Source: a virus. From it: a stretch of 33,207 nt of DNA. Positions within the stretch are counted from its first letter, which is position 1, and each line of letters opens with the position of its first letter. Position numbers and translations under genes: made by a program. Below are positions 1 through 33,207 of this stretch, piece after piece. The stretch spans positions 1 to 33,207 of IMG/VR virus record IMGVR_UViG_3300025736_002425; one strand, given 5' to 3'. The notes beneath the pieces were generated by a model. It was given only the letters and a program-made list of their open reading frames with translations, made no database searches and was not told the DNA's origin.

Positions 1-2
1 TT

Positions 3-119
3 ACTAAATATGCCTATGTTACTCATAAATATAATAAACCACAAACGAGAAGTATGGTTAAATTTGATATAGAAACAAAAAATCATAATTATTTAGCTGA
101 TGGGGCTATTGTTCATAAT
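3..119 (+). other. C-terminal end of an intein inserted in RecA
   Basis: The 39 codons before the RecA sequence look like intein blocks F and G: VKFDIETKNHNYLADGAIVHN, with the typical D-(I/V)-E...NHNYLADG pattern, ending in the penultimate His and terminal Asn needed for the last splicing step. The next residue, Ser, is the +1 extein nucleophile. The insertion point is in the L2 loop region, just before GNPE, a highly conserved segment. Whether the intein carries a homing endonuclease cannot be seen because its body lies left of the window. Confidence 0.88.
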
Positions 120-503
120 TCATATGGAAACCCAGAAATAACGAGTGGTGGCAGGTCATTAGGATTTTATTCTTCATTAAGAGTCGAGGTCAGACGAGGT
201 GAATTTTTAACGGACGATAAAAGAAAAATTGGGCAAACAATCAAATTTAAAGTTACCAAATCTAAGGTTTGCCAGCCGTATAGGGATGGTTATTTCCTTT
301 TTTATTATCCCGACTCTAAAAACCCTGATTTAGAGTTATTTGATACGGCAGATGAGTTAGTTTCAATGCTTTTACTACATAGCAAAATTAAGAGGCGTGG
401 AGCTTATTACGATGTGTTGGGTAAAACATTTCAAGGCCGTGAGGAGTTAGAAAGTGAGATTAGAAGTAATAAAAAGTTTAGAAACAAGTTAATAAAATTA
501 TAA
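3..503 (+). CDS. recA: RecA recombinase, C-terminal part preceded by the end of an intein (5' partial)
   Basis: The frame is open to the left window edge, so the gene starts outside the window; the ATG at 54 lies inside the intein and is not a start. After the intein end (His-Asn at 114-119) the protein resumes at Ser120-122 with SYGNPEITSGG, the L2 DNA-binding loop region of RecA (E. coli has MFGNPETTTGG), then SSLRVEVRR and the C-terminal part of the core (KSKVCQPYRDGYFLFYY). It ends with a short lysine-rich tail and lacks the long acidic tail of E. coli RecA. RecA pairs homologous strands on ssDNA filaments; with ssb 12 bases downstream it forms a phage recombination and repair pair. The Walker A region and the start of the gene are off-window. 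The identification is secure; activity depends on intein splicing. Confidence 0.93.
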   Translation, partial: TKYAYVTHKYNKPQTRSMVKFDIETKNHNYLADGAIVHNSYGNPEITSGGRSLGFYSSLRVEVRRGEFLTDDKRKIGQTIKFKVTKSKVCQPYRDGYFLFYYPDSKNPDLELFDTADELVSMLLLHSKIKRRGAYYDVLGKTFQGREELESEIRSNKKFRNKLIKL

Positions 504-515
504 AAAAGGAGACGT

Positions 516-971
516 ATGTCAAGAAGTCTAAATAAGGCACAAATAATAGGTAATTTAACAAAAGACCCCGAACTGAGATATACCCCAAGTGGAACACCTG
601 TTTGCAATTTTTCAGTAGCAACTAATCGTAGTTGGAAAAATGCACAAGGTGAGGCTCAAGATGAAGCAACTTTTCATCGTGTTATTGCGTGGAGCAAATT
701 AGCAGAGATTTGTTCTCAATTATTGAGTAAAGGCAGAAAAGTTTTTATCGAAGGCCGAATATCTAATAGAAACTGGGAAGATACTCAGGGGCAGAAGCAT
801 TATATAACTGAAATTGTTGCCGATGAGTTACTTTTACTAGATAATAAAGAAAAACAAACAGGAGTTGCAGTTAACGACCAATCGGCCGATCCTGCTCCCC
901 CTGAACCTCAAGCACCTGCCAAAGAAGGTAAAGTTGAAGAAGATGTTGTTGAGGATTTACCATTTGAATAA
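516..971 (+). CDS. ssb: Single-stranded DNA-binding protein
   Basis: A 151-residue SSB that coats ssDNA during replication and recombination. The OB-fold occupies about residues 1-110, with LNKAQIIGNLTKDPELRYTP, the conserved FSVATNRSW and TFHRVIAWSKLAEI stretches and a final KGRKVFIEGRISNRNW strand. A Pro/Ala/Glu-rich linker then leads to an acidic tip ending EDLPFE. This resembles the bacterial DDDIPF partner-binding tip but carries one extra Glu after Phe, which is unusual because the terminal Phe carboxylate normally contacts partners. The start is supported by AAAAAAGGAGACGT just upstream. It sits 12 bases after recA, as in a recombination operon. Confidence 0.95.
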   Translation: MSRSLNKAQIIGNLTKDPELRYTPSGTPVCNFSVATNRSWKNAQGEAQDEATFHRVIAWSKLAEICSQLLSKGRKVFIEGRISNRNWEDTQGQKHYITEIVADELLLLDNKEKQTGVAVNDQSADPAPPEPQAPAKEGKVEEDVVEDLPFE

Positions 972-979
972 TTAAAAAT

Positions 980-2107
980 ATGAGAAAACTAGCAACAGTA
1001 CAAAAAATTATAGACATTCAACCGATAGAAGGTGCAGACAAAATTGTTCGTGCCACAGTTTTAGGTTGGCACGTAGTTGTTCTTAAGGGTGATTTTAAAG
1101 TAGGCGATTTGTGTGTTTACTTTGAAACAGACTCACTGCTTCCCGTAAGACCTGAATTTGATTTCTTAAAAAAGACAGGAGTAAAAACAATTATAGGAGA
1201 AGATCAAAAAGAACATAGTGGTTATCGTCTAAAAACTATTAGATTAAGAAAGCAAATATCTCAAGGATTATGCATACCTCTTTCTATTCTTACTAAAAGA
1301 CATAAAGAAGGTGATGATGTCACCAAAGAATTGGGCGTAGTTAAATATGAAAGATATATTGAACAGAATAACTTATCTTCCTCTCGCAAGCCTATTGTTT
1401 TCCCTGAATGGCTTCCAATTAAAATAGGAATGTTTATTAAAAGAATTTCTCCCAAACTTGCTGTTAAATTATGGGGAAGTAGCTTAAAGCCTTTTCCTAG
1501 TTTCGTTCCTAAAACAGACGAAACAAGGATTCAAACTGTTGCCAAAGTGTTAACTCGACATAAATCAAAGAAGTTTTACGTTACTGAAAAATTAGACGGA
1601 AGCAGTATTACTTTTTTTCACAATAATGGAAAAATAGGAGTTTGTAGTCGCAAGATTTGGTATCCAAAAGGTTCGTCAAATGCGTTCTGGAAAGCAATTA
1701 TCGATCTGGGAATTGAAGATAAATTTAAAAAACTAGGAAATTATGCCATGCAAGGTGAACTTGTAGGAGAAAATGTCCAAAGCAATAAGTTGCTTATTAA
1801 AGGTAAAAAGATTTTCTTCTTTAATGTTTACAATATTAGTACGGGCAAATATTTACCATACAAAGAATTTATTACTTTTTGTAAAGATCTTGGAGTTGAA
1901 ACTGTACCTGTTTTAGATGATAATTTTAAACTGCTTAAAACTGTTGATGAAATGGTAACTTATGCTACCCGTAAGTCAATTATTAACCCCAATGTTTGGG
2001 TGGAAGGTGTTGTTGTTAGGCCATTAACTGAAACACAGGACGAAGAATTGGGAAGACTGAGTTTTAAAATCGTTAACCCAGAATTTTTATTAAAATATAA
2101 TAATTAA
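980..2107 (+). CDS. ATP-dependent RNA ligase, DRB0094/Rnl5-like family
   Basis: A 375-residue nucleotidyltransferase. An N-terminal OB-like module (about residues 1-100, with GDFKVGDLCVYFETDSLLP) precedes the ligase domain, as in the Deinococcus DRB0094 family. Ligase motifs appear in order: motif I EKLDGSS with the likely AMP-accepting Lys204; GVCSRK; motif III-like MQGELVGE; FFFNVYNI; motif IV WVEGVVVRP; motif V LSFKIVNPEFL. Such enzymes seal nicked RNA, often with the 3'-OH strand on RNA, and in phages are thought to repair tRNAs cut by host defence nucleases. The last role is inferred from context: this phage encodes its own tRNA(s) at about 5.7-5.96 kb. It follows ssb by 8 bases. The family assignment is confident; the substrate is not known. 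Confidence 0.87.
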   Translation: MRKLATVQKIIDIQPIEGADKIVRATVLGWHVVVLKGDFKVGDLCVYFETDSLLPVRPEFDFLKKTGVKTIIGEDQKEHSGYRLKTIRLRKQISQGLCIPLSILTKRHKEGDDVTKELGVVKYERYIEQNNLSSSRKPIVFPEWLPIKIGMFIKRISPKLAVKLWGSSLKPFPSFVPKTDETRIQTVAKVLTRHKSKKFYVTEKLDGSSITFFHNNGKIGVCSRKIWYPKGSSNAFWKAIIDLGIEDKFKKLGNYAMQGELVGENVQSNKLLIKGKKIFFFNVYNISTGKYLPYKEFITFCKDLGVETVPVLDDNFKLLKTVDEMVTYATRKSIINPNVWVEGVVVRPLTETQDEELGRLSFKIVNPEFLLKYNN

Positions 2108-2121
2108 GGAGGTGAATGATT

Positions 2122-2337
2122 ATGTTATTAGCAGGCGCTGAAGGTGGATATGTTTTTGAAGATACTATTCCCACCGCAACAAATACAGCAACATTAGTAG
2201 AACCCGTTCCTACCCCCGTTAATTTACTTTCAGGTGAAAAGAAAGAACTTAACGGCTTAAATTATTGGGTTTTTCTAGTAGTAATTGCTATTTTAATGGC
2301 CGTTAGTATGATTTCCATATTTAAAAAGAGAAAGTGA
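2122..2337 (+). CDS. Small single-pass membrane protein
   Basis: A 71-residue protein from the second of two in-frame ATGs. The strong site AAGGAGGTG ends only about 2 bases before the ATG at 2116 but about 8 bases before the ATG at 2122, so 2122 is preferred. The N-terminal half is Thr/Pro/Ala-rich (TIPTATNTATLVEPVPTPV). One hydrophobic segment lies near residues 49-67 (WVFLVVIAILMAVSMISI) and is followed by a basic KKRK end, which suggests the N-terminus is outside and the tail is in the cytoplasm. No family is recognised. The next gene's GTG overlaps this stop. A possible TATAAT lies at 2096-2101 inside the upstream gene but is weakly supported in such AT-rich DNA. Confidence 0.7.
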   Translation: MLLAGAEGGYVFEDTIPTATNTATLVEPVPTPVNLLSGEKKELNGLNYWVFLVVIAILMAVSMISIFKKRK

Positions 2338-2690
2338 AGACTTGGCAACGAAAGGAAATTAAAGACGCTGAACAATTTGGTGGGCGACGTACTCCTAAAA
2401 GTGGAGGGTTTTGGTCGTTCGCAGGGGATGTCGTAACGAAAGACTACTTAATCGATTCTAAGACAACCGATAAAGAAGGATTTCGGATAACATCGAGTAT
2501 GTGGACTAAATTGTTCAACGAGGCATTAAAATCCAGAAAGCTGCCAATATTATCAATTTTACTTATAAAGAAGGGAATTGAATTAGTGGTTTTAGATAAA
2601 AACGATTTTATTAGTTTGATAAAGAAAAAGAATGGAAGAACGAAAGAAAATATTCAGAGATGTCCAAGAATGGTTATTGAGGAATCATGA
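2334..2690 (+). CDS. PD-(D/E)XK nuclease-like protein, possible Holliday junction resolvase
   Basis: A 118-residue protein starting at GTG overlapping the previous stop (GTGA). The sequence EQFGGRRTPKSGGFWSFAGDVVTKDYLIDSKTTDKEGFRI fits the phage and archaeal Hjc-like resolvase pattern: GG-R..-SG, then GDV with a metal-binding Asp, then (I/L)(D/E)-x-K with the catalytic Lys. The usual second acid is Asp here (IDSK). A helix with a SITSS-like turn and the strand LPILSILL follow, as in this fold. Such small nucleases cut branched DNA during recombination or before packaging. The fold assignment rests on motif order only, and junction resolution as the activity is inferred. The next gene begins inside its 3' end. 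Confidence 0.68.
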   Translation: MKTWQRKEIKDAEQFGGRRTPKSGGFWSFAGDVVTKDYLIDSKTTDKEGFRITSSMWTKLFNEALKSRKLPILSILLIKKGIELVVLDKNDFISLIKKKNGRTKENIQRCPRMVIEES

Positions 2691-2799
2691 CCATTTTCCT
2701 TATAGAGACGAAGAAGATGGTGAATTAGATGGTGAACCTTATGTTTTAAGTATGGTTTTTGAAGATTGGTTAAAAAACTATTTATTAAAAAAGAAATGA
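2632..2799 (+). CDS. Small acidic protein of unknown function
   Basis: A 55-residue ORF that begins inside the 3' end of the nuclease gene (58 bases of overlap) and ends in an ATGA junction with the next gene at 2796-2799. The sequence has an N-terminal helix (RKKIFRDVQEWLLRNHDHF), a strongly acidic centre (DEEDGELDGE) and a C-terminal helix (LSMVFEDWLKNYLLKKK). It fills what would otherwise be a 105-base gap in a fully packed gene string, which supports it being real. No family is recognised. Confidence 0.6.
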   Translation: MEERKKIFRDVQEWLLRNHDHFPYRDEEDGELDGEPYVLSMVFEDWLKNYLLKKK

Positions 2800-2954
2800 A
2801 AATATTTTGGAGTATTTTAACCATTATCGATTTTATTCTAGTCATATATTGGATATTTAGATCGTTAGATCACCAATGGAAAAGTAGGGATCCTCTGACG
2901 TTATCGTTGTTTAGTTTAGTATTATCAACTGCATGTTTAATTTTACTTAAATGA
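2796..2954 (+). CDS. Small two-pass membrane protein
   Basis: A 52-residue protein starting at the ATG that overlaps the previous stop (ATGA); an earlier in-frame ATG at 2766 would sit inside the upstream gene and is less likely. Two hydrophobic segments, about residues 3-20 (IFWSILTIIDFILVIYWI) and 35-51 (LSLFSLVLSTACLILL), are separated by a charged loop (RSLDHQWKSRDP). No signal or known holin family is recognisable, although the size and two-helix layout would also fit a small holin-like protein. Its stop overlaps the start of the next gene in another ATGA. Confidence 0.62.
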   Translation: MKIFWSILTIIDFILVIYWIFRSLDHQWKSRDPLTLSLFSLVLSTACLILLK

Positions 2955-3136
2955 AAAAAGGTGACAAGGTAAAAATTATTATTGGCCCATTAGACAAAGT
3001 AGGAAAAGTGGGAGAAGTAACCAATATATTTTTAAATGGAGCCATGATAAAGTTAGATAAGGAAAAATTTACTGTTGTTAAATTTAATCATTTAGAGATA
3101 ATAAAAAATGGCAAAAAAAGTAGAAAGACTGGATAG
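2951..3136 (+). CDS. Small KOW-like (SH3 barrel) protein
   Basis: A 61-residue basic protein. Its N-terminal half reads KKGDKVKIIIGPLDKVGKVGEV, which resembles a KOW motif (KGDxVxVIxG...KGKxGxV) found in ribosomal L24/L26, NusG and some phage proteins that bind nucleic acid or RNA polymerase. A second half of alternating hydrophobic residues (AMIKLDKEKFTVVKFNHLEII) would complete a small beta barrel. The start overlaps the previous stop in ATGA and the end overlaps the next gene by 29 bases. The KOW-like reading comes from pattern only; binding is inferred. Confidence 0.6.
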   Translation: MKKGDKVKIIIGPLDKVGKVGEVTNIFLNGAMIKLDKEKFTVVKFNHLEIIKNGKKSRKTG

Positions 3137-3359
3137 GGTTAAATATTTAGATGTATCAGCTGAAATACTTGGTGATATTCTTAAGGAAGCCTCTAAAAAC
3201 GCATTACCTAAAGATGCTCAGATGATGAGATTTAGATATGAAATAAATACTCATTGTTGGCGACTTATTATACATAGCAAAGAATTTGATCGTGTTCCCG
3301 AGGGTGCAGAAATTCCTAGGCATGATACTCCAGTGATTTCTTCAGATAGATCTAGATAA
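3108..3359 (+). CDS. Conserved-looking hypothetical protein
   Basis: An 83-residue protein whose start overlaps the previous gene by 29 bases, without a clear Shine-Dalgarno site. It has a predicted helix (SAEILGDILKEASKNALP) and then beta-like strands (MRFRYEINTHCWRLIIHSKEF). The tail is Pro/Asp/Arg-rich. No family is recognised. It is the last gene of the first tightly overlapping string; a promoter-containing gap of 40 bases follows. Confidence 0.6.
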   Translation: MAKKVERLDRVKYLDVSAEILGDILKEASKNALPKDAQMMRFRYEINTHCWRLIIHSKEFDRVPEGAEIPRHDTPVISSDRSR

Positions 3360-3364
3360 TCTTA

Positions 3365-3393
3365 TTGTTTTGTGTTCTTGAAAAACTTATAAT
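3365..3393 (+). promoter_or_regulatory. Sigma70-type promoter, TATAAT 6 bases before a GTG start
   Basis: TTGTTT at 3365-3370, a 17-base spacer, then a perfect TATAAT at 3388-3393. The expected transcription start (about 3400) coincides with the GTG start codon of the next gene, which has no Shine-Dalgarno site, so a leaderless mRNA is predicted. Confidence 0.6.
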
Positions 3394-3399
3394 GAAAGA

Positions 3400-3615
3400 G
3401 TGGGTCACAAAAATAAAGAAATTGTTATTGAACGCCGTCATCGTGATCTCTCTGAAGTCCGTTCCCGTATCCGAAAGAAAGATCGTCACGGTTTCCATAT
3501 TGCAGTTAGGACATTCGAATTTGATAAAGATTGGGACTTGATAAAAGATGGTGAAGTAATAGCCAGAGCTTCAGATATAGAAAGGTTATCAAATTTCGCA
3601 AGGAGGCAAGAATGA
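3400..3615 (+). CDS. Basic hypothetical protein, predicted leaderless
   Basis: A 71-residue protein rich in Arg, Lys and Asp (IERRHRDLSEVRSRIRKKDRHGFHIAVRTFEFDKDWDLI), perhaps nucleic-acid binding by charge; no family is recognised. The GTG at 3400 lies 6 bases after TATAAT and has no ribosome binding site. An alternative ATG at 3392 opens a 49-codon ORF in another frame, rejected because that product looks random. Its stop overlaps the phosphoesterase start (ATGA at 3612), so the two are probably co-translated. Base composition is already richer in G+C than the genes to the left. Confidence 0.6.
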   Translation: MGHKNKEIVIERRHRDLSEVRSRIRKKDRHGFHIAVRTFEFDKDWDLIKDGEVIARASDIERLSNFARRQE

Positions 3616-4583
3616 AAGAGGGATTACATTATATTGACGGGACTTATGCCACTCAAGAGGAAGTCAGTCGTAAGGTTTTAGTAGACGATCTGGGGAGACG
3701 AGATTCAAGACTTAGGCATTTAACAGCAGATGGTTCACCCCGTAACTTTGCCGAATGGACGGAGATAATGGTTAGGCGACAGAAGGAAGTTTCCGAATTG
3801 TTAACAATACCTGAAAGTGTTGACGTAGTGATAGATTCCAAAGACCCCATTCTCGTTTGGCTGGTAGCTGACGTTCACGCTGGAGGAGATAGTGACTATG
3901 AACGATTTGCGGGTGATCTCCAGGCGGTTAAAGATGTTGGGGGCTACTCAATACCTTTTGGTGATATAACCGACTCTTACTTCTGGTCTCCTGCCATGAA
4001 CGCTATTATGAGAGGAGACGAACAGACCATGTTTGCTCAAGCGGCGTTTGAGGAGATGGCTAAAGGGGGGAAGATGATAGCGGCCTTTGGAGGGGATCAT
4101 GACATGTGGGGAAAAGACAGGACGGGTTCTCATACCCTTTATCAGGACTTGTGGAAGAAGTACGGTGCTCACTATTTAGAGGGAGTTTCCTATGTAACGG
4201 TTGGAATAAACGATGGCAAAACGATTGAGAAATATGGACTGGTTGGTTCTCACAGACACAAGGGATTCTCGGTCTATAACGATGCTCACGCTTCACTTAG
4301 ACAATGGAGGGATGAGGGGATTGGCTCGGTTGTTTCAATTACTGCTCATAACCACGTCAAGGCGGCACTGACACAGGTGCATAAAGTTCATGGAGGCGGA
4401 GAGGTAAAGTTCCATTCACTGGCACTAGGTACTTATAAGAAAACCGACAGATACTCCCGTAAGATGGGATGGCCCCGTAAGGGAGAGGAATCAATGGGGG
4501 GTTTTGGATTAGTCCTACACCCAGGACAAGAAAAGATAGACATACTTTGGGATGTCAGAGAAGCGGCGGGAAGGATGAAGTAA
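3612..4583 (+). CDS. Calcineurin-like metallophosphoesterase
   Basis: A 323-residue protein with the full metallophosphatase motif set in order: DVHAG (Asp87, His89), GDITDS (about 116-121), GGDHDMW (in place of GNHD), GSHRHKG and TAHNHV (the final metal-binding HxH). These residues hold two metal ions and hydrolyse phosphomono- or phosphodiesters; phage relatives are annotated as phosphatases or nucleases without a proven substrate. The first 75 residues, with LHYIDGTYATQEEVSRKVL, look like a small helical N-terminal extension that could bind a partner. The G+C content is clearly higher than in the neighbours (60-base lines at 3841 and 4081 count 52% and 53%, against about 32% at 6061), with more CGT, GGG and GCG codons, which suggests separate acquisition. 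The start overlaps the upstream stop. Confidence 0.88.
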   Translation: MKEGLHYIDGTYATQEEVSRKVLVDDLGRRDSRLRHLTADGSPRNFAEWTEIMVRRQKEVSELLTIPESVDVVIDSKDPILVWLVADVHAGGDSDYERFAGDLQAVKDVGGYSIPFGDITDSYFWSPAMNAIMRGDEQTMFAQAAFEEMAKGGKMIAAFGGDHDMWGKDRTGSHTLYQDLWKKYGAHYLEGVSYVTVGINDGKTIEKYGLVGSHRHKGFSVYNDAHASLRQWRDEGIGSVVSITAHNHVKAALTQVHKVHGGGEVKFHSLALGTYKKTDRYSRKMGWPRKGEESMGGFGLVLHPGQEKIDILWDVREAAGRMK

Positions 4584-4589
4584 TAGTGC

Positions 4590-4611
4590 TGTTTCTCGGC
4601 GGTGCGAAACA
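4590..4611 (+). other. Hairpin after the phosphoesterase gene
   Basis: TGTTTC (4590-4595) pairs with GAAACA (4606-4611) around a 10-base G/C-rich loop. It lies 7 bases after the phosphoesterase stop and just before an extended -10 promoter. There is no following T-run, so it is a weak terminator candidate at most; it may protect the 3' end of the transcript. Confidence 0.35.
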
Positions 4612-4616
4612 TCTCT

Positions 4617-4625
4617 TGGTATAAT
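4617..4625 (+). promoter_or_regulatory. Extended -10 promoter, TATAAT 5 bases before an ATG
   Basis: TGG-TATAAT (TGn at 4617-4619, hexamer at 4620-4625). No good -35 box is seen, as expected for an extended -10 promoter. The start codon at 4631 falls at the expected transcription start, and there is no Shine-Dalgarno site. Confidence 0.6.
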
Positions 4626-4630
4626 TAATC

Positions 4631-4843
4631 ATGGAACGCTGTATCCTAGACAAAAGTAAATTCTGTCTTCCTGGAGCCGATGGTAAAATAGATGTAATGG
4701 AGAATAGGGAAATAACAGAGTGTGAAACGATTTGTTCTAAAAGATTCAGGTTTGAGAAACTGGCAGAATTAACAGACTCTATTAAAAGTATTGAAGAAAT
4801 GGCAGACATGGTAACAGGAAGACCAGTTAACTTGGGGTGCTAA
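4631..4843 (+). CDS. Small cysteine-containing protein, predicted leaderless
   Basis: A 70-residue protein with five Cys (residues 4, 12, 31, 35 and 70). The CxxxC in TECETICSKRF plus the N-terminal Cys pair could bind a metal, but no known zinc-finger pattern is matched. The middle is a likely amphipathic helix (FEKLAELTDSIKSIEEMADM). The ATG is 5 bases after TATAAT with no ribosome binding site. No family is recognised. A further small ORF follows directly on its stop. Confidence 0.6.
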   Translation: MERCILDKSKFCLPGADGKIDVMENREITECETICSKRFRFEKLAELTDSIKSIEEMADMVTGRPVNLGC

Positions 4844-4981
4844 GTGAAACCACGACTAAAACACGTTAGGCCAAGAAAATATCGCAAGGGCGAAACAAAC
4901 GATAAGTGGAATATTCACAAATGGGTAGCATTATTTCATTTAAACAGAAGGAAAAAATGGCGGCTAAAAGAACTGTTATAA
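4844..4981 (+). CDS. Small highly basic protein
   Basis: A 45-codon ORF that begins with GTG directly abutting the TAA of the previous gene. It is dominated by Arg, Lys, His and Trp (KPRLKHVRPRKYRKGETNDK, then HLNRRKKWRLKELL), a composition that suggests nucleic-acid or membrane-surface binding. Its last codons overlap the extended -10 promoter of the next gene. It is too short for firm assignment; the case rests on exact abutment and on filling a 145-base gap. Confidence 0.42.
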   Translation: MKPRLKHVRPRKYRKGETNDKWNIHKWVALFHLNRRKKWRLKELL

Positions 4982-4982
4982 T
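4974..4982 (+). promoter_or_regulatory. Extended -10 promoter, TATAAT 6 bases before an ATG
   Basis: TGT-TATAAT (TGn at 4974-4976, hexamer at 4977-4982), followed by 6 bases and the ATG at 4989. There is no ribosome binding site. The layout is the same as at 4617-4625. Confidence 0.6.
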
Positions 4983-4988
4983 AAAGAA

Positions 4989-5339
4989 ATGTTTTGTTTA
5001 CCTTGCTTAACTTTAATTTTTTATTTTGTGATTTTAGGACTTTTTATACCAAGTAAACGCCCCCTTATTAAAGGAGCTCTTAAGTGTTTTTGGAGAAAAT
5101 TAACTCTGCAACGTTGCACAGATGCTTTTGATATGTTAATGCACACAAGACTTGTAATGTGGCTTGCTGAAAAAGAATGGATGTTTTTGGTTAGATTCTT
5201 CAAGAAGAAAAGAAATTTTGATATTACTCTCGCTATTCTGGGACTTGTTTTTATAGTCTTAAATACAGTATTATTTTATCTACTGTATCAATTTTTATTT
5301 ATTGAAAGTCCTTGCGACAAAGGAGTATGCCCACTATGA
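4989..5339 (+). CDS. Two-pass membrane protein of unknown function
   Basis: A 116-residue membrane protein. A first hydrophobic segment spans about residues 4-20 (LPCLTLIFYFVILGLFI) and a second about 78-102 (ITLAILGLVFIVLNTVLFYLLYQFLF). Between them lies a cytoplasmic-type basic loop (KCFWRKLTLQRCTDAFDMLM and RFFKKKRNFD). Cysteines occur at both ends (CLPC at 3-6; SPCDKGVC near the C-terminus), so disulfides or metal binding outside the membrane are possible. No family is recognised with confidence. The ATG lies 6 bases after TATAAT and lacks a ribosome binding site, so a leaderless transcript is predicted. The stop overlaps the next start (ATGA). Confidence 0.68.
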   Translation: MFCLPCLTLIFYFVILGLFIPSKRPLIKGALKCFWRKLTLQRCTDAFDMLMHTRLVMWLAEKEWMFLVRFFKKKRNFDITLAILGLVFIVLNTVLFYLLYQFLFIESPCDKGVCPL

Positions 5340-5575
5340 AACTTTACCAATATGAAGAATTACAAAAACTTAATCAAGCTTTGAGTAGCTTTAAAAGAAA
5401 TAAAATACCTGTTCTAGAAGTAAAATTGTCAACCATTGGTAGTAAGATTTCATATTTTGTTTTAACTGATCCTAAATATAAACCAAAAGCTAAAAAAGAG
5501 ATTGAAGTAGCCAAAAAAGAAGTTAAGGTAGAGAAAAAAGAAGATAAGAAAAAAAGTGGAAAAAAACAAAAATAA
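5336..5575 (+). CDS. Small protein with lysine-rich tail
   Basis: A 79-residue protein starting at the ATG that overlaps the previous stop; an earlier in-frame start at 5312 would lie inside the upstream gene and is not needed. Residues 1-47 look folded (helix LYQYEELQKLNQALSSFKRN, then strands PVLEVKLSTIGSKISYFVL). The remainder is a Lys/Glu repeat-like tail (AKKEIEVAKKEVKVEKKED) ending in KKSGKKQK, likely disordered or coiled. No family is recognised. A short GAAA-loop hairpin follows the stop at once. Confidence 0.62.
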   Translation: MKLYQYEELQKLNQALSSFKRNKIPVLEVKLSTIGSKISYFVLTDPKYKPKAKKEIEVAKKEVKVEKKEDKKKSGKKQK

Positions 5576-5590
5576 CTCGAAAGAGTTTTT
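5574..5590 (+). terminator. Short GAAA-tetraloop hairpin with T-run
   Basis: AACTC-GAAA-GAGTT (5574-5587) followed by TTT, overlapping the TAA stop of the gene at 5336. The stem is only 5 bp but has a stable GNRA loop. It is a plausible weak intrinsic terminator separating the first gene block from the RNA locus. Confidence 0.5.
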
Positions 5591-5597
5591 AAACAGA

Positions 5598-5729
5598 ATG
5601 AGTAGTCTTCAAAGGCTTTTAAAGTCTTCGCTCAAATCGGATTCGGAAACTAAAGATAACGTTCATTGGTATTGCAAGGATCAAGAGCGTCAATGCCGTG
5701 AGAGGTTTTTTAGTGGAGAGCTATGTTAA
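5598..5729 (+). CDS. Possible small basic protein
   Basis: A 43-codon ORF (begins MSSLQRLLKSSLKSDSETKD, with WYCKDQERQCRERFF near its end) filling the space between the hairpin at 5574 and the promoter of the tRNA-like RNA, whose -10 region it overlaps. It has two Cys and a high Arg/Lys content. There is no strong ribosome binding site. The leading serine-rich stretch and the lack of a family match make it uncertain, and it may be chance. Confidence 0.3.
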   Translation: MSSLQRLLKSSLKSDSETKDNVHWYCKDQERQCRERFFSGELC

Positions 5730-5732
5730 AAT
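5724..5732 (+). promoter_or_regulatory. Extended -10 promoter before the tRNA-like RNA
   Basis: TGT-TAAAAT (5724-5732). The expected transcription start is about 5739, immediately before the 5' end of the tRNA-like structure at 5741. Confidence 0.45.
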
Positions 5733-5740
5733 AAAATAAT

Positions 5741-5808
5741 AGATTGGGTACTGGGTACAGGCGAAACTCCAAACTTTGCCATGCAAGGTCCGACTCCTTG
5801 ACAATCTG
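5741..5808 (+). tRNA. Noncanonical tRNA-Trp(CCA)-like RNA with a compressed D arm
   Basis: AGATTG (5741-5746) pairs with CAATCT (5802-5807), followed by G (5808) in the discriminator position, as in bacterial tRNA-Trp. The T arm is a perfect 5-bp stem CAAGG/CCTTG with a 7-base loop TCCGACT, which departs from the usual TTC start. The anticodon loop is CTCCAAA (5767-5773), identical to that of E. coli tRNA-Trp, anticodon CCA. Its stem is G-C-G-A-A against T-T-T-G-C plus an A·C mismatch next to the loop. The D arm is only GTAC-TGG-GTAC (5748-5758), with a 3-base loop, far below normal size. The variable region is 3-5 bases. It could be a decayed tRNA, a compact functional tRNA, or a tRNA mimic. 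CCA is not encoded. Confidence 0.5.
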
Positions 5809-5810
5809 CA

Positions 5811-5839
5811 ATGCTGGAGAGGGGGTAAATCTCCAGCAT
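5811..5839 (+). other. Perfect 10-bp hairpin between the two tRNA-type genes
   Basis: ATGCTGGAGA (5811-5820) and TCTCCAGCAT (5830-5839) are exact inverted repeats around the 9-base loop GGGGGTAAA. No T-run follows, so it is not a standard terminator. It may be a processing signal for the tRNA transcript, a 3' stabiliser or a small structured RNA. Confidence 0.6.
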
Positions 5840-5866
5840 AAACTCACAAAATAAGCAGAGATGATA

Positions 5867-5872
5867 TATAAT
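5867..5872 (+). promoter_or_regulatory. -10 element before tRNA-Pro
   Basis: TATAAT at 5867-5872, 11 bases before the tRNA-Pro 5' end at 5884; the transcription start would be about 5879. No good -35 box is seen at the expected spacing. Confidence 0.45.
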
Positions 5873-5883
5873 AAAAACAATAA

Positions 5884-5956
5884 CAGAGATTGGCTCAACT
5901 GGCAGAGCGGGTGCTTTGGGAGCATCAGGTTGCAGGTTCGAATCCTGTATCTCTGA
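5884..5956 (+). tRNA. tRNA-Pro(UGG)
   Basis: The full cloverleaf is visible: acceptor CAGAGAT (5884-5890) with ATCTCTG (5949-5955); D stem GCTC/GAGC (5893-5896, 5905-5908) with a GG-containing loop; anticodon stem GGTGC/GCATC around the loop TTTGGGA (5915-5921), anticodon TGG at 5917-5919; variable AGGTT; T stem GCAGG/CCTGT with the loop TTCGAAT. The C1-G72 pair and A73 discriminator are bacterial tRNA-Pro identity elements, and G37 follows the anticodon as expected for proline. CCA is not encoded and would be added by host enzyme. It would read CCN codons, chiefly CCA, in this AT-rich phage. Confidence 0.95.
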
Positions 5957-5979
5957 CTTAGGTTAAGTTAAGGAAAATT

Positions 5980-6312
5980 ATGAGTAAAGCATGGAAAGAT
6001 TTAGAAAAAACAACCGCACTAGTACTAAGGGGTAGACGAATTATTCGCCAATCTTATAGTGAAGTTAATTGTGATGTTATATTGGAAGACTTTCCTTCTT
6101 TTAAGATTGATGCCAAGAGATATAAAAAGTTTAGAGTATTTTCTCTTTATGAAGAAGTCAAGAAAAAGTATTGTAAGCAACCCGATGATGAACCCATTCT
6201 CGTTTTAAGACAGCATAATAAAGTTACCAAATTGGCAGTAATTGATCTTAATCTTTTAGCTGATTTTTTAGATTATATTAGAGAAAAAGGAGGTCAAGAT
6301 GGGTTTAGTTGA
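5980..6312 (+). CDS. Second PD-(D/E)XK nuclease-like protein
   Basis: A 110-residue protein. The pattern WKDLEKTTALVLRGRRI, then SEVNCDVILEDF, then FKIDAKRYKKF matches small phage resolvase-like nucleases: an N-terminal helix, Asp in a DV dipeptide, and a D-x-K pair (IDAK). A strand pair (ILVLRQHNKVTKLAVIDL) and a C-terminal helix (LLADFLDYI) complete the fold. It resembles the nuclease gene at 2334 in motif order but not in detailed sequence, so this window carries two. The role in recombination or DNA processing is inferred. AAGGAAAATT precedes the ATG, and the next gene's start overlaps its 3' end by 14 bases, placing it at the head of the deazaguanine operon. Confidence 0.6.
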   Translation: MSKAWKDLEKTTALVLRGRRIIRQSYSEVNCDVILEDFPSFKIDAKRYKKFRVFSLYEEVKKKYCKQPDDEPILVLRQHNKVTKLAVIDLNLLADFLDYIREKGGQDGFS

Positions 6313-6802
6313 TTTAGGGTCCGTATTTCCTGTTGGAGATAAGGCCATGAAATATAGATATTTTTTAACTTCTGAGTTCAAGTTTGATGCGGCTCATCGT
6401 CTTTCTAACTACAAAGGAAAATGTAGCCAAATCCATGGACATACTTATCGAGTGATAATAACTATTGGATCATTCAAACTAAACCACTGGGGGGCAGTAA
6501 TGGATTTTGGTGATTTGAAAAAGATATTTAGAAATCATATTGATCAAAAGTATGATCACAAAACGATTCTTTGGGCAAAAGATAAAGACAACCAGACAAT
6601 CGCTAGCGCTATGGGTAAAGATTGGATCACATGGATGGATAACAACCCTACTGCTGAAAATATGGCAAGAGATATTTGGAATGATTTACTTCCTGTATTT
6701 AAACAATCTGCCCTTGAAGGAATAGAATTAGTCCAAGTTACTATTTACGAAACAGCAACAAACGCTGCAAGTTACCGAGAAGAAACATGGAAGAAAAAAT
6801 AG
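6299..6802 (+). CDS. queD: 6-carboxytetrahydropterin synthase
   Basis: A 167-residue QueD. It converts 7,8-dihydroneopterin triphosphate (made by FolE) to 6-carboxytetrahydropterin, the second step of preQ0 synthesis. Zinc ligands His33 (FDAAHRL), His46 and His48 (CSQIHGH) are present with the catalytic Cys42. MDFGDLK, the DHKTIL region with the Asp-His pair, NPTAEN and VTIYETATNAASY are all typical. The start at 6299 has a strong AAAGGAGGT site 4 bases upstream; a second in-frame ATG at 6347 would remove a 16-residue extension that is not part of the family core and is also possible. It overlaps queE by 16 bases. Confidence 0.95.
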   Translation: MGLVDLGSVFPVGDKAMKYRYFLTSEFKFDAAHRLSNYKGKCSQIHGHTYRVIITIGSFKLNHWGAVMDFGDLKKIFRNHIDQKYDHKTILWAKDKDNQTIASAMGKDWITWMDNNPTAENMARDIWNDLLPVFKQSALEGIELVQVTIYETATNAASYREETWKKK

Positions 6803-7545
6803 ATATGGCAATTAAACAAGATAGTTTACTGGTTAGTGGAGACAAGTGCTTTTTTTCTCTACAAGGAGAAGGTGATTCTATTGGTAGACCAGCAATATTT
6901 TTAAGACTTCATTTATGTAATCTTCAATGTTCCTTTTGTGATACTCCTTATACTTGGGACAGGAAAGATAAGAGATTTTTTACTGAACCTGAAAGATGGA
7001 GTATAAAAGAAACAGTAAAAAAGATAGAAAAATACCCTTGTAGTCGTTTGGTTATTACTGGAGGAGAACCTTTATTACAAAAAGGGGCTCTTATAAAACT
7101 AATTGATTTACTTTTTCCCAATCATACAACTTCTGCTTATCTAAGAGATTGGAAAATCGAAATTGAAACAAATGGAACATTACCTCCGCTTCGTTTTGAG
7201 AAACAACTTCGTAGAGATATTCAATACAACGTTTCTCCTAAACTAGAAAATTCAGGTAATCTCAAAATTTTAAGATATAGTCCTGGTGTTTTAAAAAGAT
7301 TTAACTCTCTTTCTCTTGCCACATTTAAATTTGTAGTCACCTGTAATAAAGATTTAGAGGAAATTGAGAAAATTGTTAAAGAATGTGGATTAGATAAAGA
7401 TAAGATAATTTTAATGCCTGAAGGTATCAAACAAGAAGACGTAGCTAGACATGGACGAGCAGTTGCTGAATTATGTAAAGAAAAAGGTTGGCGATTAATT
7501 CCCAGATTACATATCCTCCTATGGGGCAACAAAAGAGATAAATGA
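6787..7545 (+). CDS. queE: 7-carboxy-7-deazaguanine synthase (radical SAM)
   Basis: A 252-residue QueE, which rearranges 6-carboxytetrahydropterin to 7-carboxy-7-deazaguanine using S-adenosylmethionine and a 4Fe-4S cluster. The cluster motif is C44-x3-C48-x2-C51 (CNLQCSFCDTPYTW), preceded by FFSLQGEG and followed by TGGEP (SAM binding), IEIETNGT and YNVSPKLENSGN, all QueE landmarks. The end, GWRLIPRLHILLWGNKRDK, matches the family C-terminus. The start at 6787 overlaps queD; an in-frame ATG at 6805 is an alternative. The next gene begins in its stop (ATGA). Confidence 0.95.
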   Translation: MEEKIDMAIKQDSLLVSGDKCFFSLQGEGDSIGRPAIFLRLHLCNLQCSFCDTPYTWDRKDKRFFTEPERWSIKETVKKIEKYPCSRLVITGGEPLLQKGALIKLIDLLFPNHTTSAYLRDWKIEIETNGTLPPLRFEKQLRRDIQYNVSPKLENSGNLKILRYSPGVLKRFNSLSLATFKFVVTCNKDLEEIEKIVKECGLDKDKIILMPEGIKQEDVARHGRAVAELCKEKGWRLIPRLHILLWGNKRDK

Positions 7546-8375
7546 AAACAATAGCAATTATTGGACATACAGGAATGGTGGGGAAAAGAGTGTATGAGTG
7601 GTTTAAAAAAAGAATTTATCCTAAATATAAAGTAATGGGGTTATCTTTAGATAAACAAAGCTATAATTGGAAAGAAATTAACAGAGAAGCTGATTATATC
7701 TTTATAGCCGTACCAACACCTTTTGATTGGAGCAAGAAAGAATATAAAACGAATATTGTGGAAGAAGTATTAGATAAAATTGTTGGTAAAAAGAAAGTAA
7801 TTATTAAATCAACAATTGTCCCAGGAACAACTGATAAACTCCAAAAAAAACATCCTAAATTACTTCTTTTCTTTAATCCTGAATTTTTAAGTGAAAAAAC
7901 AGCAGAAGCAGATTTTGTTAGTCCAGATAGACAAATAATTGGTTATACAAACAAAAGCTATCCTCATGCCCAAGAAATCCTACATTTACTTCCTCAAAGT
8001 CCTTGTGATGTAATATGTGCGGCGAGTGAGGCTGAAATATCTAAATATGTCAACAATTTTCATGGTGCATTGATGGTCATGTTTGCCAACTTCTTTTACG
8101 ATATTTGTCAACCACTTAACGCTGATTTTGAAGTAGTTAAAGGTATCTCAATAGCTTCTAAGTGGGTTGGATCACCAATGGGCAGAATGTATTGGGACGT
8201 ATGGCATAAAGGTAAAAGAGGATATAGAGGAAGTTGTTTTCCAAAAGACATTAACAGTTTGATTAAGTGGTGTAAAGAAAATAAAATTAACACTGAGATA
8301 ATTGAAGCAACTAGAGAGGCCAATATTCGTATATTAAAAAGTCAAGACTTAACTGAAGAAGTCAAAAAAAAATGA
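7542..8375 (+). CDS. Short UDP-glucose/GDP-mannose 6-dehydrogenase-like protein
   Basis: A 277-residue protein with an N-terminal Rossmann fold (IAIIGHTGMVGKRV), the strand pair IFIAVPTPFD and IIKSTIVPGTT, and FNPEFLSEKTAEADF, all typical of nucleotide-sugar 6-dehydrogenases. The central helical region has the conserved SKYVNNFHGALMV (Lys/Asn) and the catalytic Cys in GYRGSCFPKD. Normal family members have about 400-450 residues; this one stops soon after the catalytic Cys and so lacks the C-terminal UDP-binding domain. It sits between queE and queC and is probably translated with them, yet has no known role in deazaguanine synthesis. It may serve the sugar module instead, or act on an unusual substrate. 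Confidence 0.82.
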   Translation: MKTIAIIGHTGMVGKRVYEWFKKRIYPKYKVMGLSLDKQSYNWKEINREADYIFIAVPTPFDWSKKEYKTNIVEEVLDKIVGKKKVIIKSTIVPGTTDKLQKKHPKLLLFFNPEFLSEKTAEADFVSPDRQIIGYTNKSYPHAQEILHLLPQSPCDVICAASEAEISKYVNNFHGALMVMFANFFYDICQPLNADFEVVKGISIASKWVGSPMGRMYWDVWHKGKRGYRGSCFPKDINSLIKWCKENKINTEIIEATREANIRILKSQDLTEEVKKK

Positions 8376-8524
8376 AAGATCTAATTCTATCAACATTAAC
8401 AGGCACAATTTGTGGGTTTATATTTGCTAAATTAAAATTACCCATACCCGCCCCTGGTGTACTAGCAGGAATCGCAGGTATTCTCGGTATATACTTAGGA
8501 TATAAATTATCAAGTTTACTTTAA
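8372..8524 (+). CDS. XapX-like (DUF1427) small membrane protein
   Basis: A 50-residue protein starting in the previous stop (ATGA). LILSTLTGTICGFIFAKLKLP, then PAPGVLAGIAGILGIYLGYKL, is a close match to the XapX domain pattern: two hydrophobic helices around a Pro-rich turn (LPIPAP) with Gly-rich second helix. XapX proteins occur near xanthosine phosphorylase and other genes in bacteria; their function is not established. Its place among purine-related genes (queC and a phosphoribosyltransferase follow) echoes that context, but a transport role is only inference. Confidence 0.72.
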   Translation: MKDLILSTLTGTICGFIFAKLKLPIPAPGVLAGIAGILGIYLGYKLSSLL

Positions 8525-8533
8525 GAAGAAAAT

Positions 8534-9202
8534 ATGAAAAAAGCAGTTATAGTGTTTTCAGGAGGAATGGATTCTACTACCGCACTTTACCAAGCAGTAG
8601 AAGATGGATACAAAGTATATGCGATCTCTTTTGATTATGGACAAAAGCATAAAAAAGAATTAGAACACGCAGAGAAAATTTGTTTGATAAAAAAAGTAGA
8701 TCACAAAATTGTTGATTTAACTAACATAACAAGTCTTATTAGCAATTCAGCTTTAACAAGTGATATAGAAGTACCTGAAGGGGACTACAAAGAAGATAAT
8801 ATGAAAATTACTGTTGTGCCCAATAGAAATATGATTATGGCCTCGATAGCAGTTGGATATGCAGTTAACATTAAAGCAGAGGCGGTCTACCTTGGAGTTC
8901 ATGGAGGAGATCATTTCGTATACCCTGATTGCCGTCCCCATTTTATAGAGGCGCTAAACCTTGTCAGTTACTTGGGTAATGAGGGGTTCTGTAAGAAAAG
9001 TTTTCGGATAATTACTCCTTTTATGTATGAAACGAAAAAAGACATAGTAAAAACAGGAGTGAAGCTGAATGTGCCTTATGAATTAACTTGGTCGTGCTAT
9101 AAGGGCGGAGAAAAACATTGTGGCAAATGTGGTACCTGTGTAGAAAGAAAAGAAGCCTTTACTTTAGCGAAAGTTAAAGATCCAACTAAATATGAAAACT
9201 GA
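8534..9202 (+). CDS. queC: 7-cyano-7-deazaguanine synthase
   Basis: A 222-residue QueC, which uses two ATP and ammonia to turn the 7-carboxyl group into the nitrile of preQ0. The PP-loop SGGMDS is at residues 9-14, followed by SFDYGQKH, VVPNRNMIMASIAVGYA, YLGVHGGDHFVYPDCRP, and the four-Cys zinc site near the C-terminus (SCYKGG...HCGKCGTCVER). Length and motifs are those of stand-alone QueC; no amidotransferase fusion of the kind used to make later deazaguanine derivatives is present. AAGAAGAAAAT precedes the ATG. It overlaps the next gene by 11 bases. Confidence 0.96.
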   Translation: MKKAVIVFSGGMDSTTALYQAVEDGYKVYAISFDYGQKHKKELEHAEKICLIKKVDHKIVDLTNITSLISNSALTSDIEVPEGDYKEDNMKITVVPNRNMIMASIAVGYAVNIKAEAVYLGVHGGDHFVYPDCRPHFIEALNLVSYLGNEGFCKKSFRIITPFMYETKKDIVKTGVKLNVPYELTWSCYKGGEKHCGKCGTCVERKEAFTLAKVKDPTKYEN

Positions 9203-9641
9203 AGAAATCAATTATAGTTGGAAGAATTTAATTAGAGATACAAAACTTTTGGCCGACTGGATTAAAGAATCAAAATATAACTTCGAAATACTTGTTGCCA
9301 TCACTAGAGGAGGATTATTTGTTTCTGGTATGTTGTCTCAATATTTGGATATTAAAGCCATTGAAACAATTTCCATACATTCTTATAACAACAAAAAACG
9401 ACATAAAATGGTTTTATTTAAAGGAATAGACAAAAAACTACCTTGTAACAAAAAAACCTTAATTTGTGACGACGTTATCGATACGGGCGAAACAATGAAT
9501 ATCACTAAAAGACTATTTCCTAATAGTAAAATAGCGGTATTACACTATAAATTAAAAAACAAGCCAATTATTAAACCAGATTATTACTGTCAAAATACTG
9601 ACAAGTGGATAGTCTATCCATGGGAGGTAAATGAAAAATGA
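9192..9641 (+). CDS. Purine-type phosphoribosyltransferase (Gpt-like)
   Basis: A 149-residue type I phosphoribosyltransferase. LVAITRGGLFVSGMLSQYL is the N-terminal pyrophosphate loop region, and TLICDDVIDTGETM is the PRPP-binding motif (DD-x-x-DTG-x-T). WIVYPWEV near the C-terminus resembles the purine-ring segment of xanthine-guanine enzymes. Such enzymes join guanine, xanthine or hypoxanthine to PRPP to give the nucleotide. It lies between queC and folE with overlapping ends. Inference: it could reclaim the guanine released when the DpdA-like enzyme swaps a base in DNA. The exact base is not determined by the sequence. Confidence 0.82.
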   Translation: MKTEEINYSWKNLIRDTKLLADWIKESKYNFEILVAITRGGLFVSGMLSQYLDIKAIETISIHSYNNKKRHKMVLFKGIDKKLPCNKKTLICDDVIDTGETMNITKRLFPNSKIAVLHYKLKNKPIIKPDYYCQNTDKWIVYPWEVNEK

Positions 9642-10234
9642 GTTTACAAAGCGGTTCAACAAAACCAGTTAGAAATAAAATTGATAGCAAAAAGCTTTAT
9701 AAAGCTGCAGAGCTATTATTAGATGCGATAGAAGGATCTAAAAGAAGGGAGGGAACAGAAAGAACTCCTGAACGAATAGCAAGAGATTGGCCAGAGTTAT
9801 TTGAGGGATATAACTATCGAGTAAAAGATGTTTTAAATCGAACTTTTGAAGCAGAAGATTGTGACGAAATGGTAATAATAAGTACTGATTTTACTAGTAC
9901 CTGTGAACACCACATACTTCCATTCAGAGGGAAGGCGTGGATCGGATACATTCCAATTGATCGTATTGTCGGATTAGATAAATTAATTAAACTTGTTTGG
10001 ATGTTTTCTAAAAGACTTCAAAACCAAGAAAGAATTACTACTCAAGTGGCAAAAGCGATAAATGACACGCTAAACCCACTGGGAGTAATGGTTGTTTTAA
10101 AAGCCAGTCATGACTGCGTTTCTTTGAGGGGAACAAAATCAATTAATAGTATTACTACAACTTCTGCTTGTTTGGGAGTATTTAGAGATAAAATTGAAGT
10201 AAGAAGCGAGTTTTTAAACCTTATTAATAAATGA
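9638..10234 (+). CDS. folE: GTP cyclohydrolase I
   Basis: A 198-residue FolE, which opens GTP and forms 7,8-dihydroneopterin triphosphate, the entry step for preQ0 (and folate). TSTCEHHILPFRGKAWIGYIP holds the zinc ligand Cys89 and the His91/His92 pair; the second zinc Cys lies in SHDCVSLRGTK, where most relatives have HMCMxMRG. RTPERIARDW and GLDKLIKLVWMFSKRLQNQERIT are standard family blocks. The ATG overlaps the phosphoribosyltransferase stop (ATGA-type). It is encoded last among the four preQ0 genes although it acts first. Confidence 0.96.
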   Translation: MSLQSGSTKPVRNKIDSKKLYKAAELLLDAIEGSKRREGTERTPERIARDWPELFEGYNYRVKDVLNRTFEAEDCDEMVIISTDFTSTCEHHILPFRGKAWIGYIPIDRIVGLDKLIKLVWMFSKRLQNQERITTQVAKAINDTLNPLGVMVVLKASHDCVSLRGTKSINSITTTSACLGVFRDKIEVRSEFLNLINK

Positions 10235-11040
10235 GGCTATACTTTGCAGGATACAGTGCTTATCATAGAGAAGCTAAAAAGGCGGGTTTAGAAAGTATAT
10301 TAGAGTCTTATTTAACGTTCAGAAATAAAGGGAAAGGGGGATTTGTTCAATGGCATAAAGACAGGGGCTTGTTAAATAAAAATATCTTTTTAGATTCAGG
10401 TGCTTTTTCTGCTTGGACTAGGAACATAACTATTGACATAGATAAATATGCCGATTTTGTAAAAAAACACCTTCCTTATTTAAAGGTTTATGCGAATCTT
10501 GACGTTATTGGTGACGCTAAAGCTACAGAAAAAAATCAAAGATACTTAGAAAGCAAGGGATTAAAACCTCTCGCCACTTTTCATATCGGTTCTCCTTATA
10601 AGAAATTAGAGCAGATGGTTAAAGAGTATGACTACATAGCCTTAGGAGGATTAGTTGGTGTTCCTCGTCCCCGCAGAATAAAACATTTAGATAAGTGTTT
10701 TCGGATTATTAGATTAAAAAGCAAGATTCACGGTTTTGGTGTCGGAGATTTCCAATTACTATTAAGATATCCTTTTTATTCAGTTGATAACACTAATTGG
10801 ATACTTGGTGGTCGGATAGGAGCGGTTTATAACTTTGATAAAAAAAGATTAAAACTACAGAGCACATGGTATAAAGACAAACGAATCCTTGATAGAATAA
10901 AAAAAGCAGGAGTTTATAAATTTTTCGATGAAAAAAGCAAGGCTCATAGAAATCGTACTTTAGAAAATGCGATGGTATTTAAAGAAGTAGAAGCCTTTGT
11001 TACCCGTGTATGGGAAAAACGAGGAGTTAAATATGACTAA
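10231..11040 (+). CDS. dpdA: DpdA-like DNA deazaguanine transglycosylase
   Basis: A 269-residue protein resembling phage DpdA, a relative of tRNA-guanine transglycosylase that exchanges guanine in DNA for a 7-deazaguanine base. LDSGAFSAW (Asp55) parallels the substrate-binding DSGGFQ of the tRNA enzymes, YIALGGLVG (135-143) parallels their GG-x-x-G segment, and YPFYSVDNTNW (Asp186) has the position and context of the nucleophilic Asp. HGFGVGDFQLLLRYPFYSVD is a DpdA-type signature. The Cys-rich zinc site of tRNA transglycosylases is absent, as in phage DpdA. Its ATG overlaps the folE stop, completing a preQ0-to-DNA operon. Assignment is from motifs; sequence specificity is unknown. Confidence 0.85.
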   Translation: MRLYFAGYSAYHREAKKAGLESILESYLTFRNKGKGGFVQWHKDRGLLNKNIFLDSGAFSAWTRNITIDIDKYADFVKKHLPYLKVYANLDVIGDAKATEKNQRYLESKGLKPLATFHIGSPYKKLEQMVKEYDYIALGGLVGVPRPRRIKHLDKCFRIIRLKSKIHGFGVGDFQLLLRYPFYSVDNTNWILGGRIGAVYNFDKKRLKLQSTWYKDKRILDRIKKAGVYKFFDEKSKAHRNRTLENAMVFKEVEAFVTRVWEKRGVKYD

Positions 11041-11671
11041 ATATAAACACGAAGTCAAACTTATTAAAATAGAGGAAATTAGAAAGAATAATTATAATCC
11101 TAATGTTGTTCCAGAAGAAATTCTAGAGCAATTAATAAAAAAGATTAAGGAAGAAGGATTTTTACAACCAATTTTGCTAAGAAGAATTAAGCCCAAAGGT
11201 AAGATTAAATATGAAATTATTGACGGTGAACATAGATTTATTGCAGGAATAAAAACTAACTATACAGAACTACCTTCGATTATTGTCGATAAAAATCTTC
11301 CTGATGCTATGATTTCTACAATCAATATGAATAAACTTAGAGGCGAATTTGACACTTTAAAATTGGCAGAAGTTATTCATACGCTTCATAAAACCTATTC
11401 TATGGAAGAATTAGAAGATAAATTAGGTTATACCCAAGACCAAATGGAGGGAATGAAAGATCTATTAGATTATGATTTTGATGCTTTTGACGATGAAGGA
11501 GTTAGTTTAAATGAAACAGAGAGCCAAGAATATGAATTTAAAATCATACTAACGGGGAAACAAAACAAAATTGTTAATAGTGCAATTGAGGCAACAGGAA
11601 AAGAAGACATCCCCAAAGCACTGGTTACTATTTGTTTAGAGTATTTAACAAAACATGGCAAAACAAAGTAA
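11033..11671 (+). CDS. ParB/Srx-domain protein
   Basis: A 212-residue protein from the ATG that overlaps the dpdA stop region; an upstream in-frame start at 10997 would lie inside dpdA. Residues 1-100 form a ParB-like N-terminal domain: VKLIKIEEIRKNNYNPN, LIKKIKEEGFLQPILLRR, and YEIIDGEHRFIAG, the nucleotide-binding GE(H)R box. A helical part follows (LAEVIHTLHKTYSMEELEDK with an HTH-like LGYTQDQMEGM). Phage ParB-like proteins beside terminase genes act as DNA-binding regulators, nucleases or CTP-dependent clamps; which applies here is unknown. It may help select the packaging site, given that terS follows directly. Confidence 0.82.
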   Translation: MTKYKHEVKLIKIEEIRKNNYNPNVVPEEILEQLIKKIKEEGFLQPILLRRIKPKGKIKYEIIDGEHRFIAGIKTNYTELPSIIVDKNLPDAMISTINMNKLRGEFDTLKLAEVIHTLHKTYSMEELEDKLGYTQDQMEGMKDLLDYDFDAFDDEGVSLNETESQEYEFKIILTGKQNKIVNSAIEATGKEDIPKALVTICLEYLTKHGKTK

Positions 11672-12311
11672 AATCTTGCCATTACCGAAAGAAATAATAG
11701 CAGAAGCTCAAAATGTTGATCCTGATAATGTCAACAAAATGGCTTTACGTAGAAGCAAGGTCAGAGAACTTATGAGAATGGGATATGGGCCTTATCAAAT
11801 GGCTCGTATTTTAGAAAAAGGAATTAAAGTTGGCAAAAATCAAATTGTTGAAGTTCCAGTATCTCCACAGGTAGTTGCAAATGATATAGAATATATTAGA
11901 CAAGATGAATTAGCTCAAGATATCGATTTCAACGAAAAAAGAGCAGAAATTAAAGATAAGCTCGATTTTCTGTATCAGAGAGCGGTACAAGAATATTTAA
12001 ACGCCAAAGGGTCAACCAGAGCTACTTTTATGAACACTGCTCTGTCGGTTTTAAATAAGATAATGGATATTGAAGGTATTAAGTCATCTGATAATTTAAA
12101 TATTAATTTAAACGCAGAAGCTAAAATAGCAAAATTCTCTGTAGAAATGCAGAAGTTAAACGAAAATGACAAATCTATTATTCTCGCCGCAATTCACAAA
12201 GTTCGTAAACAACGCAAGTCTGGAGGAACTGGAAACACTGGAATTCCTGACAAACAATCCAGAGTACCAATACAAACCAGTAACAATGAAGGAGTTTCTA
12301 GAAAACCCTAA
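11655..12311 (+). CDS. Terminase small subunit-like protein
   Basis: A 218-residue protein immediately before the large terminase, overlapping the ParB-like gene by 17 bases. Residues 28-60 (MALRRSKVRELMRMGYGPYQMARILEKG) look like a helix-turn-helix DNA-binding region, followed by a strand segment and long helices (NEKRAEIKDKLDFLYQRAVQEYL; FMNTALSVLNKIMDIEGI) suited to oligomerisation, and a Lys/Arg/Gly-rich disordered tail (KVRKQRKSGGTGNTGIPDK). Position, size and layout fit small terminases, which recognise pac or cos DNA; direct family signatures are weak. The last 146 bases are also read in another frame as the start of terL. Confidence 0.7.
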   Translation: MAKQSKILPLPKEIIAEAQNVDPDNVNKMALRRSKVRELMRMGYGPYQMARILEKGIKVGKNQIVEVPVSPQVVANDIEYIRQDELAQDIDFNEKRAEIKDKLDFLYQRAVQEYLNAKGSTRATFMNTALSVLNKIMDIEGIKSSDNLNINLNAEAKIAKFSVEMQKLNENDKSIILAAIHKVRKQRKSGGTGNTGIPDKQSRVPIQTSNNEGVSRKP

Positions 12312-13845
12312 ATTTGTTACCAAACAAGACGGCCCCAGACCTTACAATAAACAACTTCTTATAGATATTTTTGATGGGTTTGATACTTGGGAAGAATTTG
12401 AAAACTTAGGAAAATATGAGGAAGTTTTATATATTGCGGGGATTGGTTCGGGCAAATCCTATGTATCTTCAATGGCAATTGTTTATATCATCTATCGCCT
12501 TTTATGTTTAAGAAATCCCCAAAAATATTTTAAATTTGCTAAAGGTACTAAAATTGCTTTTGTTAATATTTCTAAATCATTTAGTCAAGCCAAGGATATT
12601 GTTTTTGGTGAGATCAAGAACAGAATAGACAATAATCAATGGTTTCAAAATTTCTATCCACCCGATCCCCGTATTAAGTCAAAAATACGAATGCCTAAAA
12701 ACATTTTCATATTACCGCTAGGTTCTAATGAAGAATCTCCTCTTGGTTATAACATCTTTGGATCAGTTATAGACGAAGCCTCCTTTCATACACTGACTAA
12801 AGACAAAGATTATGCGGAAGAATCATACAATCAGATTAAAAAACGTATTCGTTCTCGTTTTTTTAGTAAAGGAAAAATGTTTATTATTACTTCTCCTAGA
12901 TATGTTTATGATTTTGCCGAAACCAAATTTGAGGAAGAAAAGAATAATCCCAAGGTACTAAGAAGAAGAACGCCACTATGGGAAGCAATGCCTGAAGAAA
13001 TGTTTGGTGGAGAAAAATTTGATTTAGGTAAATATCTATCTGTTTATAAAGAAAAAGGAATAATGGTTCCAGTCGAATACGAAACTGAATTTCAACAAAA
13101 CCCCGAAAGGGCAATGAGGGACTATGGAGCTGAACCATCAATGGCAATTCAAGGATTTTTCAATGATTCTGAAGTCATCAATAATAATGCTAACTATAAA
13201 AGGAAACATCCAATAAGCCTCAAAACTGGTGAATTTTCAGAATGGTTTTTTAATCACAGAGGAAGCGAGAATTTTGATACAGATAAAAGATTTATCCATA
13301 TCGATTTAGGACTTAACAAGGGAGGCAAGGGGGATTGTGCTGGTCTTGCAATGGGTAAATTTAATGGCTGGATGGAAGCTAAAAGCAGTAAGGGTAAAAT
13401 TGAGAAACGTCCTAAAATCTTTATTGACTTGATGATGCAAATAAAAGCAGGACCTAAAGACGAGATTCAATTTGAAGAAGTTAGACAAATAATCTACAAA
13501 TTAAAAAACATTGGATACAATATTCACCTCATTACATTTGACGGATGGCAAAGCGTTGATTCTGTCCAAACATTAAAATCAGCTGGTTTTAACGCTGATT
13601 TCTTTTCAGTAGACCGCAATCCTGAGGCATACTACACCCTAAAAGCTGCCTTATTAGACAAACGATTGGATTATTACTACTACAAACCTTTTATTAGTGA
13701 ATTACAACAATTGGAGGAAATTAAAGGAATGAAAATTGACCATCCTAGACAAGGAAGTAAAGACGTTGCTGATGCAGTAGCAGGTGTTTGCTATCAATGT
13801 GGGAAAGGCACACCTGGATACGGTTTTAAGATAGTAGGAAAATGA
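12166..13845 (+). CDS. terL: Terminase large subunit
   Basis: A 559-residue packaging motor. ATPase: Walker A AGIGSGKSY (about residues 91-99), Walker B with catalytic Glu in GSVIDEAS, and the coupling segment MFIITSPRY. Nuclease domain: HIDLGLNKGGKGDCAGLAMG (first Asp), LITFDGWQSVDS (second acid) and KDVADAVAGV (third Asp), an RNase H-like metal site. It pumps DNA into proheads and cuts concatemers. Start: the ATG at 12166 gives an N-terminus with EELETLEFLTNNPEYQYKPVT, typical of relatives, so the 146-base overlap with terS is kept; the ATG at 12286 is the alternative. Confidence 0.94.
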   Translation: MTNLLFSPQFTKFVNNASLEELETLEFLTNNPEYQYKPVTMKEFLENPKFVTKQDGPRPYNKQLLIDIFDGFDTWEEFENLGKYEEVLYIAGIGSGKSYVSSMAIVYIIYRLLCLRNPQKYFKFAKGTKIAFVNISKSFSQAKDIVFGEIKNRIDNNQWFQNFYPPDPRIKSKIRMPKNIFILPLGSNEESPLGYNIFGSVIDEASFHTLTKDKDYAEESYNQIKKRIRSRFFSKGKMFIITSPRYVYDFAETKFEEEKNNPKVLRRRTPLWEAMPEEMFGGEKFDLGKYLSVYKEKGIMVPVEYETEFQQNPERAMRDYGAEPSMAIQGFFNDSEVINNNANYKRKHPISLKTGEFSEWFFNHRGSENFDTDKRFIHIDLGLNKGGKGDCAGLAMGKFNGWMEAKSSKGKIEKRPKIFIDLMMQIKAGPKDEIQFEEVRQIIYKLKNIGYNIHLITFDGWQSVDSVQTLKSAGFNADFFSVDRNPEAYYTLKAALLDKRLDYYYYKPFISELQQLEEIKGMKIDHPRQGSKDVADAVAGVCYQCGKGTPGYGFKIVGK

Positions 13846-13874
13846 TTGCTTTTCTTTTAAAAAAAGTGTATATT
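13846..13874 (+). promoter_or_regulatory. Sigma70-type promoter before the portal gene
   Basis: TTGCTT at 13846-13851, a 17-base spacer and TATATT at 13869-13874. The predicted transcription start (about 13881) lies after the ATG at 13877, which argues for the ATG at 13907 as the portal start on this transcript. Confidence 0.5.
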
Positions 13875-13906
13875 TTATGCAGAAACTAGTTTTTTTCAAA
13901 AAAAAT

Positions 13907-15472
13907 ATGAAAATCCCTAAAATTTTAGAAAAAGCCATTCTAGGAAGTGAGCAAGTAAAGGCAAAGATTGCTGAGGCAAAGAGCTCTACTCAAAAAAAGA
14001 CCACAGAAGAACTAAAACAAGAACTAAAGACTCAATATAATAAAGAAGTATCTAGTGAGATTAAAAAAGCACTAGCAGTAGCTAAAAAGGATTGGGCATT
14101 TGAAACAGTTAAGGCTCTCGATGATCGTCTTAAAAAGCCTCGCAAGTTTGTTTCCACCTCAGGATACGGCCAGGATACATTTTCAGCTAATATTTTAACA
14201 TCAGGCAAAAACTACAATACTTTATCAACTTTGTTTAGTGATTCTCCTGGTTCAATTCAATCTGCTTCAAGGATTAGAGAGGCGGTATTGGGCGGTGGAT
14301 ACGTAATTAAGCCCTCAATCGGAGGCAAAAAAGGTTCTAAAAAAGACTTAAAAAGATTAATTGATTTTTTCGACAATCCCAATCCTGATGATACGATTGA
14401 AACATTACTTGGTGTTTGTATTGAAAACTACCTTTGTTATGGAGATTTTTATTTAGAAAAAGTTCCCACAAAAAGAAGTGCCAATTATAAACGTAAAGCA
14501 ATGGAAGTAGCAGAACTTTACAATCTTGACCCAACAATGATGACGATTTTGGTTGATGCTGAAAAAAAGAAAAAAGGTGTGATAGAAAAAGTTGGATACA
14601 AAAGAAAAACAACCGAAAATAAATCAGTTATTTACAATTTAGATGAAATATTACAACTAAGACGACCTAGTAGGAGGGCGGATTTATATGGTAGAGCCGT
14701 TTTGGAAGATAATACAGCTACCCTCCAGTTACTTTTAAGAGCATTGACTTATAATATTAATATCTTAAGAAATGGTGGTCGTCCACCTATTCAATTGAGT
14801 TTACCTGATGATTCCACTGAGGCAGATGCAGATGCGGTGTCATCTTGGTTTGAAAAAAATTACATGGGTCCTCATAATGCGGGAAAAACATTAATATCAT
14901 TTAAAGGAGCAAAGGCAGAACCCTTAGGATTGACACCACAAGATATGGCCTACCTAGAGCTTCTTAACTACGGTTTAAGACAGGTTGCAGGTCAGTATGG
15001 AGTTCCATTACCAATGATAGGATTTCCTGAAGGGACAAACAGGGCGACTATGAGTGAAATGAGAAGGTCTTTCTATCTCGTTAATGCTTTTCCTTTAAGA
15101 AGATTGATTTCTCAAAAGATTACTAAAACAATTATTCAAGACGGAATGGGAATTGAAGGATGGCGATTAGACTTTAAAACAGCAGGGCTAGAGGAGTCCG
15201 AGGCTTCAAGGCGTGATTTCATGACTGCTCGTGATAAAGGACTGTATTCATTTAACGAAGCAAGAATAGCCATGGGGCAGTTACCAATTGACGAACCTTG
15301 GGCTAATAAATATTATTTACTTAGTACAAAAAATGATTCATTGATCGAAGTTGAAAAGGCAATTGGAAGACCATCAGAGGCTTCCTCTCCTGACAGTCCT
15401 ACAGGAAAACCCGATCGTGAACCAGGAGAAGAAGCACCTGAAGAAGATGAAAGTTCTCACGATGAAGGTTAA
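13907..15472 (+). CDS. Portal protein
   Basis: A portal of about 521 residues, the dodecameric ring through which DNA enters the head. Recognisable blocks of the phage portal family: VSTSGYGQDTFSANILTS, an early helical region, FFDNPNPDDTIETLLGVCIENYLCYGDFYLEKV (wing/stem start), EILQLRRPSRRADLYGRAVLED, then RQVAGQYGVPLPMIGFPEGTNRATMSEMRRSFYL and LISQKITKTII, ending with NEARIAMGQLPID and an acidic disordered tail (EEAPEEDESSHDEG). An in-frame ATG at 13877 would add 10 residues (MQKLVFFKKN), but the promoter at 13846-13874 favours 13907; neither has a good ribosome binding site. It follows terL, the standard order. Confidence 0.88.
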   Translation: MKIPKILEKAILGSEQVKAKIAEAKSSTQKKTTEELKQELKTQYNKEVSSEIKKALAVAKKDWAFETVKALDDRLKKPRKFVSTSGYGQDTFSANILTSGKNYNTLSTLFSDSPGSIQSASRIREAVLGGGYVIKPSIGGKKGSKKDLKRLIDFFDNPNPDDTIETLLGVCIENYLCYGDFYLEKVPTKRSANYKRKAMEVAELYNLDPTMMTILVDAEKKKKGVIEKVGYKRKTTENKSVIYNLDEILQLRRPSRRADLYGRAVLEDNTATLQLLLRALTYNINILRNGGRPPIQLSLPDDSTEADADAVSSWFEKNYMGPHNAGKTLISFKGAKAEPLGLTPQDMAYLELLNYGLRQVAGQYGVPLPMIGFPEGTNRATMSEMRRSFYLVNAFPLRRLISQKITKTIIQDGMGIEGWRLDFKTAGLEESEASRRDFMTARDKGLYSFNEARIAMGQLPIDEPWANKYYLLSTKNDSLIEVEKAIGRPSEASSPDSPTGKPDREPGEEAPEEDESSHDEG

Positions 15473-15494
15473 AGGTGATTTTTAAACAATTTTT

Positions 15495-15503
15495 TGTTAT
15501 AAT
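15495..15503 (+). promoter_or_regulatory. Extended -10 promoter after the portal gene
   Basis: TGT-TATAAT (15495-15503) in the 72-base gap after the portal gene. Unlike the leaderless examples, the next start (15545) is about 35 bases beyond the expected transcription start and has a proper AAAAGGAGACAAG site. Confidence 0.5.
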
Positions 15504-15544
15504 TTAAAAAGTTGAAAATTTAGAAATTAGTAAAAGGAGACAAG

Positions 15545-15868
15545 ATGCCCTCAAATATTCCAAATACAGCCCAAAAAACACTTAGGGCTCGCATGAAAGT
15601 AGAGTCTTTCGTTTCACCTGAGAAACCGACTCTTAAACAACTTCAGAAATTCGATGAGGAGGTTAATAAATTTCTCGACACAATTGATAACACCAAAAGG
15701 TTTCTTAATGGACGCAATTCTTTTTCAATAGGTAATAAAATATATATCTTGGTTTGGTATCTCAACAAAATAGCGGATGAACCAGTTACTACACCTTTCG
15801 GTGATAAAGTTAAACAAGGACAGCCTGTTATAAAAGAAGATGTCGAGCAAAATAATAATTCCAAATAA
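15545..15868 (+). CDS. Hypothetical head-region protein
   Basis: A 107-residue protein with a good ribosome binding site (AAAAGGAGACAAG). It is mostly helical: TLKQLQKFDEEVNKFLDTID and an amphipathic IYILVWYLNKIADEPV segment that is too broken to be a clear membrane span. The tail is Lys/Asp/Asn-rich. No family is recognised; its place between portal and protease suggests a head or neck accessory role. The next gene overlaps by 29 bases. Confidence 0.6.
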   Translation: MPSNIPNTAQKTLRARMKVESFVSPEKPTLKQLQKFDEEVNKFLDTIDNTKRFLNGRNSFSIGNKIYILVWYLNKIADEPVTTPFGDKVKQGQPVIKEDVEQNNNSK

Positions 15869-16112
15869 AAAACGGATTGACGAAACAGAAGAAGTAGTTT
15901 TGCCATCCGTCAAGTGCAATGTTTGTGGTAATCCAACAACACGAGGATTACATCAAATAAGATTGATAATGGTTAAACCAGCAAGGATGCAGAAGGACAG
16001 AATTACAGGAGCTGTTAGAAGAATCCCCCCAGTAATGAAAAGGCAGGATGTTTATATGTGCATTAATTGTGTAGAAAAAGGCAAACTATGGCCAGGAACA
16101 AAACCAACATAA
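15840..16112 (+). CDS. Small zinc-ribbon protein
   Basis: A 90-residue basic protein with two Cys pairs: CNVC (KCNVCGNPTTRG) and, about 47 residues later, CINC (YMCINCVEKGKLWPG), a spacing consistent with one zinc ribbon. The segment between holds strands (LHQIRLIMVKPARM) and a basic turn. Its architecture is similar to the small protein at 17137 on the other side of the protease gene. Function unknown; it may bind DNA or structural proteins. Confidence 0.66.
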   Translation: MSSKIIIPNKKRIDETEEVVLPSVKCNVCGNPTTRGLHQIRLIMVKPARMQKDRITGAVRRIPPVMKRQDVYMCINCVEKGKLWPGTKPT

Positions 16113-16117
16113 TCATC

Positions 16118-16123
16118 TATAAT
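16118..16123 (+). promoter_or_regulatory. Possible -10 element
   Basis: TATAAT in the 39-base gap after the zinc-ribbon gene. No convincing -35 box or TGn extension is present. The downstream gene has no clear ribosome binding site. Confidence 0.3.
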
Positions 16124-16151
16124 AGCCAATTTAAAAAATTTGAAAACATTA

Positions 16152-16481
16152 ATGACAATAAAACAGACACAACCTCCAACGGATAATCCGAGTGTTCCTC
16201 AAAAACCACTTTTACAGATTACTCTACCCGCACCTCCAAACATGGATCCATCAGCTCCCTTACCTATTGGTAAACATAATGCTTGTGCTCAAAAAAACTT
16301 CAAACAAGTCGCTGATATTTTTGTGGCCACTATCAATAATCAAAAGTTAATAAGTTTAGCCATTACAGAACAGGATAAAAAGATCAAACAATTACAAAAA
16401 AACATGAAGGCACTTAGCGATAATATTAGAAAATTATTAAAGGAGAATAAAAATGATGACGGAAAAGCCAGATCAAAATAA
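16152..16481 (+). CDS. Hypothetical protein with C-terminal coiled coil
   Basis: A protein of about 109 residues (113 if the TTG at 16140 is used). The N-terminal third is Pro/Thr/Gln-rich and probably disordered (QTQPPTDNPSVPQKPLL and LPAPPNMDPSAPLP). It is followed by a helix (ACAQKNFKQVADIFVATINN) and a coiled-coil-like end (ITEQDKKIKQLQKNMKALSD and beyond). Being directly before the ClpP-like protease it could be a scaffold or protease-associated factor, but that is a guess from position. It overlaps the protease gene by 29 bases. Confidence 0.58.
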   Translation: MTIKQTQPPTDNPSVPQKPLLQITLPAPPNMDPSAPLPIGKHNACAQKNFKQVADIFVATINNQKLISLAITEQDKKIKQLQKNMKALSDNIRKLLKENKNDDGKARSK

Positions 16482-17112
16482 TGAACTGCAAAAATTAAAG
16501 GCCGAATCTTTTAAAGAACGACTTAAAAAAAGAGAAATATGGATAAATGGTCCAATCAATGATTCTCTTATAGAGGTTTTTTATACTAATATGGTTGTTC
16601 TCCAAGAACAATCTCAGCAACTTCCTATAAGGGTAGTAATTAATTCTCTGGGTGGTAATCTTTATGAGTCTATTGTTGCTACTGATGTTATGGGAACAAG
16701 TCCATGCCCTATTACTACTATCGGATTGGCTAATATTGTTTCAGGGGGCTTTATTATTTTTATGGGTGGATCAGAAAGAATATGTCACGACTATACACAA
16801 ATTATGATGCATTCAGCAGCATTTGGAATTGTTGATAAAGTTCCCGATATTGAAGCTCATGTCAAGTATGTAAAAGATGTTCAGAGTAAAATGGCTAAAC
16901 TTCTTTCTTATCAAACAAATGGAAGAACCACCGTGGGTTACTGGATAGAATTATTTGAAAGCGGGAAAGATAAATGGTTTTCGATTGAAGAATCCTTAAA
17001 ATTAGGAATTATTCACAAAGTTATTAAACGAAAAGAAATGGTTGACCCTTTTTTTAATTCTCGTCCCACTTATACTTGGGATTTACAAGATATAGCCAGG
17101 AGCCAACAATGA
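16453..17112 (+). CDS. ClpP-like serine protease, probable prohead protease
   Basis: A 219-residue ClpP-fold peptidase. REIWINGPIND starts the fold, VVINSLGGNLYESI is the substrate-binding Gly-Gly loop, and the triad is readable: Ser97 in GLANIVSGGFII, His120 in QIMMHSAAFG, Asp173 in GKDKWFSIEESLKLGIIHKV. The positions nearly coincide with those of E. coli ClpP. In tailed phages such proteins next to portal genes cleave scaffold or capsid during head maturation. Two adjacent ATGs (16453, 16456) both follow AAAGGAGAATAA. The major capsid gene that usually follows is not seen; small proteins and then a glycosyltransferase come next. Confidence 0.88.
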   Translation: MMTEKPDQNNELQKLKAESFKERLKKREIWINGPINDSLIEVFYTNMVVLQEQSQQLPIRVVINSLGGNLYESIVATDVMGTSPCPITTIGLANIVSGGFIIFMGGSERICHDYTQIMMHSAAFGIVDKVPDIEAHVKYVKDVQSKMAKLLSYQTNGRTTVGYWIELFESGKDKWFSIEESLKLGIIHKVIKRKEMVDPFFNSRPTYTWDLQDIARSQQ

Positions 17113-17136
17113 AATATGTTCATAAAGGAGTAAACA

Positions 17137-17442
17137 ATGTCAGGAGTTTTTAACCCAAAACAAAAGCTCAACCCTGTGGAGGATCAAACAGCAACGCTGG
17201 GGTTTGAACCCGCCTCAAGAAATACGGTCACTCTTGACATTAATCAATGTTCCCAATGTTTAAGACGAATGGGTGTCAAGGGATATAATTCATCTATTAT
17301 AAAAGTATGGACTGACCACGGTGTAGATTTCTGGTGTAATGAGTGTTTCCAAAAAGGAGTACAAGAAAATATCTGTATGAAATATCGTAGTTTATCTAAA
17401 AAAGAGCAGAAATTTGCTCGTAAAATATTAAAAAGAAAATGA
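17137..17442 (+). CDS. Small zinc-ribbon protein
   Basis: A 101-residue protein with a strong AAAGGAG site. Two Cys pairs, CSQC (INQCSQCLRRMG) and CNEC (DFWCNECFQKGVQ), bracket about 27 residues, with an extra Cys (ENICM) after. The C-terminal tail is basic (SKKEQKFARKILKRK). The layout recalls the protein at 15840. Function unknown. Its stop overlaps the next start (ATGA). Confidence 0.64.
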   Translation: MSGVFNPKQKLNPVEDQTATLGFEPASRNTVTLDINQCSQCLRRMGVKGYNSSIIKVWTDHGVDFWCNECFQKGVQENICMKYRSLSKKEQKFARKILKRK

Positions 17443-17603
17443 AAATAATAAAAAAACCTTTATTTACATTAATATCAGATAAACCAGCATCAGAGTGGGA
17501 TAAGGGAATTAAAATGGCTGACATAATTGAAAATATGAAAGGTAGTGCCGAAGACTTAAAAGAAACTGCTAATAGATTAGAAAGAAGCATTAAAAAAAAA
17601 TGA
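17439..17603 (+). CDS. Small helical protein
   Basis: A 54-residue ORF fitted exactly between two ATGA junctions (17439-17442 and 17600-17603), which strongly supports that it is translated. An N-terminal basic strand (KIIKKPLFTLI) leads to one long amphipathic helix (WDKGIKMADIIENMKGSAED, LKETANRLERSIKKK), probably a coiled coil. No family is recognised. Confidence 0.66.
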   Translation: MKIIKKPLFTLISDKPASEWDKGIKMADIIENMKGSAEDLKETANRLERSIKKK

Positions 17604-18775
17604 AAATACTTATATATGGCGATTATTGGAAATGGACTAGCGGTTATGCTAGAGAAATCAAAGACGTACTGCCCTATTTAAGAAAGAATAACGATGTCAG
17701 ACAAGTAGCTTTAGGATACAATGGATACCCGATAGATCACGATATGGTTGTTTACCACACCAAGACACCTGAAGTTAAAAACCACTACGCCCAAGAAGTA
17801 TTACATTATGCTATAGACGACTTTCAACCTGACATTGTATTAACCGTTCAAGATTTCTGGATGCTTCCTAAAATATCATTTACATTGGCTCATCCTGCTA
17901 AGTTTAAATGGGTTCACTGGGGGACATTAGACTCAGAGCCTTTAGATTTTTACTCAAGAGAATCTTTAAAATGGATGCATTATTGTTTTTGGCAATCTCA
18001 CTTTGGAGCAATTGAATGTAAACAAGTTGTTCCAGGATTAATGGGGGAAGTTATTTATCCTTCTGTCGATCCTAAAATATTTCACAAACTAGATAAAAAT
18101 AAACTAAAAAAACAATTCCAATTAGACGGAATCAATGTCTTGGTATGTAATGCCAGAGGGCAACAGCGCAAGAATGTTCCCGTCTTATTAGATGCTTTTA
18201 AAGAGGTAATTAAAGAAGTACCAAATACTACACTTATTTTGTCTTCAGGTATTAAAAGAACAAAAACAGATTCGGGAGAATTTGACGGATACGATTTGGA
18301 AAGGTTTGTTCACGAGTTGGGTTTAGTTAATTATGTACTTTTACCACGAGGTAAAGACAGAGGGCCGATAGATGATAAAACCCTCAACATTCAATACAAT
18401 CTCGCAGATATAAACATTCTTCCCTCTTGGGGTGAAGGTTTCGGGCTGCCGTTTATAGAAGCTGGCATCTCTGCCGTCCCTTCTATTGGCGTTGACCACT
18501 CGGCGGTTCGCGAGATTGTTAAAAACAGGGGGTTACTGATTAAATCACGAGCCTATACTTATAACTTAGATGGCTCAAAATATCAACTTTGTCATCCTGA
18601 TGACTTAAAAGAAGCAATAGTAAAATTACTTACAAATAAGGGAACTAGAAAGAAATATGGCAAAGAAGCAGAGAAGTTCGCCAAAAAACTAACACCTGAA
18701 AGTAGAGCAAAATTAATGTTAGATAGATTTAAGAAATTAATTAAAGAGGACGCGCAGCCTTTTACAAGAAGATAA
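17600..18775 (+). CDS. GT4-family glycosyltransferase
   Basis: A 391-residue GT-B enzyme that moves a sugar from a nucleotide donor. The N-terminal domain begins MKILIYGDYWKWTSGYARE; the C-terminal domain has VLVCNARGQQRKNVPVLLDA (donor-site start), a strand VLLPRG, and the donor motif SWGEGFGLPFIEAGISAVPSI with the conserved EGFGLPFIE. Acceptor and sugar are unknown. It begins the sugar module directly after the head-protease block, coupled to the small helical gene by ATGA. No signal peptide or membrane segment is seen, so it acts in the cytoplasm. Confidence 0.88.
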   Translation: MKILIYGDYWKWTSGYAREIKDVLPYLRKNNDVRQVALGYNGYPIDHDMVVYHTKTPEVKNHYAQEVLHYAIDDFQPDIVLTVQDFWMLPKISFTLAHPAKFKWVHWGTLDSEPLDFYSRESLKWMHYCFWQSHFGAIECKQVVPGLMGEVIYPSVDPKIFHKLDKNKLKKQFQLDGINVLVCNARGQQRKNVPVLLDAFKEVIKEVPNTTLILSSGIKRTKTDSGEFDGYDLERFVHELGLVNYVLLPRGKDRGPIDDKTLNIQYNLADINILPSWGEGFGLPFIEAGISAVPSIGVDHSAVREIVKNRGLLIKSRAYTYNLDGSKYQLCHPDDLKEAIVKLLTNKGTRKKYGKEAEKFAKKLTPESRAKLMLDRFKKLIKEDAQPFTRR

Positions 18776-18776
18776 T

Positions 18777-19040
18777 ATGGAACCAGGCGAAAAACAATAT
18801 AAAAAAGGAGATTTGCTTATTTTATCATCAGGCGAGTATTCGGATTATCATATAAGAACTGTCTGTAAAGTTTTGAAAACATTTAAAGAACAAGATGTGG
18901 CAAACCTATATAAAGAGAATGGTAGTTATGGTTCTGGAGGAGATAAATTTATAACAAATTTAATTAACGAGGGATATGTTGAAGAAATAGATTATAAAGA
19001 ATGGAGATTTACTTATTATTCAGAATTAGAATTTAGTTAA
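18777..19040 (+). CDS. Hypothetical protein
   Basis: An 87-residue protein one base after the glycosyltransferase stop. It is acidic and Tyr-rich, with a possible small barrel start (KKGDLLILSSGEYSDYHIR) and a helix (DKFITNLINEGYVEEIDYK). The start is inside AT-rich sequence without a strong ribosome binding site. No family is recognised. Confidence 0.58.
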   Translation: MEPGEKQYKKGDLLILSSGEYSDYHIRTVCKVLKTFKEQDVANLYKENGSYGSGGDKFITNLINEGYVEEIDYKEWRFTYYSELEFS

Positions 19041-19042
19041 AA

Positions 19043-19486
19043 ATGCCACTAAATAATTACACATCAAGTATGGCCATTAATAGAATATTTGATGGTATTC
19101 AAAAAATGTTAGTTGAACACGGTGCTAAACAGATTATGTTTGACTATGATGATGGGCGGGCTGTCGGACTTACGTTTACTATTCAAACACCCAAGGGCAT
19201 GTTGCCAATTAAACTACCAGTAAGAATTGAGAAAATTAAAAAGGTTTTTGAAAATGATGGTATTCGTTGTAAAGATGATTTACAGCCTTATAGAACTGGA
19301 TGGAAAAATATTCATGATTGGGTAAAGGTTCAGATGGCCATGATTGATACTGAAATGGTTAAATTAGAAGAAATCTTTTTACCTTATATGGCAGGACAAG
19401 ATGGTAAGACATATTTCGAGATTTTAGAAAGCAGAGATTTTATGATTCGAAGTGGTAAATTTGAAAATGGAGAGGTAATAAAATGA
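19043..19486 (+). CDS. Conserved phage protein of unknown function
   Basis: A 147-residue protein. Its C-terminal half, WKNIHDWVKVQMAMIDTEMV, KLEEIFLPYMAGQDGKTYFE, resembles a protein type often seen in phage genomes, with a preceding beta region (GAKQIMFDYDDGRAVGLTFTI). The function of that type is unknown to me. It overlaps the ATP-grasp gene by 4 bases (ATGA). Confidence 0.68.
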   Translation: MPLNNYTSSMAINRIFDGIQKMLVEHGAKQIMFDYDDGRAVGLTFTIQTPKGMLPIKLPVRIEKIKKVFENDGIRCKDDLQPYRTGWKNIHDWVKVQMAMIDTEMVKLEEIFLPYMAGQDGKTYFEILESRDFMIRSGKFENGEVIK

Positions 19487-20301
19487 ATTTTAAGAAAAAC
19501 TGCATGAGTTATTGGTTTCCTAAGTTAGCAAAGACAGGCATTCCTTTTCCCCAGACAGCCATAGTTGACATGAACAAAATAGACGATAATTTCAACAAAG
19601 CAATGATGAAACTATTTTGGATGAAAAAACTCGACGAAAAAGACATGAGAACCTTTTCTAGCTTCAGAGGATTACTTGAACACATGATAACAAGGATGGG
19701 TGGATATCCTGTCTTCATAAGAACTGGGCAAACCAGTCACAAACATCAGTGGTCTGAAACTTGTTATGTTAAACAAAAAGATACATTAATGAAAAATGTT
19801 CAAACAATGTTGGAATACAGTATTATGTCTAGCGTAAATCCAAAAAAATCATTCCCTATTAATGTTTGGGTGGTAAGAAAATTAATTCCTACTAGTCCAA
19901 TATTTAGTGCATTTGGCAGTCAAATACCAATAACAAAGGAGATGAGATTCTTTATTCGTGACGGTAAAATTGAATGTATGCATCCATACTGGCCAGAAGA
20001 AGCAATTAAAGGATTTAATAAGGATAAAGATTGGAAGAAAAAACTAAAAACAATGAATATTATTAACAAAGATGATCTTAATCATTTGAAAAAATTAACA
20101 TTAAAAGTTGCTCATGTTTTTAAAGGATATTGGTCAATAGACTGGTTAAAATCTAAAAGTGGCAAATGGTACGTAATTGATATGGCAACGGGTGAAGACT
20201 CGTATCACTGGAAGGATTGCCCTAATAATAAAAAGGAGGTAAATATGGCTAGACGTAATAAACCTAAAAGAGAAAAGAAAAAACCTAAAAAGAAAAAATG
20301 A
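19483..20301 (+). CDS. ATP-grasp-like ligase with polybasic tail
   Basis: A 272-residue protein. PVFIRTGQTSHKHQWSETCYV, then INVWVVRKLIPT, MRFFIRDGKIECMHPYWPEEAI and WSIDWLKSKSGKWYVIDMATGEDSYHW give the alternating strand and metal-binding pattern of an ATP-grasp fold (Lys/Arg for ATP phosphates, acidic metal ligands near IDMATGE). Phage-encoded R2K-type ATP-grasp proteins are similar in size and are thought to join amino acids to a target, but the assignment here is by pattern only. The last 18 residues (MARRNKPKREKKKPKKKK) are almost all basic and start at an internal Met with its own perfect ribosome binding site. Confidence 0.66.
   Translation: MNFKKNCMSYWFPKLAKTGIPFPQTAIVDMNKIDDNFNKAMMKLFWMKKLDEKDMRTFSSFRGLLEHMITRMGGYPVFIRTGQTSHKHQWSETCYVKQKDTLMKNVQTMLEYSIMSSVNPKKSFPINVWVVRKLIPTSPIFSAFGSQIPITKEMRFFIRDGKIECMHPYWPEEAIKGFNKDKDWKKKLKTMNIINKDDLNHLKKLTLKVAHVFKGYWSIDWLKSKSGKWYVIDMATGEDSYHWKDCPNNKKEVNMARRNKPKREKKKPKKKK
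20233..20301 (+). other. Internal ribosome binding site and in-frame start for an 18-residue polybasic peptide
   Basis: AAGGAGGT at 20233-20240 and ATG at 20245 give textbook spacing inside, and in frame with, the ATP-grasp gene. Initiation here would make only the polybasic tail as a separate peptide. It could also be a remnant of a former separate gene that has fused to the ATP-grasp frame by loss of a stop. Confidence 0.5.
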
Positions 20302-21038
20302 AAGATAAAGTAAGTATTATTTGTCCCACATGGAACAAACTAGAGTTTTTAAAACCAATGATGGAGTCTGTTGAGAAGAATACTCAATGGCCTTTTGAAC
20401 TGATTGTTGTCGATAATGCGTCAGATGATGGCACTCAAGAGTTTGTTTTAACCTCTAATTTTAAGATGGATGGACAATATATAAGAAATGAAGAAAATAA
20501 AGGTTTCGCTATCCCCAACAATCAAGGGGCAAAAGTAGCCAAAGGTAATTTCTTATGTCTTTTAAATAACGACACAATCGTAACCAAAGGATGGCTAACT
20601 GCCATGATGAAAGTTTTTAGTGAAGAAAAAGCAGTTGGTTTAGTCGGTGCTCGACTTATTCACCCAGGTAAAGGAACAATTCAACACGCTGGTATAGTCG
20701 AATATAAATCAGGAGTGCCAGATCATGTCTATTTTAATAAACCAATGAATTATCCACCAGCAATGAAAAGACAACAATACTTTGCTGTTACTGGAGCTTG
20801 TATGGTTATTCCTAAAGCTCTTTTTGAAGAACTAGGAGGATTTGATGAAAGATATTGGTGTGGGTGGGAAGATATGGATTTGTGCCAAAGAGTAAAAGCA
20901 AAGGGACATAAAATCTATTACGAACCTACATCTCTTGTTTATCACTATGAATCAAGAACAGAAGGTAGATATAGTAAAGAAGGGTCTAACTTTTCGCTCT
21001 ACATGCAAAAATGGATTTTAGGTAAAAAACAAAGTTGA
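20298..21038 (+). CDS. GT2-family glycosyltransferase
   Basis: A 246-residue GT-A enzyme. VSIICPTWNKLEFLKPMMES and FELIVVDNASDDGT form the nucleotide-binding start, LLNNDTIV is the DxD-like metal site, and TGACMVIPKALFEELGGFDERYWCGWEDMDLC contains the ED catalytic-base motif typical of rhamnosyltransferase-like GT2 proteins. It ends with SLYMQKWILGKKQS. The middle domain of the large fusion protein at 23206 is a clear relative. The start overlaps the ATP-grasp stop (ATGA). An HNH endonuclease gene lies immediately downstream, and a WILGK-like coding remnant occurs after it. Confidence 0.9.
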   Translation: MKDKVSIICPTWNKLEFLKPMMESVEKNTQWPFELIVVDNASDDGTQEFVLTSNFKMDGQYIRNEENKGFAIPNNQGAKVAKGNFLCLLNNDTIVTKGWLTAMMKVFSEEKAVGLVGARLIHPGKGTIQHAGIVEYKSGVPDHVYFNKPMNYPPAMKRQQYFAVTGACMVIPKALFEELGGFDERYWCGWEDMDLCQRVKAKGHKIYYEPTSLVYHYESRTEGRYSKEGSNFSLYMQKWILGKKQS

Positions 21039-21063
21039 TTTTTAACCCATCTTGTTATATAAT
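21035..21063 (+). promoter_or_regulatory. Sigma70-type promoter for the HNH gene, leaderless layout
   Basis: TTGATT (21035-21040), a 17-base spacer and TATAAT (21058-21063), 7 bases before the ATG at 21071. There is no ribosome binding site. The endonuclease thus appears to have its own promoter overlapping the glycosyltransferase stop. Confidence 0.65.
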
Positions 21064-21070
21064 ATGTTAT

Positions 21071-21688
21071 ATGAAAAACGGAAGACCTGATTTATCAAAA
21101 AAAGCAAGAAAAAGAATCAGTGAGAAATTAAAAGGTCATCCTGTTAGTAAAGAAACAAGAGAAAAGATTAGTAAAATTAATAAAGAACAATATTCTCATG
21201 GTCGAAAAAAATTCTCACCATGGAAAGGAAAAAAACTATCAGAAGAAACCAAAAGAAAGATGAGTATAATTAGAAAAGGTAGAAAACATTGGTGGGGTAA
21301 TAAAATTGGTGAATCGTTAAAAAAGACATGGGAAAATAAAAGTACTGAATCAAAAAGAAAACATAGTGAAAAGGTAAAGAAATCATTAAAAGAAAAGTAT
21401 CCAAATGGAAGAACTGGTAAAATTGCAGCAAATTGGCGAAATGGACTAACAGAAAAGAATTATTCAATTAGACATCAAAGAGGATATAAGATTTGGCGAA
21501 GAAAAGTATTAGAAAAATATCCCATATGTAATAAGTGTAGAAAGAGGAAATCAATACACGCAGACCATATTAAACCTGTATCTAAATTTCCAGAACTGGC
21601 ACTAAAGTTAAGTAATGGTCAAGGATTATGTAAAATTTGCCACAAAGCAAAAACTAAAGAAGATTATAAAATTTATATTTATAAATAA
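21071..21688 (+). CDS. Free-standing HNH homing endonuclease with NUMOD3-type repeats
   Basis: A 205-residue, very basic protein starting at the ATG 7 bases after TATAAT; an upstream in-frame start at 21035 would lie upstream of the -10 element and is not used. The N-terminal part has NUMOD3-like DNA-binding repeats (SEKLKGHPVSKETREKISK; GKKLSEETKRKMSIIRKGRK). The C-terminal HNH nuclease has CNKCRKR, HADHIKPVSKFPE and GLCKICHKAKT, giving the zinc Cys pairs and the catalytic His region. Such enzymes cut intron-less or gene-less alleles and spread by gene conversion. It separates the GT2 gene from the gene at 21723. Confidence 0.88.
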   Translation: MKNGRPDLSKKARKRISEKLKGHPVSKETREKISKINKEQYSHGRKKFSPWKGKKLSEETKRKMSIIRKGRKHWWGNKIGESLKKTWENKSTESKRKHSEKVKKSLKEKYPNGRTGKIAANWRNGLTEKNYSIRHQRGYKIWRRKVLEKYPICNKCRKRKSIHADHIKPVSKFPELALKLSNGQGLCKICHKAKTKEDYKIYIYK

Positions 21689-21690
21689 TT

Positions 21691-21726
21691 ATGAGTACTT
21701 GGATACTCGGAAAGGAGAAAAAATGA
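21691..21726 (+). pseudogene. Remnant resembling the end of the upstream glycosyltransferase gene
   Basis: A 12-codon ORF reading MSTWILGKEKK just after the HNH gene. Its WILGK-(E/K) stretch resembles the WILGKKQS end of the GT2 protein at 20298. A plausible reading is that the HNH gene inserted at the 3' end of the glycosyltransferase gene and displaced its original terminus. The match is short and could be chance. The same bases hold the ribosome binding site of the next gene. Confidence 0.4.
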
Positions 21727-22028
21727 GATTTAAACTATGGCCTGCTAATGTCAAACTTATCAATAAGAGATTTCATAATAGATACACAGGTAAAAAAGAA
21801 ACATATATTAAAAGTAGTAGAGCATCCGTTATCCATTGTCCAAAATGTTATCAAGTATTAAAATATATTTCATGTTTACACAAGGAAGAATACAAAGGTA
21901 CATTTTGTTTTGATTGTGGCAGAGATTTAAGGAAACCATTTACTAAATGTGAGAAGATTAGACATTGGTTAAGATGGTTAGGAGACAAAAGAATACTAGC
22001 TAAATGGCCAATAGGATATTTAAAATGA
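21723..22028 (+). CDS. Small zinc-finger protein
   Basis: A 101-residue basic protein, started at the ATG that follows AAAGGAGAAAAA rather than at the earlier in-frame start inside the HNH gene. HCPKC (about residue 38) and FCFDCG (about 65) form a likely zinc ribbon, with extra Cys at SCLHK and TKCEK. The C-terminal part is Trp/Arg-rich (IRHWLRWLGDKRILAKWPIGY). No specific family is recognised. It ends in ATGA with the next gene. Confidence 0.66.
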   Translation: MRFKLWPANVKLINKRFHNRYTGKKETYIKSSRASVIHCPKCYQVLKYISCLHKEEYKGTFCFDCGRDLRKPFTKCEKIRHWLRWLGDKRILAKWPIGYLK

Positions 22029-22324
22029 ATAAAGTAATTAAAAAAGGTATTAAAAAAGCAATTATTATTTATGAAGATCCTGATACAGGAGAAGGTCGTA
22101 GAGTTGTTTTTGGAGAACTCGCACCATTAATGAGTTTTATGATAGGACAATTACCTTTGTTTTGGAAAAGATTACAACAAATGTCGAATAAAAAATTTGA
22201 TAATCCTCTCGAAATGATTATGTATTATGAAAAACATAAAGGGAAAGGAATAAAAACACATGGGATTGAAGGTGCAGATGATATGTCAATGGATTTAACT
22301 TATAAAGTAAGGGAAGTAAAATGA
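22025..22324 (+). CDS. Hypothetical protein
   Basis: A 99-residue protein starting in the previous stop (ATGA). It begins with a basic strand (KVIKKGIKKAIIIYEDPDTG), then a helix with a hydrophobic face (FGELAPLMSFMIGQLPLFWKRLQQM) and an acidic end. No family is recognised. It overlaps the next gene by 4 bases. Confidence 0.62.
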   Translation: MNKVIKKGIKKAIIIYEDPDTGEGRRVVFGELAPLMSFMIGQLPLFWKRLQQMSNKKFDNPLEMIMYYEKHKGKGIKTHGIEGADDMSMDLTYKVREVK

Positions 22325-22620
22325 ATATAATAATCAAATCTCCCGTTCAAATATTTATAAATGATAGGTTTTTTTGTATTGCCAACGAAGTTGAAGTTAA
22401 ACACAATTCGCCCAAGTTCAAAAAGAGTCTTATTCCTGATAATGTGAGGCAAAGCCCTGATCAGTGGACAGGAACAGTTATACATATTAGAAAGCCTCCA
22501 ACAACAAAAGCAGAAAAAAAAGAAATCAAAAGGAAACAAAAAGTTGAGTCCTATGATGCATTTTTCAAAAGAATGGTCGATGCTAAAGATGACCCAAATG
22601 CTCACTTGCCGATCAACTAA
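22321..22620 (+). CDS. Hypothetical protein with basic helix
   Basis: A 99-residue protein. The N-terminal beta-rich half (NIIIKSPVQIFINDRFFCIA) is followed by a lysine-rich helix (TTKAEKKEIKRKQKVESYDA). No family is recognised. It is the last gene of an ATGA-linked set of three and is followed by a promoter. Confidence 0.6.
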   Translation: MNIIIKSPVQIFINDRFFCIANEVEVKHNSPKFKKSLIPDNVRQSPDQWTGTVIHIRKPPTTKAEKKEIKRKQKVESYDAFFKRMVDAKDDPNAHLPIN

Positions 22621-22633
22621 TATAAAGTATAAT
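22606..22633 (+). promoter_or_regulatory. Promoter with TATAAT 5 bases before an ATG
   Basis: TTGCCG (22606-22611), a 16-base spacer and TATAAT (22628-22633), then 5 bases and the ATG at 22639. It may make a leaderless mRNA for the small ORF at 22639 or a leader of about 55 bases for the gene at 22694. Confidence 0.5.
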
Positions 22634-22638
22634 AATAT

Positions 22639-22782
22639 ATGAAAGACAATTTCTTCGAGAAAGTCTTAAAGGTTATAGGAAAAGAAACAGCTTATGGCAA
22701 AGAAAAAAGTAAGAAAACAAAAAATAAAAAAACAACCAAAGATACTCGCCCCAAAAGCTCTAACTCTAAAGGAAAAAATTGA
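22639..22782 (+). CDS. Possible small leaderless ORF
   Basis: A 47-codon ORF 5 bases after TATAAT, with an amphipathic start (MKDNFFEKVLKVIGKETAYG) and a Lys/Ser/Thr-rich end. It overlaps the first 89 bases of the next gene in another frame. The low-complexity lysine-rich half could be a by-product of the AAA-rich overlap, so only the leader-like first half is persuasive. It may act to couple translation of the downstream gene. Confidence 0.4.
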   Translation: MKDNFFEKVLKVIGKETAYGKEKSKKTKNKKTTKDTRPKSSNSKGKN

Positions 22783-23203
22783 CAAGACAGTAGAAGATTA
22801 CGCAGAAAATAAAGAGGAGCTTAAAAAACAAATTTTTGGTTTAATTCAAAGGGTTTTATTTCCTGACCAGTTTTGTCCTGAATGTGGAGATAGGTTATTT
22901 TTTGGTTCCACTGGCTGGTTTTGTACTAATTGTGGTTTTCAAGGACAATCAAATCAAGCATCTCCGTCAGCACCTCAGTCAACAGTAAGACCTTCAGAAA
23001 CAAGAAAAGTCCCCCATCAAGTAGAAAAAATGATTAAAGCAACAGAAGAACCTCGCAGGGTTCATGCTCCTACCTCAAAAGGTAAAAACATCAGACAATT
23101 GGTTGATCAGATGGATGCGGGAGGACCAAGCGCTCCAACTCCACATGATGAATCAAAAGTAAGACGTGATGGTAATGTTAGCGGTAAAATTAATTGGGTA
23201 TAA
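22694..23203 (+). CDS. Zinc-ribbon protein with disordered tail
   Basis: A 169-residue protein. A basic N-terminus (AKKKVRKQKIKKQPKIL) leads to a helix (LKEKIDKTVEDYAENKEELK) and then a single zinc ribbon, CPECGDRLFFGSTGWFCTNC. The remaining 80 residues are Ser/Pro/Lys-rich and likely disordered. The ribbon resembles those in transcription and ribosomal accessory proteins, but no family can be named. It has no strong ribosome binding site. Confidence 0.66.
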   Translation: MAKKKVRKQKIKKQPKILAPKALTLKEKIDKTVEDYAENKEELKKQIFGLIQRVLFPDQFCPECGDRLFFGSTGWFCTNCGFQGQSNQASPSAPQSTVRPSETRKVPHQVEKMIKATEEPRRVHAPTSKGKNIRQLVDQMDAGGPSAPTPHDESKVRRDGNVSGKINWV

Positions 23204-23205
23204 AA

Positions 23206-25521
23206 ATGGATAAAAATATATTCCCCAAAATACGTTATGGGTGTCTAAATGATCATTTTAATTTATTGGGAGGAGGCACAGTTCATGCTTTTAAGTTTTT
23301 AGAATATCTTAAGAAATTTTACGATGTTGACGTTTATATTCCCAAAACTCCCAAAACAAAAGAGTGGATGAAAAATTATCTTCATCTTGATGTAGAAGGC
23401 CTGACTTTCCACAAACATACCCCAGACATAGGAGAAAAATATCATTATGGATTTTTAAATATCTCCCATTGGAGAGCCGAAAAAACCAATGCTCTTAAAA
23501 AATATATGCTTGTTTTTTTTCCTCAGTTCTACTTTCCTATTCAAAGTGATTATGAATTTTTGGCTAATTCAAAATATACAAAAGAAAATATTATAAAGAG
23601 ATGGAAAAGATCTCCCAAAGAAATTCAAGTCGTTTATCCTCCGATTATGACTTCTCAATTCAAGTCTGGTAAGAAAAACAACACTATTCTTCATGTAAGC
23701 AGAATCACTAAGCCTCGACCTGAAGCCGACAAAGGACATCGACAAATGATAAAAGCATTCAAAGAATTGGTTGATAAAGGACTTAAGGGTTGGGAATTTT
23801 ACCTTATTGGTCAAGTACAAGAACAAGATTATTACGATGAGTTAGTATCAATGGCAAAAGGTTATCCTATTAAATTTTTTCCCAGTGTTCCTTTTGATAA
23901 GCTTAAGAAGTTATACAGTGAAGCTAAAATCTATTGGCATCTAACTGGAATAACAATGCCCGCCGAAGCGGGAGCTCAAGAACATTTTGGAATGACTACC
24001 GTCGAAGCCATGAGTAGTGGGTGTGTGCCTGTAACTTTAAACACAGGGGGACAACCAGAAATTATACAGAATGGGCTAAACGGATACTTAATTAAAAGTG
24101 TCGAAGAATTAAAAGATAAAACAATAGAACTTATTGAAAATCAAAACAAGTTAATAAACATGTCTGATTTGGCAATAGAAAGAAGTAAGGACTTTGACGA
24201 AAAAGTAACAGCTAAAAAGTTCTACTCTGTTATAAGTAAAACCGACAAGGTTAGTATCATCATTTTGTGTTGGAATAATTCTAAATATACAAAGGATTGT
24301 GTTAATCGACTTTATGAAGTTACTCCTCCAGGTTTTGAATTGATTCTTGTTGATAATGCTTCTACTGACGATACTAGAACCGTTCTACAGCAACTAAAAA
24401 AGAGGTATAAAGATATTAAGCTTATTTTTAATAAAACTAATCTAGGGTTCGCTAAAAGTAATAATATTGGATCTAAACAGTCAACTAGACCATATGTTTG
24501 TTACTTAAACAATGATACTTTGCCCCAATACGGCTGGCTAGAAAGAATGATTGATGTTTTGGAAATAAAACGTAAAGCTGCAATAGTAGGAGCAAGACTA
24601 TATTTTCCTTATGACCCAAAAAGAGGGTGGATAGTTCAACACGCAGGTGTTACCTTTGAAAATGGTGAGCCGAAACATATTGGTGGCCGTCAACCAGATT
24701 CTCGTGTAAGAAATGCTGGCATAGAAGAAGTAGAGGCGGTAACAGGGGCTTGTATGTTAATTAGAAAACAATTTGCCAGGTTTGATGAAAGATTTAAAAG
24801 AGGTTATTACGAAGACAATGATCTTTGTTTGAAAGTAAGAGAGAAAGGCTACAAGGCTTATATTAACCATGAAGCAAAACTAATTCATTACGAAGGGAAA
24901 AGTCAGGTTATGGCTCAAAAGAAAGATAAAGATGGGTTTAAAGAAACTAACTTGAAAAATAAAGAATTATTTCATAAACTCTGGGATAAGAGGATTAAAA
25001 AACTTAACAAAATAGATCCAGCTTTAGAAATGATAGGCACAAGTCACATAAGAAACATTGAAATAGGCGGAGGAAAAACTCCTTTATATCCCAATTACGC
25101 TCAAATAGACCTAAGAAAGCTTCCAGGAATTAAATACCAAAATGATGCTCGTGTTTTACCTTTTGCCTCTAATTCAATATCAAATGTTTGTGCTTGCTAT
25201 ATGCTCCAATGTTTAAACCAAGAAGAAGCGATGGTGGCATTAAGAGAATGGTTCAGAGTACTTCGACCTGGAGGAAAGTTAGAAATCCATGTTCCTGATT
25301 TAAGTAAAATAATGAAGGCGTTTATTTCCACTCAAGATGAAGACTTATTGAAGGAAATTTACGGTGAACAAAATCATGAGTTGGATTACTATAAATACGG
25401 ATGGACTTTTCAAACAATAGATATACTTTTGTCAAAAGTTAATTTTGTGAGAGTACTTTACGCAAAAACTCCTAAGAACAAACCTTATTCTTTATCAGTA
25501 GTAGCGTATAAGCCAAAATGA
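23206..25521 (+). CDS. Three-domain protein: GT4 + GT2 glycosyltransferases + SAM methyltransferase-like domain
   Basis: A 771-residue fusion. Residues about 1-335 are a GT-B (GT4-like) enzyme: YGCLNDHFNLLGGGTVHAF, ILHVSRITKPRPEADKGHRQ and the donor motif EHFGMTTVEAMSSGCVPV. Residues about 345-590 are a GT-A (GT2) enzyme related to the gene at 20298: VSIIILCWNNSKYTKDC, LILVDNASTDDT, YLNNDTLP and YYEDNDLC. Residues about 625-770 look like a class I methyltransferase (NIEIGGGKTPLYPNYAQIDL, ARVLPFASNSISNVCA, FRVLRPGGKLEIHVPDLSK), though the first glycine motif is atypical. It would add two sugars, possibly then methylate. The ATG at 23206 is preferred over the upstream TTG at 23194. Confidence 0.85.
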   Translation: MDKNIFPKIRYGCLNDHFNLLGGGTVHAFKFLEYLKKFYDVDVYIPKTPKTKEWMKNYLHLDVEGLTFHKHTPDIGEKYHYGFLNISHWRAEKTNALKKYMLVFFPQFYFPIQSDYEFLANSKYTKENIIKRWKRSPKEIQVVYPPIMTSQFKSGKKNNTILHVSRITKPRPEADKGHRQMIKAFKELVDKGLKGWEFYLIGQVQEQDYYDELVSMAKGYPIKFFPSVPFDKLKKLYSEAKIYWHLTGITMPAEAGAQEHFGMTTVEAMSSGCVPVTLNTGGQPEIIQNGLNGYLIKSVEELKDKTIELIENQNKLINMSDLAIERSKDFDEKVTAKKFYSVISKTDKVSIIILCWNNSKYTKDCVNRLYEVTPPGFELILVDNASTDDTRTVLQQLKKRYKDIKLIFNKTNLGFAKSNNIGSKQSTRPYVCYLNNDTLPQYGWLERMIDVLEIKRKAAIVGARLYFPYDPKRGWIVQHAGVTFENGEPKHIGGRQPDSRVRNAGIEEVEAVTGACMLIRKQFARFDERFKRGYYEDNDLCLKVREKGYKAYINHEAKLIHYEGKSQVMAQKKDKDGFKETNLKNKELFHKLWDKRIKKLNKIDPALEMIGTSHIRNIEIGGGKTPLYPNYAQIDLRKLPGIKYQNDARVLPFASNSISNVCACYMLQCLNQEEAMVALREWFRVLRPGGKLEIHVPDLSKIMKAFISTQDEDLLKEIYGEQNHELDYYKYGWTFQTIDILLSKVNFVRVLYAKTPKNKPYSLSVVAYKPK

Positions 25522-26342
25522 AACTAGGAGTAGGAATTATATCTTGGAACAGACCAGACTATTTAAAACAGTCAATAAAGTCACTTGAGAAAAATGATTT
25601 ATCTGATACTCATTTTCATCTATTTCAAGACGGATTTGTTTGTAAATTCACAGATAAAGTAGTTGCCGAAGCTGAAGATATTTCTTGTAGTATAAAACTT
25701 TTTCATGACTCAAAACTTCCAAATAAGAATTATCATATTAGAGAGAAAAACGTATCAGTTGCCATTAATCAGTTTGAAGCAATGCAAACTCTCTATAAAA
25801 ATTATAAATATTTTATTTTCATAGAAAACGATACTATTGTTAGTCCTCACTTCATTTTGATAATGAAAAGATTACTCAAACAATTTGAACACGATAAAAG
25901 GGTTGCTTGTATATCTCCAGGATTAAAATTGCTTTGTAAAGAAGATAAAGTAAAAGAAAACCTCGATAGAGTAATTTTCAAAAAAGGTCATTTTTGGGCT
26001 GAAGGATGTTGGGCTGAAAAATGGAAAATAATAGAAAAAGAATATATGGCTTATTACAACATAGTAAAAGATAGTCCATATAAACAAAGAGATGAAGGGG
26101 CAATTAAGAACTTATTTAGTAATGGCGGGATAAAAATGATAACTACCTCACAAGACCAAGGGAAAGATTGGGCAATAATGAAAACAGGCATGAAAAGAGT
26201 TAGATTAATTGTTAACAGAGCGACAGGAATAGGAGATTACGGAATACACAGTACTCCTGCAAAGTTAAAACAAACTAAAGATGGGCATAATAAAATATAT
26301 GCTTTTGAGGAAGAATTAATGATAAACAAGTTTAAACTATAA
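25518..26342 (+). CDS. GT-A fold glycosyltransferase
   Basis: A 274-residue protein. LGVGIISWNRPDYLKQSIKS begins a GT-A nucleotide-binding fold, and YFIFIENDTIVSPHFILIMK has the acidic metal motif (END) in the expected position. HFWAEGCWAEKWKIIEKEY, which may hold the acceptor site, follows, then GIGDYGIHST near the end. It is distantly like GT2 or GNT-I-type transferases. The start overlaps the fusion gene (ATGA) and the stop overlaps the sulfotransferase-like gene by one base (TAATG). Confidence 0.78.
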   Translation: MKLGVGIISWNRPDYLKQSIKSLEKNDLSDTHFHLFQDGFVCKFTDKVVAEAEDISCSIKLFHDSKLPNKNYHIREKNVSVAINQFEAMQTLYKNYKYFIFIENDTIVSPHFILIMKRLLKQFEHDKRVACISPGLKLLCKEDKVKENLDRVIFKKGHFWAEGCWAEKWKIIEKEYMAYYNIVKDSPYKQRDEGAIKNLFSNGGIKMITTSQDQGKDWAIMKTGMKRVRLIVNRATGIGDYGIHSTPAKLKQTKDGHNKIYAFEEELMINKFKL

Positions 26343-26833
26343 TGTTTGAAAATCTCAAAAAATACAATAAAATCCTTGTTACTGGTCCGCAAAGATCAGG
26401 TACAAGAATCGCCGCCAAAATGATCGCTATCGATACTGGTTACGCTTATATTGATGAAGAATATTTTAATGTCAGTAATCGGGACAAATTGAGAGAGATA
26501 TTGAAAAGAGACGGAATCGTGGTACAATGCCCCGCTGTTTCTGCTTGGATTCAAGAGTTTTCAACAGACAACACACTAGTTGTCTTCATGAAAAGATCAA
26601 TAAAAGATATTTTGGCTTCTCAGAAAAGAATTCGTTGGGAACAAAAAACCGAACTTACTAAGTATAATAGGAAGAAAGGAATAATCTCTAAAATTAAATA
26701 TGAGACGTGGATTAAGGAACAAGTCCAAGAAATAAAGAACTGGATAGATCTACCATACAAGAGTTTAGCCAAGCATCCATTGTGGATCCCGAAAGAAAGA
26801 CGATTAGATTTTAAGTATAACCAAACTGAATAA
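26342..26833 (+). CDS. Sulfotransferase-like P-loop protein
   Basis: A 163-residue protein. ILVTGPQRSGTRIAAKMIA matches the 5'-phosphosulfate loop of sulfotransferases (RSGT), and LVVFMKRSIKDILASQ matches their 3'-phosphate-binding segment (R-x(3)D-x(3)S). Sulfotransferases move sulfate from PAPS to sugars or proteins. At 163 residues it is much shorter than usual (about 250 or more), and other P-loop kinases of this shape exist, so activity on a sugar is inferred from its neighbours. Confidence 0.68.
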   Translation: MFENLKKYNKILVTGPQRSGTRIAAKMIAIDTGYAYIDEEYFNVSNRDKLREILKRDGIVVQCPAVSAWIQEFSTDNTLVVFMKRSIKDILASQKRIRWEQKTELTKYNRKKGIISKIKYETWIKEQVQEIKNWIDLPYKSLAKHPLWIPKERRLDFKYNQTE

Positions 26834-26835
26834 AT

Positions 26836-27846
26836 ATGAAAATAAACCTGTACGATAATAACGAAAAACTAACCTATAACCCCAACACAATGAAAAACGC
26901 AGGTGTTGGGGGAACTCAGACGATAATCATTGAGGTAGCCAAAGAACTAGCCAAAAGAGGACATGATGTTACGGCTTATATCAAATGTAATTTCCCCGAT
27001 GTTTACGATGATGTTAAATATTATCAACACTATGACTACGAACCATCAAACGAAGGTGTCTTAATTGGGTTTGAGAGTTTACCAAAAGAACATAACGCCA
27101 AAAAAGTTTTTAACTGGTCAACAAGAATTGCGATTGAAGATGTAAATAAACATCCCAATGTTGATAAATTAATTGTATTAAGCGAGTGGCACAGAGATAG
27201 ATATGCTTCTGAATTGTCTAGTGAATTAGTTAAAAAAATGACCATAATCGAGCCTGGTGTAAGTAAAAGATTTTTTAAGCCAGATACTAAAAAATGGAAC
27301 AAGAGCATTTCTTATGCAGGACATCCCTACAAAGGCGGAATGAAAGCTTTAATAGAATATGCTAAAAGATTGAAGCCCAAAATGAAAGATATAAACATTC
27401 ACGCATATGGCAGTGGCAAATTGTGGGGATGGGAAGATACTCAATATAGGAGTCTTTACAATGATTTGATTCACAATAAAATTTTGTACCACGGACAAGG
27501 CGGAAAAAGGAGAATGGCAAGACAGTTTAATGGAACTGAAGTATTTATCTATCCCGTTGGTAAACATATCCAAGAAACTTTTTGTATGGTTATTCTAGAA
27601 GCTATGGCAGCAGGCTGTGTTGTAATTGCTAGCGATAATGGGAATATAAAAAACTTGGTAGGAGATACTGGTTATATTATTTCTGGAAACGTAGATGATT
27701 ATAAATGGCACATGGAAGCAGTAGAGAAAACAATAAAACTTTTTAATGATTATCCCCTCATGTTAAAGTTATCTAAAATGGCAATAAAAAGAGCAAAAGA
27801 ATTTACTTGGCAAAAGACAGTTGATAAAATGGAGGCATTAATTTGA
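26836..27846 (+). CDS. GT4-family glycosyltransferase
   Basis: A 336-residue GT-B enzyme. The N-terminus has GVGGTQTIIIEVAKELAKRGHDV, the usual acceptor-domain start, then VDKLIVLSEWHRDRY, MTIIEPGV, ISYAGHPYKGGMKALIEYAK for the inter-domain and donor region, and the donor motif QETFCMVILEAMAAGCVVIASD with the conserved Glu pair. Sugar and acceptor are unknown. It overlaps the TTG of the cytidylyltransferase gene by 4 bases. Confidence 0.88.
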   Translation: MKINLYDNNEKLTYNPNTMKNAGVGGTQTIIIEVAKELAKRGHDVTAYIKCNFPDVYDDVKYYQHYDYEPSNEGVLIGFESLPKEHNAKKVFNWSTRIAIEDVNKHPNVDKLIVLSEWHRDRYASELSSELVKKMTIIEPGVSKRFFKPDTKKWNKSISYAGHPYKGGMKALIEYAKRLKPKMKDINIHAYGSGKLWGWEDTQYRSLYNDLIHNKILYHGQGGKRRMARQFNGTEVFIYPVGKHIQETFCMVILEAMAAGCVVIASDNGNIKNLVGDTGYIISGNVDDYKWHMEAVEKTIKLFNDYPLMLKLSKMAIKRAKEFTWQKTVDKMEALI

Positions 27847-28250
27847 TTATTGGATACGCCTATGTTGTCGGTGACATTCTTCATTTTGGCCATATCCAGC
27901 ATTTAAAAAATTGTAAAGCTCTTTGTGATAAGTTGATTGTGGGCGTGTTGACAGATAAATCTTGTATGGAGAAAAAGCCTAAACCCATAATTTCCTTTAA
28001 AGAAAGGCTAGAGTTGGTGTCTGAGCTTAAAAGTGTTGATGCGGTTGTTGCTCAAAAAGAATATTCGCCAGTAGAAAATATTGAATCAATTAGACCGAAT
28101 ATTCTTTTTGAAAGTGATAGTCATAACGAAAAAATCTTAAAAAATAGTAAAAAATGGGTAGAGTTATATGGAGGCAGAATGATTGTTATGCCTTATTTCC
28201 CATTACAAAGCTCAACTAAAATAAAGGAGAAAATTCGTGGTAACTCATAA
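27843..28250 (+). CDS. Cytidylyltransferase-like protein (TagD family)
   Basis: A 135-residue nucleotidyltransferase. GDILHFGHIQHLKNCKALCD is the HxGH nucleotide-binding motif, KPIISFKERLELVSELKSVDAVV the conserved middle segment, and FPLQSSTKIKEKI the C-terminal STT-like motif. Length matches glycerol-3-phosphate cytidylyltransferase, which makes CDP-glycerol; relatives activate other alcohol phosphates. The start is TTG, overlapping the previous stop. Together with the epimerase and split transketolase it could make an unusual CDP-linked precursor; the substrate is unknown. Confidence 0.82.
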   Translation: MIIGYAYVVGDILHFGHIQHLKNCKALCDKLIVGVLTDKSCMEKKPKPIISFKERLELVSELKSVDAVVAQKEYSPVENIESIRPNILFESDSHNEKILKNSKKWVELYGGRMIVMPYFPLQSSTKIKEKIRGNS

Positions 28251-28617
28251 ATTATCAATGTTAAAAAGTGTTATTTGGAGAATAATGGGGGTATTTGTTT
28301 ACGCCGCAGTATTTTATTTCTTTACTGGTAAATTACAACTCACAATAAAAAGTTCATTAACACATCATACAACTTTTTTATTGGTGTTTTATTTACATGA
28401 GAGATTTTGGCTTTGGCTTAAAAAACCAAACCATCATATCAAAGCTTGGACTTATGAAATCGTTCTGGGCATGGGATTGGGCGGACTGATAGTCTACTAT
28501 TTCACAGGAACGTGGAAATCGGTAACTATGATAACTGGAACTTATACCGTTATTAAAATTATTACTTACTATATTAATGAAAAAGTATGGTCGAAAATAG
28601 AGAGCAAAAAACAGTAG
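28237..28617 (+). CDS. DUF2061-like membrane protein
   Basis: A 126-residue membrane protein from a GTG preceded by AAAGGAGAAAATTC. KSVIWRIMGVFVYAAVFYFFTG, FYLHERFWLW and ITYYINEKVWSK resemble the DUF2061 pattern (K-S-x-x-W-R, two helices, Y-x-x-x-E-x-x-W repeated). Helices lie at about residues 15-30, 42-58, 70-88 and 92-112. Relatives occur near sulfate activation or glycan genes, but function is not established. It overlaps its neighbours on both sides. Confidence 0.68.
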   Translation: MVTHKLSMLKSVIWRIMGVFVYAAVFYFFTGKLQLTIKSSLTHHTTFLLVFYLHERFWLWLKKPNHHIKAWTYEIVLGMGLGGLIVYYFTGTWKSVTMITGTYTVIKIITYYINEKVWSKIESKKQ

Positions 28618-29426
28618 CAATAAGTGGATCACATGGTTTTGTAGCTTCAAATCTATCAAAATTATTACAAGTCAAACCCATTCCAAGAAAGCTTCTAAGT
28701 GATGTAACCGCATTAACTGATTATTTATCTTCAGTAGATACAGTTATTCACACCGCTGCTTATGGTAACTATAATTTTCAGAAAGGAGATAGAAAAGTTT
28801 TTAATGTAAACGTGGTTTATACATTTAATTTACTGGAAGCAGCAAAAGATGCTGGAGTAAAAAATTTCATTAACTTCAGTTCATCTTATGAACTTGGAAC
28901 GAAAAATGAACCAATGCATGAAGAAATGGTGGCAAGACCTGAAACTCTTTATGGAATAACTAAAGCATGTGGCACTCAACTCACAAGACATTTTTCAAAA
29001 TTCTTTAATACAGTAATTGTAAGGCCTTTTTCTGTAATGGGAGTTGGAGAACAAGACTGTCATTTAATACCAACATTAATTAAAAGTTGTTTGCATGGTA
29101 ATGAAATACCATTTGTTTCCGAACCAATGCATGATTTTATAGATGTAGTAGATTTATGTAATGGTGTAATACTAATTCTTAATAATATAGAAAAACTTAA
29201 TGGAGAAATATTTCATTTGGGATGTGGTAAACAATATACAAATCAAGAAGTTTTAAAAATAGTTGAAAAAACAACAGGAAAAAAGGCTCGTATTAGAATG
29301 GTTAAAAGTATGAGAGATTATGATTCTAGTTTTTGGATGGCTGATAACAGTAAATTAAGAGCATTAGGATGGAAACAAACCAAAACACTAGAAGAATCAA
29401 TTAAGGAGATGGTAGAAAATGTATAA
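28587..29426 (+). CDS. SDR-type nucleotide-sugar epimerase/dehydratase-like protein
   Basis: A 279-residue extended SDR. VAISGSHGFVASNLSKLL is the NAD-binding GxxGFxA motif, VDTVIHTAAYG and FINFSSSYELG are typical strands, and YGITK holds the catalytic Tyr and Lys. VIVRPFSVMGVGEQD and FIDVVDLCNGV, then GEIFHLGCGKQYT and ALGWKQTKTLEESIKEMVE complete the substrate domain. It would epimerise or dehydrate a nucleotide sugar. It overlaps the DUF2061 gene by 31 bases and the transketolase gene by 8. Confidence 0.9.
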   Translation: MVENREQKTVAISGSHGFVASNLSKLLQVKPIPRKLLSDVTALTDYLSSVDTVIHTAAYGNYNFQKGDRKVFNVNVVYTFNLLEAAKDAGVKNFINFSSSYELGTKNEPMHEEMVARPETLYGITKACGTQLTRHFSKFFNTVIVRPFSVMGVGEQDCHLIPTLIKSCLHGNEIPFVSEPMHDFIDVVDLCNGVILILNNIEKLNGEIFHLGCGKQYTNQEVLKIVEKTTGKKARIRMVKSMRDYDSSFWMADNSKLRALGWKQTKTLEESIKEMVENV

Positions 29427-30018
29427 AAAAAGACTCCTCGAAATATCTTATAAACTCGGCTTAAGTCATGTTGGAAGCTGTCTTACTTCTTTGGGAACAA
29501 TTAGTAGAATCTTTTTATTTAAACTTCCCAATGAAAAATTTGTTTTAAGTAATGGTCATGCGGGATTGGCATTATATGTAATACTCGAAAAGCATGGGTT
29601 TGCTAATGCGGAAGAATTATTTAAAAAACACGGAACTCATCCCAATAGAGACAATGTTATAGATTGCTCAACTGGCAGTCTGGGACAAGGACTGCCAATA
29701 GCGGTAGGGATGGCATTAGCGCACAGAGACAGGAGAGTTTATTGCGTGATTAGTGATGGAGAATGTGCTGAAGGATCAATCTGGGAGTCACTAACAATCG
29801 CTAGAGATGAAAAATTAAGAAATTTGAAGATATATCTCATTATGAATGGATGGGCGGCGTATAAAAAGATTGATGAAGATTACCTTATAAAAAGAATTAA
29901 GGCTTTTGAATTTCCTGTTAGAATTATCAAAACCACAATGGATGAATACCCGTTCCTAAAAGGATTAGACGGACATTATTCTAAAATTAAAAAGGAGGAT
30001 TATGAAAAGATACGATAG
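29419..30018 (+). CDS. Transketolase-like N-terminal subunit
   Basis: A 199-residue protein matching the thiamine-diphosphate-binding half of transketolases: LGLSHVGSCLTSLGTI, KFVLSNGHAGLALY, STGSLGQGLPIAVGMALA and the metal motif SDGECAEGSIWESL (usually GDGE). The Asn of MNGWAAYKK takes the place of the usual N ligand. Full split subunits are longer (about 270), so this is a trimmed version. It is paired with the gene at 30002 and sits in the sugar cluster, so it likely moves or cleaves a two-carbon unit in making an unusual sugar. Confidence 0.85.
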   Translation: MYKKRLLEISYKLGLSHVGSCLTSLGTISRIFLFKLPNEKFVLSNGHAGLALYVILEKHGFANAEELFKKHGTHPNRDNVIDCSTGSLGQGLPIAVGMALAHRDRRVYCVISDGECAEGSIWESLTIARDEKLRNLKIYLIMNGWAAYKKIDEDYLIKRIKAFEFPVRIIKTTMDEYPFLKGLDGHYSKIKKEDYEKIR

Positions 30019-30499
30019 TATGAGGGGTTGGTTTGCTTACGAGCTTTATCAACAAATGAAAAAGAATAAAGATATTTGGTTGATAACTGGAGATTTGGGT
30101 TATAAAATGTTTGATTCTATTCGGGATGAAATGCCAGATAGATTTATTAATACAGGAGCCGCCGAACAAAGTATGGTGGGAATTGGAGTAGGGTTAGCAT
30201 TAGAGGGAAGGATTCCGTTTGTTTATTCGATTACTCCGTTCTTACTTTACAGACCATTTGAAACAATAAGAAATTATCTCAATCAGGAAAAAATACCAGT
30301 AAAATTAGTTGGTGGAGGAAGAAATAAAGATTATAACGAAGACGGATTCTCTCATTGGTCAGAAGAAGATAGACAGGTAATGGGAATATTTTTTAACATA
30401 GATTCTCATTGGCCAGAAAAAAAAGAAGAAATGCCTGATTTGTTAGAATTAATAATTAATAGTAAAAAACCTACTTATTTAAACTTAAGAAGACAATGA
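30002..30499 (+). CDS. Transketolase-like C-terminal (pyrimidine) subunit
   Basis: A 165-residue protein overlapping the previous gene by 17 bases. RFINTGAAEQSMVGIGVGLALEG contains the catalytic Glu that activates thiamine diphosphate, and FVYSITPFLLYRPFETIRNYL and EDGFSHWSEEDRQVMG are family blocks. It stops after the pyrimidine domain and lacks the third, C-terminal domain of ordinary transketolase. A tetramer of the two subunits would form the active site between them. Substrate unknown. Confidence 0.86.
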   Translation: MKRYDSMRGWFAYELYQQMKKNKDIWLITGDLGYKMFDSIRDEMPDRFINTGAAEQSMVGIGVGLALEGRIPFVYSITPFLLYRPFETIRNYLNQEKIPVKLVGGGRNKDYNEDGFSHWSEEDRQVMGIFFNIDSHWPEKKEEMPDLLELIINSKKPTYLNLRRQ

Positions 30500-31230
30500 A
30501 AAAAGTTACAGTTTGTACAATATTTTGGAAAAGAGAAAGAAAATATACTGAAGTTTTAAAATCTTGGATGAATCAAGAAGAAGTAAACCAAGTTCTTGTT
30601 TGGGATAATTCGGGGAAATTTAAAACAAAAGTAAAAGGTGTTCATGTCATTAGTTCTAGTAAAAATATTAATTCTAGATGGAGAACTCTTTTAGCTCATC
30701 TTGCTAAAAATAATTTAATTATTCTTGCTGGTGATGATTTTATTGCTAGAAAAGAATTGGTTAAAGATTTAATGAAACATTACAAAAAAGACAGAGTTGT
30801 AGGAATAATGGGCAAAAACTTTACTGGAAATACTTATTATACGGCAACAGGTTTTCGTTCTCATAGTATTGATAAACCTATGCAAATGGACTATGTTTGT
30901 ACTAATATTTGCCTAGTTTCTAGGAAAAATGCCATAGATATTGACTTACGAAAAATACCTTCTGTTTTTATTGATGATTGGTGGTGGGAACAAAAATTAA
31001 TGAAGAAAGGAGTGACTCTCTGGATTGCTCCGACTAAAAAGTGGCTGATGATACCAGAAGGCAAAGATATGGATTCACATCACATGGATGCAAGACTAAA
31101 AGAGCTTAGAGAGTTATACTTTAGAAAATGGATTAAAAAAGAAAATATTGATCCTTGGAAATTATATAAAAAATATTTATTAAAAACAGGCCAAAAACAG
31201 GCTAAAGGAGACAACTATGTTAAAACCTAA
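30496..31230 (+). CDS. GT2-like glycosyltransferase
   Basis: A 244-residue GT-A-like protein. KVTVCTIFWKRERKYTEVLK starts the fold, VNQVLVWDNSG resembles the VDNxS segment, and LIILAGDDFIARKELVKDLM is the acidic metal motif (GDD). VFIDDWWWEQKLMKKG takes the place of the ED base motif. The C-terminus is helical and basic. Sugar and acceptor are unknown. It overlaps the preceding and following genes by 4 and 14 bases. Confidence 0.75.
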   Translation: MKKVTVCTIFWKRERKYTEVLKSWMNQEEVNQVLVWDNSGKFKTKVKGVHVISSSKNINSRWRTLLAHLAKNNLIILAGDDFIARKELVKDLMKHYKKDRVVGIMGKNFTGNTYYTATGFRSHSIDKPMQMDYVCTNICLVSRKNAIDIDLRKIPSVFIDDWWWEQKLMKKGVTLWIAPTKKWLMIPEGKDMDSHHMDARLKELRELYFRKWIKKENIDPWKLYKKYLLKTGQKQAKGDNYVKT

Positions 31231-31876
31231 TTACCCTCGTGAGCCATATACAAGACCATTTGATGAACTTCTAAAAGGAAGGAAGGATCTTGTTGGTGCC
31301 GAGGTTGGAGTTTATCGAGGACAACATGCTAGAGAAATATTAACGCATTTAGATATTAAAAAACTATTTTTAGTTGACTCGTGGGATGATTATAAGGGAT
31401 ATGATGAGGGCACACTAAAGTCAAAACTTGTCGAGGCATATAACGATGCCAGAAAACTATTAAAAGAGTTTGATGATGGTCGGTTAGTATGGATAAAAGA
31501 TTTTTCTGTTAATGCTTCTAAAAAGATAGAAGATGAGAGTTTAGACTTTGTTTATATAGACGCTAATCATGCCTATGAATATGCATTACAAGATCTTAAG
31601 GCTTGGCTGCCTAAAGTAAAAATAGGCGGATTTATTGGTGGACATGATTATGATAATAATAAAGAAAAGATAAAAACTACAGGAGCAGAATATGGGGTAC
31701 AAAAAGCAGTTAATGAATACTGTAAAGAACATAATATTGAATTTGAGTTCAGGCCATGTCTTCATCATCCGACTGGTGAAATGAGTGTTGACTGGGCCTT
31801 TAAAAAGGGAGGAAATATAAAAGACTGGAAACCTATTAATACACTCGAATTTAAAACATTCAATATTCCCGCCTAA
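31217..31876 (+). CDS. SAM-dependent methyltransferase (Methyltransf_24-like)
   Basis: A 219-residue class I methyltransferase. GAEVGVYRGQHAREIL is the SAM-binding glycine region, FLVDSWDDY the second strand, and LDFVYIDANHAYEYALQDLKAW with VKIGGFIGGHDYDN is the metal-associated end of the fold, as in small O-methyltransferases acting on sugars. The start has AAAGGAGACAAC upstream and overlaps the GT gene by 14 bases. The methyl acceptor is unknown. Confidence 0.85.
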   Translation: MLKPNYPREPYTRPFDELLKGRKDLVGAEVGVYRGQHAREILTHLDIKKLFLVDSWDDYKGYDEGTLKSKLVEAYNDARKLLKEFDDGRLVWIKDFSVNASKKIEDESLDFVYIDANHAYEYALQDLKAWLPKVKIGGFIGGHDYDNNKEKIKTTGAEYGVQKAVNEYCKEHNIEFEFRPCLHHPTGEMSVDWAFKKGGNIKDWKPINTLEFKTFNIPA

Positions 31877-31895
31877 ACTACTTTATTAAAAAATC

Positions 31896-32414
31896 ATGAA
31901 AGAACATCCTTGGGAAATTGAACCACAAGTATATCCATTTATATATGGACTAATACGAGCAATTAAACCCAAACAAGTAATTGAAACAGGAACATTTACT
32001 GGGAAAGGCACAACCAGTATCGCTAGGGCACTTAAAGATAATGGCTGTGGATTTCTGTGGTCGATAGATATTAAAGATTTCAAAGCCGAGAAACGTATAA
32101 CAGAAGAAAAACTAACACCGTTTGTTGAGCTTATTATTGGACAATCTCCACAAGCATTAGAGGATGTTATGTCTAAAAATAAGATCGATTTTGTCTTTCT
32201 TGACAATGGACATCTTTATCCTATTGTTTCTGCCGAGCTAGAAATAACACATAAATATCTTTCTCGAGGGGGTTATGTCGCAGGGCATGATTACAGGCCA
32301 GAACATAAAGGAGTCTTTCCTGCGGTCAATGATTTTTTAGCGAAATATAAGGGCAAGTATGAAAAAATTACAATTACTAGCGAAAATGGTTTTTTTATAA
32401 TCAGAAAGATATGA
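31896..32414 (+). CDS. Second SAM-dependent methyltransferase of the same type
   Basis: A 172-residue class I methyltransferase with VIETGTFTGKGTTSIARAL (SAM site), LWSIDIKDF, and IDFVFLDNGHLYPIVSAELE and GGYVAGHDYRPEHKG. It parallels the preceding gene (FVYIDANH and GGHDYD) and may be a divergent duplicate, but sequence away from these motifs differs. It lies 19 bases after that gene without a clear ribosome binding site. Substrate unknown. Confidence 0.83.
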   Translation: MKEHPWEIEPQVYPFIYGLIRAIKPKQVIETGTFTGKGTTSIARALKDNGCGFLWSIDIKDFKAEKRITEEKLTPFVELIIGQSPQALEDVMSKNKIDFVFLDNGHLYPIVSAELEITHKYLSRGGYVAGHDYRPEHKGVFPAVNDFLAKYKGKYEKITITSENGFFIIRKI

Positions 32415-33190
32415 AACCAATCACAAAACTTTTCAATAAACATAAAGGAAAAGAAATATGGATTGCTGGATCTGATCCATCATTAGAAAATTATCCAGAT
32501 GATTTTTTTAATGACAAGATAGGTATTACTCTCCATCTTGCTTATATGAAGTTTCCTAATGCGACTTATCATTACTTCAATGAAAGAGATAGGTTTGTAT
32601 TTTTAAAAGAAAAATATCCTGAAATTGTCAATAAAACAAATATCTTTGGTTATCCTTTTTATAATCGATCCAAAAAGGTAGCCGATGAAGCGATAGGTAA
32701 AGCTAGAGATAATTCATATTATCTTGATCTAAAACCATATCCTCCTCATGGAAACTCTGGATCTATCTTTAATGATTCTGGTCCAAATGCTATGCGAGCA
32801 ATGGTTAGCGATGCTGTAAAGGGTAAAAGAATGGATTATGGCGGTCATGGAACCTGTTTACACCCCTGTTCTTATGTAGCAGTCATGATGGGTGCTAAAA
32901 CAATTAATATCATTGGTTGTAATTTCAAAAACATAGAAGAAAAAGAGCATTTTGGGGTAACTAATAAAATAGACCATGACATGCGACCAACAACGCCTTC
33001 ATTCACAGGATATAGAGGTTTGAGAATGACTCGTGGACTGGAAGGAATTATTGCTGGATGTAATGATAACAATATCAAAGTTAACTGGGTAGAAAAATAT
33101 GATACAAAAACCAAACAACTTGTGTATAGGAATACGAACCCTAAACAGGACAACTTACCTAAAAAAGTGTCTGGATTCACTCCTCTCTAA
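32411..33190 (+). CDS. DUF115/sialyltransferase-like protein of unknown specificity
   Basis: A 259-residue protein that starts in the previous stop (ATGA). KEIWIAGSDPSLENYPDDFF, then TYHYFNERDRFVFLKEKYPE, resembles the start of DUF115 and GT29/42-like proteins, where a GPS or DPS motif precedes a Rossmann-like fold. Later blocks are GNSGSIFNDSGPNAMRAMVS, LHPCSYVAVMMGAKTINIIG and YRGLRMTRGLEGIIAGCND. No family is certain. The genomic context favours a sugar-transfer role. The frame closes 17 bases before the window end, and what follows is too short to judge. Confidence 0.6.
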   Translation: MKPITKLFNKHKGKEIWIAGSDPSLENYPDDFFNDKIGITLHLAYMKFPNATYHYFNERDRFVFLKEKYPEIVNKTNIFGYPFYNRSKKVADEAIGKARDNSYYLDLKPYPPHGNSGSIFNDSGPNAMRAMVSDAVKGKRMDYGGHGTCLHPCSYVAVMMGAKTINIIGCNFKNIEEKEHFGVTNKIDHDMRPTTPSFTGYRGLRMTRGLEGIIAGCNDNNIKVNWVEKYDTKTKQLVYRNTNPKQDNLPKKVSGFTPL

Positions 33191-33207
33191 TACAGATTTA
33201 GATGGAG

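Follow-up and report, generated by a model that had tools for sequence, protein, structure and literature searches.

Gene content of the operon

Positions 6299-11040 of the window, by which we mean the whole 33,207-nucleotide stretch that was analyzed, carry intact genes for QueD, QueE, QueC, FolE and DpdA in a single translationally coupled operon, with overlaps of 4-16 bp between most neighboring open reading frames. All window genes described here are on the plus strand. QueD, a 6-carboxy-tetrahydropterin synthase (6299..6802), matches PF01242 (PTPS, 1.3e-33), exceeds the TIGR03367 cut-off and has a C-x3-HGH motif, and QueE (6787..7545) matches phrog_2076 (2.3e-52) and PF04055. The 7-cyano-7-deazaguanine (preQ0) synthase QueC (8534..9202; PF06508, 3.6e-72; TIGR00364 over cut-off) is a 222-aa protein with the PP-loop SGGMDS and a Cys-rich zinc motif, and it lacks an amidotransferase fusion. 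It is followed downstream by FolE, GTP cyclohydrolase I (9638..10234; PF01227, 2.6e-56; TIGR00063 over cut-off), and by the DNA-guanine transglycosylase DpdA (10231..11040; phrog_887, 1.5e-50). The catalytic motifs of the pathway enzymes are intact. Pfam, NCBIfam and PHROG profiles bear out the names and coordinates that the original prediction gave to these five overlapping genes, but its list was incomplete, as genes for a UDP-glucose-dehydrogenase-like protein, a XapX protein and a phosphoribosyltransferase (PRT) also lie within the operon. The same arrangement recurs in at least eight further viral contigs, with DpdA identities of 77-83%, and hence is not due to chance.

Two of the additional genes stand between queE and queC. 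The first encodes a short nucleotide-sugar (UDP-glucose-type) dehydrogenase (7542..8375) of 277 aa that matches PF03721 and PF00984 only; it lacks the C-terminal UDP-binding domain, has the catalytic Cys motif GSCFPKD, and has its nearest cellular homologue in Patescibacteria. We considered this protein as a possible modification enzyme, but it is retained in relatives without que or dpdA genes and therefore belongs to the phage backbone rather than to the pathway. The second encodes a 50-aa small membrane protein with a XapX domain (8372..8524; TIGR03510, 1.2e-16), which is found solely in part of the cassette-bearing relatives.

The third additional gene (9192..9641), which had gone unnoticed in the first reading of the sequence, encodes a full-length xanthine/guanine-type PRT located between queC and folE, and its stop overlaps the folE start by 4 bp. 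The protein matches PF00156 above cut-off (3.1e-14) and E. coli XGPRT (PDB 1a95). Its match to the NCBIfam equivalog for xanthine PRT (NF006613; 6e-30) reaches 103.9 bits, short of the cut-off of 138, and we therefore describe it as a relative of the xanthine PRT family with an inferred activity, not as an equivalog. The PRT of the window (R39 G40 G41, D93 D94 D97, K120, W139 I140, P143 W144) and those of its relatives keep the PRPP loop, Lys, Trp and Asp (D97) of the E. coli enzyme. We take the Lys and Trp to be base contacts, and the Asp to correspond to the residue opposite N7 of the purine in XGPRT and HGPRT. The gene is absent from the close cassette-bearing relatives L010, L035, L039, L041 and L042, and thus is helpful but dispensable, or else the host takes over its function.

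As judged by alignment and structural modeling, DpdA keeps the transglycosylase residues and is predicted to have a tRNA-guanine-transglycosylase fold. Residues D55, D91, H118, H167, D186 and W190 are invariant across 18 phage DpdA proteins, in an alignment that includes 9g, Bipper and VpKK5-type sequences. Because a sequence search of the PDB gave 7ui4 as the sole match, at E=0.07, we compared folds instead, and the AF2 model (pLDDT 81.8) retrieved tRNA-guanine transglycosylase with Foldseek (E=3.3e-8, probability 1.00). Overlapping the end of dpdA is a gene for a protein with a ParB_N domain (11033..11671; PF02195, 2.4e-15, over cut-off), and such a gene adjoins DpdA in every cassette-bearing relative in which the DpdA region is covered. 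Among the matches listed, ParB lies within 200 bp of DpdA at 38 of 117 unbiased DpdA loci, versus ParB in 2 of 120 controls. Bacterial DpdB, of the DpdA-DpdB system, is a ParB-like ATPase (PMC12839542). The phage protein is thus a candidate DpdB-like partner of DpdA, a role that is inferred, with no DpdB sequence having been compared. A 500-aa DpdA on a Patescibacteria contig (L322) was also considered as a fusion of DpdA with the small terminase subunit TerS, but its C-terminal 245 aa gave no TerS match (hhalign E=0.2).

The predicted DNA base and its swappable locus

The pathway part of this locus is of an already known kind. The E. coli phage CAjan, which has FolE, QueD, QueE, QueC and DpdA without an amidotransferase or QueF, carries dPreQ0 in place of about 32% of G, and the Mycobacterium phage Rosebush, with the same set, carries it in place of about 28% (PMC6884629). 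It had been proposed that neither QueF nor an amidotransferase-fused QueC is encoded here, and this holds for the window: neither there nor in G009, a syntenic relative of 102 kb, did a QueF profile give more than weak cross-hits at FolE, although about two thirds of the phage genome lies outside the window, and ArcS and DpdC were not among the profiles searched. Within these limits, the absence of QueF makes dPreQ0 the best prediction for the modified base, as in CAjan and Rosebush, with its identity in virion DNA being inferred. We also set aside further conversion of the base by this phage, to either preQ1 or archaeosine, since the window lacks QueF and Gat-QueC. The prediction that the base remains preQ0 is therefore supported for this phage type, which has the CAjan/Rosebush gene set, but it cannot be extended to the phage group as a whole because relatives differ in the final step. 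For example, L041 has a true QueF, whereas L039 lacks QueC on its 48-kb contig and has a SAM methyltransferase instead.

The que/dpdA cassette is a swappable island. Its left edge is a backbone gene without a family match, ORF110 (5980..6312), that is 52-76% conserved in cassette-bearing and cassette-free relatives alike. At the right edge is a putative small terminase subunit (11655..12311), assigned by its position before the large subunit TerL and likewise without a family match, which is 34-76% conserved in both sets of relatives. TerL itself (12166..13845) matches phrog_2 (2.3e-23); the first ATG of this frame lies inside the preceding gene, and the true start may be later. The closest relatives (TerL identity 91-92%) have ParB with an N6/N4- or C5-methyltransferase at the island site, and in others the site holds a QueF variant or is empty. 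Entire DNA-modification chemistries are thus exchanged at one site among phages that scarcely differ in their packaging and structural genes. The host is probably a member of the Patescibacteria, for which the evidence is moderate.

Phosphoribosyltransferases linked to the pathway in other viruses

A search of viral contigs with the single PRT protein matched only one identical contig. We therefore rely on scans in which PRT and DpdA loci were selected by motif alone, with dUTPase loci as the control; all counts from these scans are among the matches listed and are not corrected for shared ancestry. QueD, QueE, QueC or FolE is present at 89 of 114 PRT-motif loci versus 4 of 120 dUTPase loci (Fisher p=1e-35), and two of these four also have a PRT. 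When the loci are clustered at 50% identity, 20 of the 32 clusters show the association. The nearest que or fol gene is always on the same strand as the PRT, and is within 200 bp in 46 of 83 cases. A recognized DpdA is absent at most PRT loci, and DpdA is therefore not demonstrable as the source of guanine there. A TGT-like family of about 500 aa (A7) was considered as the transglycosylase of PRT phages that lack QueC, but it provides no specific support, being found in 12 of 120 control loci as well as in 16 of 50 PRT records.

When contigs were picked by the DpdA motif alone, 28 of the 79 FolE-bearing loci were found to encode a PRT-FolE fusion; at 50% identity these fusions fall into 9 of 52 DpdA clusters, and at 70% into 23 of 102 (again among the matches listed). 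The fused N-terminal domain belongs to the PRT family (hhalign 5e-33) and corresponds to E. coli XGPRT (6e-10), in a form shortened to about 100-120 residues. The PRPP-loop and Trp residues D66, D67, D70, G72, T74 and W110 are invariant in 16 fusions. Such proteins occur in cultured 7-deazaguanine phages, among them Quinobequin-P09 (QFR59680.1) and VpKK5 (AIM40617.1). Laboratory phages that infect Pseudomonas (including the NP1/PaMx25 type) or Vibrio carry the fusion, which is annotated there only as GTP cyclohydrolase. We found no link of a PRT to DpdA or to FolE in the literature searched, subscription papers excepted, and an earlier report is not excluded.

A proposed guanine cycle

For each modified base DpdA must free one guanine, and in known phages modification reaches tens of percent of guanines; the fate of this guanine was not raised in the papers searched. 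We propose that this tailed phage, probably of Patescibacteria, would swap some of the guanines in its DNA for preQ0 after replication. FolE, QueD, QueE and QueC would make preQ0 from GTP, and DpdA, probably helped by the ParB-domain protein, would exchange it for guanine in DNA. The PRT would then join the free guanine to PRPP to form GMP, which kinases would convert to GTP, the substrate of FolE, and hence waste from the last step would feed the first. We favor this explanation as a whole, with some reservation, since guanine as the PRT substrate and DpdA as its source are inferred. Fusion of a PRT to the first enzyme of the pathway, which consumes GTP, would offer a concrete and testable answer to where the guanine goes. 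A GTP supply of the phage's own would make particular sense in a Patescibacterium, whose genome is very small, if that is indeed the host.

The only point separating this proposal from general purine salvage is the source of the guanine. The PRT could produce GMP or XMP from whatever free bases are at hand, most of them released as host DNA and RNA are degraded, so that more GTP is available to FolE and for making phage DNA; its link to the pathway would then exist because FolE burns GTP, rather than because guanine is released by DpdA. That most PRT loci carry FolE, QueE or QueD without a recognized DpdA (among the matches listed), and that the fusions join the PRT to FolE rather than to DpdA, are consistent with salvage. 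Nevertheless, many phage DpdA types fall outside the profiles used, making a missing DpdA weak evidence, and none of the dUTPase loci listed has two or more que genes, which ties the PRT to this pathway rather than to nucleotide metabolism at large. We regard salvage as unlikely, while still giving it real weight.

Two other roles for the PRT seem far more remote. Regulatory proteins with a PRT fold exist, and the shortened fused domain could be one of them, with both it and the free PRT sensing PRPP or a purine to tune FolE without catalysis. The invariance of all the PRPP-loop and Trp residues in the 16 fusions and the full-length stand-alone form in the window speak against this, and we give it little credence. 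It is also conceivable, if highly improbable, that preQ0 or some other 7-deazaguanine base is the substrate of the PRT and is turned into its nucleotide for entry into DNA by polymerase or for retention in the cell. XGPRT-like genes are indeed found in Campylobacter phages with dADG in their DNA, for which a modified-dGTP route has been proposed (cited in PMC6884629). However, the Asp facing N7 (D97, or D70 in fusions) is invariant and 7-deaza bases have no N7; moreover, the presence of DpdA in the window makes a nucleotide route unnecessary.

Returning to guanine recycling, a broader generalization can be offered only tentatively, and we would not yet call it probable. Base exchange in phages may be a closed guanine cycle run through a dedicated PRT, either free beside folE or fused as a bifunctional PRT-GTP-cyclohydrolase, with ParB as a partner neutral to the kind of modification, one that is retained at the locus when N6/N4- or C5-methyltransferases take the place of DpdA.

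As in the bacterial Dpd system, DpdA has a ParB-superfamily neighbor, but the phage makes its own preQ0, and no DpdC or restriction genes were seen in the window. The PRT shares its fold family, PRPP loop and base-contacting Lys and Trp with E. coli Gpt (PDB 1a95); unlike Gpt, it is phage-encoded and is coupled to GTP cyclohydrolase I or forms a fusion with it, and it scores below the NCBIfam cut-off for the cellular enzyme. Among the closest counterparts are the 'group 2' dPreQ0 phages CAjan and Rosebush (Hutinet et al. 2019, PMC6884629), which share FolE, QueD, QueE, QueC and a phrog_887-type DpdA and similarly lack an amidotransferase and QueF, and in Rosebush-like B-cluster phages DpdA is also adjoined by ParB and terminase. 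Nevertheless, the DpdA of this phage has only about 30-39% identity to that of any cultured phage, and the locus differs from those of CAjan and Rosebush in its separate PRT overlapping folE, its ParB gene after dpdA, the insertion of the cassette around a backbone dehydrogenase, and its probable Patescibacteria host.

The modification operon and its further genes

The window is a linear virus record of 33,207 bp and represents about one third of the likely phage genome. Genes for UvsX-like, SSB, RNA ligase, resolvase and exonuclease proteins lie 5′ of the operon (6299-11040), and terminase, portal and head protease genes, followed by a long series of sugar genes, lie 3′ of it. The original prediction had assigned QueD, QueE, QueC, FolE and DpdA to this operon, and all five assignments and their coordinates hold, as each either exceeded curated cut-offs or gave strong matches to phage families. 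Direct reading of the translations identifies C-x3-HGH in QueD, C-x3-C-x2-C in QueE, SGGMDS and a Cys cluster in QueC, and CEHH and HDC in FolE. However, the operon is not limited to these five genes. Further members, absent from the original prediction, are a short UDP-glucose-type dehydrogenase (277 aa, 7542-8375) and a XapX protein (50 aa) between queE and queC, a phosphoribosyltransferase (PRT, 9192-9641) between queC and folE that overlaps folE by 4 bp, and a ParB_N gene (11033-11671) that overlaps the end of dpdA. A tRNA-Pro (tgg) is located just upstream, at 5884-5957. The sugar region (17600-33190), which starts directly 3′ of the head protease gene, comprises ~15 kb of glycosyltransferase genes, one nucleotidyltransferase gene and epimerase genes and is syntenic in a 102-kb relative.

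A phosphoribosyltransferase associated with the preQ0 pathway

The window PRT matches purine PRTs of known structure, including E. coli XGPRT, and retains R39-G40-G41, D93-D94-x2-D97, K120 and W139-I140-x2-P143-W144. Its best matches in cultured phages are inside 7-deazaguanine clusters: the match adjoins folE in Brevundimonas phage MaInes, whereas Flavobacterium immuto phages, which also encode DpdA and QueF, have it between queE and folE. Another match is in Campylobacter phage WX1, relatives of which carry dADG (PMC6884629). Viral contigs selected by the PRT motif only were compared with control contigs of similar length (~9 kb) selected by a dUTPase motif. Among the matches listed, and with shared ancestry uncorrected, QueD, QueE, QueC or FolE is encoded in 89 of 114 PRT loci versus 4 of 120 controls, and two or more of them in 62 of 111 versus 0 of 120. 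Pathway genes are found in 20 of 32 PRT clusters formed at 50% identity (among the matches listed). In one contig, queC and the PRT gene are separated by an inserted NUMOD3/HNH homing-endonuclease-like gene (L007:1012-1776).

A third scan of viral contigs, by the DpdA motif only, yielded 117 DpdA loci, 79 with FolE (among the matches listed). In 28 of these 79, again among the matches listed and uncorrected for shared ancestry, FolE carries an N-terminal PRT domain, and the FolE proteins fall into two length classes (about 180-230 and 271-320 aa). The fused domain aligns with the PRT family of the window (hhalign E=5e-33) and, in the PDB, matches E. coli XGPRT (6e-10), with PRPP-loop and Trp residues invariant across 16 fusions. 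The fusion's structure model is confident, yet GTP cyclohydrolases fill its Foldseek list. Cultured phages also carry the fusion, including Pseudomonas phage Quinobequin-P09 and Vibrio phage VpKK5 (where it adjoins dpdA), with annotation as GTP cyclohydrolase only. Pfam mostly misses the shortened PRT domain, a possible reason for its having been overlooked.

Base exchange of the TGT type releases guanine, as is known for this enzyme family. We propose that guanine freed by DpdA would be converted to GMP by the PRT, and that kinases would then raise the GMP to GTP, on which FolE acts. Both steps are inferred, without base or activity data. Both the FolE fusion and the window's 4-bp overlap are consistent with a role in feeding FolE, although a weaker form of the proposal, wherein the PRT salvages guanine from any source, is the main rival and is not excluded. 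The FolE/QueD/QueE/QueC pathway has been shown in other systems to yield preQ0, whose insertion into DNA requires DpdA; dPreQ0 replaces ~28-32% of G in CAjan and Rosebush (PMC6884629).

Apparent exchange at the island and the likely host

DpdA and dehydrogenase scans of IMG/VR recovered at least ~35 loci from phages of the window's group, including contigs of 102,499 and 100,839 bp. Among the matches listed, seven contigs (L043-L049) keep the order ORF110-dehydrogenase-TerS-TerL, in which ORF110 is the left-edge gene (5980..6312), without any modification gene. The same order accommodates a ParB-N6/N4-methyltransferase fusion in L027-L031 and in L034, where queD is still present, and ParB with a C5-methyltransferase in L032 and L033. 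Because this order persists without modification genes or with methyltransferases, the dehydrogenase belongs to the phage backbone. The window's nearest backbone relatives among the matches listed, L027 (TerL 92%, portal 82%) and L032 (TerL 91%), both lack the 7-deazaguanine cassette, and all three group together in the dehydrogenase tree (support 100/99).

Some relatives have a FolE 81-87% identical to that of the window, whereas for others, with ~80% DpdA, the value is 35-38%; DpdA identity is 34-40% in L035, L039, L041 and L042. On these sequence grounds, the cassette's genes are exchanged individually. A true QueF (PF14489, 1e-20) is encoded in L041, L039 has no QueC but has a SAM methyltransferase, and L035 and L042 encode a distant QueC-like protein. 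Given the methyltransferase, QueF, QueC-less and empty variants, it seems that phages use the island to swap one DNA-modification chemistry for another. Among the matches listed, relatives with a modification enzyme always have a ParB domain, and those without one never do.

The SAM methyltransferase (L039:6210-7007) lies between folE and dpdA of a 48-kb contig without QueC, and might act on a 7-carboxy-7-deazaguanine-type base, by methylation or otherwise. A ~94-aa HAD-like (MKVIAIDFDGVI) protein adjoins the distant QueC-like gene in both L322 (4864-5148) and L042 (7782-8066) and is possibly tied to this QueC type. Cys-rich proteins of ~190-220 aa and similar sequence occur inside two cassettes (L035:8463-9032 and L041:12036-12698), with no Pfam family for that of L035.

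Among cellular matches to the short dehydrogenase, 14 of 16 are from Patescibacteria, and the nearest, from Ca. Chisholmbacteria (58%), groups with phage genes (support 99/97). A search with the window TerL gave matches in 2 of 380 genomes of Patescibacteria, of which one was strong (E=6e-85), and in 0 of 400 of Chloroflexota; beside TerL, the strongly matching contig also encodes DpdA, QueD, QueE, FolE and a QueC-like protein. Since misbinning and gene transfer cannot be excluded, the evidence for a Patescibacteria host is only moderate. Short nucleotide-sugar dehydrogenases without the UDP-binding domain (window 7542-8375; contigs L304-L318) occur in Patescibacteria sugar loci and in the phage group of the window. 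A Ca. Giovannonibacteria contig region (L315:7983-12328) with dehydrogenase, UvsX, SSB and PRT genes together looks like another Patescibacteria phage.

DpdA and its putative ParB partner

The window DpdA has no Pfam match and is only 30-39% identical to DpdA of cultured phages. D55-S56-G57, D91, H118, H167, D186 and W190 are common to it and the 17 further sequences in the alignment, that of phage 9g DpdA among them, and a PDB search with its AlphaFold2 model (pLDDT 81.8) returns tRNA-guanine transglycosylases (E=3.3e-8, probability 1.00). A second DpdA type (alignment A6, e.g. L020:14126-14917, phrog_19058), named DpdA in Flavobacterium immuto phages and 'unknown function' in PHROGs, occurs in 13 PRT loci versus 0 control loci among the matches listed. 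A ~500-aa family (alignment A7, e.g. L120:1235-2803) with the TGT-like motif DSGGFQ and without a Pfam match is common beside PRT and dUTPase alike in viral contigs. In a Patescibacteria genome contig, a DpdA directly upstream of TerL (L322:1787-3289) has an unassigned 245-aa C-terminal extension; by profile comparison it does not match TerS, which is expected at that place.

ParB lies within 200 bp of DpdA in 38 of 117 unbiased loci, and anywhere in 2 of 120 control loci (among the matches listed; shared ancestry uncorrected). Phage methyltransferases are also accompanied by ParB domains, whose role is unknown (PMC12783734). Based upon the proximity of ParB to DpdA, the ParB-like nature of bacterial DpdB, an ATPase required for insertion (PMC12839542), and the earlier suggestion that a mycobacteriophage ParB gene beside dpdA is DpdB (PMC6392294), we propose that the ParB protein may be a DpdB-like helper of DpdA.
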